Shown: positions 1-64,000 of the stretch, in pieces
Layout: each line of letters opens with the position of its first letter
Position numbering within the stretch: the stretch's first letter is position 1
Assembly: GCA_019637955.1 (NCBI GenBank)
Contig: JAHBUS010000001.1
Location: 124,001 to 188,000, forward strand
Direction of reading: 5' to 3'
Length of the DNA: 64,000 nt
Source of the DNA: Pseudobdellovibrionaceae bacterium
Lineage (GTDB): Bacteria; Bdellovibrionota; Bdellovibrionia; Bdellovibrionales; Bdellovibrionaceae
Notes under the pieces: generated by a model
Databases searched by the model: none
The model's input: only the letters and a program-made list of their open reading frames with translations
Told to the model about the DNA's origin: nothing
Program-made: the position numbers and the translations under genes

Positions 1-1
1 A

Positions 2-1420
2 GTCTGCGATCAAAGATTTCCCGACCGCAACCGCGCCTCTTTCGAAAATTGTCTGCGCACGCGAACCTTGCAGGCCTGCGACACGGCTTTTCCTCCACGC
101 AATGCCGAAGGCCATGCCGCCTGCTACGAGGGCGCCATCAATTCGGGCGCGCAAAGATTCAATCAGAGCTTCGCGCAAACCGTCGGCGCGCAAACGCCTC
201 AGGCTCAAGCCATGGTCCAAAGATTTCAAGACGACTATGCGCGCGAGCTGCAGAAGTGCGCCAATCTTCTCGAGAACTCGCCCGTGAACACGGCCCTGAA
301 TTCTTGCGAATCGGCCGGGACTCAAGCCACGCAGGCCTGCACCGTCAGCACGCCCACCGCGGCCGCCCCGGCGGCGGCGCCCACCGGAACAACTCCGGGG
401 AGCAGCCAAGCCACGTCCGTGGCCTGCTCGCAAAGCGCCAACGATTCGGCGAACATCGCCTCGACACTGCAACAACAAAAAAGCAATTGCGCCTCGTCCA
501 TTTCAAGTTGCGAATCCTCCTGCTCCAGCGCCCAGTCGCAGCTGTCTTCGATTCCGCAGGATCAACGCGCGTCTTTCCAAAGCCGTGCGAGCACGGTGTC
601 GTCTTCGTGCAATTCGGCGAAGTCCGGACTGAGCAACATCGAAGCGAGCCTGGCCCAGGCCCAAAACGTTCAGACACGGTCCAACTCCTGCCTGCGCGAC
701 ACCAACGCGGGACAGGTCAGCGAAGCTTGCAAAGCGAACCCCCAAGCTCCGGGCTGCGGTGGGGCCGTTCAAGATTGCAACAACCCCACGTTCGCGTCGC
801 AAAACCCCACGCAGTGCGCGCGGCCCGCGGCCACGGCCTTGAACCCGGGATCGCCCACGTCCTCCTCGGCCCCTGCCCCCACGACCTCCGCGGACTCGAT
901 GAGCTCGTTGTTCGGTTCGGGCCACGGGGGCAACGCGGGCACCGCCGCCGACGGCTCCTCGCTCACTGGCAGCGATGCCGGCAACTCCACCGGTCACGAT
1001 GGCAGCCGCGCCGACAACACGTCAGGCTTACAAGGACAGACCGACGCGCAGATGTCATTGAAGGGGGGCGCGAACACGCCCGGTGTAAAGACCACCGGCC
1101 CCTCCGCGGACGCGCCCGCTCCCGCGCCGAGCGCCTTGATTGGAAGTGCTCCCGGCGCTTGGAACCAAGGACCGACGCCCACCGACCCGGCCTTGGCCGG
1201 AAGCTACAGCTCGTCAGGGTCTTGGATTCCGCCCAAGATGGACGATGGCGTGAACCCTGGAGACATGAACCGTTTTCGCCCGAATCTGGTTCCCGCCGTG
1301 CGCGGTCCCGCTTCGGAGGTGCTGCCAAGCGGAATCCTGGCTTCACACGTCAATATTTGGAAGCGGATGAACCAAACGTACTTCCGCCTGACGCCGTCGT
1401 TTTTAGCCTCACAGCCCTAA
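2..1420 (+). CDS. Cys/Ser/Ala-rich exported-type protein, 5' end cut by window edge
   Basis: The reading frame is open from base 2, so the true start lies upstream and at least 472 residues are visible; the internal TTG at 68 is only an in-frame codon. The first ~300 residues carry regularly spaced cysteines (motifs such as CESSCSSAQ and CTVST) in a Gln/Ser/Ala-rich background that could form helical, disulfide-linked segments. Residues beyond ~270 are low-complexity Pro/Ser/Thr/Gly. No catalytic motif is recognisable. Cysteine spacing of this kind suggests an extracytoplasmic location, but the signal peptide would be outside the window. The following small Cys-rich exported gene at 1484 is probably co-transcribed (63-bp gap). 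Function unknown. Confidence 0.75.
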   Translation, partial: VCDQRFPDRNRASFENCLRTRTLQACDTAFPPRNAEGHAACYEGAINSGAQRFNQSFAQTVGAQTPQAQAMVQRFQDDYARELQKCANLLENSPVNTALNSCESAGTQATQACTVSTPTAAAPAAAPTGTTPGSSQATSVACSQSANDSANIASTLQQQKSNCASSISSCESSCSSAQSQLSSIPQDQRASFQSRASTVSSSCNSAKSGLSNIEASLAQAQNVQTRSNSCLRDTNAGQVSEACKANPQAPGCGGAVQDCNNPTFASQNPTQCARPAATALNPGSPTSSSAPAPTTSADSMSSLFGSGHGGNAGTAADGSSLTGSDAGNSTGHDGSRADNTSGLQGQTDAQMSLKGGANTPGVKTTGPSADAPAPAPSALIGSAPGAWNQGPTPTDPALAGSYSSSGSWIPPKMDDGVNPGDMNRFRPNLVPAVRGPASEVLPSGILASHVNIWKRMNQTYFRLTPSFLASQP

Positions 1421-1483
1421 GATCACGCTTGACCCCCGAAGGCCCCCTATCGCAAGACAGTGAGCGTCCAGAAGGGGGAAGCG

Positions 1484-1801
1484 ATGAAGTTTTTAATTGT
1501 CGTTGTTTTGATTTGCGCGCAGTCCGTGGTGTGGGCCGAAAACTCGTCGTGCACCGCCACCGTCCAATGTAAATTCGGATCGGCCAGCTGCTCGGCCAGC
1601 CCCCAAGCGGGAGCCGAGGTCTTTTGCGGCCAGCGCATTCCGGGAGACCGCTTTTTATCTTGCGGTCAGAGCATTGCCGGCGGCCTGGTCAAAATGAAAG
1701 CCGCCATTTGCTGCGACTCCATGGGAACGGCCTTGAGCGCGGTTGAGTCCAAAGACGGCGCGCTCAAAACCTCGTCGTGTGCGGGCCTCGGCGCTGATTA
1801 A
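1484..1801 (+). CDS. Small exported Cys-rich protein
   Basis: A 105-residue protein. The ATG at 1484 is chosen over the in-frame GTG at 1460 because it follows a GAAGGGGG ribosome site at 1471 and begins a clear signal peptide (MKFLIVVVLICAQSVVWA, cleavage expected after VWA). The mature part of about 87 residues has about eight cysteines, including a CC pair, consistent with a disulfide-stabilised periplasmic or secreted protein. It follows the Cys-rich partial gene by 63 bp. Its stop codon overlaps the stop of the convergent gene (shared bases 1798-1801). No family recognised. Confidence 0.7.
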   Translation: MKFLIVVVLICAQSVVWAENSSCTATVQCKFGSASCSASPQAGAEVFCGQRIPGDRFLSCGQSIAGGLVKMKAAICCDSMGTALSAVESKDGALKTSSCAGLGAD

Positions 1802-2349
1802 CAGCCCGACCCTTCCATGATGATCTGATGCATCTCACCGTTTTCGGTGTCGATGATGAAGAGCGAGGGGAAGGTCACGCCGCACTGAACGGCGCCGGTC
1901 GGCGCCACGCCGTACTTCACGGATTTGAGCGAGCGCAGGATCGTGAAGGCTTTGCTCGAGGCCATCATGCCATCGGCATACTTGATTTTGTCTTGATCGG
2001 TACCTTCGCCCTCTTCCAAACGCGTTTGCAAAGCGCCTTCGATGTACGACTGCGCGCCCGCGAGATTTTCGAGGCCCCAGTTCATCGTATCCGCGCCCCA
2101 AGCGTCGCCGCTGTCACCCACCCAGTTGGCTTCGAAATCGTCTTCGGTCTCGACGAGTTGTTCGCGCAAAGCGTACTCGAGCAACATCGCCTTGGGATCG
2201 GTGTTGGGTTTGACTTTGATCGTGTCGGAACCTTCCGAGATGCCGGCTAAGATTTTGGCCGCGCGGTTCACGCGCTCCTGAATGCTGGGGGCTTTGGCCG
2301 AAGCCGAGAGAGTGGCGAACAAGCAGAGAGTCATCACGATCGTTTTCAT
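1798..2349 (-). CDS. Exported hypothetical protein
   Basis: A 183-residue protein with signal peptide MKTIVMTLCLFATLSASAKA. This start (CAT at 2347-2349) is preferred over an upstream in-frame codon at 2400 because the signal peptide begins here. The mature part is acidic and largely helical in appearance, with one pair of cysteines (VQCG and the C-terminal GSGC) that could form a disulfide. The sequence ends in Cys. No known domain recognised. It converges on the 1484 gene with overlapping stop codons. Confidence 0.65.
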   Translation of the reverse strand: MKTIVMTLCLFATLSASAKAPSIQERVNRAAKILAGISEGSDTIKVKPNTDPKAMLLEYALREQLVETEDDFEANWVGDSGDAWGADTMNWGLENLAGAQSYIEGALQTRLEEGEGTDQDKIKYADGMMASSKAFTILRSLKSVKYGVAPTGAVQCGVTFPSLFIIDTENGEMHQIIMEGSGC

Positions 2350-2461
2350 GGAATTTTCCTTTTCAAAAGTGGTTTCGAATCGAAAGGGGTTTAACCCCAC
2401 ACCGGCGTGAATTGGAAATTTCTATTTTTCTATTCATTATGCATTTTATGAATAATCTGGC

Positions 2462-3454
2462 TCACCAGTCGCCATCGAACGTAAATTCGATGCGAAAAGC
2501 TCCCGGATCGCCGCTCATCAGACGGTCGCGAGTCTCCTGGTACTTGCGGTTCTGCGGGTCTTGCGCCATCAACGAACCCAACAGATTTTCGGCCAGGGCG
2601 CGGTCGCCATTTTTGAGCGCGCGGGAGGCCTGGTAGTAACGGGCCGAGGGGTGCGCCGAGGCGCTTGCCACCGAATTGTAGTCAAAGCCCGCGTCATTCG
2701 CCCGCAGGTAAAAATAGGCATCTTGGAGCTGAGAATCGTTGGGATTTCGGCGCAGCCCTTCATCAACCCAAGCGCGCCCTTGCGCGAAATCGGCGCCCCC
2801 CTCCATCATCGAAAGTGACGAGAGCATCTTGTACGTCGACGGATTTTCGGGCTCCAGCCTTTGAATTTCGAGCGCCATTTTGCGCAGCTCGGCCGCGGCG
2901 GCTCCGCCCTGGCTCATTTGCCGTCCCAGAAATTTATTGATCAACACCGGCAGCGGAAGATTGGCATAGTTCGTTTCATTCCAACTCAGTTGATCGACCA
3001 CGTAAGCACGGTAGAGACGCAAAAATCCTTGGCAAAGACCGTCGTTCGCGAACTGACCGGGCTCCACGAGTTTGCAGTTTTCGTAAACGCTGGCGGCGAA
3101 GGGAACCTGTGCATCGAAGCTGCCGCAATGGGGCGAAAGACCGACGAAACCCTCGCGCAGCTGCCGGGCGAAATCGTCAAAGCCCAACTTCGCGAGTTCA
3201 AAGCGTTGGCTCTCGCACTCCTCGCTCATCTGGTGATTCACGAACAGCGGCGCTTCGGACTCGGCGGGAACGGGCGCCACCGGCAGAGGCTCGGCCGCGA
3301 CTTGCGAAAACTTCACGCGCGCCGGCCCCTGCGCCAAACGGGGCAGCAGACGGTCCGTCACGTAGTTTTTTACTTTCCCAAAAGTGACCCCGATCAGAGC
3401 CAAAATTAAGAGCACGGCAACGGCGATCAGAGAGCGGGCGCGAGGCAGTTTCAT
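2462..3454 (-). CDS. Membrane-anchored TPR-repeat protein
   Basis: A 330-residue protein starting at the ATG at 3454. Residues 1-30 are a short basic stretch followed by one hydrophobic helix (SLIAVAVLLILALIGVTFG), giving a probable N-in inner-membrane anchor. Residues ~190-320 contain degenerate tetratricopeptide-like helical pairs (patterns around LEPENPSTYKML, RNPNDSQLQDAY and LMAQDPQNRKY), typical of protein-protein interaction scaffolds. The middle region holds several cysteines (SEECE, HCGS, ENCK, LCQG), compatible with a periplasmic location. No enzymatic motif. It is divergent from the siderophore operon and might share its regulatory region, but nothing else links it to iron. Confidence 0.65.
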   Translation of the reverse strand: MKLPRARSLIAVAVLLILALIGVTFGKVKNYVTDRLLPRLAQGPARVKFSQVAAEPLPVAPVPAESEAPLFVNHQMSEECESQRFELAKLGFDDFARQLREGFVGLSPHCGSFDAQVPFAASVYENCKLVEPGQFANDGLCQGFLRLYRAYVVDQLSWNETNYANLPLPVLINKFLGRQMSQGGAAAAELRKMALEIQRLEPENPSTYKMLSSLSMMEGGADFAQGRAWVDEGLRRNPNDSQLQDAYFYLRANDAGFDYNSVASASAHPSARYYQASRALKNGDRALAENLLGSLMAQDPQNRKYQETRDRLMSGDPGAFRIEFTFDGDW

Positions 3455-3510
3455 CCCTGATGTTGTCCTTGAGACACAAAGCAGAGTCAACGGGCCCGCA
3501 AGTGAACCGT

Positions 3511-3533
3511 AAATGAGAATCGATCTCGTTTTT
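3511..3533 (+). promoter_or_regulatory. Candidate Fur box upstream of siderophore operon
   Basis: The sequence reads AAATGAGAATCGATCTCGTT from 3511 and continues with a T run to 3533. It contains an odd-centred imperfect inverted repeat (GAGA...TCTC around base 3521) resembling the TGAGAAT-n-ATTCTCA form of Fur boxes. It lies 38-60 bp upstream of the first operon codon (GTG 3571) and directly between the divergent TPR gene and the operon. Fur repression fits the iron-uptake role of the genes. The match is partial (about 4 of 7 paired half-site positions), so this is an inference. Confidence 0.5.
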
Positions 3534-3570
3534 ATTGACCGTTTTTACAAGGGAATCTAAAAATGGCGGC

Positions 3571-4872
3571 GTGCGAAAACCTCTCTTCAAGACGCTCTAC
3601 AAATGGCATGTCTACGCCGGCCTTTTCGTCGCCGTTCACTTCGCGATTTTCGCGGTTTCAGGCTTGGTTCTGTTGTTCAAGCACGAGATTCTCGGCGAGC
3701 CGCCCGCCGCCGAATTCACGGCGGTGCCCGAAGACATGGCCGCGCGCTACGCTCAAGCCTTGAACTCGCTCCAGCTTCGCTTCCCGAACGACCGCCCCTT
3801 GGCGCTTTATCCGGACGACAATTCCCCTTCAAGACTCACCGCCCGCTTCGGGATCGACGGCGCCACTCAGCTTCGCGGCGCTCGCAAACTGTCGTGGGAT
3901 CTGGCAAACGGCGCCGAGATCACCGACACCGAAAAACCGGCCACCGGTTTTTTTGAGTGGGTGCTTCGGCTTCACCGCGAGCTTCTCTTGGGCTCGAATG
4001 GCAAGATCTATGTCGGCCTCATCGGCCTGGCCTACGTGTTCATGCTGCTCTCGGGTTTCGTGATCTACGGCAACTTCATGCGCAACCGCCCCTTCGGCGA
4101 ACTCCGCAAAGCCCGCCTTCCGAAATTGATCGATCTGCACAAGTTTGTCGGCGTGGTGAGTTTTGGTTGGGGCCTGATCGTGGGCTTGAGCGGCGCGCTG
4201 CTGGCGTTCAACGGCGTGCTGATCAAACTTTTTCAATTTCAAAGTCTTCGTCATTTGGGCGAGCGCTACCGTGACTTCAGCGCCCAGGGCCGCTCGCTCG
4301 CGCCGATCGAAAACATCATGACGACCGCGCTGACGGCCAAAAAGGACTGGATCGTGACTTACGTTTCGTTTCCGGGCACCGAGTTCGGAATTCCGGGTCA
4401 CTTTTTGGTGTTGATCAACGGCACCACGCCGCTCACGCAGCGCCTGAGCGAACTCTTGGTCATCAACGCCGAAACCGCGAAGCTCACCGAAATTCGCGAA
4501 CTCCCGTTTTACCTGAAAGCGGCCCTGCTGTCCGAGCCCTTGCACTTCGGCGATTACGGCGGGATTTTCTTGAAAATTCTTTGGGCCGTGTTCACGCTTC
4601 TTTCTTTGGCCGTCGTTCTCTTTGGTGTGACCTCATACTTCATGAAGCGCCGAGCCCACCGCTCACCCGCCGTTGTCACCAGCACGCTCCCGCCCCGCCT
4701 TCACAAAATCACGACGCCGCTTGAACGTTACGCGGCGCCGGTTCTGCTCGCGATGATCAGCATGGTGGCCATGGTCTGCGCTCTTCTCTCAACAGGCCTC
4801 TGGGCAAAAATTTTCGCGGCCCTGCTCTTGATCCCGCTGGCGGTCTTGCTGATTCGTGGGAGGACCGAGTGA
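3571..4872 (+). CDS. PepSY-associated membrane protein of siderophore operon
   Basis: A 433-residue inner-membrane protein of the PepSY/iron-regulated membrane protein family, often encoded with ferric-siderophore receptors and thought to help reduce or release siderophore iron in the periplasm. Helices are visible at the N-terminus (WHVYAGLFVAVHFAIFAVSG), near residues 150-175, 200-225 and 330-355, and as a pair at 390-430. His residues sit at helix ends (WHVYAG, LHRELL, LHKFVG), as expected for haem or metal-binding family members. The GTG at 3571 is preferred; an in-frame TTG at 3535 would begin immediately next to the Fur-like palindrome. The 3' end overlaps the exporter gene by GTGA. First gene of the operon. 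Confidence 0.8.
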   Translation: MRKPLFKTLYKWHVYAGLFVAVHFAIFAVSGLVLLFKHEILGEPPAAEFTAVPEDMAARYAQALNSLQLRFPNDRPLALYPDDNSPSRLTARFGIDGATQLRGARKLSWDLANGAEITDTEKPATGFFEWVLRLHRELLLGSNGKIYVGLIGLAYVFMLLSGFVIYGNFMRNRPFGELRKARLPKLIDLHKFVGVVSFGWGLIVGLSGALLAFNGVLIKLFQFQSLRHLGERYRDFSAQGRSLAPIENIMTTALTAKKDWIVTYVSFPGTEFGIPGHFLVLINGTTPLTQRLSELLVINAETAKLTEIRELPFYLKAALLSEPLHFGDYGGIFLKILWAVFTLLSLAVVLFGVTSYFMKRRAHRSPAVVTSTLPPRLHKITTPLERYAAPVLLAMISMVAMVCALLSTGLWAKIFAALLLIPLAVLLIRGRTE

Positions 4873-6068
4873 TCTCGAGGGCCTCTCCCCGTTTTTTGCG
4901 AGCTCTCGCGTGCGCGTCCGCGTTCGCCTTCAGCGGCTCGCAGGCGCTGATGATCGCGCTTTATCCGCTGCTGGCCGAAACGTTGGGATTGCACCTCTCG
5001 ACATTGATCGCCTCGTTCGGAATGGGTTCTTTTCTTTTTATCTTCGCGGGTCCCTATTGGGCCCGAAAGAGCGACCGTTTCGGCCGCGGGCGCATTCTCG
5101 CCGTTGGACTCTTGGGGCTGGCGGTGTCGCTCGCGCTGATCGCTGTGCCGACCTCGGCCCCGTTTTCATCGGGCCGAATCAACCTGGCTCTCTTGCTGAT
5201 GAGCCGCGCGGTTTACGGATTGGTGGCGTCGAGCCTCTCGCCGGTGGCCCAGTCGCTCCAAGCCGATTTGGCCGGTGACGAGGGCGCGGCCAAAGGAATG
5301 ATTCTGCATTCGATGAGCCTCAGTTTGGGCCGCGTCGTGGGACTTGCGCTGATCGTTGGTTTTCACTCGTCGTCCTCTTCACTTCTGTGGGCCGCCGCGG
5401 CGGTTGCGAGCGTCGTTCTGATCGCGGCGCTGATGAGCCCAACCCCCGAGCAGAGTCTGGCGGTCTCGACCGACATCCCCTCGTGGCGCCAGGGCCTTGT
5501 TTCGTCGCGCGGGATCTTGGCCCTCGCGTTTATTTTCACGACATTTGTGGAACTGCTCAACTCGTCCCTCGCCGGCAGCGTGAAGATGATTTTCGATCTG
5601 AGTTCGCTCTCCTCAGCAGGTCTCACCGCCCGGCTGCTGCTGATGGCAAGCCTGGGCATTTTTGCCGTGCAAGCTCTGGCCCGCGTTTTTGCCAAGGCCG
5701 AGTTCCGATGGGGCCTTCTCATCGGCGCGGGGAGTTTACTCGCCGGCGCCGTGGTGTTCGCGGCCGCCTCCACCCTCCCGCAGCTCTGGACCGCCATCGG
5801 CTTTTTTGTTGTCGGCATTGGACTCTTGCCACCGTTCTACCTCACCGCGCTCCGCGCGCAGGGCGAAAAAGACTCTTATGGCCAACGCGCCGGTCTTGCC
5901 GGTTCGGCACAAACCTTGGGTTTTGTGGCGGGCGCGATGGCGGCGGCCCTGCTCTTCCGATTTCCGGGTTTGCAAATTGGACCCGGCCTGATTTTCTTGA
6001 GCCTCGTGCTCGTGCTTTTGAGTTACCGCCAAACTTCAAGGACAATGTCTCCCGTGGAGGCCTCGTGA
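4869..6068 (+). CDS. MFS transporter, probable aerobactin exporter (ShiF-like position)
   Basis: A 399-residue major facilitator protein with 12 predicted helices. The loop-2/3 signature ARKSDRFGRGRIL (about residues 62-74) matches MFS motif A. Known aerobactin islands carry the MFS gene shiF immediately before iucA; here the MFS gene lies in the same place, so export of the siderophore is the likely role. This is inferred from context, as substrate cannot be read from sequence. The start GTG at 4869 overlaps the previous stop (GTGA), and its own stop overlaps the iucA start in the same way, pointing to translational coupling. Confidence 0.85.
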   Translation: MISRASPRFLRALACASAFAFSGSQALMIALYPLLAETLGLHLSTLIASFGMGSFLFIFAGPYWARKSDRFGRGRILAVGLLGLAVSLALIAVPTSAPFSSGRINLALLLMSRAVYGLVASSLSPVAQSLQADLAGDEGAAKGMILHSMSLSLGRVVGLALIVGFHSSSSSLLWAAAAVASVVLIAALMSPTPEQSLAVSTDIPSWRQGLVSSRGILALAFIFTTFVELLNSSLAGSVKMIFDLSSLSSAGLTARLLLMASLGIFAVQALARVFAKAEFRWGLLIGAGSLLAGAVVFAAASTLPQLWTAIGFFVVGIGLLPPFYLTALRAQGEKDSYGQRAGLAGSAQTLGFVAGAMAAALLFRFPGLQIGPGLIFLSLVLVLLSYRQTSRTMSPVEAS

Positions 6069-7816
6069 ACGTCGCGCAACGGGCCACCCACCATGCCGCC
6101 ACTTGTTTTTTAAACTCGCTTCTGCGCGAGTGGACCGAGCACCGCGCCTCGCCCTCCAAGATCGAGATTCCGATCGGTGGTGCGGGTCACATCGACATCC
6201 CGCTGCGGCATCACTCCGTCTTGGGACGGCACCGTTACGAAGGCCGCTTTTTCCTGGTGACGGCTGCGGCCCGTCAGGAGATCGACTTTCTCACGCTCGT
6301 GCACCATCTGACCGAGTTCTTGTCGAAGCGACTGGGCGCGGGCGCCGACCAGAAGCGGCTGTTTGAGGAGCGGGTGCGCTCGAGCCGCGACAATATCGAA
6401 GCGGCGCTTGCGGGACGCCAAACCTCGCTCGCGAAAAAAGCCGTGACGGACTTCGATTTCTTGAGCGCCGAGCAGGCCCTCTTGGTCGGCCACAACTTTC
6501 ATCCCACTCCCAAGAGCCGCGACGAATTCGACGCCGCGGCCTTAGAGGCCTACGCGCCCGAATTCGCCGGCAGCTTCCGTCTGCAGTGGATGGCCGCCGA
6601 CCCTTCGATCGTTTTTGAAAAACGCGCGGTCAGTTTTGCCGATCAAGATTGGACGGCTCAGCTTGCACTCCGCGATCTGCCCCCCGAAAGCGAAACTCAG
6701 GCCCGCACCCTTCTCGAAGCGGGATTCAGGCTGCTTCCGTTTCATCCCTGGCAGCTCGACGTGCTCCGAAAATCCGCCCCCGTTCGCGAGCATCTCGCCG
6801 AGGGACGGCTCAAACCACTGGGCGTTTCAAAATCGGACTGGGGAGCGACCTCCTCCCTGCGCTCGGTGTACCGCGAAGACGCTCCGTTCATGCTGAAGTT
6901 TTCGATGACGCTCAAACTCACCAACTCGATCCGGCATCTTCTCGCGCACGAGGTCGAGCGGGGTTTGCAACTTCAAGACGTCTTAAACACGGTCAAAGGG
7001 CGGGAGTTTCAAAAACGCCACCCGCAGTTTCATGTCGTGACCGAACCGGCCTTCTTCGCTCTCAAAGACGCCGAGGGCCGCCCGATCGACGCGAGCATCA
7101 CGGTCTGCCGCGAAAATCCCTTTCGCCGCGGCCGCGAAAAAGGTCACGCCGTGCTCGCCACCCTCGCCCAAGACGCCCTCTACGGTGGCGAGAACTGGGC
7201 GGTGCAAGCCGCAAACGCCGCCTTCCCTCACGGCTCGCGGGCCGAAAATGGCCGGCGTTGGTTCCGTCGGTACCTCGAGGTCGCGGCCGCCCCTTTGATC
7301 GACGCGCAGGCCAACTACGGATTTTTACTCGGCGCCCATCAACAGAATCTCATCTTGGAGCTCGATGGCGGACTCCCCGTCGCCGCCTCCTTCCGTGACT
7401 GCCAAGGAACGGGCTACAGCGAATTGGGTTTCGCGAATTTCGCGGCCGATGTTCCGCTCATGACCCGTGAAAACGGCAATATTCTCGATGCCAATATGGG
7501 AAATGCTCTCTTCACGTACTATTTGATTTTGAACTCGACCTTCAACGTTATCACGGCGCTCGCCGCGGACCCCGAAGGCGCGGGCGAGACGGACTTGCTC
7601 ACGGATCTTCGAGACTTTTTGCAGCAGCGCCTCGAGCTGGGAGTTCAAGACGCGTCGTTCTTGAGCGCTCTCTTAAACTCGCCGGTCCTTCGTCACAAAG
7701 GCAATTTCCTGTGCGCCCTGAAGAGCATCAACGAAAACACCACCACCGATCCGCTCTCGATCTACAATCTCGTTCCAAATCCCCTCGCCCACGCGAAAGG
7801 ATCCACGAATGCTTAA
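6065..7816 (+). CDS. iucA: Aerobactin-type NIS synthetase IucA
   Basis: A 583-residue IucA/IucC-family ATP-dependent siderophore synthetase. In aerobactin synthesis IucA joins citrate to N6-acetyl-N6-hydroxylysine. Family landmarks are present in order: the N-terminal CFLNSLLRE, EQALLVGHNFHPTPKS, the HPWQ motif, SSLRSVY, KFSMTLKLTNSIR, GAHQQN and the late RDCQGTGYS, corresponding to the ATP and citrate pocket of NIS synthetases. These align by eye with enterobacterial IucA, which has nearly the same length (574-594). The GTG at 6065 overlaps the exporter stop (GTGA). The reading frame is open further upstream to 5387, but that part is antisense-like noise inside the exporter gene. It overlaps iucB by 8 bp. 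Confidence 0.95.
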   Translation: MNVAQRATHHAATCFLNSLLREWTEHRASPSKIEIPIGGAGHIDIPLRHHSVLGRHRYEGRFFLVTAAARQEIDFLTLVHHLTEFLSKRLGAGADQKRLFEERVRSSRDNIEAALAGRQTSLAKKAVTDFDFLSAEQALLVGHNFHPTPKSRDEFDAAALEAYAPEFAGSFRLQWMAADPSIVFEKRAVSFADQDWTAQLALRDLPPESETQARTLLEAGFRLLPFHPWQLDVLRKSAPVREHLAEGRLKPLGVSKSDWGATSSLRSVYREDAPFMLKFSMTLKLTNSIRHLLAHEVERGLQLQDVLNTVKGREFQKRHPQFHVVTEPAFFALKDAEGRPIDASITVCRENPFRRGREKGHAVLATLAQDALYGGENWAVQAANAAFPHGSRAENGRRWFRRYLEVAAAPLIDAQANYGFLLGAHQQNLILELDGGLPVAASFRDCQGTGYSELGFANFAADVPLMTRENGNILDANMGNALFTYYLILNSTFNVITALAADPEGAGETDLLTDLRDFLQQRLELGVQDASFLSALLNSPVLRHKGNFLCALKSINENTTTDPLSIYNLVPNPLAHAKGSTNA

Positions 7817-8783
7817 GCCCCTAAGTCCCCTGACTTGCCGCCCGCCTCAAAACGACCGCGAATACACCGTGACGTTCGACGGCTTCACCTGCCGGGTCGA
7901 AGATGGTGGCCGTCCGGTGCTCATCGCGGGCGCCGAAGCCCACCAGGACACTTTGCGACTGCGCCTGGAGCCCCTCGAAACTCAAGACAAACCCGAGCTC
8001 GTGCTCGGATTGGCCTTGGATGTTTTGTTGGGCCACCACCCTGAAATCAAAAACGTGAAGGTTGTCGATCCTAGCGGCCATGACCTGTCGATCACGCGCG
8101 GCGAGTTTTACCAGAACCCCGCCGTGTGGCACCGCCAAGGCGGCTACGTTCAACGGCCCGAAGAGTGGACCACCACCCAAGGCCGCCGTCACCCGGTGCG
8201 CGAGACTCTGGTTCCTGGAACGTTTTACCGCCGTTACGTCGCCCAAATTCAGAAGACCCTTTCGCTTCGCACGATCGACGCCGAGGCGGACCTCGATCTT
8301 TTTCACGACTGGCACAACCAGCCGCGCGTTTACGATTTGTGGGAGCTGAACAAACCCAAGGACGAACTGCGCACCTATCTGCAAAAGGCCTTGGCGGATG
8401 CGCATTCGATCCCCATGATTCTGGAGGCCGATGGCAAGCCGGTCGGTTACTTTGAGTTCTACTGGGGTGCCGAAGACCGCTTGGCGCCGTACTACGAGTC
8501 CGAGCCCTACGACCGCGGTCTGCATCTGTTGATCGGCGAACCCAGCTTTTTGGGCGTCGAGAACACGAACGCCGCGCTCCGTTCGGTGACGCACTTTCTG
8601 TTTTTGGAAGACGCGCGCACGCAGCGCTTGGTGGCCGAGCCCCGCAGCGACAACCAGCGCATCTTGAAGTACGTGCAGATCGTTCCGGGATGGCGCTTCG
8701 TCAAAGAATTCGACTTCCCCCATAAGCGCGCGGCCCTTTTGATGGCCTCACGCGAACTCTTTTTTAACGGGGTCGTCCTGTGA
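7809..8783 (+). CDS. iucB: N6-hydroxylysine O/N-acetyltransferase IucB
   Basis: A 324-residue GNAT-fold acyltransferase of the IucB/AlcB type, which acetylates N6-hydroxylysine with acetyl-CoA before condensation with citrate. The diagnostic block FHDWHNQPRVYDLWE (about residues 165-180) and the later GYFEFYWGAEDR, RGLHLLIGEP and DNQRILKYV match the acyltransferase domain. The N-terminal ~130 residues are the less conserved partner domain also seen in enterobacterial IucB (about 315 residues). The ATG at 7809 lies inside the end of iucA (8-bp overlap) and the stop overlaps the iucC start, so expression is coupled. All catalytic landmarks appear intact. Confidence 0.95.
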   Translation: MLKPLSPLTCRPPQNDREYTVTFDGFTCRVEDGGRPVLIAGAEAHQDTLRLRLEPLETQDKPELVLGLALDVLLGHHPEIKNVKVVDPSGHDLSITRGEFYQNPAVWHRQGGYVQRPEEWTTTQGRRHPVRETLVPGTFYRRYVAQIQKTLSLRTIDAEADLDLFHDWHNQPRVYDLWELNKPKDELRTYLQKALADAHSIPMILEADGKPVGYFEFYWGAEDRLAPYYESEPYDRGLHLLIGEPSFLGVENTNAALRSVTHFLFLEDARTQRLVAEPRSDNQRILKYVQIVPGWRFVKEFDFPHKRAALLMASRELFFNGVVL

Positions 8784-10543
8784 GCCCGGGCGAGCTTTGG
8801 ACACAGGTCAACCAAACCCTGATCGCCAAGTCGATCGGTGAACTTTGCTACGAGCAGATTCTGGAGCCCAACGCTTTGTCGAGCACGTCTCACGCGCAGA
8901 CCTTCGAACTGACGCTCGCCTCCGGCGCTCAGTACCGCTTCGAAGCTTGGCGGACGCTCTGGGATCACCTGCGCGTCCGTCCCGCTTCGATCACGCGCAC
9001 ACCTGACACCGTCGAGCTTTCGGCGGCGCAGTTCTTCATCGACGCGCAAAAAGAGCTCGGGATGACCGATATCATCCTCGGTAACTTTCTTGATGAGATG
9101 CACTCGACGTTGTACGCCGACATGCACCTCGCCGAGAATCCCCCGACCGCGCGCGAGATGGCCGATTGGGACGGCCGTCGCGTGCAAGCCGCGCTCAATG
9201 GTCACCCCAAACTTCTCTTGAACAAGGGCCGCATGGGCTGGGGCAGCGGCGATCTTGAGCGCTACGCTCCCGAAAACGAGCCGCAGTTCAAGCTGGTCTG
9301 GCTGGCTTTGCACCGTGATCACGTGACCTCGGGCCTCGCCGAAAACGTGGGTTTTGACGATCTCGCCCTCACGGGACTTCAGCCTCAGGACCTGACGCGT
9401 TTTCGCGCTCACCTCACCGAGCGCGGCCTTGCGGCTCAAGACTATCTTTTTGCTCCGGCCCACCCGTGGCAATGGGACCGCATTCTCAAAATCCAATACG
9501 CCGGCGAAATCGCGATGAACCGCATCGTCGATCTTGGCACTGGCGGCGATTTGTACCAACCGCAAATCTCGCTGCGCACTCTCACCAATGTCAGCCGCGC
9601 CGGGCAGCTTGATCTCAAACTGCCGCTGACGGTTTTGAACACCTCCGCGGTTCGCGGCATTCCCGCGCGCTACATCCACCAAGCTCCGAGCGTGGCCGAG
9701 GCGGTGTCGCGCCTGTGCGAGAAAGACCCGGTTCTCAAAGGCGCCGGCACCACGGTCTTGAGCGAAAAAGGCGGCATCAGTTACCGGCATCCTCACTTTG
9801 CGCAAGTCACCGGCGCGCCTTACCGCTACCACGAAACGCTCGGCGCGATTTGGCGCGAAAGCGCCGAGAGCAAACTCGCGGCGGGCGAACAATCGGTCAT
9901 GAGCGCCGCTCTCATGCATCAGGACCGCGAGGGCAGTAGCCTCATCGGCGCTTATATTCAAAAGTCGGGACTCAAAACTCAAGACTGGCTCACGCGCTAT
10001 TTTGAAACCGTGGTCGTGCCGCTTTACCATCTGCAGTTGAAATACGGCTTGGGCCTCGTCGCGCACGGACAGAATGTCGTTCTGAAAATGAAGCACCACG
10101 CGCCGACGGGCGTGCTCCTCAAAGACTTTCAAGGCGATCTGCGCCTTTCGAGCGAAGCGCCCGCCACCAGCCTGCTCAACGATGCGATCAAAGGGCTCGA
10201 CCGCTTGCCGCCCGAGTACCTGATCCACGACCTGCTGACCGGTCACTTGTTGACCGTCTTGCGGTTTGTTTCGGCGACGCTGCAGGAGAGCGAAGGTTTC
10301 GCCGAGAGCGACTTCTACCGCTTGCTGAGCGGCGTGATCGCGCGCTACCTGGACGCGCACGCCCCGGGTGGCGTGGATCCGCGCGTGAATCTTTTGAATG
10401 AAAAAATCCACCGCGTTCTCTTGAACAAAGTGCGTTTTAAAATCGGGTATGCCGACTCGGCCGAGCGGCCGCTCCCCCTCGTGGGACGCGATCTTCTCAA
10501 TCCGCTCGCGAAGGGAGGGATTCATGGCACCGAAACCTTATGA
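8780..10543 (+). CDS. iucC: Aerobactin-type NIS synthetase IucC
   Basis: A 587-residue second IucA/IucC-family synthetase, which in aerobactin synthesis adds the second N6-acetyl-N6-hydroxylysine to the citryl intermediate. Visible landmarks: the citrate/ATP-site KGRMGWG (about residue 148), HPWQWDRI, PQISLRTLTN, LKLPLTVLNTSAVRG, the nucleotide-site HGQN, and LLKDFQGDLR near the C-terminus. Length matches IucC (about 580). The GTG at 8780 overlaps the iucB stop (GTGA), and the end overlaps iucD by 20 bp. A 672-codon open frame on the opposite strand of this gene is a high-GC codon-bias shadow. It is one of two NIS synthetases in the operon, which is the diagnostic aerobactin pairing. Confidence 0.95.
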   Translation: MSPGELWTQVNQTLIAKSIGELCYEQILEPNALSSTSHAQTFELTLASGAQYRFEAWRTLWDHLRVRPASITRTPDTVELSAAQFFIDAQKELGMTDIILGNFLDEMHSTLYADMHLAENPPTAREMADWDGRRVQAALNGHPKLLLNKGRMGWGSGDLERYAPENEPQFKLVWLALHRDHVTSGLAENVGFDDLALTGLQPQDLTRFRAHLTERGLAAQDYLFAPAHPWQWDRILKIQYAGEIAMNRIVDLGTGGDLYQPQISLRTLTNVSRAGQLDLKLPLTVLNTSAVRGIPARYIHQAPSVAEAVSRLCEKDPVLKGAGTTVLSEKGGISYRHPHFAQVTGAPYRYHETLGAIWRESAESKLAAGEQSVMSAALMHQDREGSSLIGAYIQKSGLKTQDWLTRYFETVVVPLYHLQLKYGLGLVAHGQNVVLKMKHHAPTGVLLKDFQGDLRLSSEAPATSLLNDAIKGLDRLPPEYLIHDLLTGHLLTVLRFVSATLQESEGFAESDFYRLLSGVIARYLDAHAPGGVDPRVNLLNEKIHRVLLNKVRFKIGYADSAERPLPLVGRDLLNPLAKGGIHGTETL

Positions 10544-11819
10544 CCTGATCGGGATCGGCATCGGTCCCTTCAATTTAAGTTTGGCCGCTCTGCTCGAAAA
10601 AGCGCCCGAACTCACCTCGGTGTTTCTGGAGCGCAAACCCAGCTTTGACTGGCACCCCGAAGTCATGTTTGAGGACTCCTTGATGCAGACCAGCTACCTC
10701 AAAGACCTGGTCACGCCCGTCGATCCGACCAGTCCCTACTCTTTTCTCAACCACTTGGTGGACCGAAATCTTTTTTACCAGTTCTTAAACACCCAGCGCG
10801 GCACGATCGCCCGCCGGGAGTTTGAGCAGTACTGCGCCTGGGTCAGTCAGAAGTTGGCGCACAAACTTCAGTTCGAAACCGCCGTCAGCGCCGTGTCCTT
10901 CGATGGCGGGCTGTTTCAAGTTCAAACTGCTCGGGGCCTCTTGCAAAGCCGGAGCATTTGCATCGGGACGGGCCTCGTGCCGCGCATCCCGGAATGCGCC
11001 GAACCCCATCTCGGACCCAGGGTCTTTCACGCCAAGTCGCCTGAGCTGAAAAACGTCAATCTCGAGGGAAAATCCGTCGTGATCATCGGCGGCGGACAGA
11101 CCGGCATCGAAGTGTTCCGCAACGCCCTTCTCGGCAAATGGGGTCATCCGGGTTCGCTTCGCTTGGTGACCCGCCGAAAATCCCTGGAGCCGCTCGACGA
11201 ATCGCCCTTCACCAATGACTACTTCACCCCCGCTTACGTCGATGCGTTCTGGGGCCTGACCCTCGATAAAAAGGCTCAGATCGTGGCCTCGCAAAAACTG
11301 GCGAGCGATGGCAACACGCCCAATTACCTGCTGGATCTCTACAACGACCTGTACCGGCTCAAGCATGTCGAAGGCGACACGCGCGAGATCCGCATCCTGG
11401 CCTACCGCAAGCTCGTCGCCTTGAGCAAAACAGGGAGCGAGAATTACACGCTCAAACTCGAGAACGCTTTTTATGACCAGACCGAAGAGATGCGCGCCGA
11501 CGTCGTCATCTTGAGCACCGGCTTTCAAAACGCGATCCCCTCGATTTTGGACCCGATCCGCGGCCGGATCGCTTTCGACCATGAGGGCCGTTTTCAGTTT
11601 AAGAAATGTTACGACATCCGTTGGGACGGACCTCCGGAGAATAAAATCTACGCGCTCAACTTCAGCCGTCACAATCACGGCATCATCGACCCGCAGACCA
11701 GCCTGATGGCTTGGCGCTCGGCCGTCGTGATCAACGATCTCGCCCAGCGGCCTCTTTACAAAACCGAATCCTCCCCCGCCAACTTCGTCGACTACGGCAC
11801 CAAGGAGACCCGCTCATGA
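10524..11819 (+). CDS. iucD: L-lysine N6-monooxygenase IucD
   Basis: A 431-residue flavin-dependent lysine N6-hydroxylase, the first committed step of aerobactin synthesis (lysine + O2 + NADPH). The FAD-binding GIGIGPFNLSLAALLEK lies at residues ~10-26, a NADPH-binding VVIIGGGQTGIEVF near 185, and the family C-terminal VVILSTGFQNA near 330. The ATG at 10524 has a strong AAGGGAGGG ribosome site at 10511; a longer in-frame extension to 10449 would lie wholly inside iucC and is rejected. Length is normal for IucD (425-445). The stop overlaps the receptor start (ATGA). Confidence 0.95.
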   Translation: MAPKPYDLIGIGIGPFNLSLAALLEKAPELTSVFLERKPSFDWHPEVMFEDSLMQTSYLKDLVTPVDPTSPYSFLNHLVDRNLFYQFLNTQRGTIARREFEQYCAWVSQKLAHKLQFETAVSAVSFDGGLFQVQTARGLLQSRSICIGTGLVPRIPECAEPHLGPRVFHAKSPELKNVNLEGKSVVIIGGGQTGIEVFRNALLGKWGHPGSLRLVTRRKSLEPLDESPFTNDYFTPAYVDAFWGLTLDKKAQIVASQKLASDGNTPNYLLDLYNDLYRLKHVEGDTREIRILAYRKLVALSKTGSENYTLKLENAFYDQTEEMRADVVILSTGFQNAIPSILDPIRGRIAFDHEGRFQFKKCYDIRWDGPPENKIYALNFSRHNHGIIDPQTSLMAWRSAVVINDLAQRPLYKTESSPANFVDYGTKETRS

Positions 11820-13933
11820 TCCGCCACCTCTGCGTTTGGACTCTTGTTTTGACCTCCGCCTCTTCGTTCGCGCAGACCGACGCCACGACGCTTGAGACGG
11901 TCACCATTCGGGGCGCTAAAGACGGCACGAACTACGCGGAAACTCCTTCAAGCGTGGTGATCCTTCAAGAGAATGAGCTGCCCGCGAACGGGCGCCAAAA
12001 CAGTCTCGAAGTCATCAACGCGGTCCCCAATGTCACCGTCAACAAAAGCACCGACTCCTTCAGTATTCGCGGCATTAACAACACGGGCGTGACCGGTTTT
12101 CAAAAAGACAACTTGGCGAGCATCGTGATCGACGATGTCTTTCAGACCGATTTGGCCGTGCAGTCGTCGAGCTTCGACTTGTGGGACATGGAGCGCATCG
12201 AAATCCTGCGTGGGGCACAGTCCACCAATCAAGGCGTGAATTCTCTTGCAGGCAGCATCTTGCTCGACCGCCGCCGTCCCGGCTTTAGCCGTGAGGGCGC
12301 GGCCAAGTTGGGGATCTCCAATTTCGGCGGCCGCGAAACCGGCCTCCTCGCAGGCGGAGCGGTCACGGACGCGCTCGCCGCGCGGATCGCGGTCGATCAA
12401 GACGTGAGCGACGGCTCGATCACCAACGTCACCACCCACAACGACAAGTGGGGCCGATGGGATCGCAGCCGCGCCAATGCGGGCTTTTTGTACCAACTGT
12501 CCGAGACCAGCCGTTTGAATCTGAATTTGAAGTACCATCACACTGATCAGGGCGGCACCTACACGCAAGGCAGCGACGCTTTTAGGCGCGAAGTGACCGA
12601 GGACGTCGACTTCAAAACCAAGACGACCAACGGACAGTTCAGCCTCAAGCACGAGACGCAGCTTTCAGGATCTCTCACCAACACGCTCATTTTCGCCTTC
12701 TCGTCCAGCAAGCAGGATCAAACTTCCGATGGCGATGGCGGCCCGGTGCCCCAGGCCGGCACTCGGTACGAAGACCATGCTGATCATTATGTCAGCCTGG
12801 AAAACCGACTCCTCTTCAAAGGCGAGCGTTGGCAGAATCTCGTGGGCGTGCACGCCCACGATTTTAAGCTGACAGATGACTACGATTTCAACTTGCTCTA
12901 TCCGCTCAATGCCGGCGGCACGCTCTCGACGCCGATTCAAATCAAGCAGGGAGTCGACCGCAAGCGCCGGGCCTTGGCCGTTTTTGATTCGGCCACCTTC
13001 CGTGTCGACGAGAATCAAAACATCCTCCTCGGCCTGCGGGCCGAGTCCATCGACTCGAGCTACGGCACCTCGGTCTGGGGCCAGCGCCTGCAAACCACGG
13101 GGAATGCCGGCGTCGACAGCGCCATCGACAACTACGTGAGCGGCGTGACCGGCACCTATGACGGGAGCAAATCAGGGCTCGTGGGCCTGCCAAAATTTGG
13201 TTACACCTATCGAGACGGGGCGCATGTCACCGGAGTCACTTACACGCGTGGCTACCGCACCTCGGGCGTGAGTATCAACCGCAGCCGCGCCCGCGCGGTC
13301 GAGTATGACCCCGAGTACACGAACAATTTTGAGGTCGCGTACAAATACACCGGCGGCGCTTTTGAATTGGCGTCGAACGCGTTTTACATCGATTGGATGG
13401 ATCAACAGGTCCAAGTGCAACTCTCGAACGATTTTTTTGACACCCAAGTGCAAAACGCCGCCAAGGCCGAAGTCGCCGGGGCCGAAGTTGAAGGCAAGTA
13501 CAAAGTCAGCGAATTTCAGCGCTGGGGCTTAGGGGTCGGCTACACCGATACCAAGTTCAAAGAGTTCAACACCAACAGGCGCGAGTACAAGGACAAGAAG
13601 TTTCCGTTCGCCTCGCCCTGGACGGCGCGATTGTCGCTGGAGCTGAGCCCTTGGGAAAATTGGAATTTCTTAACCGTGGCCCGGTTTGTCGACACCGCGT
13701 GGGCCAATGCCGAGAACACGCGCCGTGCCGATGCGCAAAGCTACGTCGATTGGACGGCGAAGTACTCTTGGCAGGCGGCATGGATGTTTGAAGCGTACGT
13801 GAACAACCTCTTCGATGGGCAGTTCCGCACGTTTGACGGAACGCCCACCAGCACGACCTCGCCTTACAAAGGGAGCTACCATCAGGTCAGCGCCCCTCGC
13901 GAAACCGGCGTTCGCGTGACGTACTTTTGGTAA
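11816..13933 (+). CDS. TonB-dependent outer-membrane siderophore receptor
   Basis: A 705-residue receptor with signal peptide (cleavage after SSFAQ or SFA), a TonB-box-like LETVTIRGA, a plug domain (TPSSVVILQENELP... EVINAVPNVTV ... FSIRGINN ... IEILRGAQST) and a 22-strand barrel ending in the outer-membrane insertion signal RVTYFW (terminal aromatic). It occupies the position of iutA in aerobactin islands, so ferric aerobactin is the likely ligand. The plug (NTGVTGFQKDN, SSSFDLWDMERIE) does not look closely like enterobacterial IutA, so no symbol is given. The ATG at 11816 overlaps the iucD stop, with AAGGAGA upstream. Last gene of the operon. Confidence 0.9.
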   Translation: MIRHLCVWTLVLTSASSFAQTDATTLETVTIRGAKDGTNYAETPSSVVILQENELPANGRQNSLEVINAVPNVTVNKSTDSFSIRGINNTGVTGFQKDNLASIVIDDVFQTDLAVQSSSFDLWDMERIEILRGAQSTNQGVNSLAGSILLDRRRPGFSREGAAKLGISNFGGRETGLLAGGAVTDALAARIAVDQDVSDGSITNVTTHNDKWGRWDRSRANAGFLYQLSETSRLNLNLKYHHTDQGGTYTQGSDAFRREVTEDVDFKTKTTNGQFSLKHETQLSGSLTNTLIFAFSSSKQDQTSDGDGGPVPQAGTRYEDHADHYVSLENRLLFKGERWQNLVGVHAHDFKLTDDYDFNLLYPLNAGGTLSTPIQIKQGVDRKRRALAVFDSATFRVDENQNILLGLRAESIDSSYGTSVWGQRLQTTGNAGVDSAIDNYVSGVTGTYDGSKSGLVGLPKFGYTYRDGAHVTGVTYTRGYRTSGVSINRSRARAVEYDPEYTNNFEVAYKYTGGAFELASNAFYIDWMDQQVQVQLSNDFFDTQVQNAAKAEVAGAEVEGKYKVSEFQRWGLGVGYTDTKFKEFNTNRREYKDKKFPFASPWTARLSLELSPWENWNFLTVARFVDTAWANAENTRRADAQSYVDWTAKYSWQAAWMFEAYVNNLFDGQFRTFDGTPTSTTSPYKGSYHQVSAPRETGVRVTYFW

Positions 13934-14551
13934 TTAATGGCAAGGAACGATCTCTCGTTCCGAAAAACGCGAAAACTCAACATCGGTGCCCATGTCGATT
14001 TTCGCCACGATCTGCCCCTTCGAATTCAGAATGCTGAGTTTCTGATCCGTGTAGGTGGTCTTATTGTCGTCCGAAACCTCGAGCGTGCGAATTCCCTGAC
14101 GTTCGATGGTTCCTTCTTGGCATTTGCCGTCGGAGCCACAAAGACGGGTTTTTTCGGTCAAAGTGCAAGACACCGAGCGCGTCTCTTTCGTCGGCGTTCC
14201 GCCCGTGGTCGACTCTTCAAAATCGTTGCTTAAAACAAGGCCTGATCCGATCGGAGTTCTCCCGTACCCGAGAAAGCTGCCGGCAACGAGAGCGCCCGGA
14301 AGATCCAAGATTCGCTGACCATTGGCAACGAGGGACGCATTGTCACCACCACCTTTGACGATGCGAATTTCGCCCGAGATGGACTGACCCGCTTGGTAGC
14401 TAACGGTTTGCCCGCCGACTTGAGCAGAAAAATTCCTCAAGACTTTGAGACTGCCCTGGCCCTTGTGAACGGAGCTCCCGGGAAGCTTGCCGCTCATGGC
14501 GAAGGTGCTCGTGGAAAAAAGAATGAGACCGATAGTGATGGTTGTTTTCAT
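13934..14551 (-). CDS. Exported hypothetical protein
   Basis: A 205-residue protein with signal peptide MKTTITIGLILFSTSTFA, chosen start at 14551 after an AGGAGGC ribosome site. The mature part is beta-rich in appearance, with cysteines in SCTLTEKTRLCGSDGKCQ and the C-terminal VPCH, and a repeated pattern of short polar strands. No known domain recognised. It abuts the stop of the TonB receptor (13933/13934). The neighbour at 14647 in the same orientation is another small exported protein and may be in the same transcript (95-bp gap). Confidence 0.65.
   Translation of the reverse strand: MKTTITIGLILFSTSTFAMSGKLPGSSVHKGQGSLKVLRNFSAQVGGQTVSYQAGQSISGEIRIVKGGGDNASLVANGQRILDLPGALVAGSFLGYGRTPIGSGLVLSNDFEESTTGGTPTKETRSVSCTLTEKTRLCGSDGKCQEGTIERQGIRTLEVSDDNKTTYTDQKLSILNSKGQIVAKIDMGTDVEFSRFSEREIVPCH
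13944..13961 (+). terminator. Hairpin at end of siderophore operon
   Basis: GGAACGA-tctc-TCGTTCC forms a perfect 7-bp stem with a 4-base loop, 10 bp after the receptor stop, followed by an A-rich rather than T-rich stretch. It lies inside the 3' end of the convergent gene, so it may act as an mRNA-end stabiliser or a weak terminator, not a classical intrinsic terminator. Confidence 0.35.
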
Positions 14552-14646
14552 GTGCCTCCTTATGGCAACGACGCGCTTGAGCAATCGCCGGGCCACTCGC
14601 CAGAAGGACACATTGTCACCAGGATGATTTTTTCAAAGACCGTGGT

Positions 14647-15087
14647 TTATTTTTTGGATCCCGAAAAGTTCACGAAGGCGCCGTCGGTCCAGATGCGGAA
14701 TCGATCGCCGTTCGAATTCAAGAACGACACGTCGAAGCCTTCGGCTCTGGCAGTGTCAAAGCCGAAGCCTTGCAAATCAGTATAAGCGATTTTTGAATCC
14801 ACGCCGCGCGCACCAAAACGGTTGGTCTCGGTCCCGGGCAAGAAGCGGAAGGTGCAGCCCGAACCTTCGTTCACGTTCGCGCAGCTGATTTTCACGTCGC
14901 CCGCGTTGGACAAGAACTCAAGACAGCCGGCCTCGCCGAAAAGCGCGAGCCAGTTTTGCAAACGCAGGTTCGTCGTGCCGCGCTCATTGATCAGCACGAT
15001 ATTTTTCTCGGGCCGGTGAAACACAGCGACCGAATCCCAAGCGGCAAACGCCTGCGCACCAACGAGAACCAAAGCGGACAACAACAT
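14647..15087 (-). CDS. Exported hypothetical protein
   Basis: A 146-residue protein. The ATG at 15087 follows AGGAGG and begins signal peptide MLLSALVLVGAQAFA. The mature protein has three cysteines (EAGCLEFL, ISCANV, GSGCTFRF) and alternating hydrophobic patterns consistent with a small beta sandwich. No family recognised. It is transcribed toward 13934 and divergent from the 15205 gene; the two starts are separated by 117 bp that must hold both promoters. Confidence 0.65.
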   Translation of the reverse strand: MLLSALVLVGAQAFAAWDSVAVFHRPEKNIVLINERGTTNLRLQNWLALFGEAGCLEFLSNAGDVKISCANVNEGSGCTFRFLPGTETNRFGARGVDSKIAYTDLQGFGFDTARAEGFDVSFLNSNGDRFRIWTDGAFVNFSGSKK

Positions 15088-15204
15088 AGAACCTCCTTAA
15101 GATCTGCTTGAGAGGGGTAGTCAGCCACCCGGAATTTGGCAAGACTCCCCGACCAATGCTGCGCCGCCCTTGCCTTCTGAATCGAACCTTTCTTAAGATC
15201 GGGT

Positions 15205-15756
15205 ATGACAAACGCACTGTTGATCTGTGGCTTGCTGTTGACCTCCCTGACGACCACCGCCTTCGCGGCCGATGAATTCCTCTGGAAGGATGCGAGCGGC
15301 AAGCCCGTCGCGCTTTCGCCCTCGAGAAAAAGCATCGACGGTTTCGGTGGCATGCTCTTGGTTACGGGCGATTCGGATTGGAAAGAAAAGTGGATGAAGC
15401 CGTCCTCGACGCCCCCGCGCATCGGCGAGATCGATTCGATCAAGCGTGGGCAGTCTTTGAACGTGCTGATTTTTTTCTCAAACCCGATGGTCGATAAGAA
15501 AACGCTGAAGGCCGACATCCGTTGCAACCTGCAAGTCCTCCGCCCTGACGGCAAAGTCGATATCAACCAAGAAAATCAAAATTGCTTTTTGGGAGATCCC
15601 GGCCCCAATCTCAATCACGTCTTTCTCGCCAACCAGGCCATCGGTTTCGTGGCAGAACCCAAAGATCCCAAAGGTACATGGAAGGTCCGGGTCGCGCTCG
15701 AAGACAAGACCCGCAAGGTCCGCCTTGATCTCGAAACCGAATTCGAATTGAAATGA
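15205..15756 (+). CDS. Exported hypothetical protein
   Basis: A 183-residue protein with signal peptide MTNALLICGLLLTSLTTTAFA. The mature part starts DEFLWKDASGKPV and contains alternating strand patterns that could be an immunoglobulin-like fold (VRVALEDKTRKVRLDLETEFEL at the C-terminus is broken up as edge strands). The visible start ATG has no clear ribosome site. The nearest -10-like hexamer (TAAGAT, 15194) is only 5 bp away, so translation may be leaderless or initiate weakly. Function unknown. Confidence 0.65.
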   Translation: MTNALLICGLLLTSLTTTAFAADEFLWKDASGKPVALSPSRKSIDGFGGMLLVTGDSDWKEKWMKPSSTPPRIGEIDSIKRGQSLNVLIFFSNPMVDKKTLKADIRCNLQVLRPDGKVDINQENQNCFLGDPGPNLNHVFLANQAIGFVAEPKDPKGTWKVRVALEDKTRKVRLDLETEFELK

Positions 15757-15759
15757 CGC

Positions 15760-16815
15760 CTACTCCAAAAGGCTTTTGAGCTTTTCAAGATCTTTGCGCA
15801 CCAAGCCCGCGTCACGTTCGAACTCCTCCGAAGTCACGCCCGTGCGCTGAAAGAGGGTGAAGACCACTTCACTCCCCTCGCCATTCGGAAGCACGCGCAG
15901 TGGGTTGTGCACCAAGGCGCCATCCGGGAGTTCAACGTCGTGGTCAACCACGCCAAATTCATTCTTCGGGGCGAATCGAACTTTCACGGCGCCCATCGGC
16001 GAATCGGCCAGCCAAACGTCTCCGGATTTGCGGATCGAGGAACTTAATCCCCCCGCCCATTTGGGCAGGTTCTCGGGATCTGCGACAAAATCATAAACGC
16101 GCGACGGCGGCTGTTTGATGTCAATGCTCAAGTGACGAACGGGCCATTGCAGATGTGAACCGGTCACGGAATCCTCCTTCGCTGGAGCTGACCGCAGCCA
16201 GCCGTAGACATCACCGCCAAGTTTGAGAGAGAGCCCGAGAAGAATCAACCCCGAAACCAGCGCCACCATTCTCATCGCCCGCGGACTGCGCAGAAACGCG
16301 CTGAGGGCGGCCGAAAAGGTGGCCAAACCAAAGAACCAAATCACCGAAAAGGTCGCGGCCCCCGCGCCAAACTGCGCGCGCGTGGCGAGCTCCGGAAAGC
16401 GGGCCGCATAGCCGCCAATCAAGATCACGGTATCGAGGTAGACGTGCGGGTTCAAAAGACTGAAGCCGAGCGTGAGCAGGATCACGCGCTTGACACTCCA
16501 CGCTTCGGGCGCCGCCGCCTCGACGGTCGGAACGGAAGGTGTCAGACCCTCTTTGATTTTTTTGAATCCGTAAAAGACCAAGAAGGCGACGCCCACGGCT
16601 CCAAATCCGATCTTGAGCGCGGGAACGCGGACAAAAATCGTCGCGGCGCCAAGAACGCCGACCGCGATCAAAAGGGCGTCGCAGATCGAACAGACAGTGG
16701 CCACCAAGAGGTGCCGGCGCCGGTGCAAACCCGATTCAAGAACAAAAATATTTTGCGCGCCCAAGGCCAAGATCAAACTGGCCGAGAGCAAAAATCCTTC
16801 AAAGAACGAACCCAT
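15760..16815 (-). CDS. LysE/ArgO-type amino acid exporter fused to a SRPBCC domain
   Basis: A 351-residue protein. Residues 1-~205 are a LysE/ArgO-family basic amino acid exporter: GAQNIFVLESGL at the start of the family motif, FSLLNPHVYLDTVILIGG in the conserved loop after helix 4, and six hydrophobic helices. Residues ~215-351 form a second, soluble module: LSIDIKQPPSRVYDFVADPE begins a SRPBCC (START-like ligand-binding) domain and runs to the C-terminus through VVFTLFQR. LysE proteins are normally ~200 residues without this tail. The joint carries no frameshift. The second module would sit in the cytoplasm or periplasm depending on topology. Possible roles are export of a basic amino acid coupled to sensing or binding of a hydrophobic ligand. 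Confidence 0.8.
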   Translation of the reverse strand: MGSFFEGFLLSASLILALGAQNIFVLESGLHRRRHLLVATVCSICDALLIAVGVLGAATIFVRVPALKIGFGAVGVAFLVFYGFKKIKEGLTPSVPTVEAAAPEAWSVKRVILLTLGFSLLNPHVYLDTVILIGGYAARFPELATRAQFGAGAATFSVIWFFGLATFSAALSAFLRSPRAMRMVALVSGLILLGLSLKLGGDVYGWLRSAPAKEDSVTGSHLQWPVRHLSIDIKQPPSRVYDFVADPENLPKWAGGLSSSIRKSGDVWLADSPMGAVKVRFAPKNEFGVVDHDVELPDGALVHNPLRVLPNGEGSEVVFTLFQRTGVTSEEFERDAGLVRKDLEKLKSLLE

Positions 16816-16824
16816 TCCCTAAGG

Positions 16825-18453
16825 TTACGCGGCCTCGTGCAAAGAGTCCACCTCGTCGCTTTGCGACGCTGGCCGAGAAACCTTCTGAGGCTCGTTCGCG
16901 CTTCCGACCAAGGCGTCGAGCGCGTGCATCAACTCTTGCAGGCTGTCGAAACTGCGCTTCAGGTTTTCGGCCACGTCCGATGTGCTCTGGGCCGTGGCCG
17001 AATTCATTTGGGCGGATTCGTTAAACAGATTGATCGCCTTGCCAATTTCGTCAAGGCCCGTGCGCTGTTCTCGGATCGCCGTCGAAATGTCGTCGGTTAA
17101 CTGCGAGACCTGAGCCACTTGCTCAACGATGCGAGAGAACACCTCGCCGCACCGGCCAGCCGCGTTTTTTCCCGGTTCAATTTTTTGCGTGCTCTGTTGC
17201 ATGAGCTGCGACAGTTTGCTTCGATTGGTCTCGATAATCGAAGTGACGCTGCGGGTGCCTTGCTCCAACATGTCGGTGATTTCGCGGGCCGCGCTGCCGC
17301 TCATCTGCGCCAAATTGCCCACCTCTTCGGCCACCACGGCGAACCCTTTGCCGTTTTCTCCGGCCCGGGCAGCCTCCACCGACGCATTGAAAGACAAAAG
17401 TTTGGTTTGAAAGACGATGTCATTGATCACTTTGGTCTTTTCTGAAATCTCCCCGATCACGCGCACGATGCTCTGAATCTGCTGATTGCTGTCCTCGATT
17501 TGACTCATCATCTGCTCGTTACCGGCGTTGATCGTGTCCATTTCGGTGAGCATCTGATCGACGGCCGTACGTCCTTGATCGACGACGGAACGACTGACCT
17601 CCACGCTCTGACTCATGCGGCTCGAGTTGTCGGCGGTCTTGGCCACCATGGCGCTGATCTGTTCCATGGCCGAGGCGGTTTCTTGAACCGCGGCCGATTG
17701 CTCGGTGCTGGCGCTTGAAAGACTTTCGGAGGAGGCACGCACGGATTCGGTGTGCACCTGCAGCGCGCTCCCCTGCTCGTTCAATTGGCCCGCCATCTTT
17801 CTGAGCGTGCGGACCAAGTCCCGGTTGACCCAGATCGAAATCACCAAATTGAGCAGAGCACCGATCCCTGCCACCAGAAGACCCCAAAGCTTCGCGACTT
17901 CTTCACTCGCGTCCACCCGGGCCATCGCGCGCGATTCGACCAGCTCTCCCAATTTCTCGAGCTTCACTTCCAGCCCTTTGAAGGCCACCTGATAATCGGG
18001 AAGCTTTTTGATCGCCTCTTCGGCGGATCCTTTTTGGGTCAAGGCAATCACCTCGGCCCCGGCCGCCACGTAAGCCTCCACGGCCGGCAAAGCTTCAGCC
18101 ACCAGTACCTTGACGTCATCCCCGACGTCCACGCGATTCAACGACTCGAGGTGCTCGCGAATTTCTTTTGAGAACTCCGCGTATTCTTTTTGCGTCTCGA
18201 GAAACTCGTCTTGATTCTTGGTTTGCACGGCAATGAGAGCGCGGTACACCACCGCGCGCAGACCGTCATGCATCATATCCGCCAGGGTGACCGCCCGAAC
18301 GGCCGGAAGCTGAGTGCGTCCGATGTTGTGCAGCTCCGCCGAAAGGTCATGGATGGTTCGATTGTTCAGAAAGACGATCGCGACCAAAACGCCGAGGCTC
18401 AGGCTCGCGAGCAACCAAAGCTTCTTCCCCACCGTCCATCTTTTCTCACTCAT
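16825..18453 (-). CDS. Methyl-accepting chemotaxis protein
   Basis: A 542-residue chemoreceptor. Residues ~10-28 form the first membrane helix, followed by a four-helix-bundle periplasmic sensor of about 150 residues (ELHNIGRTQLPAVRAV...) and a second helix near 190-210. The signalling hairpin tip contains KTKVINDIVFQTKLLSFNAS and VVAEEVGNLAQMSGSAAREI, the invariant chemotaxis-kinase contact region. Flanking methylation helices are Ala/Glu/Gln/Ser-rich. No C-terminal CheR-tethering pentapeptide is present; the tail is SLHEAA. The hydrophobic ligand cannot be inferred. A sigma-28-like -10 element lies about 30 bp upstream. Confidence 0.92.
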   Translation of the reverse strand: MSEKRWTVGKKLWLLASLSLGVLVAIVFLNNRTIHDLSAELHNIGRTQLPAVRAVTLADMMHDGLRAVVYRALIAVQTKNQDEFLETQKEYAEFSKEIREHLESLNRVDVGDDVKVLVAEALPAVEAYVAAGAEVIALTQKGSAEEAIKKLPDYQVAFKGLEVKLEKLGELVESRAMARVDASEEVAKLWGLLVAGIGALLNLVISIWVNRDLVRTLRKMAGQLNEQGSALQVHTESVRASSESLSSASTEQSAAVQETASAMEQISAMVAKTADNSSRMSQSVEVSRSVVDQGRTAVDQMLTEMDTINAGNEQMMSQIEDSNQQIQSIVRVIGEISEKTKVINDIVFQTKLLSFNASVEAARAGENGKGFAVVAEEVGNLAQMSGSAAREITDMLEQGTRSVTSIIETNRSKLSQLMQQSTQKIEPGKNAAGRCGEVFSRIVEQVAQVSQLTDDISTAIREQRTGLDEIGKAINLFNESAQMNSATAQSTSDVAENLKRSFDSLQELMHALDALVGSANEPQKVSRPASQSDEVDSLHEAA

Positions 18454-18483
18454 CTCTCGTCCTCCAAAATTAAGTCGGGAGCT

Positions 18484-18491
18484 TTATCGGA
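18484..18491 (-). promoter_or_regulatory. Possible sigma-28 (FliA) -10 element for chemoreceptor
   Basis: On the minus strand the sequence TCCGATAA lies 31 bp upstream of the ATG at 18453 and matches the FliA -10 consensus GCCGATAA at 7 of 8 positions. The expected TAAAGTTT at 11 bp further upstream is poor (an AT-rich CATTTTAA), so the call rests mainly on the -10 and on the chemoreceptor downstream. Confidence 0.4.
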
Positions 18492-18592
18492 TCTAAACAA
18501 ATTAAAATGAAGTGATCCGGCTCAAAATTTCATTGGTCCAGCCGGCGACTCTTTGATAACCTCGTTCTAAACCAACCGACTGAGAGGACCTC

Positions 18593-19459
18593 TTGATTCA
18601 GCTTCGACAAACATCCAGGATTTTGCTTCTTGCCAGTTTCTTAACGTCCGCCCACGCCTGGGGCCAAACTGACAAATCGAATTTTACTCTTTTCAACCCG
18701 ACTCCCCGCGCGCAAATGCGCGAGATGAGCACCGACCGCCCCGACAAAACCGAAAGCCCGTAAACGGTTGATGCGGGTCACTTCCAGGTCGAGGCCGATC
18801 TGGTCAATTACACTCAGGACAAGACCGACGATGCGGGCGTCGAGACCAAGTCCAAGTCCTTTGGAGTTTTGGTGACCAACTTGAAGGCCGGCTTGACCAA
18901 CTCGATGGATTTTCAAGTGGTCATCACTCCCTACGCGAGCGAAGAAACCCAAGTCACCGGCGCGGACGCCGACAAGAAAAGTGGTTTCGGCGATACCACC
19001 CTTCGCCTGAAATACAACCTTTTCGGAAACGACGGCGGCGATATCGCCATGGCCCTGATGCCCTTTCTCAAGGCGCCGACCCACAGCCACCGCGACATGG
19101 GCAACGATCAGGTCGAAGGCGGACTGATCCTTCCGATCGCGCTCAACTTGCCGCGCGACTGGAAGCTCGGACTGATGTCCCAGATCAATGCCATGAAGAA
19201 TGCCGCCGACAACAAATACCACACCGAGTTCGTGTCCTCGTTCTCGTTCAGTCATGATCTCGGCGGCGAATGGGGCGGCTACGTGGAGTTCTACAGCCAG
19301 TCGAGCAACGAAGCCGGCGCCGAATGGATCGGCACCGCGGATGCGGGCCTCACTTACGGGATGACCCCGGATTTACAGTGGGATGTGGGCGTGAATCTCG
19401 CCGCAACGACGGCGGCGGACGACTACAATCCATTCGTGGGAATTTCCGCGCGCTTCTAG
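18593..19459 (+). pseudogene. Outer-membrane protein of the MetA-pathway/transporter family, interrupted by a nonsense codon
   Basis: The frame runs from a TTG at 18593 (after GAGAGG) to 19459, with a signal peptide (ILLLASFLTSAHAWG), the family N-terminal motif MSTDRPDKTESP, then a TAA at 18761-18763 where the family continues with Tyr (TESPYTVDAGHFQ). Past the stop the same frame continues intact as TVDAGHFQVEADL, and a 26-residue-per-strand beta barrel follows to a terminal GISARF. A C-to-A or T-to-A change in a TAC/TAT codon would explain it. The downstream part could only restart internally (GTG 18869) without a signal peptide. Family: PF13557-like outer-membrane protein. Stop could also be a sequencing error. 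Confidence 0.75.
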
Positions 19460-19581
19460 GACTGGGGCTTTTTCCCCGGTCCTGGGGGAGAATTTGTCTG
19501 TGAGCCCTCTGAGAGCTGCCGAGAACGGTCCTCCTTTGGACCTCGTCTTGCAATCGTCTCGAGCACTTGAGAGGAGTTCTT

Positions 19582-19887
19582 ATGAAAATGCTTTTAGTTG
19601 CTTTCAGCCTAACGGCCGCAGCCACCGCAATGGCACAAACCGGCGGAACCATGTCGGGCGCCGGCACGGGCACCAACAGTGCGAGCGGTGCTGGTCAGCC
19701 CATGACGCAGCCGCAGGTCAACCAACCGGCGCAGCAGCCCACTGGACAACCGGGCGCGATACAAAGACCGGGAACGATGCAAAACAATCAACCGGGCATC
19801 GGAATGCCGAGCAACCGTCAACAGCAGTACCCGGGACCGGCCGCGACGCCGACAACGTCGCCCACGCCGACCCCGATGCGACGATAA
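19582..19887 (+). CDS. Small exported Pro/Gln/Gly-rich protein
   Basis: A 101-residue protein with signal peptide MKMLLVAFSLTAAATAMA and a GAGGAG ribosome site before the ATG at 19582. The mature part is low-complexity, rich in Gln, Pro, Gly, Thr and Asn (for example QPAQQPTGQPG and TPTTSPTPTP), and looks intrinsically disordered. It could be a periplasmic or secreted linker-like protein; no function can be assigned. Its stop lies 6 bp from the stop of the convergent gene. Confidence 0.6.
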   Translation: MKMLLVAFSLTAAATAMAQTGGTMSGAGTGTNSASGAGQPMTQPQVNQPAQQPTGQPGAIQRPGTMQNNQPGIGMPSNRQQQYPGPAATPTTSPTPTPMRR

Positions 19888-19893
19888 TCCGAG

Positions 19894-20460
19894 TTAGTGC
19901 CGGGGGCAGCGACCCTGGTCCTGGCACTTCATCAACTGACCGCGCAGGTCCATGAGTTCGTTCAAAGAGTTTTCGAGCTCCAGATCAAAACCGGCCGCGC
20001 GGCCGCCTTTTTGTGAAATCGCCACGAATTTTTGAACGTTGCGGAACTGACGCGAGTTGTACTGTTTGTGATCGCCATCCACCATCTCGATGCGTTTGTT
20101 GATGTGCGACTGAAAACGACGGCGCTGATCCATCGCCTTGCTACGTCCGCCCGAGAAGCTCTTCCAACATTTCACTTCACCAACCAAGACCGCGTCGTTG
20201 CTGCGGCGATCGAAGATGACGACATCCAGTTCACCAATGGTGCGTTGGCCATCGCCGTAAGAAATGCCGTTCACGATTTCGAAATCTTTCGCGGGATACA
20301 CCTTCGCGAGCTCAATGATCGCGACTTTCTCGCAGACCATGCCGATCACTTCGTAGTGCGCGCCCGACTCTTTGAGTTCTTCGTAAAGCACATTAACGGG
20401 AATCGCGGAGGCGACGGCGGAAAAAGAAAACAAGGCCAGGAAAAGGGAAATGCCCTTCAT
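19894..20460 (-). CDS. Exported protein with a PD-(D/E)XK nuclease-like motif
   Basis: A 188-residue protein with signal peptide MKGISLFLALFSFSAVASA. Its core GELDVVIFD (residues 76-84) followed by VLVGEVKCW (91-99) matches the D...ExK arrangement of the PD-(D/E)XK nuclease fold (Asp79, Glu95, Lys97), with a candidate helix Glu near position 50 (VAIIELAKVY). The downstream helix with QRRRFQSHINKR is basic, consistent with nucleic-acid binding. An exported restriction-endonuclease-like fold is unusual and might act on DNA in the periplasm or outside. The fold assignment rests on motif spacing only, so a non-nuclease function is possible. Confidence 0.6.
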   Translation of the reverse strand: MKGISLFLALFSFSAVASAIPVNVLYEELKESGAHYEVIGMVCEKVAIIELAKVYPAKDFEIVNGISYGDGQRTIGELDVVIFDRRSNDAVLVGEVKCWKSFSGGRSKAMDQRRRFQSHINKRIEMVDGDHKQYNSRQFRNVQKFVAISQKGGRAAGFDLELENSLNELMDLRGQLMKCQDQGRCPRH

Positions 20461-20612
20461 TGAACGTCCTTTGGTAGTCACCCGTTTACGGTGGGTGGTA
20501 GAAACGCCGGGCCATATCCCCAGCTTATACTTAGAAACCTTTTACTTTTGCCTGTGGGAGTAGACGAAAAATGAACGCGAATCCAGCGCCAAAAACGCGG
20601 GACGCGTCAAGG

Positions 20613-21368
20613 TCAGCCTTCGACCTGATTTTTGTCCAAAACCTCACGGTAGTGACGTTCGCGCTCGAGCTTGTGAGTTTGGGTCTCAACACGTTTCTCC
20701 CAACCCTTGGCCATGTCTCGAAGTTTCTCATGCTCAAGAGGCCCCGTGTATCGATTCTCGATGACATAGCGAAAACGGTCCTCGGGACTCATCTCCTCCA
20801 AATAACCGGCAGCTGCCTCGTTCTTTAAAAGCACGATCAAGCGAAAATGATAACGCAGCATCTGTTCGGTCGCGGTGTGCGTGAGAATGGAGTAGGCCGA
20901 AAACGCGGGCCCCTTTGGCGTGAAGGGTTTCATGGCGATCCCGGCAGCGACAAAGGCCTCTTGTTTCGGTACCCGAAAGGCCTGCGCGGTGCCGATCTCG
21001 GGCCCCCAATAAGCAAACTCGGTAAAGCTGGACATGGGCACCAGCACGGGATGGTTTGCGAAGCCGTCTTTCCAGTATTTTGTCTCGTAAATGCGACGGA
21101 CTTGAGCATGCTCGAGATCACTCTCCAGGTCGCTCGAGTCGGTCTGCGAACCCAGACCTGAAAGACGCGCGTTCGGCATGGGGCTTTGGGGAAAGCTTTT
21201 GATCACCATCTCGATTTCGCCCTGGGGACTTTTCTGCAAGACGGGTCCGTTTTTATAAAAATGAATTTTGGAACCCCAGTCAAAGCCCCCGGTCTTGTCC
21301 AAAAAAGGAACCCCGAGAATCTTCTCCAAAGCTTTTGGGTTTTGCGGTGTGTGGTACTCGGAACACAT
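20613..21368 (-). CDS. SRAP-domain protein (YedK/HMCES family, divergent)
   Basis: A 251-residue protein. SRAP proteins crosslink abasic sites in single-stranded DNA through Cys2. Here the initiator Met is followed directly by Cys (MCSEYHTPQ), the internal MPNARLSGL resembles the NARxE block, LVPMSSFTEFAYWG resembles the PxxGFYEW block with the active-site Glu, and LRYHFRLIVLL corresponds to HxRMPVIL with the catalytic His. The overall order and length fit the family; the residues between motifs are divergent. It is preceded by a tiny membrane peptide gene 10 bp upstream, suggesting coupled translation. Confidence 0.7.
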   Translation of the reverse strand: MCSEYHTPQNPKALEKILGVPFLDKTGGFDWGSKIHFYKNGPVLQKSPQGEIEMVIKSFPQSPMPNARLSGLGSQTDSSDLESDLEHAQVRRIYETKYWKDGFANHPVLVPMSSFTEFAYWGPEIGTAQAFRVPKQEAFVAAGIAMKPFTPKGPAFSAYSILTHTATEQMLRYHFRLIVLLKNEAAAGYLEEMSPEDRFRYVIENRYTGPLEHEKLRDMAKGWEKRVETQTHKLERERHYREVLDKNQVEG

Positions 21369-21378
21369 CCGAGCCGCC

Positions 21379-21480
21379 CTAAAAAAGAGAGCCCACGCTC
21401 GAGATCACAAACAAAGCCGCCAGGCAAAACGCCGAAACGACGAAGCGCAAAGAGATTTGTTGTGCGAGATAAAGCGGCAT
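21379..21480 (-). CDS. 33-residue hydrophobic membrane peptide upstream of SRAP gene
   Basis: A short frame (MPLYLAQQ... to SSVGSLF, 33 residues) with one clear hydrophobic helix (FVVSAFCLAALFVISSV) and a strong GGAAGGGGG ribosome site just before its ATG at 21480. Its stop is 10 bp before the SRAP start, so it may be a genuine small membrane protein or a leader that couples translation. It is too short for routine gene calling. No homologue can be named. Confidence 0.45.
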   Translation of the reverse strand: MPLYLAQQISLRFVVSAFCLAALFVISSVGSLF

Positions 21481-21666
21481 AGGCCCCCCTTCCAGAATTA
21501 AGCTACGAAGAACATTTGCAAAGCCGGGACCGCGATTTCTGATTTCTTTTGGGGCAGAAAATCTCGTGGGAGCCTTTTCTGACCCGAGGCCTTGTCCTGG
21601 AATAGGCCTTGCACAAAGGACCCTCCAGAGGTGTGAACGGTTCACGCTCAACGAAAGGATTCCGTC

Positions 21667-22521
21667 ATGGAAATCTCCGCTCCCAACAACAAAAAAATCA
21701 CGGGCAAGGATCAGGCCCCTCTTCACGTCAAAGACCTCGGAAAAGGATCACCCGTGATCTTGATTCACGGCTGGCCGCTGAATGGTGACATGTGGGAATA
21801 TCAAATCAACGCGCTTCTCGAAGCCGGTCATCGCGTGATCGCCTACGACCGCCGTGGCTTCGGGCAGTCTTGCCACTCTTCGGTCAACTTCAACTACGAC
21901 GTTTTCGCCGATGATTTGAACGAAGTGATCGAACAAAAGAATCTGACCGGGGTGGCGCTCGTGGGCTTCTCGATGGGCGGCGGCGAAATTGCCCGCTACC
22001 TCTCCAAGTACGGGTCCGCGAAAGTCTCGAAAACGGTTTTGATCGGATCGATTCTTCCCTACTTGCTGAAGACTGACGACAACCCCGAAGGCGTTCCCGA
22101 GAAGACCTTCAAAGACATGATTCAAGGACTCAAAGAAGACCGTCCCAAATTTTTAGCGGGGTTCACGAAAGACTTTTTCGGCGTTGACCTCGCGCACGCG
22201 CTCAACCCTCCGGTCTCCAGCGAGATGATGCAATGGTCGCAGTTCATGGCCTTCCAGGCCTCGGCGAAAGCCACCATTGACTGCGTCACCGCCTTTGGAA
22301 AAACCGATTTCCGCAAAGACATGGCCGCCTTCAAGGTGCCCACCCTCATTATCCACGGAACGAAAGACAAAGTCGTCCCGGCCGAAGTCAGCGGTGACAG
22401 AGCGGCGAAGATGATTCCGAATGCCATGTACCGCCGCTATGACGGCGCGCCGCATGGGCTTTTTATCACCCACAAGAATCAGCTCACCGAAGATTTAATT
22501 TCATTTCTCGGGAAAAACTGA
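21667..22521 (+). CDS. Alpha/beta hydrolase (non-haem chloroperoxidase-like)
   Basis: A 284-residue alpha/beta hydrolase close in style to cofactor-free haloperoxidases/esterases. The oxyanion-hole block ILIHGWPLNGDMW is at residues 31-43, the nucleophile elbow GFSMGG places Ser102, acid Asp234 is in HGTKDKVVP and the base His263 in APHG. No signal peptide is present. The ATG at 21667 follows a GAAAGGA sequence. Natural substrate is unknown; similar proteins hydrolyse esters or perform perhydrolysis. A strong hairpin terminator follows at 22548. Confidence 0.88.
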   Translation: MEISAPNNKKITGKDQAPLHVKDLGKGSPVILIHGWPLNGDMWEYQINALLEAGHRVIAYDRRGFGQSCHSSVNFNYDVFADDLNEVIEQKNLTGVALVGFSMGGGEIARYLSKYGSAKVSKTVLIGSILPYLLKTDDNPEGVPEKTFKDMIQGLKEDRPKFLAGFTKDFFGVDLAHALNPPVSSEMMQWSQFMAFQASAKATIDCVTAFGKTDFRKDMAAFKVPTLIIHGTKDKVVPAEVSGDRAAKMIPNAMYRRYDGAPHGLFITHKNQLTEDLISFLGKN

Positions 22522-22547
22522 CACGGGGGCAAGAACGGATTGCAGTC

Positions 22548-22589
22548 CGCGGTGGTTCGGGGCGAAAGCGACTCGAACCACCGCGTTTT
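22548..22589 (+). terminator. Strong rho-independent terminator
   Basis: A perfect 12-bp GC-rich stem (CGCGGTGGTTCG paired with CGAACCACCGCG, 22548-22585) with a 14-base loop, followed by TTTT. It terminates transcription of the hydrolase gene. Confidence 0.85.
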
Positions 22590-22679
22590 GCTTGATTTCG
22601 AAGGGCATTGGGCTTGCAGAACCGCAGAGCAAAACGAATGAACGCATCTTTTGATGATGCATCACAGGAGAATCCAAAC

Positions 22680-23204
22680 ATGAAAACAGTCGTCTTTTAC
22701 TTTATCGCCGTGACCTTGGCTTTGACCGCACGCGCCTATGCCGCTCCCGCCGCCAATCTGACGGATGCCGAAATCGCGAAAGCGATGGTCACCATCAACG
22801 AAGGCGAAATTGACGCCGCCAAAATCGCCAAAGATAAAACCAAAAATAAGGAGATCGAGTCGTTCGCCAAAATGATGATCGACGATCACAAGAACAACGA
22901 AAAAGAAACCAAAGCCATCGCCAAAAATCACAAACTCGAGATGAAAGACACCGATTTCAGCCGTGGTTTGAAAAACGAAGCGAAAACTTCGAACAAAGAC
23001 CTCAAGAAAACCGAGAAAACCAGTTTCGATTCGGCGTACGTCGCCCAGCAAATCAAAATGCATGAGACGGCGCTCAGCACGATCGACAACACCTTTCTCC
23101 CTCAGGCCAAAAACGGCGACCTCAAAAACCATCTGCAGAAAACACGCGAAGCCGTGGCTTCGCACCTCGAGCACGCAAAGCGCCTGCAGAGCAGCCTGCA
23201 GTAA
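22680..23204 (+). CDS. DUF4142-type exported helical protein
   Basis: A 174-residue protein with signal peptide MKTVVFYFIAVTLALTARAYA and an ACAGGAG ribosome site. The mature part is an almost entirely helical ferritin-like bundle typical of DUF4142: LTDAEIAKAMVTINEGEIDA, KEIESFAKMMIDDHKNNEKE and VAQQIKMHETALSTID. Family members are periplasmic or outer-membrane-associated with unknown molecular role. A terminator follows immediately, so it is likely a monocistronic gene. Confidence 0.85.
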   Translation: MKTVVFYFIAVTLALTARAYAAPAANLTDAEIAKAMVTINEGEIDAAKIAKDKTKNKEIESFAKMMIDDHKNNEKETKAIAKNHKLEMKDTDFSRGLKNEAKTSNKDLKKTEKTSFDSAYVAQQIKMHETALSTIDNTFLPQAKNGDLKNHLQKTREAVASHLEHAKRLQSSLQ

Positions 23205-23231
23205 GCCTTCTGAAGACCTTTTGAATTGTGG

Positions 23232-23266
23232 AAACCGGCGCCCGAAAGGGGCCGGTTTTTCTTTTT
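23232..23266 (+). terminator. Rho-independent terminator
   Basis: AAACCGGC...GCCGGTTTTT forms a GC-rich stem with inner GCCC/GGGG pairing and a GAAA loop, followed by TTTTTCTTTTT. It ends the DUF4142 transcript. Confidence 0.9.
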
Positions 23267-23394
23267 CCGCTCGCGAAAGGTCCAGCACACGCATGTCTTC
23301 CGGCAAAAATGCGTGAATTCGAGACGAAACTGGCCGCCGCGCCTCAAGCCCCTCGCGGCTTTCTCCCGAAGAGAAAGCCAAACGAGGTGCGACG

Positions 23395-24396
23395 ATGGCA
23401 AAACTTCTCTGGCTCTCGATGTTCTCTTTGGCCGTGGCCTTTTCTCAAGCCGGCTGTGGACAAAACTTCGAAACTCCGACCGACCGTGCAAGCGACGTGA
23501 ACAACGGCGAAAGCACCGACGGCCTCACCGACTACTCCAACCCCGTGTTGGATCCGCAGTTTAGCAAGCTCCCCGACGGCCGCGATCTCTCGAGCCTCTC
23601 GGTGAGCGGAACCAAGTTGAGTCTGACGCGCGGAACAGGAACCGCGTTCACCAGCTCGGTGCGCGCCGATTACGAGGCCCTCAAAAGGGCGACACAAACC
23701 GATCCCAATCACAAGGTTCAGTGGACCCTGATGGATCTCAGCTCGCACCGCGTGCTGGACCGCAGCCTCTCCGCCCATAAGAAGCTCTTCGGCGCTTCGA
23801 GTTCAAAGATCTACGTGGGGGCGGCGCTGCTCGACAAGCAAAAGGGCACGCTCTCCGCCTCGCAGCTTCAGCTCATGGCCAATATGCTGGTCGTTTCGTC
23901 CAACGAAGCCTGGACCGAATTGCAGTCGCAAATTGGTGGGGGCGACTCGAACGAAGGCCGCGAATACATCCATCAATTCACCCAGCGCATGGGTTACAAA
24001 AACACCCGCGGTTTTCAGGGCTACTGGGGCAGCATTCATGGCAATGAGCTGATTCCCGATGAATCCGTCGAAATGCTCTACGATCTCTACCGCGGCGCTT
24101 TCGCCGGGGCCGAGATCGAATGGAAGCTCATGCACACGTGCCGCACCGGTGCTTCGCGCGGCTTGAAGTACATCCCCTCGAATGTCTATGTCGGCGGCAA
24201 AACCGGCACTTATGATGGCTCGACCGAAAATCCCGAAACTGGAGCCTCCTACAACGTCGCGGTTCGCAATCACCTGCTCGTGTTTTACGTGGGTGGACGG
24301 CAGTACGGCCTAGCGATCCTGGCGAACACCGGCACCGACCAATCGGCGGCCCTCATGGCGGGCGGTCTGATTCGTGAGTACGGCGGCCTTCAATAA
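23395..24396 (+). CDS. Lipoprotein with class A beta-lactamase/serine-peptidase fold
   Basis: A 333-residue lipoprotein: lipobox SQAGC places the lipidated Cys at position 21. The penicillin-interacting fold is visible as SSSK (Ser135-x-x-Lys138 catalytic tetrad), SSN (168-170, equivalent to SxN) and KTG (269-271) in YVGGKTGTYDG, spaced as in class A beta-lactamases and D-Ala-D-Ala carboxypeptidase-like enzymes. The N-terminal ~60 residues after the Cys are a flexible linker. It could hydrolyse beta-lactams or peptidoglycan, or have lost activity; the tetrad looks intact. It stands alone, after a terminator. Confidence 0.85.
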   Translation: MAKLLWLSMFSLAVAFSQAGCGQNFETPTDRASDVNNGESTDGLTDYSNPVLDPQFSKLPDGRDLSSLSVSGTKLSLTRGTGTAFTSSVRADYEALKRATQTDPNHKVQWTLMDLSSHRVLDRSLSAHKKLFGASSSKIYVGAALLDKQKGTLSASQLQLMANMLVVSSNEAWTELQSQIGGGDSNEGREYIHQFTQRMGYKNTRGFQGYWGSIHGNELIPDESVEMLYDLYRGAFAGAEIEWKLMHTCRTGASRGLKYIPSNVYVGGKTGTYDGSTENPETGASYNVAVRNHLLVFYVGGRQYGLAILANTGTDQSAALMAGGLIREYGGLQ

Positions 24397-24557
24397 AAGC
24401 CCGGCCTCGCCGAAGGCGGGGCCAAATTCCCATCTCGCTGAGGAAGAACTCCTCATTTCTCCTCCGAAACCACGCCCAGACCCCTCTGAACAGCGGCGCT
24501 GCATTTGCTTTGACTCTTGTTTGAGAAACAAACCCCTTCGCAGGGAAAGGATCAAAC

Positions 24558-25421
24558 ATGAGAACCGAGACTATCTATGAATCCACTGGATCAACTGTCC
24601 CCACAGGCTCCGCTCACCGCCACTTGGTATGCTGGCGCTCCGCATTTGCGGGCCTCGCCATCGCGCTGGTGACCTTTATCGGAGCGCTGGCCTTGGCTAT
24701 CGCTTTTGGCGGCATCGGCCTTTCTGATGGCTCGACACTCAAGAATGCGGGCATCTTCGCCGGTGTCTCGGTGGCGGTTGCGACCGTCATCGCTGCCTTT
24801 GCCGGATCCTACTTCTCGGTTCGCGTGGCCAGCATCCGCGTTGACGTTTTGGGCAGTATGCAAGGCCTCTTGGTCGGCGGCGTGTTCATGATCTTTGTCG
24901 TTTTCCAAGTGTTCTCCATGGTCGGCACTCTCGGCCAAGCGGCGTCGCAAACTCTGGGCGCCACCGCTAGCATGCTCGGAACGGGCGCGGCGGCGGCGAT
25001 GCAAAATCCCGTGGCGCAAGAATTTGTAGAAGACAGCCTTGTTGTAGAAGACAGCCTTGGTGGACTGAATCTGAAATCGGACGCGTCGGTCGTGGCCACC
25101 GGAACGGCTTCGCGCCTGCTCCGTGGCGACACGGAAGCGGCCAAACTCTACTTGGCAAATCAAGCCGGTTTGACGCCCGAACAGGCGGATCAGCGCATCG
25201 CCACCCTCAACGCCCGTATTGACGAGGCGAAACTCGAGGCGCGTGATGCGGCCGCAACCACACTGAAAACAACCGGCTGGGGACTCTTCTTGGTGGTCGC
25301 TTTGGGGATGATCGCCTCGAGCTTGGGCGGACTCCTGGCGTCGGTTCTGAATGTGCGCGCCGCCGTAGACGCTCAAGTCCCGGCCGAACGCCGCCGCACA
25401 CTGGTCGAAGCCCGCGTTTAA
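24558..25421 (+). CDS. Multi-helix membrane protein
   Basis: A 287-residue membrane protein. Hydrophobic helices at residues ~27-50, 63-85, 95-118 and 240-265 flank a soluble helical insert (~125-235) of low complexity, with many Ala and Thr and a run LTPEQADQRIATLNARIDE of likely coiled-coil character. An in-frame 18-base tandem duplication (FVEDSL / VVEDSL) lies at 25024-25058. The ATG at 24558 follows AGGGAAAGG. No family can be named with confidence; it might be a small-molecule or envelope-stress membrane protein. A 50-residue membrane peptide gene follows 55 bp downstream. Confidence 0.65.
   Translation: MRTETIYESTGSTVPTGSAHRHLVCWRSAFAGLAIALVTFIGALALAIAFGGIGLSDGSTLKNAGIFAGVSVAVATVIAAFAGSYFSVRVASIRVDVLGSMQGLLVGGVFMIFVVFQVFSMVGTLGQAASQTLGATASMLGTGAAAAMQNPVAQEFVEDSLVVEDSLGGLNLKSDASVVATGTASRLLRGDTEAAKLYLANQAGLTPEQADQRIATLNARIDEAKLEARDAAATTLKTTGWGLFLVVALGMIASSLGGLLASVLNVRAAVDAQVPAERRRTLVEARV
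25024..25058 (+). repeat. Tandem in-frame 18-bp repeat
   Basis: The 17-base unit TTGTAGAAGACAGCCTT occurs at 25024-25040 and again at 25042-25058, a period of 18 bp, so the coding frame is kept (VEDSLV repeated). This looks like a recent slippage duplication. Confidence 0.9.
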
Positions 25422-25476
25422 GACCAAAAACAAGTCTTGAAAGAGAATTTCAAAAGAACGAACGAAAGGATTTCAG

Positions 25477-25629
25477 ATGAAAAACATGATTGCGAAAATT
25501 TCGGATAAAATGAAAATGCCCCAAACTTTGAACAACGAACGAGGCGCCATCGGCTGGATTTTGCTCTGGGCGATCGGGATTCCCGTGCCTCTGTTGGTCA
25601 TGCTCTTCATCCTTCGCGGTGGAACGTAA
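25477..25629 (+). CDS. 50-residue single-helix membrane protein
   Basis: A small gene (ATG 25477, stop 25629) after GAAAGGA. The N-terminal half is basic and charged (KISDKMKMPQTLNNERGA); the C-terminal half is one hydrophobic helix (IGWILLWAIGIPVPLLVML) ending FILRGGT. Topology N-in is likely. It is 55 bp after the larger membrane protein gene, in the same direction, and followed by a bidirectional terminator, so it probably belongs to the same transcript. It resembles the many short unnamed stress-related membrane peptides of Gram-negative bacteria. Confidence 0.75.
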   Translation: MKNMIAKISDKMKMPQTLNNERGAIGWILLWAIGIPVPLLVMLFILRGGT

Positions 25630-25654
25630 GGTCCCCGCCAAGAATCAAGAGTTC

Positions 25655-25682
25655 AAAAAACCCGCCCCTCACGGCGGGTTTT

Positions 25683-25691
<9 letters not shown>
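25655..25691. terminator. Bidirectional rho-independent terminator
   Basis: AAAAAACCCGCC-cctcac-GGCGGGTTTTTT with further T residues; a 10-bp-plus stem flanked by A and T runs on both sides, serving the small membrane gene on the plus strand and the bacteriophytochrome gene on the minus strand, whose stop lies inside it. Confidence 0.92.
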
Positions 25692-28907
<3,216 letters not shown>

Positions 28908-29005
28908 CTGCTCTCCGTTCTCTGCGTAAAACGAAAATGATTTTTCTCTAAGGCAATGTCACGTTAATTAGACGGAATCTGTGAGAAGTCTTGATGCGTT
29001 CGTTA

Positions 29006-29031
29006 GTATAGTGGCGGCAACGTCACTATAC
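29006..29031. repeat. Perfect hairpin with GCAA loop at end of heme oxygenase gene
   Basis: GTATAGTG at 29006-29013 pairs with CACTATAC at 29024-29031; inner bases extend the stem to about 11 pairs (one G-U) with a GCAA tetraloop on the plus strand. It overlaps the bphO stop codon region (29026-29028). No T-run follows on either strand, so it may be an mRNA-processing or stabilising element between bphO and bphP. Confidence 0.6.
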
Positions 29032-29601
29032 AGACGTGCTCAGATGGGCGCCGAAAAGTTCAAAAGTTTTCTGAGCACTCGTCACGCAAGCAACAGAGAA
29101 ACTCTCGGGCTGATCGTTGAAGCGATCAAGATGGTGTTTGAATTCTTGCCAGTACTTTCCGGTCTCGGGGCCGTAGCCACGATAGAAATTCAGCGCCGAA
29201 TCTGGAAGCTGAAGAGACTCACGCAAATGCCGGCAGATGACTTGCCCGCCGAGGGTTGAGCCTTCCATCACGTACATCACACCCAACACCTCGGCTTCTG
29301 ACCGCGGCACAGGGAAGGAGGCCATCGTCAACGGAAGTGCGAGGCCAAGATGCTCAAGATCGTGCTTGAGGAGCTCTGAACGGCGCATGCGTTCGGCGAA
29401 ATGCGGAATTTTAAGGTGCGCCCAATCCTTGAGTGCAAGTTCGTAAGCACGAAAAAATTCATAGCTGCGAAACAAAAGGCTTTTGTAATGCGAGAGCGAA
29501 AACTCGGGGCTCATCACGGACACGCCGGCTTCGACGTGGCGGTGCTGCTCGGCCGTTCCATTTCGAAGTCGTAGGCTGAGAGGTTCACGCGGAGGGCTCA
29601 T
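29026..29601 (-). CDS. bphO: Bacteriophytochrome-associated heme oxygenase
   Basis: A ~191-residue biliverdin-forming heme oxygenase of the BphO type, which opens haem to give the chromophore of the phytochrome downstream. Visible: proximal His region in TAEQHRHVE, the conserved YVMEGSTLGGQVI, and FYRGYGPETGKYWQEF in the C-terminal helix. The ATG at 29601 is preferred because homologues start near the SLRLRNGTAEQH block, but an in-frame TTG at 29637 has a better ribosome-like GGGAGAAGG; the start is uncertain. Stop at 29026. Neighbour bphP is 118 bp downstream, and the pair forms the classic bphO-bphP operon. Confidence 0.88.
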   Translation of the reverse strand: MSPPREPLSLRLRNGTAEQHRHVEAGVSVMSPEFSLSHYKSLLFRSYEFFRAYELALKDWAHLKIPHFAERMRRSELLKHDLEHLGLALPLTMASFPVPRSEAEVLGVMYVMEGSTLGGQVICRHLRESLQLPDSALNFYRGYGPETGKYWQEFKHHLDRFNDQPESFSVACVTSAQKTFELFGAHLSTSV

Positions 29602-29651
29602 GAAGTTTTTTTTACGATGGCATGAAAGCCCGAGCAAGCCTTCTCCCTGGG

Positions 29652-29673
29652 AGACGTGCTTAAAAGCACGTCT
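29652..29673. repeat. 22-bp near-perfect palindrome in bphO leader region
   Basis: Two 10-bp arms (AGACGTGCTT and AAGCACGTCT) separated by AA. It lies 51 bp upstream of the bphO ATG and ~235 bp upstream of the chemoreceptor. The symmetry is that of an operator dimer site or hairpin; there is no matching regulator in the immediate neighbourhood. Confidence 0.7.
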
Positions 29674-29740
29674 TTTAAAAAGAACCGGACTTTGCTGCTT
29701 CTTAAGTCGGCACCCTCTTATTAAATCGAGTCGCCCTTAA

Positions 29741-29760
29741 CACCAGGAGGCCTCTTGGTG
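29741..29760. repeat. 20-bp palindrome in the bphO-chemoreceptor intergenic region
   Basis: CACCAGGAGG followed directly by CCTCTTGGTG; 9 of 10 arm positions pair. It lies 68 bp downstream of the first palindrome and 38 bp before the sigma-28 promoter. Possible operator for one of the two divergent transcripts. Confidence 0.55.
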
Positions 29761-29798
29761 GCGATGACCAACGAAAGGCGGTTTTTCCTTCTTATTGG

Positions 29799-29825
29799 TT
29801 AAGTTTTCGCTAAGAAAGCCGATCT
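29799..29825 (+). promoter_or_regulatory. Sigma-28 (FliA) promoter of chemoreceptor
   Basis: TTAAGTTT, 11 bp, GCCGATCT: an excellent match to TAAAGTTT-N11-GCCGATAA (about 13 of 16 positions). It sits 62 bp upstream of the chemoreceptor ATG, as expected for motility-class genes. It indicates a flagellar regulon. Confidence 0.85.
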
Positions 29826-29886
29826 TTATAACACTGTAGTAATGTAAATTCAACTTATATAGTTTATTTACCGGGGGTTTCTAGGA

Positions 29887-31542
29887 ATGAAAAACTTTAG
29901 CTTCAAGGCCAAGCTTCTGGCCCTTTGCGCTCTCTCCGCTAGCATTACGCTGACGGTTGCAGCCATCTCGTACAAAGGTCTGCATGACGTTGAGGCGTCC
30001 TACGATCAAGTGGCCGACGTGGCCATGCCCAATCTCAACGCTCTCAATGACATGTATCTCGCGTTTCGCGAAGTCCGTATCAATCTGAGAACGTTGGGCC
30101 TGCCCGAACTGAGCAAAGACGAAGCCCACATTTACATCGAAAACGTCAAAGCCGAGATTGCCCGCTACGAAAGTCTTGATGCCGCTTACGATGCTGTCCC
30201 CTCACCCGAGGGCGAAAAACCTTATCATGACAAAGTCAATGAGGCCTGGGCCGCCTTCAAAGTGGTTGGGGGCCGTGCGCTGGCAGCTTATGCCGCCAAT
30301 ACATCCGCCAGCCACGCCGAACTCGCCAAAATCTTTTTGCACGACTGCCCCGTGGCGGCGGCCGATTTCAAAAAAGCGATGGACGGCCTCAAGGCCTTTC
30401 ACATCGAGAAGGCCAAGATCTACACCGCCGATGCCCGCAGCGAAGGGACGCACACCAATCAAATGGTTCTGCTGGTGTCCGTTTTGGGTCTCATTGTTGG
30501 GGTGAGCGTTGGCCTGGTCTTCGCCAATAAGATGACGACCTCGATCTTAGGCATTGCACGCGCATTAGAGGCCAGTGCCGAAGATGTGTCTTCGGCCTCC
30601 ACCCACATCGCTCAAGCCTCCTCAAGTCTCTCCGAGGCCGCCACCGAGCAAGCCTCATCACTCCAGCAGACCACGGCCTCTCTTGAAGAAATCACGGCCA
30701 TGATCGGCAAAGCCAGCGAGGGCGCCGAAGCGGCCGCAACCAGCTCGGCGGGCTCGCACGAAAAGGCCCAGCAGGGCCAGGAGGCCGTGCAAAATATGAT
30801 GGTCTCGATGGATGACATCAGCCAGAGCAATGCCGCGATTCTGCGTCAAGTGAACGAATCCAACGCGCAGATGCGCGAAGTGGTCCAAGTGATTCAAGAC
30901 ATCGGGGCGCGCACCAAGGTGATCAATGAGATCGTGTTCCAAACGAAGATTCTGTCTTTCAATGCCTCGGTCGAAGCGGCCCGCGCGGGCGATCAAGGCA
31001 AGGGCTTTGCGGTCGTGGCCGAAGAAGTTGGCAATCTGGCCCAAATGAGCGGCAACGCGGCCCGCGAGATCACCGACATGCTGGCGGCGAGCATTCAAAA
31101 AGTGGAAGTCCTCGTCGCCAACTCACAGCGCCAAGTTGAATCTTTGATTCAAGAAGGAAAAACCAAGGTCGATGCGGGGGTTCAAATCGCTCAGCAATGC
31201 GCCGAGGTTTTGAACGAGATCGTCTCGAATGCGTCGCAGGTGTCGAGCCTGTCGCAAGAGATCTCACAGGCCAGCCGTGAGCAAACTCAAGGCGTCGGCG
31301 AAATCAACAAGGCCATGTCGCAGCTCGACGCCGTGACTCAGCAAAACGCCTCGGCGAGCGAACAAGCGGCCAACACCGCGGGAGAACTCTCGGAGCAGGC
31401 GAAGTCGCTCAAAATGTCGGTTGAACAGCTGATGAATGCCATCCAAGGAGGGCATGCGCCGGCCTCTTCGCCCATGCCCGTGCCGCTCCCCGTTTCGCGT
31501 TCCCTGCGCGGCGAAGAGCGCGGTCAACAATGGGCCGCTTAA
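29887..31542 (+). CDS. Methyl-accepting chemotaxis protein
   Basis: A 551-residue chemoreceptor. First membrane helix ~9-28, periplasmic four-helix sensor (SYDQVADVAMPNLNALNDMY...) of ~165 residues, second helix ~190-212 (MVLLVSVLGLIVGVSVGLVF), then the signalling domain with hairpin tip RTKVINEIVFQTKILSFNAS and VVAEEVGNLAQMSGNAAREI. Flanking helices are rich in Ala/Ser/Glu with methylation-type motifs. No CheR-binding pentapeptide; the tail is Pro-rich (PMPVPLPVS). The sensor is similar in type but not in sequence to the 16825 receptor. Driven by the sigma-28 promoter at 29799. Confidence 0.93.
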   Translation: MKNFSFKAKLLALCALSASITLTVAAISYKGLHDVEASYDQVADVAMPNLNALNDMYLAFREVRINLRTLGLPELSKDEAHIYIENVKAEIARYESLDAAYDAVPSPEGEKPYHDKVNEAWAAFKVVGGRALAAYAANTSASHAELAKIFLHDCPVAAADFKKAMDGLKAFHIEKAKIYTADARSEGTHTNQMVLLVSVLGLIVGVSVGLVFANKMTTSILGIARALEASAEDVSSASTHIAQASSSLSEAATEQASSLQQTTASLEEITAMIGKASEGAEAAATSSAGSHEKAQQGQEAVQNMMVSMDDISQSNAAILRQVNESNAQMREVVQVIQDIGARTKVINEIVFQTKILSFNASVEAARAGDQGKGFAVVAEEVGNLAQMSGNAAREITDMLAASIQKVEVLVANSQRQVESLIQEGKTKVDAGVQIAQQCAEVLNEIVSNASQVSSLSQEISQASREQTQGVGEINKAMSQLDAVTQQNASASEQAANTAGELSEQAKSLKMSVEQLMNAIQGGHAPASSPMPVPLPVSRSLRGEERGQQWAA

Positions 31543-31546
31543 TTTT

Positions 31547-31975
31547 TTAAGCTTGCCGCTCCAGGCCGACGAGGCGCAAACCTCGTTTGGCCTCGAGAGT
31601 GTGCGTGATTTCAAAACCCAGAGACTCGAACAAGCGCACCGCCGGATCATTGGCCTCGCTCATATAAACGCGGAGCCGAGAGCCGGCGACCTCTTTGAGA
31701 ACCGCCTTCACGAGGCTTTTGCCAACTCCTTGGCGTGACCTTTCTGGATCCACAAAGAGTTTCGAGATCAAGTAAGAGCCGCATTTCTCCTCGAGAAAAA
31801 GGGCGCCGGTTACCATCCCCCGGTCTTCATCAATAAAGATCGCATCACGAGTGCGTTGCAGGTCTTTAAGTGTTTCCTTGAGTGATGAGCGCGACTCTTC
31901 ACGCGCGGCCGCCCTTTGAATTTCGAGAATTCTCTCGAGCGTCGGAATGTCCTTGTGCTTAAGCTGACGCACCAT
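31547..31975 (-). CDS. GNAT-family acetyltransferase
   Basis: A 142-residue GCN5-related N-acetyltransferase. The acetyl-CoA-binding core is visible as LFVDPERSRQGVGKSLVKA (beta4-alpha3 with the Q/RxxGxG/A loop), followed by VYMSEANDPAVRLFESLGF, the alpha4-beta5 region. Substrate cannot be predicted. The ATG at 31975 is chosen over an in-frame extension to 32014 because the family N-terminus (MVRQLKHKDIPTLE) begins here. It converges with the chemoreceptor; stops are 4 bp apart. Confidence 0.85.
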   Translation of the reverse strand: MVRQLKHKDIPTLERILEIQRAAAREESRSSLKETLKDLQRTRDAIFIDEDRGMVTGALFLEEKCGSYLISKLFVDPERSRQGVGKSLVKAVLKEVAGSRLRVYMSEANDPAVRLFESLGFEITHTLEAKRGLRLVGLERQA

Positions 31976-32038
31976 ACGACTAGCTTCCCGTGAATCCCGA
32001 GCGGTTGCAAACAACTCTCACCGTGTTAACCTGTTCGC

Positions 32039-32834
32039 ATGAAGACACTTCTTTTCGCCGCCCTCCTCTTGATGGTCTCGCCAGGATTTTCGGCTCCCCC
32101 AACCGCGCCAAAAAAAGTGGCGCTCTCTTTCGACGACTGTCCCCGCCGAACCGGTACGCTGATGAACGGGATGGAGCGCGCGCGCAAACTGACCAAGGCT
32201 CTCAAAGACGCCAAGACCGGTCCCGTCGTCTTTTTCTGCAATTCTCCGTCGCGCCAGCCCGATGGACTCGAGCGGCTCAAACTTTTTTCGGCGGAGGGTC
32301 ACCTCATCGCCAACCACACGGCCACGCACCCCGATCTTTATAAGACCTCCGTCGCGGATTTCACCCGGGAGATCGAAACGGCGCACGACGAACTCAAAGA
32401 TCTGCCTGGATTTCGCAAGTGGTTCCGGTTTCCTTATTTGCATGAAGGAAAAACTCCGGAGGCCGTCAATGGAGTGCGCGACCTACAGCCAAATTCTTCT
32501 GGATGAGTCCGAGTTTTTCGACGAGATGTCGGTCAAAGCGTTGGGACGTTCCGTGAAGCACGTTATTCTTTTGCACGAGACGGACCTGAACGCTCTCTGC
32601 CTTGGCGAACTCGTCAAGACCCTGCGCGCTCATCGGTGGGAGATCATCTCGCCCGACGAAGCCTACAAAGACCCGATCGCGTCTCAAGAACCCAAGGCTG
32701 AGACCAAACTCAATCAAGGACGCGTCTTCGCCTTGGCACAAGAAAGCGGCTACAAAGGCCGTTTGTATTCAAAATGGAATGAGCTCGAGAGCATGACGGC
32801 GGAGATGGACCGCCAAGGGGTTTGGACCAAGTAG
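32039..32834 (+). pseudogene. Polysaccharide deacetylase broken by internal deletion/frameshift
   Basis: The first frame (32039 to ~32490) has signal peptide MKTLLFAALLLMVSPGFSA, NodB motif SFDDCPRRT (metal-binding Asp pair), ANHTATHPDL with the metal-ligand His pair, and FRFPYLHEGK. It then ends early in a stop at 32506. A different frame continues from ~32480 to 32834 with FFDEMSVKALGRSVKHVILLHE, the C-terminal NodB His motif, through GWEIISPDEAYKDP-like text. In intact relatives ~50 residues with GYVTVDNYDWY-type sequence join these two halves; here they are missing. A non-multiple-of-3 deletion explains both the gap and the frameshift. Confidence 0.78.
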
Positions 32835-33251
32835 TTAATCTTGAGGCAAAACGAGGACGTGATCCTTATTCATGGCTTCGCCGCCCTCAGAACCGTCGGC
32901 TCCCAGCGACCGCAACTGGGGCGTCCCCTCAATCAAATGGTACACGATGGGACGCTCCCACTCGTCGAGAAGATCCGCCTCTTGGAGATAAGGGCCCTTC
33001 CATCCTGAACATCCCGGATTTTGAATCAAAGGAGCAAGGCCCTGGGATTCCGACGGAAAACTTCCGCAATCGGAGCGGTAGATCAGCAAGGCACGGCTGA
33101 CGCCGTGAAGCGCCAGCTCGGTCGCCGCCTGCACCTGACCGGGCGTCTCGCGAAAGAACGCGCCGAAAATAAAAACCAGAACGACGGCCGCGCACACACC
33201 GAGTCCGATGAGAGCATTGACCAGAGAGGGTTGGCGGTGATTTTTTTTCAT
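32835..33251 (-). CDS. Type II secretion pseudopilin-like protein (GspG-like), non-canonical N-terminus
   Basis: A 138-residue protein. The C-terminal part matches major pseudopilin GspG in order: YRSDCGSFPSESQGLAPLIQ, CSGWKGPYLQEADLLDEWER, SLGADGSEGGE. The N-terminus is a basic stretch followed by one hydrophobic helix (LIGLGVCAAVVLVFIFGAF) but lacks the typical prepilin peptidase site (GFTLxE), so it may be a membrane-anchored GspG-derived protein instead of a processed pilin. No other Gsp genes are nearby. Start ATG 33251. Probably co-transcribed with the 33262 gene, whose stop is 10 bp upstream of its start. Confidence 0.7.
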   Translation of the reverse strand: MKKNHRQPSLVNALIGLGVCAAVVLVFIFGAFFRETPGQVQAATELALHGVSRALLIYRSDCGSFPSESQGLAPLIQNPGCSGWKGPYLQEADLLDEWERPIVYHLIEGTPQLRSLGADGSEGGEAMNKDHVLVLPQD

Positions 33252-33261
33252 GGCCCCGCCT

Positions 33262-33591
33262 TTAAAAATGCTGCCCGTTTTCATAGTAGGCATTTCGTTT
33301 GAGTTCATGAAAGACGACCACGATGTCCTCCGCTTGAGTCAAGGCACGAATCTTCTCGGTCAAAAGCTCGGCCGCTTGATTTTGAACATCTTGTGCACGG
33401 GCGAACCACAAAACTTCAACAAAAGGAGCGGCCGTGGCGAGCTGTCCCTGGCGGAAGTGGGTCGTCGCGATCAACTCAACCGTGAAATGATCTTCGGGCG
33501 ATTGGACCAAACGGGCCAGCTCCGGAACCGCCGTTTGACTTAAGTTTTGCGCTTGTTCGTGAGTCATCGATCGAAGGCGGATGTGCGGCAT
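33262..33591 (-). CDS. Tautomerase-superfamily-like protein (DUF1904 type)
   Basis: A 109-residue protein. The mature N-terminus after Met is Pro (MPHIRLRSMTHEQAQ), the residue acting as catalytic base in the tautomerase superfamily. Overall pattern (beta-alpha-beta twice, LVQSPEDHFTVELIATTHF and FVEVLWFARAQDVQNQ) fits DUF1904/4-oxalocrotonate tautomerase-like folds. Substrate unknown. The ATG at 33591 follows AGGAGCTTC; a longer in-frame start to 33651 is rejected because Pro after Met is diagnostic. Confidence 0.7.
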   Translation of the reverse strand: MPHIRLRSMTHEQAQNLSQTAVPELARLVQSPEDHFTVELIATTHFRQGQLATAAPFVEVLWFARAQDVQNQAAELLTEKIRALTQAEDIVVVFHELKRNAYYENGQHF

Positions 33592-33832
33592 GAAGCTCCT
33601 TAAAAAAGTCTGAGTCGACGGCGTCGAGCGCCTTCCCAACATAGCACACAAGTTTTTTTTGAGGCAATAGGCCTCAGACCGATGGGGTAAATTGAATCAG
33701 GAGCTGTCGATCGCGGGCCGTTTCTAAAGAAATCTCGAAGGCCTCGTCGCAATGGCCTGCCGTTTAGCACAGCTCGTTCGATTTTTTCTTCTGGCACCGT
33801 GCTTGCTCCCTCCGCCTCCAAGAGGAGTTCGC

Positions 33833-34429
33833 ATGACACAACCAAGCACTCAAGAGCAGACGGGCCAACCGAAAACAGAGGCCGGCCTCAAATCTCAAAA
33901 AGCGGTTCGGCCGCAACCCACAAACTTCGACAAAGAGCCGAGCAAAATCGCGGCGACCGTCGGCGTTCCGCGCGAGGCCGCTTACCTCTTTTTTCGGGAT
34001 CTCGAAAATTTGCCCTCTTTCATGAAAGATCTCAAGTCGATCGAAGTGATCTCAGAGACTCGGTCGCGATGGACGGTCGAGATCAAAGGGATTTCGGCCA
34101 CGTGGGAGGCCGAAATCACTCAAGACATTCCCGGCGAAATGATCGCCTGGGAGAGCGTTGAGGGCTCCGAAATTCAAACTCAAGGCGCGATTTGGTTTCG
34201 CACGGCCCCTGAAAATCTCGGCACCATTCTCAATCTCGAGCTTGAGTACAAAGTTCCCGGCGGCAAGCTCACCGAACTTGTCACGGCCCTTTCGGGCGAA
34301 AGCCCCGCCGCTCTGGCCTTCACCAACTTGCGACGCCTGAAATGTCTTCTCGAAACCGGCGAAATCGCCACCATCGAAGGCCAGCCCAGCGGACGCGACC
34401 AAGACGCCACCCTCATCGAGAAACACTAG
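33833..34429 (+). CDS. SRPBCC-family protein
   Basis: A 198-residue cytoplasmic protein. Residues ~45-170 form a SRPBCC/cyclase-dehydrase type ligand-binding fold: [32 protein letters not shown] and [20 protein letters not shown]. The N-terminal ~40 residues are a polar, Lys/Gln-rich extension. The ATG at 33833 follows AGAGGAG; the preceding in-frame stretch from 33752 is promoter and leader. It is 8 bp before a zinc dehydrogenase gene, and a hemerythrin-like gene follows, so the three likely form a stress-type operon. Confidence 0.8.
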
Positions 34430-34437
34430 GAGTTCAT

Positions 34438-35619
34438 ATGAAAGCACTCACCTGGGAAGGTAAGCAAAAAATCGGACTGACCAATGTTCGAGATCCCCGC
34501 ATTCTGAGCGGCGGCGATGTGATCGTCAAAGTCACGACGTCGGCCATTTGCGGCTCGGACCTTCATCTTTACGACGGCTACATCCCGACGATGAAAAAAG
34601 GAGATATCCTTGGGCACGAAACGATGGGCGAGGTCGTCGAGGCCGGCCCCATGGTCAAAAAACTGAAGGTCGGCGACAAAATCGTGATTCCCTTCGACAT
34701 CGGTTGCGGCAAATGCCACCACTGCAAAGAAGAGGAGTATGCGGCCTGCGACAACTCCAATCCCAACGCCCTCATTCCCGACAAGCTTTACGGCTCTGCC
34801 GGAGCGGCGGCCTTTGGCTACTCGCACATGATGGGCGGTTACGCCGGTGGACAAGCTGAATACATCCGCGTTCCATTTGCCGATACCAACTCCCTCGTCA
34901 TCCCGGCAGGCGTCGAAGACGACAAGGTTCTTTTTCTCAGCGATATTTTTCCAACCGGCTATATGGCGGCCGAGAATGCGAACATCAAACGTGGCGACAC
35001 GGTCGCTGTTTGGGGCGCGGGTCCCGTGGGCCAAATGTGTATCCGCAGCGCCTTTTTATTGGGAGCCGAACGCGTGATCGCCATCGATCACTATGATGGC
35101 CGGCTGCGCATGGCGCAAGAAGGCGGAGCGGAAGTGATCAACTATGAAGACGTCGGCAGCTACGTGGGTCTTGTCGACGAGCTCAAGGCGATGACCGGCG
35201 GACGAGGCCCCGATGCCTGCATCGATGCCGTGGGACTCGAGTCGCACGGTCAGTCCGTCACGGCGGGCATCGACCGAGCCAAGGCGGCCGTCGGGCTTGT
35301 GACCGACCGGGTGGAAGCTTTACGCATGGCCATTATGGCCTGCAAAAAAGGAGGAACGGTTTCGATGCCGGGCGTTTACGGGGGAGTTGCGGATCAGTTT
35401 CCCATCGGCGTCGCCTTCGGCAAAGGCTTGACGTTCAAAATGGGTCAAACCCACACCCAGCGCTACATGAAGCCTCTGCTTGATTTGATTCTGGCCGATA
35501 AAATCGACCCGTCCTTCGTGATCACGCACCGGGTTTCGATCGACCAAGGGCCCGAGGCTTACAAACGCTTCAGCGACGACAAGGATGAAGTGATCAAAGT
35601 CGTTCTGAAAATGCACTGA
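34438..35619 (+). CDS. Zinc-dependent alcohol dehydrogenase (formaldehyde dehydrogenase-like)
   Basis: A 393-residue MDR-superfamily dehydrogenase. Catalytic zinc ligands: Cys in [11 protein letters not shown] and GHETMGE; structural zinc Cys cluster [18 protein letters not shown]; Rossmann nucleotide site [10 protein letters not shown]. The length and the C-terminal segment resemble glutathione-independent formaldehyde dehydrogenases (COG1063-type). The reaction is NAD(P)-linked oxidation of an aldehyde or alcohol. Start ATG 34438 follows AGGAG; it is 8 bp after the SRPBCC gene stop, and 42 bp before the hemerythrin gene, implying one operon. Confidence 0.85.
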
Positions 35620-35661
35620 TCAAATGTACTGGTCAAATGCCCTGACAAAACCGAGGACACC

Positions 35662-36240
35662 ATGAAGAAAAAAACGACAACCACCAAAGACACTCAATCC
35701 CTCTCGGCCCATCAACCGGCCTCAAAAATGAAAAACGACCGTGCTCTCGAAGGAGATGTGATCCAGTTGATTTTAAGAGATCATCAGCCTCTTAAAAAAC
35801 TGATTCAAACTCTCAAAAAGAGCGAGATCGAACGCGCCGAAAATGAACCGACCTTTGAGGAGTTCGCGGGACTTCTCATCATCCACGCCAAGGCCGAAGA
35901 AAAAAGTCTTTACGTCGAGATGAAGGGCACGCCTGGACTCCGCCTTGAGGGATTCGAAGGCGACACCGAGCACGCGATCGCCGAGCAGTTGGTGCAGGAG
36001 ATTAACGCCACGCCTGACGATCACGAATGGAGCGCCAAAGTGAAAGTTTTGGCCGAATCGGTTGAACATCATATCAACGAAGAAGAGGAGCACATGCTCG
36101 CCAAAGTGGCCGAAACTTTAGAAAGTTCGGCCCGGCAAAAAATCGGCGATCTCTACACGGAGATCAAGGGCGAACTCGAAAGCGTTCACCGCCCGCTCCC
36201 CTTACGGTCGCGAAAAATCATTGAAAACCGTCTGAACTGA
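35662..36240 (+). CDS. Hemerythrin-like HHE-domain protein
   Basis: A 192-residue protein with two HHE (haemerythrin) helix-pair motifs: LILRDHQPLKKLIQTL and LLIIHAKAEEKSLYVEMK, and later VEHHINEEEEHML, giving the His/Glu iron ligands. The N-terminal ~30 residues are Lys/Thr-rich and variable. A similar gene with the same domain plan occurs at 57557-58144 (minus). Such proteins bind di-iron and are linked to oxygen or oxidative stress sensing. Third gene of the SRPBCC-ADH-HHE group. Confidence 0.85.
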   Translation: MKKKTTTTKDTQSLSAHQPASKMKNDRALEGDVIQLILRDHQPLKKLIQTLKKSEIERAENEPTFEEFAGLLIIHAKAEEKSLYVEMKGTPGLRLEGFEGDTEHAIAEQLVQEINATPDDHEWSAKVKVLAESVEHHINEEEEHMLAKVAETLESSARQKIGDLYTEIKGELESVHRPLPLRSRKIIENRLN

Positions 36241-36246
36241 CGGTTT

Positions 36247-36513
36247 CTACTGCTCACTGAAGAAGGGTTCGTCGCCGGTCACGCGCTGGCAGCGGTTGCG
36301 AACGCAGGCGTTGTTGTACGAATCACAGCAAGGCACCGAGCCGTTGCAGCTGCCGCCGGGGTTGACGCAGTTCAAGACCTCGCCATCGGGAAGCTGCCAG
36401 GGCAGCGCCCACTCTTGCGATGACGAGTCCTGCGCCGAATCAAAGGCGTCGGTTTGAGCCCAAGTTAGAGCGGAAAAAGCTAGAACCGAAACAAACAAAA
36501 AGAATCGCGCCAT
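36247..36513 (-). CDS. Small exported Cys-rich (knottin-like) protein
   Basis: An 88-residue protein with signal peptide MARFFLFVSVLAFSALTWAQ and GAGGTGAC before the ATG at 36513. The mature C-terminus contains six cysteines in the order C-x6-C-x5-CC-x6-C-x4-C within NCVNPGGSCNGSVPCCDSY and NACVRNRCQ, the spacing of an inhibitor-cystine-knot peptide. A similar CNGS-x2-C...C-x4-C motif occurs in the protein at 61048. The middle region is Asp/Gln/Ser-rich. Function unknown; export and disulfide knot suggest a secreted or surface peptide. Confidence 0.65.
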   Translation of the reverse strand: MARFFLFVSVLAFSALTWAQTDAFDSAQDSSSQEWALPWQLPDGEVLNCVNPGGSCNGSVPCCDSYNNACVRNRCQRVTGDEPFFSEQ

Positions 36514-36629
36514 TGTCACCTCGCTGGCCTCACCATACGACATTTTCAACCGGCGAAAAAGAGGGGTTTTCTTCATAAAGACCTCTTAAAATCGCGACAA
36601 TCCATGGGCGTCGGGGTTACGCTCTTCGC

Positions 36630-37211
36630 ATGACAAAGGTTCCGTCTTTTGAGACCGCGAGGCTCTTGCTCAAACCGGTCACTCTTGGAGACCTCCCGGG
36701 CTATCAAAAATATTTTGTCGACTACGAGGTGATCCGCCATCTTTCTGACGCGGTCCCTTGGCCCTATCCCGACGACGGCGTTCGCTTTTTTTTGGAGAAT
36801 GTGATCCTTCCCGTTCAGGGCAAAGACCGTTGGGTCTGGGGAATTTTCATGAAAACCAATCCCGACGAACTGATCGGCTGCGTGGATCTCTGGCGCGAAG
36901 GCCGGCCCGAGAACCGAGGTTTTTGGCTGGGTCGCCCCTTCTGGGGCCAGGGACTCATCACTGAGGCCGTCGAGCCCACGATCGACTATGCGTTCTCGCA
37001 TCTTGGATTTGAAAAGCTGATTTTCTCCAACGCTCTCGGCAACACGCGCTCACGCCGCGTGAAAGAGAAGACCGGCGCGCGCTTGATCGGAACCCGCCCC
37101 GCCAAGTTCGTCGACCCCGGCTTAAGCGAAGCTGAGACCTGGGAACTCCAAAAAGAAGATTGGGACCGTTTGAAGGCGGATCAAAATAAAAACTTCAAGC
37201 CACCGCGCTAA
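36630..37211 (+). CDS. GNAT acetyltransferase (RimJ/RimL type)
   Basis: A 193-residue acetyltransferase of the RimJ/RimL ribosomal-protein/alanine acetyltransferase type: ETARLLLKPVTLGDLPGYQKY at the start, a GNAT core with GFWLGRPFWGQGLITEAVEP (acetyl-CoA binding loop), and NTRSRRVKEKTGARLIG (family C-terminal motif). No ribosome site is evident upstream. Its stop overlaps that of the convergent gene (37208-37211). Confidence 0.88.
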   Translation: MTKVPSFETARLLLKPVTLGDLPGYQKYFVDYEVIRHLSDAVPWPYPDDGVRFFLENVILPVQGKDRWVWGIFMKTNPDELIGCVDLWREGRPENRGFWLGRPFWGQGLITEAVEPTIDYAFSHLGFEKLIFSNALGNTRSRRVKEKTGARLIGTRPAKFVDPGLSEAETWELQKEDWDRLKADQNKNFKPPR

Positions 37212-37780
37212 TCACGCGAGTCGCCGCGCAAAGCGCGCATCGGAAGATTTTCCGATTTCACACGACCGCCGTCGAAAACCAACCGCCAAATGCGATCGTA
37301 AACGCCTTTGGGCCATTGATTCGGGAGGCGGCGCGCGCCCAACTCCTGAGCAATCTCGGGAATCTCGTCCTTTCCCCACACGACGAGAACGATTTTCCCA
37401 TCGTAAGCGGGAGATTCCAGAAGATGCTCCGCGAGCGCCCAGCCTTCATTGACTTCGTACTGTTGACTCACGCGCAGGTTCAGCGATTGCGCCAAGGGAC
37501 GTGCGGTCTCAATCGAGCGGACCGAGCCGTCTTCGTCATGGGGCGTTTGCGCGAAGATTTTCTCGGGAACTTTGAAACGCCGGTTGCCTGGACCCAAAAC
37601 ACGAACCAGCTCTTGGGCGCGTCGGTAGCCCTTGTCGGACAAGGTCGTTTCGTCGGGATCCTCGGGTTTTTCGGCGTGCCGGATGATGAGAACTTGCGCG
37701 GGCCGCGCGAGCGAGACCGAGGGCCGCGCCGTCAACCACGTTAAAACCGCGAAACTGCAAAATAAAAGTGCTCTCATCAT
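37208..37780 (-). CDS. Exported histidine-phosphatase-superfamily protein
   Basis: A ~190-residue protein with a signal peptide or membrane anchor (MRALLFCSFAVLTWLTARPSVS). The RHG-type motif VLIIRHAEKPEDPDETTLS, close to the N-terminus, holds the catalytic His (phosphohistidine phosphatases typically show RHG/RHA). A second conserved segment is SIETARPLAQSL. A typical C-terminal second His motif is not obvious, so full activity is uncertain. Start chosen at the ATG at 37780, next to GGGGGG; an in-frame alternative at 37792 has no ribosome site. Periplasmic role likely; substrate unknown. Confidence 0.7.
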   Translation of the reverse strand: MMRALLFCSFAVLTWLTARPSVSLARPAQVLIIRHAEKPEDPDETTLSDKGYRRAQELVRVLGPGNRRFKVPEKIFAQTPHDEDGSVRSIETARPLAQSLNLRVSQQYEVNEGWALAEHLLESPAYDGKIVLVVWGKDEIPEIAQELGARRLPNQWPKGVYDRIWRLVFDGGRVKSENLPMRALRGDSRD

Positions 37781-37866
37781 CCCCCCACTCATCGAATAGG
37801 CACGTTGGGCCCACGAATCAAGTTAAGTTCAGATGGGGACGTGTCGGGATTCTGTCAAGACTTCGT

Positions 37867-38610
37867 CTACTGCGTATTGGTGCGGATCCAAGACACCACC
37901 TGCGAGGGAATCGCCGAGTAGCTCAGAGCATCGCCGCCCTGGCAGCCCGATGACAAACTGTGAACGCCGATTTGCTGCGTGGTCGATCCGTCGATAAAAA
38001 CCGGGCCGCCCGAATCTCCAGGGCAGGTGGCCTGCGACGAAACGGGAACCATGTACAAACCGCGATCACCGAAGAACTCGGGCATTCCTTTGGCTTGCGC
38101 GTGCATCGCTCCAGTTCTCAGAACGCCCGCACCGCTTCCTTGAGCGTTGTAACCAAATCCGGCCACCGTCACGCGGAACCAACCCGAAGAGCCTCCAGGG
38201 TCGACAACCGTCACTGGACGCACCGTCGTTCCCATCTTCGTCGCCAAGTTGATCAACGCAAAATCGAAGCGCGTTTTCGCGCCGCTGGCGTCGGATGTGA
38301 TTTTGTAATTGGGGTGAACCACCAAACGCGCAGCCCGCTGAGAGAACCAAGAGCCGTTGGGCCCGCGAACCTGGACCTCCACGCCCGAAGGCACGCGCCC
38401 CTTGAGACAGTGCGCGGCCGTGAGGATGGTGCGTGAGGAGATGAACGAACCCGAGCACGAAGAGCCGCCCATGCGAAGCCGCGCGACCGATTGGTTTAAA
38501 GGACTCGAAGTCCCGACCGTGCTTCCATTCTGGACCAAAGAGTCGACTTGAGCGTAAACGGGGGCAAGGAAGGCAAATAAAGACGCAACAGAAACGACCA
38601 GACGTTTCAT
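37867..38610 (-). CDS. Exported trypsin-like serine protease (S1A)
   Basis: A 247-residue protease with signal peptide MKRLVVSVASLFAFLAPVYA. Catalytic triad: His67 in LTAAHC, Asp116 in RFDFALINL, Ser200 in CPGDSGGP; typical trypsin-fold cysteines (C52/C68 around the His, C196 before the Ser, C in SSGCQGGD). The specificity pocket residue about six before Ser200 (SSQATCPGDS) is not Asp, so Arg/Lys preference is uncertain. A short activation propeptide before the mature N-terminus is possible. Exported proteases of this type are common in predatory bacteria. Start ATG at 38610 preferred to a GTG at 38619. Confidence 0.9.
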   Translation of the reverse strand: MKRLVVSVASLFAFLAPVYAQVDSLVQNGSTVGTSSPLNQSVARLRMGGSSCSGSFISSRTILTAAHCLKGRVPSGVEVQVRGPNGSWFSQRAARLVVHPNYKITSDASGAKTRFDFALINLATKMGTTVRPVTVVDPGGSSGWFRVTVAGFGYNAQGSGAGVLRTGAMHAQAKGMPEFFGDRGLYMVPVSSQATCPGDSGGPVFIDGSTTQQIGVHSLSSGCQGGDALSYSAIPSQVVSWIRTNTQ

Positions 38611-38780
38611 GGGTTCCACCTTTCGAGAGTGTTTGAACCCAGTCTAAATGCGCCGCACACCAAAGCGGAGTTCCCCAGAGTCGGGCTCGACGATCCCTAG
38701 ACAAAAGAAGCCGACCCAATGTCGGGCTGAAAAACATATTGTTTCAGTTTGTCTTACCAGATCTCGAAATGCAGACTTGA

Positions 38781-40370
38781 ATGGTGCATATGACTGACGG
38801 TAAACGCCTGGACGCGCTTGCAGGACTTCTGCTTTTTGTCTTGATGATCGTGGCGTTCGCCCCGGCTCTGACGGCGGACTACGTCAACTGGGACGACAAT
38901 CTTCTCATCGTTGCCAACCGGATTCTCGACCTGCCTTTTCTTGAAGCCGTCAAAACTGTTTTCTCGACCTACTTTAATGGGGATTCGATCCCCTTTACGA
39001 TTCTCTCCTTTTGGTTCGAAAAAAATGTCCTTGGGCTCGATTCTTCCGGCCAACACCTGACCAATTTTTTCTTGCACGCACTCAACGTTTTAATTCTGGC
39101 CGCGGCTCTCAAAAAATTCAAAATGTCGAGAGGCGCCTTTTGGATTGTTCTGGGCGTGTTTGCGGTCCATCCTCTGCAGGTTGAATCCGTTGCATGGATC
39201 AGCGAACGCAAAGGTTTGGGAGCGACATTCTTCGGACTGATCTCACTTTTTCTTTTTCTTGAATATCGAGGTCGCGAGCAGACTCGACTTCTCGTTTTTT
39301 CGGCCCTCTCGTTTTTTGTCGCGCTGGGGTTTAAGGCCTCGGTGATTTCCCTGCCCTTGCTCCTGATCGCCCTCGATTTTTTCCACTTTAAGAAAAAGTT
39401 CTCCATCGCCCTCCGCGATCAACTTCCGACGCTCCTTGCCGCAACGGCCTTTGCCGCGATTCGATTCGTCGCCTACGAAGATGGCGTGCGAAATCTTTCC
39501 GAAGCGACGTTAGATCTCGAGCGCCTGAAGCTCTTACCAATTCAAATCCTTCACGCCATCGGCCTTTATATCTCGAAATTCTTGATCCCCATCGCGTTGA
39601 CACCGCTCTATCCACCCTACTCTCCGACCCATGATCTCTGGCCGGCGGTCTTCGGGGCCGCCTCTCTTCTTGGTTTATGTGCCGTCGCGATTAAGCAAAA
39701 AAACTTGGTGATCGCAACCGGGATGCTGATTTTTTTGACTTTCCTTCTTCCTGTCTTGCATCTGGTCCCTCGGCTCAGCCACGTCAACGACCGCTACATG
39801 TATATTCCTCTCATTGGAATCAGCCTCGCGATCATCTTCGCGATCCCGACTTCAATTCACAAACCTCTTGGCATTCTGCTCATTTTCTTGGCCGGCCTCT
39901 CCTATCAACAGTCTAAAATTTGGCAAAATTCGGAGCATCTCTGGGCTCATGCCGTCAGCCATTATCCCCGAAGTCTGATTGCACAGAACAACTTGGCGAT
40001 GGCGAAAACCGATCGAATGGACTTTCAGGGAGCACTGCAGATTTACGAGACCGCAATCGCTCTGAATCCGGCCCCCGAGGAGAAGGTGCTGCTCCTCAAC
40101 AACGCGGCGATCCTCTTGGCCCGGCGCGATCTCGGCGCGTATGACCCGATAAAAGCAGAATCACGTTTTCTCGAAGTCATTCGGATTTCACGAAATCCGA
40201 GCGACGCCTACGAGGCGAGATTCAATTTAGCCCTCCTTCGATTGGACCAAGGACATAAAACTCAAGCCCTTCAAGACCTTCATGCTTTGTCCCAAGATCT
40301 TCGGTCGAACGACGCCCGTCATTTGGGACTCCTAAAAATGGTGCAAACTCAGATCGAACGGCTCCGATAA
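38781..40370 (+). CDS. TMTC-like multi-helix membrane protein with C-terminal TPR region
   Basis: A 529-residue membrane protein. About ten hydrophobic helices fill residues ~10-380; the early loop carries YVNWDDNLLIVAN and the first long loop FWFEKNVLGLDSSGQHLTNF, and a later VHPLQVESVAWISERKG, features of the PMT-like/TMTC O-mannosyltransferase-type GT-C family (DUF1736 region). Residues ~395-510 form TPR-like helical repeats (QGALQIYETAIALNPAPEEK, ARFNLALLRLDQGHKTQALQ). Likely a glycosyltransferase using polyprenyl-phosphate sugars, acting on exported proteins; this is inferred from family. Start is ATG 38781 (or ATG 38790), neither with a clear ribosome site. Confidence 0.8.
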   Translation: MVHMTDGKRLDALAGLLLFVLMIVAFAPALTADYVNWDDNLLIVANRILDLPFLEAVKTVFSTYFNGDSIPFTILSFWFEKNVLGLDSSGQHLTNFFLHALNVLILAAALKKFKMSRGAFWIVLGVFAVHPLQVESVAWISERKGLGATFFGLISLFLFLEYRGREQTRLLVFSALSFFVALGFKASVISLPLLLIALDFFHFKKKFSIALRDQLPTLLAATAFAAIRFVAYEDGVRNLSEATLDLERLKLLPIQILHAIGLYISKFLIPIALTPLYPPYSPTHDLWPAVFGAASLLGLCAVAIKQKNLVIATGMLIFLTFLLPVLHLVPRLSHVNDRYMYIPLIGISLAIIFAIPTSIHKPLGILLIFLAGLSYQQSKIWQNSEHLWAHAVSHYPRSLIAQNNLAMAKTDRMDFQGALQIYETAIALNPAPEEKVLLLNNAAILLARRDLGAYDPIKAESRFLEVIRISRNPSDAYEARFNLALLRLDQGHKTQALQDLHALSQDLRSNDARHLGLLKMVQTQIERLR

Positions 40371-40488
40371 CGTTGATTTCGTCACCGGTGGTCAACCACC
40401 GGCGAATATTTTCATGACCGCTATCGGCCAGCGCGCGGACCTGGTAAAGACTGCCCGCACCCTTCAATTCAACAGATATGGAGATCTT

Positions 40489-41025
40489 ATGAAGACCTTG
40501 ATTTTCGCCCTTGCAATGACGGTATCGGCCCAAGTTCTGGCCGCAGACGGCGCGATCTACAGCCCCGAAGCGGAAGCCAAGCTTGGCAAAGTCGGCTTCG
40601 GCCTCGTTTACAAAAATGGCAAAGCCCTCTTGCGCAAAGAACGCCCGTGCTCACTCCTGCGAGCGGACTTTGCGACCGAAGCTTTTGAACGCGACGTTTT
40701 GGTGATCGGTTACACCGGCAAAGCGATTGAACACAACAACATGGGCTTCTCTCCCCGTGGCCAATACGTGAAAGACCAAGTCTTCACCGAGGCCGGCGTT
40801 TACTACGATTCGGCCACCGAAGAGATCCGCACCCAAATCCCGGGCGGCGTTCGTTACGAGGTTTGCTACGGGAAATCCTCAACGGCATTTGCCGAGAAAT
40901 GCTCGCCCACCAATTTCTTGGCCCGCACGACGATCGAGATCACCAAAAAGAGCGTGGTCATGACGGCCGAAGATCGACTCCGCGATGGATCGACCGAGAC
41001 CTTCAAAACGACCTGCGAGTATTAA
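40489..41025 (+). CDS. Exported hypothetical protein
   Basis: A 178-residue protein with signal peptide MKTLIFALAMTVSAQVLA. The mature region is beta-rich, contains four cysteines (ERPCSLLR, EVCYGKS, EKCSPTN, TTCEY) and could form two disulfides. No family recognised. The start ATG 40489 is preceded by a weak GGAG sequence at 40480. A GC-rich hairpin at 41038 follows 12 bp after the stop. Confidence 0.65.
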   Translation: MKTLIFALAMTVSAQVLAADGAIYSPEAEAKLGKVGFGLVYKNGKALLRKERPCSLLRADFATEAFERDVLVIGYTGKAIEHNNMGFSPRGQYVKDQVFTEAGVYYDSATEEIRTQIPGGVRYEVCYGKSSTAFAEKCSPTNFLARTTIEITKKSVVMTAEDRLRDGSTETFKTTCEY

Positions 41026-41037
41026 TGGCAAAAGAAG

Positions 41038-41055
41038 GGGGCCAGGCCTGGCCCC
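41038..41055 (+). terminator. GC-rich palindrome after exported-protein gene
   Basis: GGGGCCAGG/CCTGGCCCC, a perfect 9-bp-arm palindrome 12 bp after the 41025 stop. No T-run follows, so termination would be rho-assisted; alternatively an mRNA-end stabiliser. Confidence 0.4.
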
Positions 41056-41124
41056 TCGTTGCCCTAAAGTCGAGATTCTTCTGAAGAACATGCCTTCGAA
41101 GATCAAAGAATCTAAAATCAAAGC

Positions 41125-41400
41125 ATGACCCGGCAATCTCTCTTCTTTCCGTCCACGGTCGATCTCACGGATTGGCTTCTTCTGATCCGCGTCCGCGGCC
41201 AGATCATGTGCGAAATTCATTTTGATGACGGACTTTTCGGCTACTTTGAAGTGCGTCGTGAAGAGCTCAAGGAGCTCTCCGTCAACGCCCTGATCGAAGT
41301 CGTCAACCTCAAGTCAAAAGCGTGCGAGCCCAGCAAAAGCCAACGCGACCTGCTGACCATCCCGACGTTAATCGTTTGGACGGATTCTGCCGCCGCCTAA
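41125..41400 (+). CDS. Small hypothetical protein
   Basis: A 91-residue protein of unknown function. It begins MTRQSLFFPSTVDLTDWLLL and has a central acidic, strand-like IHFDDGLFGYFEVRREEL, and two short helices. No signal peptide or membrane segment. Its TAA stop abuts the stop of the convergent kinase gene, and both fall inside a perfect 14-bp palindrome (41394-41407). Confidence 0.55.
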   Translation: MTRQSLFFPSTVDLTDWLLLIRVRGQIMCEIHFDDGLFGYFEVRREELKELSVNALIEVVNLKSKACEPSKSQRDLLTIPTLIVWTDSAAA

Positions 41401-41407
41401 TTAGGCG
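41394..41407. repeat. 14-bp palindrome spanning two convergent stop codons
   Basis: CGCCTAATTAGGCG, centred exactly between the TAA of the 41125 gene and the TAA of the minus-strand kinase gene. Could form a short hairpin in both transcripts. Confidence 0.7.
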
Positions 41408-42963
41408 CGCGCGGCCTTGTACGGGATGAGGCTTCCCACGAGAGTTTTGTAATCGACAGGCTTGGTGATGTACCCATCAAAGCCGGATTCGCTCGCAAGC
41501 TTCGAATCTTCAAGGCGGGCGTTCGCGGTCAGCGCGATGATCGGAAGAATCAATCCTTTTTCACGCAGCGTACGGGCCGCCTCGTAGCCATCCATGTTCG
41601 GCATTTGTACGTCCATCAAGATCAGATCAAACAGACTTTTGCACGCGCTCTCAACGGCCTCTCGGCCGTCGTCTGCGGTCTCGACGCTCGCGCCTGCTTT
41701 TTTAAGGAACGTGGTGAAGAGAAACTGGTTGTCTTTCGAATCGTCAACCAACAGAACTCGCAGACCGGCCAGAACTTTCTGATCCGGCAGAATCTTCGCA
41801 TCGTCGCGTATAAAAGAATCTTTCAGATCCACCTTGGCCGCCGGAAAGCTCAATCTAAAAGTGCTCCCCTTGCCTTCGATCGACTGCAAGACCGTGAGAT
41901 CACCGCCCAGCGCGCGTGCCAAGCGTCTTGAGAGACTCAGTCCCAGCCCCGTTCCGCCGTAACGCCGGGTGGTCGAGCTGTCCGCCTGCGAGAAGTCCTG
42001 AAAAAGACGGCCCGTTTGTTCCGGGGAGAGGCCGATTCCGGTGTCACTGACATCGATAACGACATGCCCATTGTGGAGGCTTCCCCGAATATGCACGCGG
42101 CCGTTCTCGGTAAACTTGACCGAGTTGCTGACGAGATTCAGGATGACTTGCCGCACGCGGTGCCCGTCCGTCATGACGGCTTCAGGAAAATCGTCCGAGA
42201 GCGCAAATGAAAAATGCAAGTTTCGTTCAACCCCGGGGAGCTCAAAGCTCTGCAAAATATCGGAGATCACGTCCTTGAGGGCCACGGGACTTTTCTCAAG
42301 GTCGATCTTGCCCGCTTCGATTTTTGAAAGATCCAGAATTTGTCCGACCAACTTCGTCAGATTCTCTGCATTCCGCTTAATCTTCAAAAGGTACTGCGCC
42401 ATCTCCTCACGGGTCGCCTTCCCTTCTGAGGCCAAATCGGCGAAACCGTAAATGATTCCCAACGGCGTCCGCATTTCATGACTCATATTCGACAAGAACC
42501 GAGACTTCGCAAGATTCGCGTCTTCGGCGGCTCGTAGAGCCGTCTCGAGGCGCTCCTCGCTGTCTTTTAGCTTTTCGGTCAATTGACGGGATCGCAAAAG
42601 CGCCTTGATGGTCGCGATCAACACCGCAGGTTCAAAGGGATGGGTCAAATAGCTGTCCGCACCGCCCTCAAGTCCATGGATGCGGTCCTTTGAGGTGACG
42701 AAGCTCGCCGAGACTTGCAAAACCGGAATGTGCGACGTGAGCGGATCTTTTTTTAAAATTTTGCAGACCTCAAAGCCGAGCATATCCGGGAGATGAATAT
42801 CGAGCGTGATGAGAGCCGGACGGCGCTCGCGCGCCTGCTTCAGGGCATCGGTTCCGCTCGCGGCTTCGATCACGTCATAGCCGTGCGCAATCAGCGTCCG
42901 CGCAACCGCATAACGGGTGGCTTCGGTATCGTCGACAACGAGAATCAATTTGCTAGTGGGCAT
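41401..42963 (-). CDS. Hybrid sensor kinase, receiver-HisKA-HATPase-receiver
   Basis: A 520-residue protein. Order: N-terminal receiver (about 1-125; LVVDDTEAT, phospho-Asp in [10 protein letters not shown]), short coiled linker, HisKA with acceptor His in [10 protein letters not shown] (about residue 160), HATPase (N-box [28 protein letters not shown]), and a C-terminal receiver with LVDDSKDN and acceptor Asp in [10 protein letters not shown]. No membrane segment or sensor domain, so input must come from protein partners; it overlaps the 42953 kinase gene by 11 bp and is the last gene of the stressosome operon, so phosphorelay with the upstream kinase is plausible. C-terminal output is unknown. 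Confidence 0.9.
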
Positions 42964-44758
42964 GGGCCGCTCCGTAATCGAATCCGGCCTTTTTCAACGC
43001 CGCCCTCAGTTCGGCGATCCCGTCAGCTTCACGTTCGTGATGTTTAGCCAAAATCGACGTCGCCCGCTCCGTGATTTTTTCGCGCTCTTGAGTCGATAGA
43101 ACGCGGTTGGTATTGACGATCACGGGAACATCTCGCAAAAGCGGTTCCGACTCGAGGGTTTGCAAAACTCGGAATCCATCAAGTTCGGGCATGACCAAGT
43201 CCAAAAAGATCACGTCAGGACTCCAAGTCCGAGCCAACGAAATGCCTTTGAGGCCATCTGGGGCTTCTTTAAAGACGGCGTTAATCTCCCCAGAGATCCG
43301 GCTTCGAAGGACGTACCGCGAAGGTTCGTCGTCATCGATGATCAAGCATCTGAAGCTGAGCGATTCCCGATCAATCTCGTCCTCGATCGCTTCATGGTTT
43401 CCGATCAGGGTGCCGGTGGACTGCCCCATGTACGTCGTGGGAAGGGTCAAGGTGAAGGTCGAACCCTGTCCCAGCACGCTCTCGACTTGAAGGTCCCCGC
43501 CCAAGAGCCTCGCCAGCTTGCGCGAAAGCGGCAATCCCAGGCCCGTCCCGCGATGCGCCCGGTGCGCGTGGGATTCGACCTGGGTGAAATCTTCGAACAC
43601 GAAATCGAGCGCATCGGCGGGGATGCCGATCCCTGAGTCTTTGACTTCAAAGCGGATCCATCCGGCTTTGGCGTCGACCAAGAGTTCGACCGTCCCTTTG
43701 TCGGTGAACTTCAAAGCATTGGAAACCAGGTTTCGAAGAATTTGGGAGACTTTTCCTTGATCGGTGCAAAGGTAAAGAGCGTGAGACGGGGTCGGGATCG
43801 AGAGTTCCACCGGCGCCCCTTCGGGGATCAGCGGGCGAAACACGCCGCGGATCCCACCCAAAACTTCGTCCACCTCGAAGTCGACGGGATTGACCGAAAT
43901 TTTTCCCGCTTCGACTTTGGCCAGATCGAGAAGATCGTTCACGATCTCAAGAAGGGAGTGCGCGGACTTGGCGATAAACCCGACTTGCTTCTCTTGCTCC
44001 GGCGTGAGTTCGCCGTCGATTCGATTTTGAAGAATCCGCGTCAAGCTGATGATCGAACTCAGCGGCGTTCGGAACTCGTGGGTCATGTTCGATAGAAAGC
44101 TGGTCTTCACCTCGTTGGCTTTTCGAAGCGATTCGGCTTTCTCGTCCAGTTCGGCATACAAAGCCACCACGCCCCGGTTTGTTTCCGCCAACTCGGCGTT
44201 CAAAGCGCGCAGTTCGGTCTGCGTCTGGCGAAGTTCGTCGAGAGCGACCATCAGCTCTTTGTTTTGATTTTGGACTTCTTCAAAGGGCGTTCCGGTGCGC
44301 TCCACCGCGAAAGCCCGCATGATTTTATCGATGTCGGAAGGAAGAATGTCGCCGGAAGATTTGGGGAGCTCTTTTCCCACCTGAACGGTGGTCCCGACCC
44401 CTTCCTTCGATTCGATCTGGAAGTGGTCCATGATCTTTTGACTTCCGTGAAGCCCGACACCCATGCCGGTGGCCGAAACGTAAGTGCCATTCAGGATATC
44501 GCGAAGATTTTGAATCCCGGGCCCCGAGTCTTTCACGGTGACAAAGAGAGTTTTCGGAAATCGAAACGTCATCTCGATTTGACCGCTACCCGCATACTGA
44601 TAGGCATTGCGCGCGAGTTCCGACACCGAGGTGGCAATGCGCGCTTGGTCTTGAGTGCCGAAACCGAGCAGCTTCGTCAGAGCGCGGGTTTTTTGGCGTG
44701 CGGTGACGATGTCTTGCTCCGCCCGGATGGCAACTTTGAGAAGTGACACGTGATTCAT
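42953..44758 (-). CDS. Hybrid kinase with N-terminal RsbT-like ATPase domain
   Basis: A 601-residue protein. Residues 1-~130 form a GHKL ATPase like RsbT/RsbW ([37 protein letters not shown]). A coiled linker ([15 protein letters not shown]) leads to HisKA with acceptor His in THEFRTPLS (about residue 232), HATPase ([25 protein letters not shown]) and a C-terminal receiver with Asp in [10 protein letters not shown]. No membrane segment. It overlaps the SpoIIE-type gene by ATGA and the 41401 kinase by 11 bp. The RsbT-like N-terminus could be recruited to or released from the stressosome, giving direct input to the kinase. Confidence 0.9.
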
Positions 44759-45765
44759 TTGGCCGTCCTTATGACAAGGACCGTGGCATCATCGGTTCCT
44801 CGAGAGCTGTCTCGCCATAATGTAGCAGCAATGATCGACGGATGTCGTGTCAAGAGCCCTGGATACTTCTGCAGATCGAACCGAGAGTTCAGGCCGTCCG
44901 AGTGTAAAATCAAAGACCCCGCGCCGTCCCAGCGCTCGGTGATCGGAGGAACCAGGCGCATTTGCAGACCCGCCGTGCCGTTCTGTGAGAGCAGGTGCTT
45001 GAGCCGCCCCGTGAGCGTCAGAAACCCTTTGATATTGCCCACGCCCGAGAAAACGATCTTCGAGGGAGAACAATCCGCGAAAAAGACCGCAGCCCCCCTG
45101 GTGCCTTTCAGACGGCTATGAACGGATGGAAGGACGCGCTCCAAGGGAGAATCCTTGTCTTCACGGCCGACAGCGATGGCCTCGACGGCGGCCGCGTGCG
45201 CCAGAGGACCGTGCCCCAAGCCGTCGACAACCAGCGCCCTGACGCCGTCGCCGTGGCTTTCGGTGGACCACCCGTCCCCGCAAAAGGTCTCCCCGGGATA
45301 GGGAATGCAGACGGCGCCAACCTGATACTTGGCCAACCCGGCCTGCTTCAACACCTGCGCGAGCACCACCGTTCCGTGCGAAAGGACCGAATGGACGTCA
45401 AAGACCGAAGCGATTCTGCGAACCGCGCCCAAACCTGTCCCCGGCGTGGAGCCGCTCGAGAAACCGTCGATCATGGTTTGCGAGAGGTTCATCCCGGGTC
45501 CGGCATCCACCGCGAGGACCTCAACGCCCGTCGCGCCCAGCTCGCAAACGCGGCGGAGGATGAGATGGCCGCCGCTTGCATATTTCCAGATGTTGTTTCC
45601 GAGTTCATTGACGACGATGCTGAGTTCAGTTTTCTGAACGTCATTCATTTCGAGGGCTTCGGCGAGCTTGACCGCGAAACGGCGCACCTCGCCGACGGCC
45701 GAGGCTTCTTGGATGCGAAACGCGGCGCTTTGGTAGGAATCACTTCCATTTGATAACGGTAACAC
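44755..45765 (-). CDS. RsbT-like ATPase/SpoIIE (PP2C) phosphatase protein
   Basis: A 336-residue protein with two modules: an N-terminal GHKL ATPase-like domain (ELSIVVNELGNNIWKYASG, DAGPGM, GTGLGAVRRIASVF), and a C-terminal SpoIIE/PP2C-type phosphatase of the RsbX style (RALVVDGLGHGPLAHAAAVE with the metal-binding Asp, FFADCSPSKIVFSGVGNI, and GTDDATVLVIR at the end). RsbX dephosphorylates RsbR/RsbS to reset the stressosome; this fused form likely does the same, or regulates the kinase ATPase domain. GTG start at 45765, 26-bp overlap with rsbT. Confidence 0.85.
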   Translation of the reverse strand: MLPLSNGSDSYQSAAFRIQEASAVGEVRRFAVKLAEALEMNDVQKTELSIVVNELGNNIWKYASGGHLILRRVCELGATGVEVLAVDAGPGMNLSQTMIDGFSSGSTPGTGLGAVRRIASVFDVHSVLSHGTVVLAQVLKQAGLAKYQVGAVCIPYPGETFCGDGWSTESHGDGVRALVVDGLGHGPLAHAAAVEAIAVGREDKDSPLERVLPSVHSRLKGTRGAAVFFADCSPSKIVFSGVGNIKGFLTLTGRLKHLLSQNGTAGLQMRLVPPITERWDGAGSLILHSDGLNSRFDLQKYPGLLTRHPSIIAATLWRDSSRGTDDATVLVIRTAK

Positions 45766-46147
45766 GGGTTCCTTTGCCGACTTCGCTTTCGATGTTAAAT
45801 TCGTTCATGAGTCGGCGCGATCCCGAAAGTCCCATGCCGAGGCCACCACCGGAGGTGTAGCCGTCGGTCAACGCAAGATTAATGTCGGGAATCCCCGGCC
45901 CCTGATCCTCGAAAATCAGTCGAAGCCCGTTTTTTCCAATGTCGTTTTTTAAGCTGGCGAGTTCCACCTCGCCGCCCCCGCCGTACTCCAGCGTATTGCG
46001 AGCCAGCTCGCTCGCCGCCGTGATCACTTTGGTCTGATCGATCAAGCTCAAACCCAATTCGATCGTCCAATTGCGCACCTTTTGCCTGACGACAACGACA
46101 TCGCTTTGAACTCGAATCGGGAACCGCTCAGTTTTCGTCACTTGCAT
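45740..46147 (-). CDS. rsbT: RsbT-type switch kinase
   Basis: A 135-residue GHKL serine/threonine kinase. The family blocks are AASELARNTLEYGGGG (N-box), DQGPGIPD (G1), SGGGLGMGLSGSRRLMNEF (G2/lid) and the C-terminal GTRVTVIKW. RsbT is held in the stressosome by RsbS/RsbR and released when they are phosphorylated. Start ATG 46147 chosen since it begins the compact domain (MQVTKTERFPIRV); upstream in-frame extension to 46195 lies in rsbS. Overlaps rsbS by 20 bp and the SpoIIE-type gene by 26 bp. Confidence 0.92.
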   Translation of the reverse strand: MQVTKTERFPIRVQSDVVVVRQKVRNWTIELGLSLIDQTKVITAASELARNTLEYGGGGEVELASLKNDIGKNGLRLIFEDQGPGIPDINLALTDGYTSGGGLGMGLSGSRRLMNEFNIESEVGKGTRVTVIKWK

Positions 46148-46559
46148 GAATGCTCTCGAATTCGCCGTTCGCCTCGCCCGCGGCGAGATTTTCATCTTCA
46201 GATAGCTCCAGCGAATCCCGCAGCAGCTTCATGCCCCGGTCGACGTTCAGTGCGGTTTTGATGCCGTCAAGCGAGAGGCCCAGCTCGACCAGCGTGATGG
46301 CCACCGCGGGCTGCATCCCGACGACCACCGTTTGCGCATCCAGAATTTTTGACATCGAGGCGATCCCCGCGAGCATGCGGCCGATGAACGAGTCCACGAT
46401 GTCCAAGGCCGAAATATCGATCAAAACGCCGCGAGCGCTCGAATCCACGATTTTGGTCGTGAGATCGTCTTGCAGGCGCACCGCGAGCTCGTCGTGCATG
46501 TCGACCTGGATGGTCACGAGCAGAAAACTGCCCAGTTTAAGAATCGGAATGCGCTCCAT
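46128..46559 (-). CDS. rsbS: STAS-domain stressosome scaffold RsbS
   Basis: A 143-residue STAS protein. The core is IPILKLGSFLLVTIQVDMHD, VLIDISALDIVDSFIGRML with the phosphorylatable Ser57 in DSF, and VGMQPAVAITLVELGLSL. RsbS with RsbR forms the stressosome core and binds RsbT; phosphorylation of Ser57 (equivalent to Ser59 in Bacillus) lets RsbT go. The acidic C-terminal tail (LSEDENLAAGEANGEFES) is longer than in typical RsbS (about 120). It is 2 bp after rsbR. Confidence 0.92.
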   Translation of the reverse strand: MERIPILKLGSFLLVTIQVDMHDELAVRLQDDLTTKIVDSSARGVLIDISALDIVDSFIGRMLAGIASMSKILDAQTVVVGMQPAVAITLVELGLSLDGIKTALNVDRGMKLLRDSLELSEDENLAAGEANGEFESIHASDEN

Positions 46560-46561
46560 CG

Positions 46562-47434
46562 TTAGACCCTCGTCTCGCGCAGCTTCTCTGAGCGGGCGCC
46601 GCCCACTTTGGTCACGGTTCGTCCCGACCGCGCAAGAGCCACATGGAACGCATCGGCCAAACTTGCTTTGGTGGTGACGCCAGCCAGATCCACACCCAGG
46701 TGCACGATCGTAGCCGCGATTTGCGGACGGATGCCGCTAATGATGCATTCTGCACCCATCAAGCGCGCGGCCGTGACCGTTTTGATCAAGTGCTGAGCCA
46801 CCAAGGTGTCCACGGTCGGAACGCCCGTGATGTCGATAATGGCGATTTCGCTTCCGGTTTCCATGATCCTTTGCAGGAGAGACTCCATGACGACTTGAGT
46901 GCGGCTGCTGTCCAGCGTCCCGATCATGGGCAGCGCCAAGATTCCGTCCCATAGCTTCACGACCGGCGTCGAGAGCTCGAGCATCTCTTCTTGCTGGCGG
47001 GCGATGATCTCTTCGCGCGTTCGCTGGTAGGCTTCGGTGGTGTAAAGTCCCAGTTGGTCCAAGAGGGAGGTCGCGTTCCAGGTTTCTTCGGTCAACTGAG
47101 CGGAGTCGGCAATCTCTTGGCGCAAGAGCGAGAAGATTGGCAGTTTTAAAGAAAAGACAAAGGTCGCAGTTTCACTCGGTGAAAATCCCAGAAGGCCGCG
47201 CGCCCGGGAAACCTCATCCAAGCATCTTCGGATCGGATCCCAGCCCGTGCCCGCGATCGAAAACGATTTGTTTTTCTGAAGGCCTTCGATCAGAAGCCGC
47301 AAAAAATTCGTGCACTGTGAGATCAAGTCTTCATTGGAAACCCGCGTGGAACCGAGCTTTTTCTGCTCCTCCACCCACTGCGACAAAATTTTGGATTCAT
47401 TCTTCTTCAAGATTGTAGCGAGCTGTGATTCCAC
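46562..47434 (-). CDS. rsbR: RsbR-type stressosome sensor
   Basis: A 290-residue RsbR paralogue. Residues 1-~145 form a helical N-terminal sensor of the RsbRD type (RsbRD_N), not a globin, PAS or haem domain. Residues ~152-275 form the STAS domain: LELSTPVVKLWDGILALPMI, IIDITGVPTVDTLVAQHL with candidate phospho-Thr 203-210, and SGIRPQIAATIVHLGVDL with Thr242. Signal entering the helical domain is unknown. GTG start at 47434 follows AGAGGAG. First gene of the 6-kb stressosome operon. Confidence 0.92.
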   Translation of the reverse strand: MESQLATILKKNESKILSQWVEEQKKLGSTRVSNEDLISQCTNFLRLLIEGLQKNKSFSIAGTGWDPIRRCLDEVSRARGLLGFSPSETATFVFSLKLPIFSLLRQEIADSAQLTEETWNATSLLDQLGLYTTEAYQRTREEIIARQQEEMLELSTPVVKLWDGILALPMIGTLDSSRTQVVMESLLQRIMETGSEIAIIDITGVPTVDTLVAQHLIKTVTAARLMGAECIISGIRPQIAATIVHLGVDLAGVTTKASLADAFHVALARSGRTVTKVGGARSEKLRETRV

Positions 47435-47553
47435 GAGATCTCCTCTGTTCTGGAAGCCCCAGAGGTACAGGGCTGCAGACCCTTTGTCGAAGGAATAGAA
47501 GTCAAGTTCTCTTGCGCCGAGGGAAATCCAGGCCCCAGAGCAATAAATGCAGG

Positions 47554-48840
47554 TTATTTGGGCAGTTTGTCCTTGGGTTGATCGATTTTCCGAGTCAAAA
47601 AGCCCGACAGGAACATGGCCAGCATTGTGTAAGCCAGAAACAGGTAGAAACCCGGCTGCAAAGACGTCCCATTGGTCGTGAGCAAGACGATTTCCTCTTG
47701 CCCCGAATGCAACTTGCCGAACTGACTTGAGATCACCCCGTTAAAGCCGATGTAAGCCATAAAGATCGCAATGATCATGACGTCGGTCATCGACCATTTG
47801 CCGGACTTGTGCACCAAGAAATTGATCACTTTGCTCTTACGCGCGCTCCAGTGGTCGTAGTAAAAAAGAAGCGACGCCGAGAGTTTTGCCACCGGAAAAA
47901 CGACGCTGAACATGACCATCAAGATCCCGACGATTTTCATTTGAATATCGGAATGGGTCACCATGATCCAGAACACATCGAGCACGCTCTTGGTTTGGAA
48001 ATAAAGAATCTGATTCAAAAATTTGACGGGATGATCCATCAAGACAAAGCTCATCTCGGAGATTTTGGCCTCCAGATCGATCATCGGCGTGGTGACGCCA
48101 CAGAGGAGCAGGACAAACAAAATGAGAACCATGGAGATGTACTGCGGGCTGCGCAAAAACTCGCGGCTGATACCCGCATAAGCGAAGATCAAGACAGCCA
48201 CCGCGATCAAGGCCCAACTGAGGTGCAAAATTTTTTCGTGCGAGATCGCGATTTCACGGTCGATGGTCTCTTTGGCCTGCTGCATATCCGCGGCACCGTA
48301 TTTGGTCACGATATGCTCGACCTGCGAGAGATCCTGCTCTTCGAAGGTTTTCTCAAAGTAATTTTCAACTTTGTCGAGAACGAGTTCTTTGAGGTTCTTT
48401 TTGGTCTTCGGCTTCTGCATCACCTTGATGATTTCATCGGCGTACTGGGGAACGCCTTCTTTGACCTCTTTCATGTCCACGAAGGTGTTGATAAAGGCCT
48501 GCTTCATGCGGCCTTTGAACGACTTTTTGTTCTTGGCCTGCATCCGCTGATCGACGGCCTCGATCAGTTTGGTGAGCTGGGCCTCGATCAGGGGCTTGAG
48601 AGTTTCTTTGTTCTCGGCCGGATCGAACTCGGCGACTTCGGCGTTAATGATGTCGGAAAGCTGCTGCTTCCATTGATTGATGCTGAACAGCCCATATTTG
48701 ATGTTGTTGATTTCGGCGTAATCGTTTTTGCGGGCTTGGTTTTCGATGGATTCGGCGATGATCATTTGCCCAAGGACCGCACAAATCACAAACGCGACGA
48801 CAAAGAGATAGTTTCGAAAGTTCTTCACGACGCTCATCAT
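47554..48840 (-). CDS. PqiA-domain membrane protein
   Basis: A ~428-residue membrane protein. One hydrophobic helix near residues 6-28 and four helices in the C-terminal half, separated by a long soluble, helical, charged region (~30-215; EINNIKYGLFSINQWKQQL, LTKLIEAVDQRMQAKNKKS). The C-terminal half matches a paraquat-inducible protein A (PqiA) domain: GVTTPMIDLEAKI, KIVGILMVMFSVVFPVAKL and HKSGKWSMTDVMIIAIFMA. PqiA proteins belong to MCE-type lipid transport systems, but no MCE gene lies here. Start placed at ATG 48840; extension to 48960 lacks support. The soluble region is atypical for PqiA. Confidence 0.75.
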   Translation of the reverse strand: MMSVVKNFRNYLFVVAFVICAVLGQMIIAESIENQARKNDYAEINNIKYGLFSINQWKQQLSDIINAEVAEFDPAENKETLKPLIEAQLTKLIEAVDQRMQAKNKKSFKGRMKQAFINTFVDMKEVKEGVPQYADEIIKVMQKPKTKKNLKELVLDKVENYFEKTFEEQDLSQVEHIVTKYGAADMQQAKETIDREIAISHEKILHLSWALIAVAVLIFAYAGISREFLRSPQYISMVLILFVLLLCGVTTPMIDLEAKISEMSFVLMDHPVKFLNQILYFQTKSVLDVFWIMVTHSDIQMKIVGILMVMFSVVFPVAKLSASLLFYYDHWSARKSKVINFLVHKSGKWSMTDVMIIAIFMAYIGFNGVISSQFGKLHSGQEEIVLLTTNGTSLQPGFYLFLAYTMLAMFLSGFLTRKIDQPKDKLPK

Positions 48841-48971
48841 AGCAACCCCAAAGCCGTTCTTGGCAACACCTGGAATCTGCTTAAATTCGTCTTGACTGAC
48901 AAATCGGGCAAAAATGGCGCCCCGAGAGCGGGCGAGGTTCAAAAATTCCCCACGAGGCAAAGGGGTCGACC

Positions 48972-49772
48972 TTGTTCAATCTGGTCGCCACCAGTACGAT
49001 GTGCTTGATGGAACTCAGCACGGCTCAACAGACCCTCTTTCGTGACCGAGGGATTTTGCACCTCAAGGGTGCCATTTCGAAAAAAACCTGTGCCGCCCTT
49101 CAACAGGCGGTTCTGCACGAGCTTGATCGCTTGAACCTGCGCGTGAAAGGCCAACCCGCCTCCTCAAAACTTCAACATCTCCCACCTTTTCAACAAGTGA
49201 ATGTGTTGGGCCAGAAGGTGAATGTCGATGCCCCGCTGGCGGGTTTGTTCCCGGCGGAGCTCCTTCGTTTGATCGGAGCGCTGTCGGGAACAACGGTCAA
49301 ACCCAACGAGGCTGTGCCGCAGCTCTTGCTGTCCTTTCCGCACAAAGACGAATGGACCCTGAACCGGCTGAACTGGCATCTGGATTTGGCGCTCCCGTCC
49401 AAGAATGAAATCCCCGGAATTCAGGCGTTCGCCTTGATTGCCGATCTCAAGCCTCGCGGCGGGGCAACGCTGGCCCTCGCCGGTTCGCACCGTCTTCCCT
49501 ACGCCGGACCCAAGAACCCAACGCCGGCTCTCGCAATTCTTCGTGAAGATGAGACCTTCAAAGACCTTCTCAGCGGCCGAGCGCAGCCTCCGGAGCCCTT
49601 CTTTCATCCTCGTCCCGTCAACGGCATCGAGATCCAGGTGGTCGAAATGACGGGGCAGGCGGGCGACGTGTACCTGATGGACTTGCGCGTTCTGCATTCA
49701 CCCTCTCTCAATGCGACGAGGGCCATCCGGATGATGGCGACCGGCCGCTTTATCAAGGCGGATCGAAAATAA
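48972..49772 (+). CDS. Phytanoyl-CoA dioxygenase-like protein
   Basis: A ~266-residue Fe(II)/2-oxoglutarate oxygenase of the PhyH type. Iron ligands look like His-x-Asp in NWHLDLALP and the later His in RVLHSPSLN, with the 2-oxoglutarate Arg in ATRAIRMMATGRF; LFRDRGILHLKGAIS resembles the family N-terminus. Substrate cannot be deduced. The TTG at 48972 has AAAGGGG 7 bases before it; ATG codons at 48999 or 49008 are alternatives lacking ribosome sites. Stand-alone gene. Confidence 0.7.
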   Translation: MFNLVATSTMCLMELSTAQQTLFRDRGILHLKGAISKKTCAALQQAVLHELDRLNLRVKGQPASSKLQHLPPFQQVNVLGQKVNVDAPLAGLFPAELLRLIGALSGTTVKPNEAVPQLLLSFPHKDEWTLNRLNWHLDLALPSKNEIPGIQAFALIADLKPRGGATLALAGSHRLPYAGPKNPTPALAILREDETFKDLLSGRAQPPEPFFHPRPVNGIEIQVVEMTGQAGDVYLMDLRVLHSPSLNATRAIRMMATGRFIKADRK

Positions 49773-49803
49773 GCCCCTCTCGATGACCCCTCTTCGTCTG
49801 CGT

Positions 49804-50220
49804 TCAAAAAATGGCGGCGTCGCTCGCAAATGAGTTCGTGAGCTGCGCGCCCTTATTGAGCTCGCAAAAAATCTGCACGCCGGAACCGATTCCAAGATAC
49901 GCATCAAGGCCGTAAGTGGCGGCCATGATCGGCTGACTGCTGACTTCGGCCATCATCACGATCAGCGTGTACTGACCGGCTCCTCGGCTGGCCGAGACGA
50001 CGATTTTCTTTTCGTCAAAAAGATCCATGATCGTTTCAAAATAGTCATCGGAGCCCGAGGCCGGCAAACGAATCGTGCGCGTGCGCGGATTTCCGGGAAG
50101 CCCGTGGCAAGTCGCTTCGGCAAAAAGACCTGGACCTTTAAACACCGAGAACAAAGCCTTGTCGGCCGCCGCCGCTCTCAATCCCAAAGTCGAAATCAAA
50201 ATCATCACGATCGTTTTCAT
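49804..50220 (-). CDS. Exported hypothetical protein
   Basis: A 138-residue protein with signal peptide MKTIVMILISTLGLRAAA and a GGTGGAGG ribosome site before the ATG at 50220. Small beta-rich mature domain with two cysteines (EATCHGL, IFCELNK). Its N-terminus (MKTIVM) recalls the exported protein at 1798 (MKTIVMTL). No family recognised. Confidence 0.6.
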   Translation of the reverse strand: MKTIVMILISTLGLRAAAADKALFSVFKGPGLFAEATCHGLPGNPRTRTIRLPASGSDDYFETIMDLFDEKKIVVSASRGAGQYTLIVMMAEVSSQPIMAATYGLDAYLGIGSGVQIFCELNKGAQLTNSFASDAAIF

Positions 50221-50332
50221 TGAACCTCCACCGCCCTCGGCGGTCTTCCTTGGTGCATAGGATGCACTCTGGACCAAGTCACGCTCGAAGCTCATTGCCG
50301 AGAGAAAATGACGGCGTTACCCTTAAGTTCAG

Positions 50333-51253
50333 ATGCGATACTCACGGATTCTTTGCATTACGCTGCTCGCCGTCGGCGCGCTTCTGATAACCCAACACTG
50401 GTTGGCTTTTTCTGCCGGTGCGCCGGCCGTCGCTGGCCCCAAAGCCGTGACGCCTCCGGCGCCCCTTGCGGCCCTCCCTCAATCTTCAAGTTCACGGATG
50501 CCCCCACCTTCAAACCCTTCGACACTCGCGCAAGTCGAGCGGCCGGTGACTCTTGCGCAGGCTTACTGCCGCCTTCAGCGGAGCAACACCGGCTTGAATC
50601 TCTCGGGCGGCATCAAGATGCTCACGCTGAACTACGAACTGGATGAAAATGGCGACAGCGGCTTTACGGCGTTCATTCAGTCGAAAGACTGCCCCGAGGG
50701 TCTTTTTTCGGTGGTGAGCCTCGATTCCCAAGGCCGCACGCGGCGACTCCTGAACTGCCAGACGGCGGCGCCGCAAGAGATTCTTTTGCAAGCGGGCATT
50801 CAAGGGAACATCGAATACACGGCGACGCCGCCGGGGCGAATGCCCCTAGCAATTTCGGGAGCAGGTTATTTTTTGGTTCAATGCCCGACGGGAATTTTTC
50901 TTCAGCGCTCAGGCGACTTTCAACTGCGCGGTGAAGAGGTCTGGCTCGGCGCGTGCTCGGTACTGAATCGCGACGGTCAAACGTTGACTTGGAATCAAGA
51001 AGATCTCGACGAATTCGGATGCACAACAAAAGGAGAGTGCCCGCTGGTGGTTGAGGCCGACCCTGCGACGTCGGTAGCGGTCAATCGCACCACGCTTCGT
51101 TATGAAGGCTCGCAGCTGCCACCGCCCTTGCGAGAAAGCCGGATTTTTAGTGGGTCACTGGAGAGGCTCGACGAGCCCGATTCGGGTCCGATGGGTCCTG
51201 ACTGGGAGAGACTCCCCGTCTTCACGCCGCCTCGCGATTGCGACTCCATTTAG
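50333..51253 (+). CDS. Exported protein with flagellar hook/rod-like segment
   Basis: A 306-residue protein with a hydrophobic N-terminal signal/anchor (ILCITLLAVGALLITQHWLAF), then a Pro/Ser-rich linker. The middle and C-terminal region contains ISGAGYFLVQCPTGIFLQRS and GDFQLR...VWLGACSVLNRDGQTL, an arrangement similar to the conserved D1/beta region of flagellar hook and basal-body rod proteins (aIsGxGfFxV...fTRxGxFxld). Cysteines in AYCRLQR, SKDCPEG, LNCQTA, GACSVL, FGCTTKGEC suggest disulfides. The similarity is local, so it is either a decayed or repurposed flagellar-type domain. The short 5' space before ATG 50333 has no ribosome site. Confidence 0.6.
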   Translation: MRYSRILCITLLAVGALLITQHWLAFSAGAPAVAGPKAVTPPAPLAALPQSSSSRMPPPSNPSTLAQVERPVTLAQAYCRLQRSNTGLNLSGGIKMLTLNYELDENGDSGFTAFIQSKDCPEGLFSVVSLDSQGRTRRLLNCQTAAPQEILLQAGIQGNIEYTATPPGRMPLAISGAGYFLVQCPTGIFLQRSGDFQLRGEEVWLGACSVLNRDGQTLTWNQEDLDEFGCTTKGECPLVVEADPATSVAVNRTTLRYEGSQLPPPLRESRIFSGSLERLDEPDSGPMGPDWERLPVFTPPRDCDSI

Positions 51254-51264
51254 AGAAATCGATC

Positions 51265-51621
51265 CTAGTCCATCTCGATGTTCAAAACATCGCACTCAAG
51301 AATCTCGCGGTACGATTGCTTTGACTGGGGTTCGCTCGTGATCGTTTCTTTGATCACGTTCAGTTGAATATCCGCGCGCGTCTCCAAGACGGGCTCGTTC
51401 GGTCGCATCACGTAGAACAAAACGGTATAAACGTCGTTCTGAACGTCGAGGGTGTTTTCGATCGAAGCGCAAGATTCACAGTTTTTGAAATAGGACGAGA
51501 GCGCCGTCTCGATCGCGGCTTGGCAGCGGCCCTGGTAAAGCGGAAATGCGCCTTGAACGTCAGCCTGAGACGCCAGCGGCAACAAGAGGGCAAAAGCGAA
51601 GGTCATCAATTTGGCTGTCAT
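51265..51621 (-). CDS. Exported hypothetical protein
   Basis: A 118-residue protein with signal peptide MTAKLMTFAFALLLPLASQA and GGAGATTCT before ATG 51621. The mature domain has cysteines in GRCQAAIE, NCESCASIE and LECDVL, likely two disulfides. Predicted alpha/beta; no family recognised. Divergent from the frm operon; 158 bp separate the two starts. Confidence 0.6.
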   Translation of the reverse strand: MTAKLMTFAFALLLPLASQADVQGAFPLYQGRCQAAIETALSSYFKNCESCASIENTLDVQNDVYTVLFYVMRPNEPVLETRADIQLNVIKETITSEPQSKQSYREILECDVLNIEMD

Positions 51622-51742
51622 AGAATCTCCAATCCGTTCTGAGATGAGGGATTAGTGACTTCGGGTTGGTTTGTAAACCCCCAGAATCACAACAGAAAAC
51701 TTTTCAAGCCCGGAGTGATGCAGACGCTCTAGAACAATCCGG

Positions 51743-51769
51743 TTGACCGATACTCCCCCCTAGTATACC
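51743..51769 (+). promoter_or_regulatory. frmR promoter with RcnR/FrmR-type operator
   Basis: A -35-like TTGACC at 51743-51748 and a -10-like TATACC at 51764-51769 (15-bp spacing) overlap an inverted repeat with a C-run, ATACT-CCCCCC-TAGTAT (51750-51766). The minus strand reads TACTAGGGGGGAGTA, which fits the TACT-G6-n-AGTA class bound by RcnR/FrmR. FrmR repression is relieved by formaldehyde. The ATG at 51780 lies only 10 bp from the -10, with no ribosome site, so the transcript may be leaderless. Confidence 0.7.
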
Positions 51770-51779
51770 TCTGTCGGTG

Positions 51780-53185
<1,406 letters not shown>

Positions 53186-53194
53186 GAGAGCTCC

Positions 53195-54016
53195 GTGAAA
53201 CTCTTGAAAAGCCACAAGACCTTTGAGGGGCGAACCGAGTTTTGGTCACACCCCTCACGTGAGACCAAAACCGAGATGAAATTCTCAACTTTCACCCCTG
53301 CGGGAACGATCAAAGGCTGTTTGATTTGGCTTTCGGGCCTGACCTGCACCGACGAGAATTTTATCACGAAAGCGAGCGCGCAGCGCTCGCTCGCCATGCA
53401 CGGGCTGATGGTGATCTGCCCCGACACCTCGCCTCGCGGACTCAATCTTCCGGGCGAGCACGACGCTTACGATTTTGGATCGGGCGCGGGCTTCTACGTG
53501 GATGCGACAAGCGAGGGCTATCGAGATCACTACCGAATGTACAGTTACGTCACGAGCGAACTCGTTCAAATCATCAAAGAACATTTTAAGGTGCCGAAAA
53601 TCTCGATCTCGGGCCATTCGATGGGTGGTCATGGCGCTTTGGTGATCGGACTTCGCAATCCCAAACTTTTCAAGGCGATCTCGGCTTTCTCCCCGATTGT
53701 GAACCCCTCTGCGGTTCCTTGGGGTCAAAAGGCGCTGAAAGGCTATTTGGGTGACGACACTCAAAATTGGAAAACCTACGACAGCTGCGAACTTTTAAGG
53801 GCGGGGCAAAAGCACCCGAAAACAATTCTCGTTCATCAAGGATTGAGCGACGAATTTTTGGAGCCTCAACTCAAAACCGGGCATTTTGCGGACCTCGCGC
53901 AGCAAGTCTCGCAGCCGCACCAATTGGTTCTTTGCGAAGGCTATGATCATAGCTACTATTTCATCTCGACGTTTATCGATGAGCACATCGCTCATCATGC
54001 GACCTGTTTCGGGTGA
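53195..54016 (+). CDS. frmB: S-formylglutathione hydrolase
   Basis: A 273-residue esterase D-type S-formylglutathione hydrolase; hydrolyses the FrmA product to formate and glutathione. The nucleophile elbow GHSMGGHGALV places Ser142, with Asp219 (GLSDEFLEPQL) and His252 (GYDHSYYFIS) completing the triad. GTG start at 53195 follows AGGAGAG, 9 bp after frmA. Length is normal (~275). Completes the formaldehyde detoxification pair. Confidence 0.97.
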   Translation: MKLLKSHKTFEGRTEFWSHPSRETKTEMKFSTFTPAGTIKGCLIWLSGLTCTDENFITKASAQRSLAMHGLMVICPDTSPRGLNLPGEHDAYDFGSGAGFYVDATSEGYRDHYRMYSYVTSELVQIIKEHFKVPKISISGHSMGGHGALVIGLRNPKLFKAISAFSPIVNPSAVPWGQKALKGYLGDDTQNWKTYDSCELLRAGQKHPKTILVHQGLSDEFLEPQLKTGHFADLAQQVSQPHQLVLCEGYDHSYYFISTFIDEHIAHHATCFG

Positions 54017-54028
54017 AGGAGCTTTCCG

Positions 54029-54508
54029 ATGAACATTGCGAAGAATACGATCTGTCTGTGGTTTGAAAAAGACGCCGAGGCCGCGGCCCGCTTTTACGCT
54101 GAAGTTTTTCCGAACAGCGCCATCAAGGGCGTTCACCGCGCGCCGAGCGACTTCCCCTCCGGCAAAGCGGGTGACGTGCTCACGGTCGATTTCGTCGTCG
54201 CCGGCCTTCCTTGTATGGGTTTGAATGGCGGCACGGCCTTCAAGCACAGCGAAGCTTTTTCGTTTCAGATTGCCACCGACGATCAGGCCGAAACCGACCG
54301 CTATTGGAACGCGATCGTTGGCAATGGGGGCAAAGAGAGCGCCTGCGGCTGGTGCAAAGACAAGTGGGGAATCTCTTGGCAAATCACTCCCCGCACGCTG
54401 ACCGAGGCCCTGATGGCCGGCGGCAGCGAGGCTAAACGCGCCTTCGAAGCCATGATGACCATGACGAAAATCGATGTCGCCGCGATCAACAAAGCCCGGC
54501 GCGGTTAG
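54029..54508 (+). CDS. VOC-family (PhnB-like) protein
   Basis: A 159-residue glyoxalase/bleomycin-resistance (VOC)-fold protein of the PhnB/3-demethylubiquinone-like type: TICLWFEKDAEAAARFYAEV (family N-terminus), HSEAFSFQIATDDQAETDRYWNAI, and WQITPRTLTEAL at the C-terminus. 12 bp after frmB in the same direction, so probably part of the operon. Metal ligands are partially present (His in KHSEAF); substrate unknown. It could detoxify a related aldehyde. Confidence 0.85.
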   Translation: MNIAKNTICLWFEKDAEAAARFYAEVFPNSAIKGVHRAPSDFPSGKAGDVLTVDFVVAGLPCMGLNGGTAFKHSEAFSFQIATDDQAETDRYWNAIVGNGGKESACGWCKDKWGISWQITPRTLTEALMAGGSEAKRAFEAMMTMTKIDVAAINKARRG

Positions 54509-54599
54509 CTGAGTGAACGTTGAAAGTTTTCCAAGCACCGGAGACAGCTTTTCCCTTTTGAAAACTCCGTAGTAGCTTGCGCGCCATCAAGGAGAGTCC

Positions 54600-55025
54600 A
54601 TGAAAATCTTCGTTTCGTTTGTCAGTTCTTTGGCTTTTGCAATTCCGGCTATGGCGATCGGCCCCGTGGTTGAAAACTGCCGCACGGCTACGAACACCGA
54701 AATCTCGGGTTACGCCGGAAATCCCGTGACCGTTCAAGTCCACTCAAAATCCCGCGGTTTCCGCGCCGATCTCTTGGATCAAACAACCGGCGAGTTGATC
54801 GCGAAACTGCAAGTTCGCGCCGAAGGCGCGCGCACGGATGGCTCTTGGGATTACAGCTTTCCTGGCGATGTCACCGGCAAAGGTCCTGGATTTATCTTGG
54901 AAGTGTACCGCACCGAAGAAAGCGCCCGCACACCGACGACCGTCAATGCGAATTTGACCTATTGGAGTTCGTCCGGAGAATTGATCCGAGCTGATCGCCT
55001 CGAGTGCGAAAAGCTCGGTCTTTAG
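54600..55025 (+). CDS. Exported hypothetical protein
   Basis: A 141-residue protein with signal peptide MKIFVSFVSSLAFAIPAMA, start at ATG 54600 after GGAGAG. The mature part is beta-rich with cysteines ENCRTAT and LECEKLG, a probable small beta sandwich with one disulfide. No family recognised. Stop lies 2 bp from that of the convergent gene. Confidence 0.6.
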   Translation: MKIFVSFVSSLAFAIPAMAIGPVVENCRTATNTEISGYAGNPVTVQVHSKSRGFRADLLDQTTGELIAKLQVRAEGARTDGSWDYSFPGDVTGKGPGFILEVYRTEESARTPTTVNANLTYWSSSGELIRADRLECEKLGL

Positions 55026-55027
55026 TC

Positions 55028-56122
55028 CTAGACGGATTTGATCAAGCACGCGTGCGACGTGTTGCCGAACCCCTTGTCCGAAAGGGCGAGGGACAAGGTC
55101 TTACCGACTTTTTTGACCTGAGGACCTCCGGCGGTCCCATAGCCATCGGCAATGTAAAGATCATTCATAAAACGAAAGACATCCCGGGCGCCGGGAGTCT
55201 TGATCGAATCCACGATTTGCATTCGTGAGCAATCGACTTTCAAGACAACATCCCCGCGAAAAACCGCCACCCACGCGATGTTCGGATCATTCGGATCCAT
55301 CGCGACATTTAAGCTTTCGGGGGGTTGGTTCGCATCGGCTTTAAAGGGAGCGTTCAGCACAAGTCGATGCAGTCGTCCGTTGACGAGGATCTCTGCGGAT
55401 GGCTTGGTATCGGTTCCCACCACGAGCAGCCGATCGGCCGAGTCCAAGAAGCGAAAGTGAGAAGGAATCCCGTATCCAGACTTCAACTCTTCAACGATTT
55501 TTTTTGACTTCAAATCGATGCGCAGAAGGCCGCCCTGCCGGCCCAGTCGAGCAACGGCCACGAGGACCTGCGAATCACGGCCGGGCACAAGGCGCACCTC
55601 ATGTGGGTAGACGTCGCCAAGGTCTATGGTCTCTCCCAAATTCGTACCGCGGTAATAAACCAACTCCCCTTTTTTGACTTTGTCATTATATCTTGAGACT
55701 AACATCCGCCCGTCCGGCATCGACGTGCCGTGACCAAAGAAACGCGTGTTCTTAGGCGTCTCCAAAGATCCCACCACTTCTTTCTTTTTAATATCGATCA
55801 AGCACGCTTCATGACGCCATTTGGACAGGGCATAGACATGTTGAGGACGGGTCTCGTTTTGCGCGAACGAATGCGGGCTAAAAGTGAGTTTGATTTTTTC
55901 AAAGGCCTGGAGAGAATTTTTGTAGATCCTGACAGTGGACGGCTGAGGCTCAAGGGGTCCTCCGCTGGTGAAACTTGCGCCCCCTAGAACGTCAGCACTT
56001 CTGGCTATCAAGAGCCACTGGCTCTCGGATCTAAGAGCGGATGCGAACGCCCACCCGGGGAGTTGCGATGCCATCAAAACAGCGAGCGAATCACCCAAGA
56101 ATTTGCGGCGCTCCGAGTTCAT
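55028..56122 (-). CDS. DUF1513-type beta-propeller exported protein
   Basis: A 364-residue protein. Residues 1-~30 are a Tat-like signal (SERRKFLGDSLAVLMASQLPG). The mature part has repeated strand patterns (SQVLVAVARLGRQGGLLRID; RLLVVGTDTKPSAEILVNG; PDGRMLVSRYNDKVKKGEL) like DUF1513/YncE-style propellers. DUF1513 genes normally occur with imelysin and DUF1111 peroxidase-type genes; none is present here, so this one stands alone. Probably periplasmic, role unknown. Start ATG 56122. Confidence 0.65.
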   Translation of the reverse strand: MNSERRKFLGDSLAVLMASQLPGWAFASALRSESQWLLIARSADVLGGASFTSGGPLEPQPSTVRIYKNSLQAFEKIKLTFSPHSFAQNETRPQHVYALSKWRHEACLIDIKKKEVVGSLETPKNTRFFGHGTSMPDGRMLVSRYNDKVKKGELVYYRGTNLGETIDLGDVYPHEVRLVPGRDSQVLVAVARLGRQGGLLRIDLKSKKIVEELKSGYGIPSHFRFLDSADRLLVVGTDTKPSAEILVNGRLHRLVLNAPFKADANQPPESLNVAMDPNDPNIAWVAVFRGDVVLKVDCSRMQIVDSIKTPGARDVFRFMNDLYIADGYGTAGGPQVKKVGKTLSLALSDKGFGNTSHACLIKSV

Positions 56123-56270
56123 CCTGCTCTCCTCAGATCAGCATCCTCGATTCTTGCCGAATTGGCCAGAGAGCCCATCAATCCAGGCTGAAAGTCAGGT
56201 TGCCAAACGGCGCAAGAAGTCCTGTTGATCCCCGTAAACGAAGCCTCAACAGGACTTCAGGGACTCATTT

Positions 56271-56555
56271 TTAATGAGTTCCGCGCTCGTGCGCCGGAAG
56301 GACTCGGCCCGTCTCTGAGGAATCGATGCGTTTTTGTTCGCGCTCTTGAGCGTGATTTGAGTGACCCTCAACGCGCTGATCGGCGCCCGCGTGTTCGGCC
56401 CGGTACTGCTCGCCTTTGGCTTGAGATTCGATCATCTCTTCGCGCAGCTCAGCACCGCGTTTTTGCACGACGGTTGATTCTTGCTTAGTGTCTTGTTTCT
56501 TTTGACGGCTTGCTTGTGCGTCAATGATGGCTTGTGTTTGGTCTTTTGTGCCCAT
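56271..56555 (-). CDS. Small hydrophilic charged protein
   Basis: A 94-residue, strongly hydrophilic protein with Gln/Lys/Glu/Arg/His-rich sequence (IDAQASRQKKQDTKQEST... ELREEMIESQAKGEQYR...) and no hydrophobic core, like stress-induced disordered proteins. The ATG at 56555 follows AGGAGG closely, so it looks genuinely translated. No domain recognised. An AT-rich hairpin (56263-56279) covers its stop codon. Confidence 0.55.
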   Translation of the reverse strand: MGTKDQTQAIIDAQASRQKKQDTKQESTVVQKRGAELREEMIESQAKGEQYRAEHAGADQRVEGHSNHAQEREQKRIDSSETGRVLPAHERGTH

Positions 56556-56700
56556 TTGGCCTCCTGTTCATTCTCTTGACTCTGGATTGCAAGCCCCGGG
56601 CCGAGCGTCTCCGCCTGGATGACTCGCGCGGACCTCGGCTCCCGTTGCGAAACGCCCCAAGCCTGTGCTTAGATCAAGATCGAGAACGGGGGATTGTCGC

Positions 56701-57522
56701 ATGGACAGCTCAATTTGGTTTTGGGGTTTTTTCGCGTCGGTTTTGCTTTTCCAGTTGGTGGCGATTCCCGCCTTGATCTTGAAAAAGAACGACCTCGCGG
56801 ATGTTCTTTGGGGTCCCGCCTTCCCGCTCTGCGCTCTGCTCAGCCTTGTCTTCAGCGGGACGGATTTCTCAACACTGGATGCGCGGAAGGTTTTGGTTCT
56901 GGTCCTGCTCACCCTCTGGGCGGTCCGTCTTTTTTTGCATGTGGGATGGCGCAACCTCTCGCACCGGCAAGAGGATGTCCGCTACGCGAAGTGGCGCCGC
57001 GAGTGGGGCCCCACCGCGACCTGGCGCTCATACCTCCAAGTTTTTGTGCTCCAGGCTTTGATTCTTGGCGTGTTTTTGATTCCCGTGCTTTGGATCCTCG
57101 CCCATCCCGCATGGCCGCTGGGTCCCTGGGCGTATCTGGGTTTGGCCGTTTGGACCGTGGGACTTCTGTTTGAAGCCATCGGCGATGAGCAGTTGCGAAG
57201 GTTCAAATCAGACCCCGCCAATAAAGGACGCCTGATGACCACGGGCCTCTGGAGCTGGACAAGACACCCGAACTATTTTGGGGAGGTGCTTCTCTGGTGG
57301 GGCGTGTGGCTGATCGCGATGGAGATCCCTGGTGCCTGGTGGACCGTCATCGCGCCCTTGGGCATCACTTTTTTGATCCTTCGAGTTTCAGGGGTGTCCA
57401 TGCTCGAAGAGCTGATGCGCTCCCGCCCCGGGTACGAGGAGTACGCAAATTCAGTTTCCGTCTTTTTTCCGTGGCCACCCAAACGAAAAAGGCCGGGACT
57501 CTCGCGAGACCCCGGCCCTTGA
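56701..57522 (+). CDS. DUF1295 membrane protein (steroid 5-alpha-reductase-like)
   Basis: A 273-residue membrane protein of the DUF1295 family. Seven or so helices; conserved motifs are WRNLSHRQEDVRYAKWRREWG and GLWSWTRHPNYFGEVLLWWG (NADPH-binding motif of the 5-alpha-reductase/ICMT superfamily), ending with a membrane-proximal MLEELMRSRPGYEEYANS. Probable NADPH-dependent reductase or methyltransferase-like membrane enzyme; substrate unknown. The start ATG 56701 follows GGGGGAT; the in-frame extension upstream to 56665 is not preferred. A GC-rich hairpin spans its 3' end. Confidence 0.85.
   Translation: MDSSIWFWGFFASVLLFQLVAIPALILKKNDLADVLWGPAFPLCALLSLVFSGTDFSTLDARKVLVLVLLTLWAVRLFLHVGWRNLSHRQEDVRYAKWRREWGPTATWRSYLQVFVLQALILGVFLIPVLWILAHPAWPLGPWAYLGLAVWTVGLLFEAIGDEQLRRFKSDPANKGRLMTTGLWSWTRHPNYFGEVLLWWGVWLIAMEIPGAWWTVIAPLGITFLILRVSGVSMLEELMRSRPGYEEYANSVSVFFPWPPKRKRPGLSRDPGP
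57491..57517 (+). terminator. GC-rich hairpin at end of DUF1295 gene
   Basis: GGCCGGG at 57491-57497 pairs with CCCGGCC at 57511-57517, with an inner palindrome CTCGCGAG. It overlaps the final codons of the gene. T-run is only CCCTT, so termination efficiency is uncertain. Confidence 0.5.
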
Positions 57523-57556
57523 CTCGATCGTCAGGAACGCTTAGCAGCCACCTTGA

Positions 57557-58144
57557 TTAGTGGCGGCGACGCTCTTCACCTTGAAGGCGTCGATCGGCTT
57601 TGCGGGCCTTGGGCGACGCCTCTTTCGGTGCATCTTCAGATCCACGCTCTTCGATTTCTTCTTGAAATTGAAGGTATTGAGCCGCGAGCTCCATGCGCTC
57701 TTCAGCGGTCGAATTCTCGCGGTAGTCGGGAAGCATGTCTTCTTCCTCTTCTTCGATGTGATGCTCAACGAGCTCAGCCAAAACTTTGACCTTCGCCATG
57801 AACATATCTTCATCTTCCTCGCGCTTGAGCTCTTCGCAGAGCTGATCAGCAAGGCCGTGCTCGACGTCGCCTTCAAGACCTTCGACGATCATGTCGTCGT
57901 CTTCTTTCATCGCCACGTACCAAGTTTGCTCCTCGGGATAGGCATGAGCTTTCAAGAGGGGCCCGAATTGATCAAATGCGGCCTTCTTCTCTTCATACTC
58001 CGCCTCTTCGTCTTTCATCGTTTCGATGAGCTCTTTGAGCGGTTTGTGATCGTTCATGATCAAATCGATGATGTCGAGTTCGGCTTCCTTCGCCGACTTC
58101 GCTTTTTTCTGGTTCAATTTCGCTTTGATGACTTTTTTTGCCAC
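57557..58144 (-). CDS. Hemerythrin-like HHE-domain protein
   Basis: A 195-residue paralogue of the 35662 gene. HHE helices are LIMNDHKPLKELIETM, LLKAHAYPEEQTWYVAM and VEHHIEEEEEDMLPDY, giving His/Glu di-iron ligands; the N-terminus is Lys-rich (MAKKVIKAKLNQKKAKSAKE) and the C-terminus basic (KARKADRRLQGEERRRH), suggesting a nucleic-acid or surface interaction. GTG start at 58144 after TGGAGGAAA. Single gene, opposite to the DUF1295 gene. Confidence 0.85.
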   Translation of the reverse strand: MAKKVIKAKLNQKKAKSAKEAELDIIDLIMNDHKPLKELIETMKDEEAEYEEKKAAFDQFGPLLKAHAYPEEQTWYVAMKEDDDMIVEGLEGDVEHGLADQLCEELKREEDEDMFMAKVKVLAELVEHHIEEEEEDMLPDYRENSTAEERMELAAQYLQFQEEIEERGSEDAPKEASPKARKADRRLQGEERRRH

Positions 58145-58398
58145 GGTTTCCTCCAGGAAGTTACAAGATAAAAGAATGATTCAATCGTCTCCGCTTTCTC
58201 CCTTAGCAATCCCGTGCCGCGCCTCAGATCGAAATCATTTGGTTTTCGATTGGCGTCGGGGGCAGTCTTCCCCACCAGAGAGTCCATGAAAGTCCCAAAA
58301 CTCGCCGTCATGGCCGCGTTTGGGCCCTGGAGCCGCGCCTCCCCTTGGCATCCCTGTTTGCAAGATCTGGTTGAGCTGATGGATCAGCAGGAGGAACC

Positions 58399-58527
58399 AT
58401 GAAACAGAAAAAGCAAAATTCGTTGAAGAACACGGCAAAGGACAACAAGTCCGCCCCCAAGGCAAATGCCGCTAATGCCAAAGCAAATTCTCGCAAAGAG
58501 GCCGACAGCGATCTCGACGAAGAGTAA
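58399..58527 (+). CDS. 42-residue charged small protein
   Basis: ATG 58399 with an excellent AGGAGGAA site, stop 58527. Lys/Asn/Ala-rich (KQKKQNSLKNTAKDNKSAP, KANAANAKANSRKE) with an acidic end (ADSDLDEE); likely disordered. Its ATG overlaps the stop (TGA) of a preceding 38-codon open frame (58286-58402) as ATGA, so the two may be coupled. A terminator follows at 58556, supporting a genuine transcript. Confidence 0.6.
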   Translation: MKQKKQNSLKNTAKDNKSAPKANAANAKANSRKEADSDLDEE

Positions 58528-58555
58528 TCGCGAGTCGACTTTTGAGTGCGCATCA

Positions 58556-58587
58556 AGAAGCTGGGTGGACGCCCAGCTTCTGTCTTT
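58556..58587 (+). terminator. Rho-independent-type terminator
   Basis: AGAAGCTGGG pairs with CCCAGCTTCT (58556-58565 with 58572-58581), with a 6-base loop (tggacg) and a downstream GTCTTT. It ends the small-protein transcript. Confidence 0.7.
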
Positions 58588-58605
58588 CGTTCAGATTTTT
58601 TTGAT

Positions 58606-58917
58606 ATGCAGGCTTATACAGAATACGACATTTACATTCCCTTGACGTCTAAAGATGGAACCAGATTCTCCCCTCAGCTCATCCAGGGCATTAAAGAGTC
58701 TTTGATCGATCGCTTCGGCGGACTCACCGAAACCAGTTTTGAAAGCAAAGGCCATTGGAAAATGGGCCCCATCACCGTCCGCGACGACATTCGAATCTGG
58801 CGGGTTCTTGATGAGGCGCCATCGAGCGAATTTCTCGCTCAATTTCAGAAGCGCCTCGAAGAGCGACTTCGCCAAGAGAAAATTTTGATCGTCAAACGAA
58901 GCGTTCAAATTCTCTGA
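58606..58917 (+). CDS. Small hypothetical protein
   Basis: A 103-residue protein with start ATG 58606 (QAYTEYDIYIPLTSKDG). Alternating strand/helix pattern (FSPQLIQGIKESLIDRFGGL and RIWRVLDEAPSSEFLAQF) suggests an alpha/beta fold; no signal peptide. Similar in style to DUF3574-like proteins, but this is not certain. Convergent with the 58950 gene (32 bp apart). Confidence 0.6.
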   Translation: MQAYTEYDIYIPLTSKDGTRFSPQLIQGIKESLIDRFGGLTETSFESKGHWKMGPITVRDDIRIWRVLDEAPSSEFLAQFQKRLEERLRQEKILIVKRSVQIL

Positions 58918-58949
58918 TGGCATCTTCAGCCACGCTGAAGGATGAACTC

Positions 58950-59192
58950 CTAATTTTGACTTCGGAACTTATCCAGAGCCGTGACCGGGTTGCGAGGGCG
59001 CGCTGGACGGTGCATCGTCATGTTGGCTTGGGCACGAATGTCCTGATTGCTGAACGTCCAGCACTCGCGCGTTTCGTCCTGGAAGCAAACCCAATAAAGA
59101 TCGAACTCGGGCCCATAGTCGATGACCATAACGGCAACGCCCTTGCCTTTGGGGGTTTCGATCGGAATGGGTGGGTTTAATTGAACCAACAT
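58950..59192 (-). CDS. Small hypothetical protein
   Basis: An 80-residue protein starting at ATG 59192 after AAGGAGAA. It begins MLVQLNPPIPIETPKGKGVA and contains GPEFDLYWVCFQDETRE and CWTFSNQDIRAQANMTMHR. Unlike its longer in-frame extension to 59315, this start gives a compact, plausible domain with aromatic residues. Members of this short family occur in phages and bacteria as uncharacterised proteins. No catalytic motif. Confidence 0.6.
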   Translation of the reverse strand: MLVQLNPPIPIETPKGKGVAVMVIDYGPEFDLYWVCFQDETRECWTFSNQDIRAQANMTMHRPARPRNPVTALDKFRSQN

Positions 59193-59352
59193 GCAAATTC
59201 TCCTTCTGCGGGAGCATTTTGCAAACCGTGAACCCCACTGGGGTCGAAGCTGAAATCGATTGAACTTGCGACCCGGGAGATTTGCTACGCTTCTGTGGCA
59301 AAACGGGAGCGGCATCCCGATAAGCTCGGACTGATTCTAATCTCAGGCAGAA

Positions 59353-59787
59353 TCAGATTTTTCTCATCGAGACCGTTGTCAGGGCCCTGGCAATCTCTTC
59401 GGATTTTCGCGGACCCAATTCCCTGTCAAGGTCTCGATCCACGCGGTCGAAAACCTCGATAATTTTTAGACTGGCTCTTTCGCCCTTGCTCGTCAGCCTC
59501 AAAAGTTTCATGCGGGCATTGCCGGACGGATTGTAGCGCTCGAGGAGCCCCTGAGCCTCCAATTCTTTGAGGAGCTGACTCATCCGGGCACGTCGAATTT
59601 GAAAGACCTTTGAGAGCTCAGAAATTCCGCACTCCCGCTTTTCGAAAAAGAGGGCCACACAAATGTGCGCCCCCCATATGGAAATACCGAGCTTGGTCAA
59701 GTCCCTGGTCAACCGTTCTTCAATTTCGCGCGCCAATCTCAGAATTGGAGCGATGGGGCTTTTTTCTAAATATCGCTGGATCTTCAT
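59353..59787 (-). CDS. MarR-family transcriptional regulator
   Basis: A 144-residue winged-helix regulator of the MarR type: GAHICVALFFEKRECGISELSK (helix-turn), VFQIRRARMSQLLKELEAQGLLER (recognition helix) and NARMKLLRLTSKGERASL (wing). The effector cannot be predicted. ATG at 59787 lies beside an inverted repeat (59788-59810) that is probably its operator, and is divergent from bioY, suggesting it controls bioY and itself. No cysteine-based redox motif is obvious apart from two cysteines in the N-terminal half. Confidence 0.85.
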   Translation of the reverse strand: MKIQRYLEKSPIAPILRLAREIEERLTRDLTKLGISIWGAHICVALFFEKRECGISELSKVFQIRRARMSQLLKELEAQGLLERYNPSGNARMKLLRLTSKGERASLKIIEVFDRVDRDLDRELGPRKSEEIARALTTVSMRKI

Positions 59788-59810
59788 AATTGTTTACTAC
59801 CTAAACTATT
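59788..59810. promoter_or_regulatory. Inverted repeat, candidate MarR operator in marR-bioY divergon
   Basis: AATTGTTTA at 59788-59796, 5-bp spacer, TAAACTATT at 59802-59810; 8 of 9 arm positions pair. It sits directly before the MarR start, 88 bp from bioY. The core GTTTA-n5-TAAAC is compatible with a MarR dimer site. It differs from the BirA bio-box, which has a much longer spacer. Confidence 0.6.
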
Positions 59811-59897
59811 TCATAGCTTCAACAAAATAGACTGGAGCACGTCGATCTTCTTTTCGACCGAAGTTTGTGGATCTAAATTGGAAGAAACGGAGGAATC

Positions 59898-60464
59898 ATG
59901 TCCATGACTCATGCCCCTTTTCATCTCGCAATCGACGACAACGAGGTCAAGTCTTGGCCCGCGCTTGGTGCCCTTACGCTCGGGGTGTGCCTCATCTCGG
60001 CACTCGCGCAGCTCTCGGTTCCGCTGCCCTTCACCCCGGTTCCCGTGACCGGTCAAACTTTAGGCGTTGCGCTCACCTCACTCCTGCTTGGCGCACGCCT
60101 AGGCCTTGCCACCGTCTTTTCTTATTTGTTTGTCGGTCTTGCTGGACTACCAGTCTTCGCCGGTGGCGCTGCAGGAATTTCGGTCGGTCCCAGCGCTGGT
60201 TACTTAGTGGGGATGCTCCTAGCTTCTTCCGTTATGGGCAGACTGTCTGACTGCGGATGGACACGAAACTTCCTGCAAGCTTACGTGGCCTGTCTGGCCG
60301 GAAGCGCAGTGATCTTCGCGTGCGGCATGGCCGGTCTTTGGTTCTTTTATCCTGAGAAGAATCTTCTCGGCATGGGAATGGTGCCTTTTTTACCTGGCGA
60401 CCTCATCAAATCGGCCTTTGCCGCTTCAACCGCCGCCGCTGTGACGAAAGGACTTCAAAAATGA
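59898..60464 (+). CDS. bioY: Biotin transporter BioY
   Basis: A 188-residue S-component of an ECF-type biotin uptake system. Typical features: VPLPFTPVPVTGQTLGVALTSLLLGARLG, GLPVFAGGAAGISVGPSAGYLVG, and LPGDLIKSAFAASTAAAVTKG at the end; five to six membrane helices. Start ATG 59898 after GGAGGAATC. No ECF ATPase/BioN gene is adjacent, so it may act alone or with a shared energising module. Its stop overlaps the next gene (ATGA), coupling a biotin transporter to an exported papain-like protein. Confidence 0.93.
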   Translation: MSMTHAPFHLAIDDNEVKSWPALGALTLGVCLISALAQLSVPLPFTPVPVTGQTLGVALTSLLLGARLGLATVFSYLFVGLAGLPVFAGGAAGISVGPSAGYLVGMLLASSVMGRLSDCGWTRNFLQAYVACLAGSAVIFACGMAGLWFFYPEKNLLGMGMVPFLPGDLIKSAFAASTAAAVTKGLQK

Positions 60465-60985
60465 AAACACTTTTCTTCATCCTTACGCTTCTCACATGTC
60501 TTCAAGCTTCCGCCGAGATTCGAGTCGCTTTTATTGAAATGACGGACACGCGAGGTCGCCGTGTCGAGCTCGAACCCGGCGGCCGATTTGCCCACGTCGC
60601 GGTTTCGACCGAAACGGGTTGGCTGCACGCCTACCCACCAGGTGCGGTGCGAATCGCCAACGAAGGTGAGCTCAAAGCGATGGGAAAAATCACGATCATC
60701 ACGCTGGATCGCCCGGCCCTGACCCTCAGAGAATCTCATAAGTTTATCGGTAAGGCGTACGACAACACCTACTCGTGGTCCGACGACAAAATCTACTCGT
60801 CTGAACTGGTCGGCAAGCTGTTGAACATCGAGCCGCTCGCGATGGACTTCAGTGGCGACTACTGGCGAGGACGTCGCCCCGCTCCCGAACAAGAGAAGGG
60901 CCTTTCACCGGATGACATCTATCGATCATTGTCGCGGCAGCCAAGTGCGTTACCGAAACCGAAGAGAGCCGGAACCCCAAAATGA
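60461..60985 (+). CDS. Exported YiiX/YebB-like permuted NlpC/P60 protein with substituted catalytic Cys
   Basis: A 174-residue protein with signal peptide MKTLFFILTLLTCLQASA. The circularly permuted NlpC/P60 (YiiX/YebB-like) fold is suggested by GRFAHVAVSTETGWLHAYP (His45) early and YSWSDDKIYSSELVGKLLN later. In relatives the second block reads IYCSELV with Cys as nucleophile; here Ser113 replaces it, so the enzyme is probably inactive or serine-based. The C-terminal tail is Pro/Arg/Lys-rich. ATG 60461 overlaps the bioY stop. Confidence 0.72.
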   Translation: MKTLFFILTLLTCLQASAEIRVAFIEMTDTRGRRVELEPGGRFAHVAVSTETGWLHAYPPGAVRIANEGELKAMGKITIITLDRPALTLRESHKFIGKAYDNTYSWSDDKIYSSELVGKLLNIEPLAMDFSGDYWRGRRPAPEQEKGLSPDDIYRSLSRQPSALPKPKRAGTPK

Positions 60986-61047
60986 GACCAAGTGGAGTGG
61001 CACGGATCTTTCATTATGGGAGATTCAAAAGTCAGAATGGAGACAAA

Positions 61048-61317
61048 ATGACCTCACTTGGAAAATTCGCAGTTTATTTCATCGTTCTCATCTCATCGGT
61101 CGCGGCCCTCGCGAACGGCACCGGCGAGGAGATCAAAAATTCGTCAACGACAACCGTCGAAAGCATCCAACAGATGGACCAGGACCAACGTGCGCTTGCA
61201 CTGCAGCTTCTGTCCGAATTCACACAAGCAACCGTGGCCGCTGGTCGGTGCAATGGAAGCTACGACTGCTCGTGGCCCTACAGTAGCTGTAAAAATGGCT
61301 TTTGCGAACGCCCTTGA
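61048..61317 (+). CDS. Small exported four-cysteine protein
   Basis: An 89-residue protein with signal peptide (MTSLGKFAVYFIVLISSVAALA) and ATG 61048 after GGAGACAAA. The C-terminal part CNGSYDCSWPYSSCKNGFC shows a C-x5-C-x6-C-x4-C arrangement; the knottin-like peptide at 36247 also has CNGS and a terminal C-x4-C spacing. The middle is helical and Gln/Ala-rich. Likely secreted or surface; function unknown. Confidence 0.65.
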   Translation: MTSLGKFAVYFIVLISSVAALANGTGEEIKNSSTTTVESIQQMDQDQRALALQLLSEFTQATVAAGRCNGSYDCSWPYSSCKNGFCERP

Positions 61318-61425
61318 GTTCAGAGCTCAAAATGATCACGGGCGTGCTGGAAAAGCCCACGCCGCCCGCGCCTCAAGCATGCATTTAAGATCGGCGAGAA
61401 AAATCTGTTTAGCTTTACAGGGCCC

Positions 61426-61452
61426 TTGACCGCTCAACAGCATCGCTATAAG
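61426..61452 (+). promoter_or_regulatory. Sigma-70-like promoter close to start codon
   Basis: TTGACC at 61426-61431 and TATAAG at 61447-61452 with a 15-bp spacer, 10 bp before the ATG at 61463 and no ribosome site. Same geometry as the frmR promoter (TTGACC-N15-TATACC-N10-ATG). Leaderless translation is possible. Confidence 0.5.
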
Positions 61453-61462
61453 TCCTCTGGTC

Positions 61463-61885
61463 ATGAAGCTCTTTGCTACAATCTTAATTTTAGCTGTGCT
61501 CGCCGCTCCATCTATTCACGCTTCTGACGATTGGCAGGATCGGGTCTATGGGTCCTCCTTGGCCTATGGACGATCGCCGAGCGAGGCCGCCGAGGCTTCA
61601 GAACATATTAGGACGATTCTTGGTCTTCAGATTTACCTGGCTCTTTCAACGCAAACCTACGAAACCACCCATCCTCAAGCGATCGAGAGCGTTCGCAGGA
61701 TTCGAAGTTATCTTTCTTTTCAAACCTACTTAACCTTGCGAACACCCTCCTACAATCTCACGCACGATCAAGCATTGAGGGCGTCTGAAGAAATCTCCTC
61801 CGTGGGGGCCCTCCAGCTCTACTTGCACCTGCTCGTGGTTGGCGTATCACCCGAAAAAGCCCTGCGAGAAATCAAGTCTCGCTAG
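61463..61885 (+). CDS. Exported protein with internal helical repeats
   Basis: A 140-residue protein with signal peptide MKLFATILILAVLAAPSIHA. The mature part has about three imperfect ~31-residue repeats (EHIRTILGLQIYLALST, RRIRSYLSFQTYLTLRT, EEISSVGALQLYLHLLV), each preceded by a polar helix with HPQA/HDQA/SPEKA. The repeats look like stacked helices. No family recognised. Followed by the 61915 gene 29 bp downstream, probably the same transcript. Confidence 0.65.
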   Translation: MKLFATILILAVLAAPSIHASDDWQDRVYGSSLAYGRSPSEAAEASEHIRTILGLQIYLALSTQTYETTHPQAIESVRRIRSYLSFQTYLTLRTPSYNLTHDQALRASEEISSVGALQLYLHLLVVGVSPEKALREIKSR

Positions 61886-61914
61886 AAAAGATTTTCGAAT
61901 TCAGGAGTTTGAAA

Positions 61915-62289
61915 ATGCGATCTCAAAAAGTCTTCATTCTGGCAACCCTTGTCCTCGTGATCGCGGCCTACTTTGCCTCGGGATTTTTTCGCCAATGGAG
62001 CGAGCGCCGAGAGGCCGCTCGTCTTGAGAGGGTCCTCACTCCGGTGGTCACCAAGGCGGTTGAAGGCAGTCCGGACCCCAAACCCGAACTCGATTTTATT
62101 GTCACCACCGAGAAGTCCATTCAGGTCGTACTTCGATGGAGCCAAAACCCCGAGGCCGTGATTAAAAATGACACGCGAGAGAGAGTGAGCACCTCGGTCC
62201 GCCGAGAAATGGCGGCAGATCCAAAAGGCTGGGGCAAGTACATGTCGGTCATCTTTAGCGACGAAGTCGTCACTCAAGGTTGGAAGTGA
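61915..62289 (+). CDS. Membrane-anchored/exported hypothetical protein
   Basis: A 124-residue protein with an N-terminal helix (FILATLVLVIAAYFASGFF) that is a signal anchor, and an exposed charged domain (WSERREAARLERVLTPVVTK). Start ATG 61915 follows CAGGAGTTT. The C-terminal domain (IQVVLRWSQNPEAVI) is alpha/beta. No family recognised. Likely in operon with the 61463 gene. Confidence 0.6.
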   Translation: MRSQKVFILATLVLVIAAYFASGFFRQWSERREAARLERVLTPVVTKAVEGSPDPKPELDFIVTTEKSIQVVLRWSQNPEAVIKNDTRERVSTSVRREMAADPKGWGKYMSVIFSDEVVTQGWK

Positions 62290-62338
62290 TTGGGCTGCCG
62301 ACCGTTGGTCCGATCGACGCTCCCAACACGCAAATTGA

Positions 62339-62658
62339 TCAATAAAAGTCCAGGCCGGCGGTGCCGCGAATGTCGGTTTGGCCTTCGTTTGAGAACTCGA
62401 CGTCGTAGTGGCAAGTGGTCCCGTGTTGTTTCACGAACTGTGAGCGAACTCCCAAGAACCCACCGTTTTTGGTTGCCATCACTTTTTCTCGCTCCACTCC
62501 CCGGCTTTGGAGCCCAAAGGCAGATGGCTTTCTTTCCTCGACGCCTCTACCCACTCATGCGGCGAGCTGTAAGTTGCCGCTTTGTAACCCGACGCGCACC
62601 CTGCGGTCATGGACGTCGCGACGATTGTTAATAAGACTCGATTTGCTTGCTTCATCAT
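62339..62658 (-). pseudogene. Small lipoprotein gene, apparently split by a frameshift
   Basis: Reading begins at ATG 62658 (MMKQANRVLLTIVATSMTAG with lipobox C in AGCAS) and proceeds to GEWSEKK, where a TGA ends it at 62479-62481. A second frame carries on as VMATKNGGFLGVRSQFVKQH... to a stop at 62339, with a TGATG junction. If one base of the A5 run (62482-62486) were removed or inserted, the two parts would join as a ~105-residue lipoprotein (SEKKVMATKNGG reads naturally). Either a true frameshift, a sequencing error in the homopolymer, or two coupled small genes. Confidence 0.5.
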
Positions 62659-62703
62659 TGCTGATAACCTCTTTTTTGTTTTCAAAGATGGCACCAAGGC
62701 AAC

Positions 62704-62729
62704 GATAATTGCCTTCTTATAGACAATTA
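62704..62729. repeat. Inverted repeat in AT-rich leader
   Basis: ATAATTG at 62704-62710 and CAATTAT at 62723-62729 (12-bp spacer) in the AT-rich 62690-62860 stretch upstream of the nuclease-domain gene. Possible operator or hairpin. The AT content differs from flanking genes. Confidence 0.4.
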
Positions 62730-62865
62730 TGAGGTAAATACGCCGAACATCAACTGTCTCAGTTTACTACTAAACGGCGTTTTATATTAAAATAGTCTAA
62801 TTTTAGTTATTAAGGTTTTCGGGAGTCATGTCGATGAAGGTCCTGCTCAATAAGAGGGGGTTTTC

Positions 62866-63798
62866 ATGGCTCGCGAGACTAAGCAAGACCGTATCGTTCG
62901 TGGAATTTTTGATCAAGTGACTGAACACCTTCATCAGCTGAAGAGTCTCGAGTCCAATCCCAATGTCAAAGAAGCCGACGTCGAACACTGGGGCCAAAGT
63001 TTTCTGCGAAACTGCATGGGCTTCTCCGCCGTCTCCGGCTATTCGATACGCTCTCAAGAATCCAAAGGCAAGATGCGTCCTGACCTTATCGTCCTTAGAG
63101 GCGAGAAACCCGTCTTCGTCGTTGAGGTCAAGAAACTCGGGTTTGACCTCGATAAATCAGATTTTCGCTCCGGAAAAATTCAACTCAACGAGTACTTGAA
63201 TCTTATTGGCGACGTGCGCTGGGGCGTTCTTACTAATGGGTATGAATGGCGACTCTTCGACTTTTCTCAGCTTGGCTACAGCGGTATCGAGATCTATTCA
63301 TTTGATCTTCGCTCAGATGACGACACCATTGAATTCGGGAAGAAACTTATAGAAGAGCAGTGCTACGAGTTCCTCGATATGCATGAAAATTCATTTTGCT
63401 CAGACGCTTGGGAAGAACTCTCTCGCGAAGCGATGGCCTTCTCACCCGAATCGCTCGCCAAAGCAATCTTGTCTCAAGAAGTCATGAAGCACATCTCTCG
63501 TTCGATCCGCGGAGAACATGACTACAAAGCCGATTTTGAAGTCCTCACAGATCGTGTGTACCGCCTTTTGGAACAGGGCTTGAACGATGAAATCAAAGGA
63601 TGGAACGATACCAAGCAGGCCGAGTTTCACAAATTCATCAAGTCACAGAAACGCGCTTCCCGACGGGTTAAACGCGCCCGTGCGAAGACCGCAGAGACCG
63701 CGCTGGCAAGCACTGCTTCATCGGCTCCTGCTTCAGACCTTGCCGTAGCCGTCACGACGTCGCCAGATGCGGGAGACAAATCGAAGGTCGCTTCTTAA
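62866..63798 (+). CDS. Nuclease-domain protein, HsdR N-terminal-like (PD-(D/E)XK)
   Basis: A 310-residue protein with RPDLIVLRGEKPVFVVEVKKLG at residues 71-92: Asp73 and Glu87-x-Lys89 form the D...ExK motif of type I restriction R-subunit N-terminal domains (HSDR_N/PF13588-like). The upstream helix and the following NEYLNLIGDVRWGVLTNGYEW (no motor domains follow) fit that domain, but no helicase, HsdM or HsdS gene is in the window. The Ala/Ser-rich C-terminal tail (residues ~260-310) is low-complexity. ATG 62866 follows AGAGGGGG. Adjacent to tRNA-His, with AT-rich upstream DNA, so a horizontally acquired gene is possible. Confidence 0.78.
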   Translation: MARETKQDRIVRGIFDQVTEHLHQLKSLESNPNVKEADVEHWGQSFLRNCMGFSAVSGYSIRSQESKGKMRPDLIVLRGEKPVFVVEVKKLGFDLDKSDFRSGKIQLNEYLNLIGDVRWGVLTNGYEWRLFDFSQLGYSGIEIYSFDLRSDDDTIEFGKKLIEEQCYEFLDMHENSFCSDAWEELSREAMAFSPESLAKAILSQEVMKHISRSIRGEHDYKADFEVLTDRVYRLLEQGLNDEIKGWNDTKQAEFHKFIKSQKRASRRVKRARAKTAETALASTASSAPASDLAVAVTTSPDAGDKSKVAS

Positions 63799-63856
63799 CG
63801 GAGTTGGAAACTCTGGGGATGCTGACAAATCAGGAGTGCTAAAGGGTGGGTTTGAG

Positions 63857-63932
63857 TGGGGCGACCGACGGGGCTTGAACCCGCGACCCTGGGAATCACA
63901 ATCCCATGCTCTACCAACTGAGCTACGGCCGC
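63857..63932 (-). tRNA. tRNA-His (anticodon GTG)
   Basis: Reading minus-strand, the acceptor GCGGCCG pairs 63926-63932 with the 3' strand CGGTCGC (G-U at one pair), the D arm is AGCTCAGTTGGTAGAGC, the anticodon loop contains TTGTGAT with anticodon GTG, the T arm has GGTTCAAGC, and CCA is encoded. An extra G at 63933 fits the G-1 residue of tRNA-His with discriminator C73. Position and structure are fully consistent. Confidence 0.97.
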
Positions 63933-64000
63933 CACAGAAAGAAGCCGAAGTTATAGCCGAGGCTTTTGAGTTCGACAAGTGAAAGACCGTGGTTTGCTTA

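Follow-up and report, generated by a model that had tools for sequence, protein, structure and literature searches.

The window analysed here, a 64,000-nucleotide stretch from a Pseudobdellovibrionaceae bacterium, belongs to a 3.77-Mb draft genome (99.94% complete, 14 contigs), and the locus of interest lies on an 887-kb contig. Seven plus-strand genes span positions 3571 (or 3535) to 13933. They encode, in order, a PepSY_TM inner-membrane protein that is a candidate ferrisiderophore reductase resembling FoxB/FpvG/PiuB (3571..4872, start uncertain; Pfam PF03929, 1.9e-40), an MFS transporter in the shiF position (4869..6068; PF07690, 2.4e-20), an IucA-type NIS synthetase of 583 aa (6065..7816), an IucB-type N6-hydroxylysine acyltransferase (GNAT; 7809..8783; PF13523, 9.5e-49), an IucC-type NIS synthetase of 587 aa (8780..10543), an IucD-type flavin lysine N6-monooxygenase of 431 aa (10524..11819; PF13434, 1.8e-104) and a TonB-dependent ferric-siderophore receptor that is not IutA-like (11816..13933; PF00593 and PF07715, with TIGR01783 below cut-off). 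The initial annotation had described iucABCD in enterobacterial order, an MFS gene before them, a TonB receptor gene after them and an extra PepSY gene, and the domains were found as claimed. It had also reported an overlap at every junction from the MFS gene onward, which holds; the PepSY and MFS genes overlap too, so that all six junctions do. The overlaps are 4 bp for PepSY/MFS, MFS/IucA, IucB/IucC and IucD/receptor, 8 bp for IucA/IucB and 20 bp for IucC/IucD, and GC3 is even across the seven genes (0.73-0.75). The gene order resembles that of the enterobacterial and Vibrio aerobactin operon (shiF, iucABCD, iutA), in which IucA to IucD are likewise encoded in this succession between an MFS gene and a TonB receptor gene. 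Unlike in the enterobacterial operon, a PepSY_TM gene stands first here, and the MFS gene lies on the same strand and overlaps its neighbor.

Two gene starts merit comment. Position 3511, given earlier as the start of the locus, does not carry a start codon of the first gene, and the frame opened by the ATG at 3513, upstream of the PepSY gene, stops after 15 codons. Judged by fit to relatives, GTG 3571 is more likely than TTG 3535 to be the start of the PepSY gene. The mechanically called IucA reading frame of 809 aa starts too early, and GTG 6065 is its likely start. On the plus strand at 3509..3527 we found a Fur-box-like sequence, GTAAATGAGAATCGATCTC, with 13/19 matches to the classical consensus (shuffle p 0.01), which is suggestive only. 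Similar boxes occur upstream of two close operons, L068 (13/19) and L085 (15/19), and none was found when we looked upstream of the Bdellovibrio bacteriovorus operons.

The two synthetases were compared with those of solved structure. The IucC-type protein matched IucC (PDB 6cn7) with an E value of 1.3e-124, against 2.7e-88 for the runner-up, and the IucA-type protein matched IucA (PDB 5jm7) at 9.9e-82, against 1.4e-16; each is thus more than 100 bits better to its own aerobactin counterpart than to the other solved synthetases. The operon kept every column whose conservation across 36 relatives reaches 95% or more, 41/41 in IucA, 30/30 in IucB and 45/45 in IucC. Together with the motifs retained in IucD (GxGxGPFN, GGGQTG and the C-terminal STGF motif), this agrees with the earlier statement that the catalytic blocks look intact. 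The IucB protein keeps its full architecture, including the N-terminal part, with the domain Acetyltransf_8, and is 37-39% identical to the IucBs of aerobactin operons. It fits a hydroxylysine acetyltransferase at the family level only, its acyl specificity not being readable from sequence. Elsewhere in the phylum, a single frame encodes both IucA and the acyltransferase domain of IucB in 14 rows, 12 of which form a clade from families f12 and f9. The domains IucA_IucC, FhuF and Acetyltransf_8 stood together on the fused chain in 7/7 scanned with Pfam, and a single clade for all 14 fused rows was not rejected (p 0.13).

Substrate choice was approached through IucD. Its identity is 40-44% with annotated IucD/lysine monooxygenases and with a Vibrio relative, as against 29% with a Sinorhizobium meliloti pSymA enzyme. 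In amino-acid hydroxylases the substrate carboxylate is anchored by a lysine, K107 in SidA, that the diamine enzyme DesB lacks (PMC8009421). By alignment, K60 of the operon IucD is this carboxylate-anchoring lysine, and an SDGxT motif and a Gln are shared with IucD; the same signature was found in 33/33 aligned operon IucDs of the phylum. Diamine-type hydroxylases, the S. meliloti enzyme, DesB and L060 among them, have Ala/Ser, Leu and Asp at these sites. L060 is a different cluster within the phylum, whose hydroxylase carries the diamine-type signature. These residues point to an L-lysine N6-monooxygenase of the amino-acid rather than the diamine type, and the preference for lysine over ornithine would follow from relatedness and the IucD-like motif rather than from a structure. 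Since the IucD residues are of the amino-acid type, the product is best predicted to be an N6-hydroxylysine-citrate siderophore, either aerobactin itself or one of its acyl variants. Genes for a diaminobutyrate aminotransferase or decarboxylase were not found within the operon, which makes N6-hydroxylysine and citrate the best-supported building blocks.

We constructed a tree from the concatenated IucA, IucB, IucC and IucD proteins. The Bdellovibrionota operons formed one clade (support 100/100), as the initial annotation had proposed testing, and this clade was sister to the aerobactin operons of Vibrio and Escherichia (99/96), albeit in a tree with thin outgroups (the contig scan behind the outgroup sampling needed exact peptide words and gave 12 loci) and with rows that differ in amino-acid make-up. 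The S. meliloti proteins fell far outside the aerobactin and Bdellovibrionota clade. With the synthetases best matched to IucA and IucC, the hydroxylase nearest to lysine monooxygenases and this sister position, the aerobactin-type identity proposed earlier stands, and the likeness to the enterobacterial and Vibrio systems extends enzyme by enzyme. Within the phylum, the host's operon groups with operons from three genomes that belong to families f29, f20 and f26 rather than to its own, and a forced grouping with Bdellovibrio of its own family was rejected (AU p 0.002-0.0025). Given this grouping and this rejection, the simplest reading of the operon's history would be a transfer inside the phylum.

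Two other products have to be weighed against aerobactin. The lysine-citrate scaffold might bear another acyl group, one that is aromatic, unsaturated or of greater length, such as those of ochrobactins or nannochelin. Acyl choice varies among IucB-like enzymes, which favors such a product, as does the modest identity of this IucB to those of aerobactin operons; the whole architecture of the protein, its undisturbed conserved positions and the sister relationship to true aerobactin operons argue the other way, and we regard a different acyl group as somewhat unlikely. A diamine-based siderophore similar to rhizobactin 1021 or schizokinen could be suspected from the comparable gene set, as the rhizobactin 1021 operon of Sinorhizobium also has two NIS synthetases, a GNAT protein and a monooxygenase, and S. 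meliloti relatives of the proteins exist. The rhizobactin hydroxylase is of the diamine type, however, while the enzyme here has K60 and the IucD-like signature instead of the Ala, Leu and Asp of the S. meliloti enzyme and DesB; the operon is without diamine-forming genes, and the S. meliloti proteins lie well outside the clade. A diamine product, contradicted by the hydroxylase signature, was dropped as extremely unlikely.

The uptake half of the system departs from the enterobacterial one. The TonB receptor, which the initial annotation thought different from IutA, gave no significant BLASTP match to it (E 0.08), but is 36-54% identical to receptors at the equivalent place in other operons of the phylum, and this receptor type accompanies most operons on its tree branch. 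No match to a FecCD (FhuB-type, PF01032) permease was obtained in the host genome, nor in any of three B. bacteriovorus genomes; 8/24 genomes tested gave matches above cut-off, with the control for this search positive in 13/14 genomes; a permease could possibly be hidden in the gaps of the draft (99.94% complete, 14 contigs) or fall outside PF01032. The enterobacterial system thus differs from this one in both the receptor and the permease. In a profile search the PepSY protein matched FoxB (7abw) at 2.6e-8, and the four histidines in the alignment were all retained; H25, H147, H202 and H337 (numbered from TTG 3535) were invariant in 15 rows. Its gene lies beside the biosynthesis genes, in unchanged order, in many genomes. 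FoxB and FpvG have been described as periplasmic ferrisiderophore reductases, with a haem role for FoxB (PMC10866019, PMC13038864). The operon protein shares with FoxB/FpvG/PiuB the PepSY_TM domain, four membrane-flanking histidines that align with those of FoxB and a gene placed in a TonB receptor operon, although the likeness to FoxB is weak and seen by profile only, and its reductase function is a prediction. From the missing FecCD match and the FoxB-like protein with its four histidines, we infer that uptake proceeds by reductive release of iron in the periplasm.

Candidate carriers for the released ion were searched for in the host genome. FTR1 and ABC-3 matches are present, Nramp was not found, and ZIP appeared below cut-off only. 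No FeoB parts were found in the host genome, in contrast to Gate matches in 23/23 other genomes tested; in B. bacteriovorus these matches are of FeoB size. FeoB was consequently rejected as the inner-membrane carrier for this host, and it fits B. bacteriovorus.

The direction in which the MFS protein works bears on this uptake scheme. The protein is distantly related to the MFS protein encoded beside the iuc operon of an enterobacterium (29% over 140 aa, E 3e-10) and weakly similar to efflux-type members (TIGR00880, NorA); when the PepSY and MFS sequences were each used singly to search the PDB, neither gave a match. Siderophore export is its most likely function, with import as the alternative. 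Siderophore-importing MFS proteins exist, and the MFS protein here could bring in the whole ferric siderophore in the style of RhtX, FptX or LbtC, a reading that the missing FecCD match in the host genome would favor. The PepSY protein would then be employed otherwise, for example in copper or general metal reduction, and one PepSY_TM subfamily does serve a copper/haem-copper oxidase function (PMC13038864). Both parts of this reading meet contrary evidence, namely the shiF position of the MFS gene with its weak efflux-type resemblance, and the linkage of the PepSY gene to the siderophore operon across many genomes; we consider it unlikely. The operon might also be a remnant that has decayed or fallen silent, in a host that relies chiefly on iron from prey or on xenosiderophores. 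Patchy presence in the genus Bdellovibrio, where strong synthetase matches occur in 12/24 genomes, suggests that loss can happen, but seven intact, overlapping frames with undisturbed conserved positions make a remnant very improbable.

That genus (g4, within the host's family f1) includes B. bacteriovorus SSB218315 and, presumptively, HD100 and Tiberius, and every g4 locus read has a seven-gene order identical to the host's. Across the phylum, PF04183 matches were found in 70/369 genomes, 46 of the 369 having strong ones (E below 1e-30, counted from the results table). The Bdellovibrionota setting suspected from the sequence was borne out, with Oligoflexia bacterium ACE_NR_PROT1 and B. bacteriovorus SSB218315 in the comparison set. 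The B. bacteriovorus IucA to IucD are 43-56% identical to the host's operon by tblastn. The seven genes and their order are common to the two, but the host's operon is nearer to operons of other families, and the FeoB-size Gate matches of B. bacteriovorus have no counterpart in the host genome. A protein with weak NIS likeness and an apparent signal peptide or lipobox was also seen phylum-wide, mostly in genomes without the operon, and it keeps the SxR, K, HxQN and (R/K)D motifs.

A siderophore synthesis cluster has been reported for B. bacteriovorus LR3, whose ANI to HD100 is 98.6% (PMC12843806), and the paper on strain SSB218315 mentions siderophores on the basis of RAST (PMC5941755). Because the presumptive HD100 genome has no NIS match outside the operon, we infer that the LR3 cluster is of this operon type. 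Beyond the LR3 report and the RAST-based mention, our literature search turned up no work on siderophore synthesis by Bdellovibrio. The initial annotation had considered siderophore production notable if the host is an obligate predator, a view that is borne out only in part. The operon is scarcely described, but the same seven genes are common in the phylum, predators included, and the LR3 cluster had been reported. The locus proved largely to be a common one of the Bdellovibrionota, found in many genomes in the same order, which is the outcome that the initial annotation had named as speaking against its proposal. The operon is real, apparently intact and shared with published predatory Bdellovibrio strains, and is not unique to this genome. 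It appears to join known chemistry to a different uptake half.

Taken as a whole, the operon is probably a working aerobactin-type system of a kind shared across the Bdellovibrionota, including the proposed export and reductive uptake. L-lysine would be hydroxylated on N6 by IucD and the hydroxylysine then acylated by IucB, acetyl being the default expectation, and IucA and IucC would link two acylated units with citrate; the product would be aerobactin or a closely related acyl variant. The siderophore would be exported by the MFS protein, in the direction considered most likely above, and the ferric siderophore would return to the periplasm via the TonB-dependent receptor. There the PepSY_TM protein may reduce the iron as in FoxB and FpvG and thereby release it from the siderophore, and the free ion would enter the cell by an FTR1/EfeU- or ABC-3-type carrier in this host, rather than the complex passing whole via FhuBCD; in B. 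bacteriovorus FeoB could be the free-ion carrier. The operon may be under iron control and used in the free-living phase.

More broadly, we tentatively suggest, with more doubt than confidence, that the Bdellovibrionota, obligate predators included, exchanged an aerobactin-type pathway within the phylum and paired it with reductive release instead of FhuBCD, with IucA and IucB fused in some lineages, and that the pathway may serve to gather iron while the cells swim freely or when prey lyses. Secretion of a siderophore by predatory Bdellovibrio would, if it occurs, mean competition for iron outside the prey, and the operon would then give experimental access to the way a predator feeds between meals.

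At the Bdellovibrionota loci L059, L064, L065, L067, L069, L078, L082, L083 and L107-L112, IucA and the IucB GNAT domain are fused in a single frame, for example at L065:10133-12391 on the minus strand. The fusion proteins, encoded by numerous f12 and f9 family genomes, are mostly 730-800 aa in length and lack the N-terminal part of IucB. The fusion is also present in L060 (genome G002, family f12), a NIS cluster that is different from the window operon and comes from the same phylum. The L060 hydroxylase carries the diamine-type signature (Ala, Leu, Asp).

Among the iron carriers, neither FeoB_C nor Gate of FeoB had a match in the host genome, G000, which encodes an FTR1 permease; Gate matches were recovered in 23/23 other genomes of the phylum tested, most of them in FeoB-sized proteins.

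Near the lysine-using operon, the gene at window 15760-16815 (minus strand) encodes an amino-acid exporter of the LysE type whose C-terminal domain is polyketide cyclase/SRPBCC-like. Also on the minus strand, a gene for a bacteriophytochrome histidine kinase with a response regulator domain (window 25683-28907) adjoins a haem oxygenase gene (window 29026-29637), and the two (25683-29637) make up a light-sensing pair. A run of histidine kinase, SpoIIE/HATPase and RsbR-STAS type proteins at window 41401-47434 (minus strand) looks like a stressosome-like, stress-signalling cluster.

The host genome further encodes a 461-aa IucA/IucC-like protein with an apparent signal peptide (L072:9698-11083, minus strand; contig C11 of G000, about 230.7-232.1 kb). 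Eleven relatives examined elsewhere in the phylum for the most part start with a signal peptide or lipobox, with the SxR(T/S), K, HxQN and (R/K)D motifs of the synthetases retained. Because NIS enzymes are, as a rule, cytoplasmic and ATP-dependent, an exported NIS-like family is unexpected.
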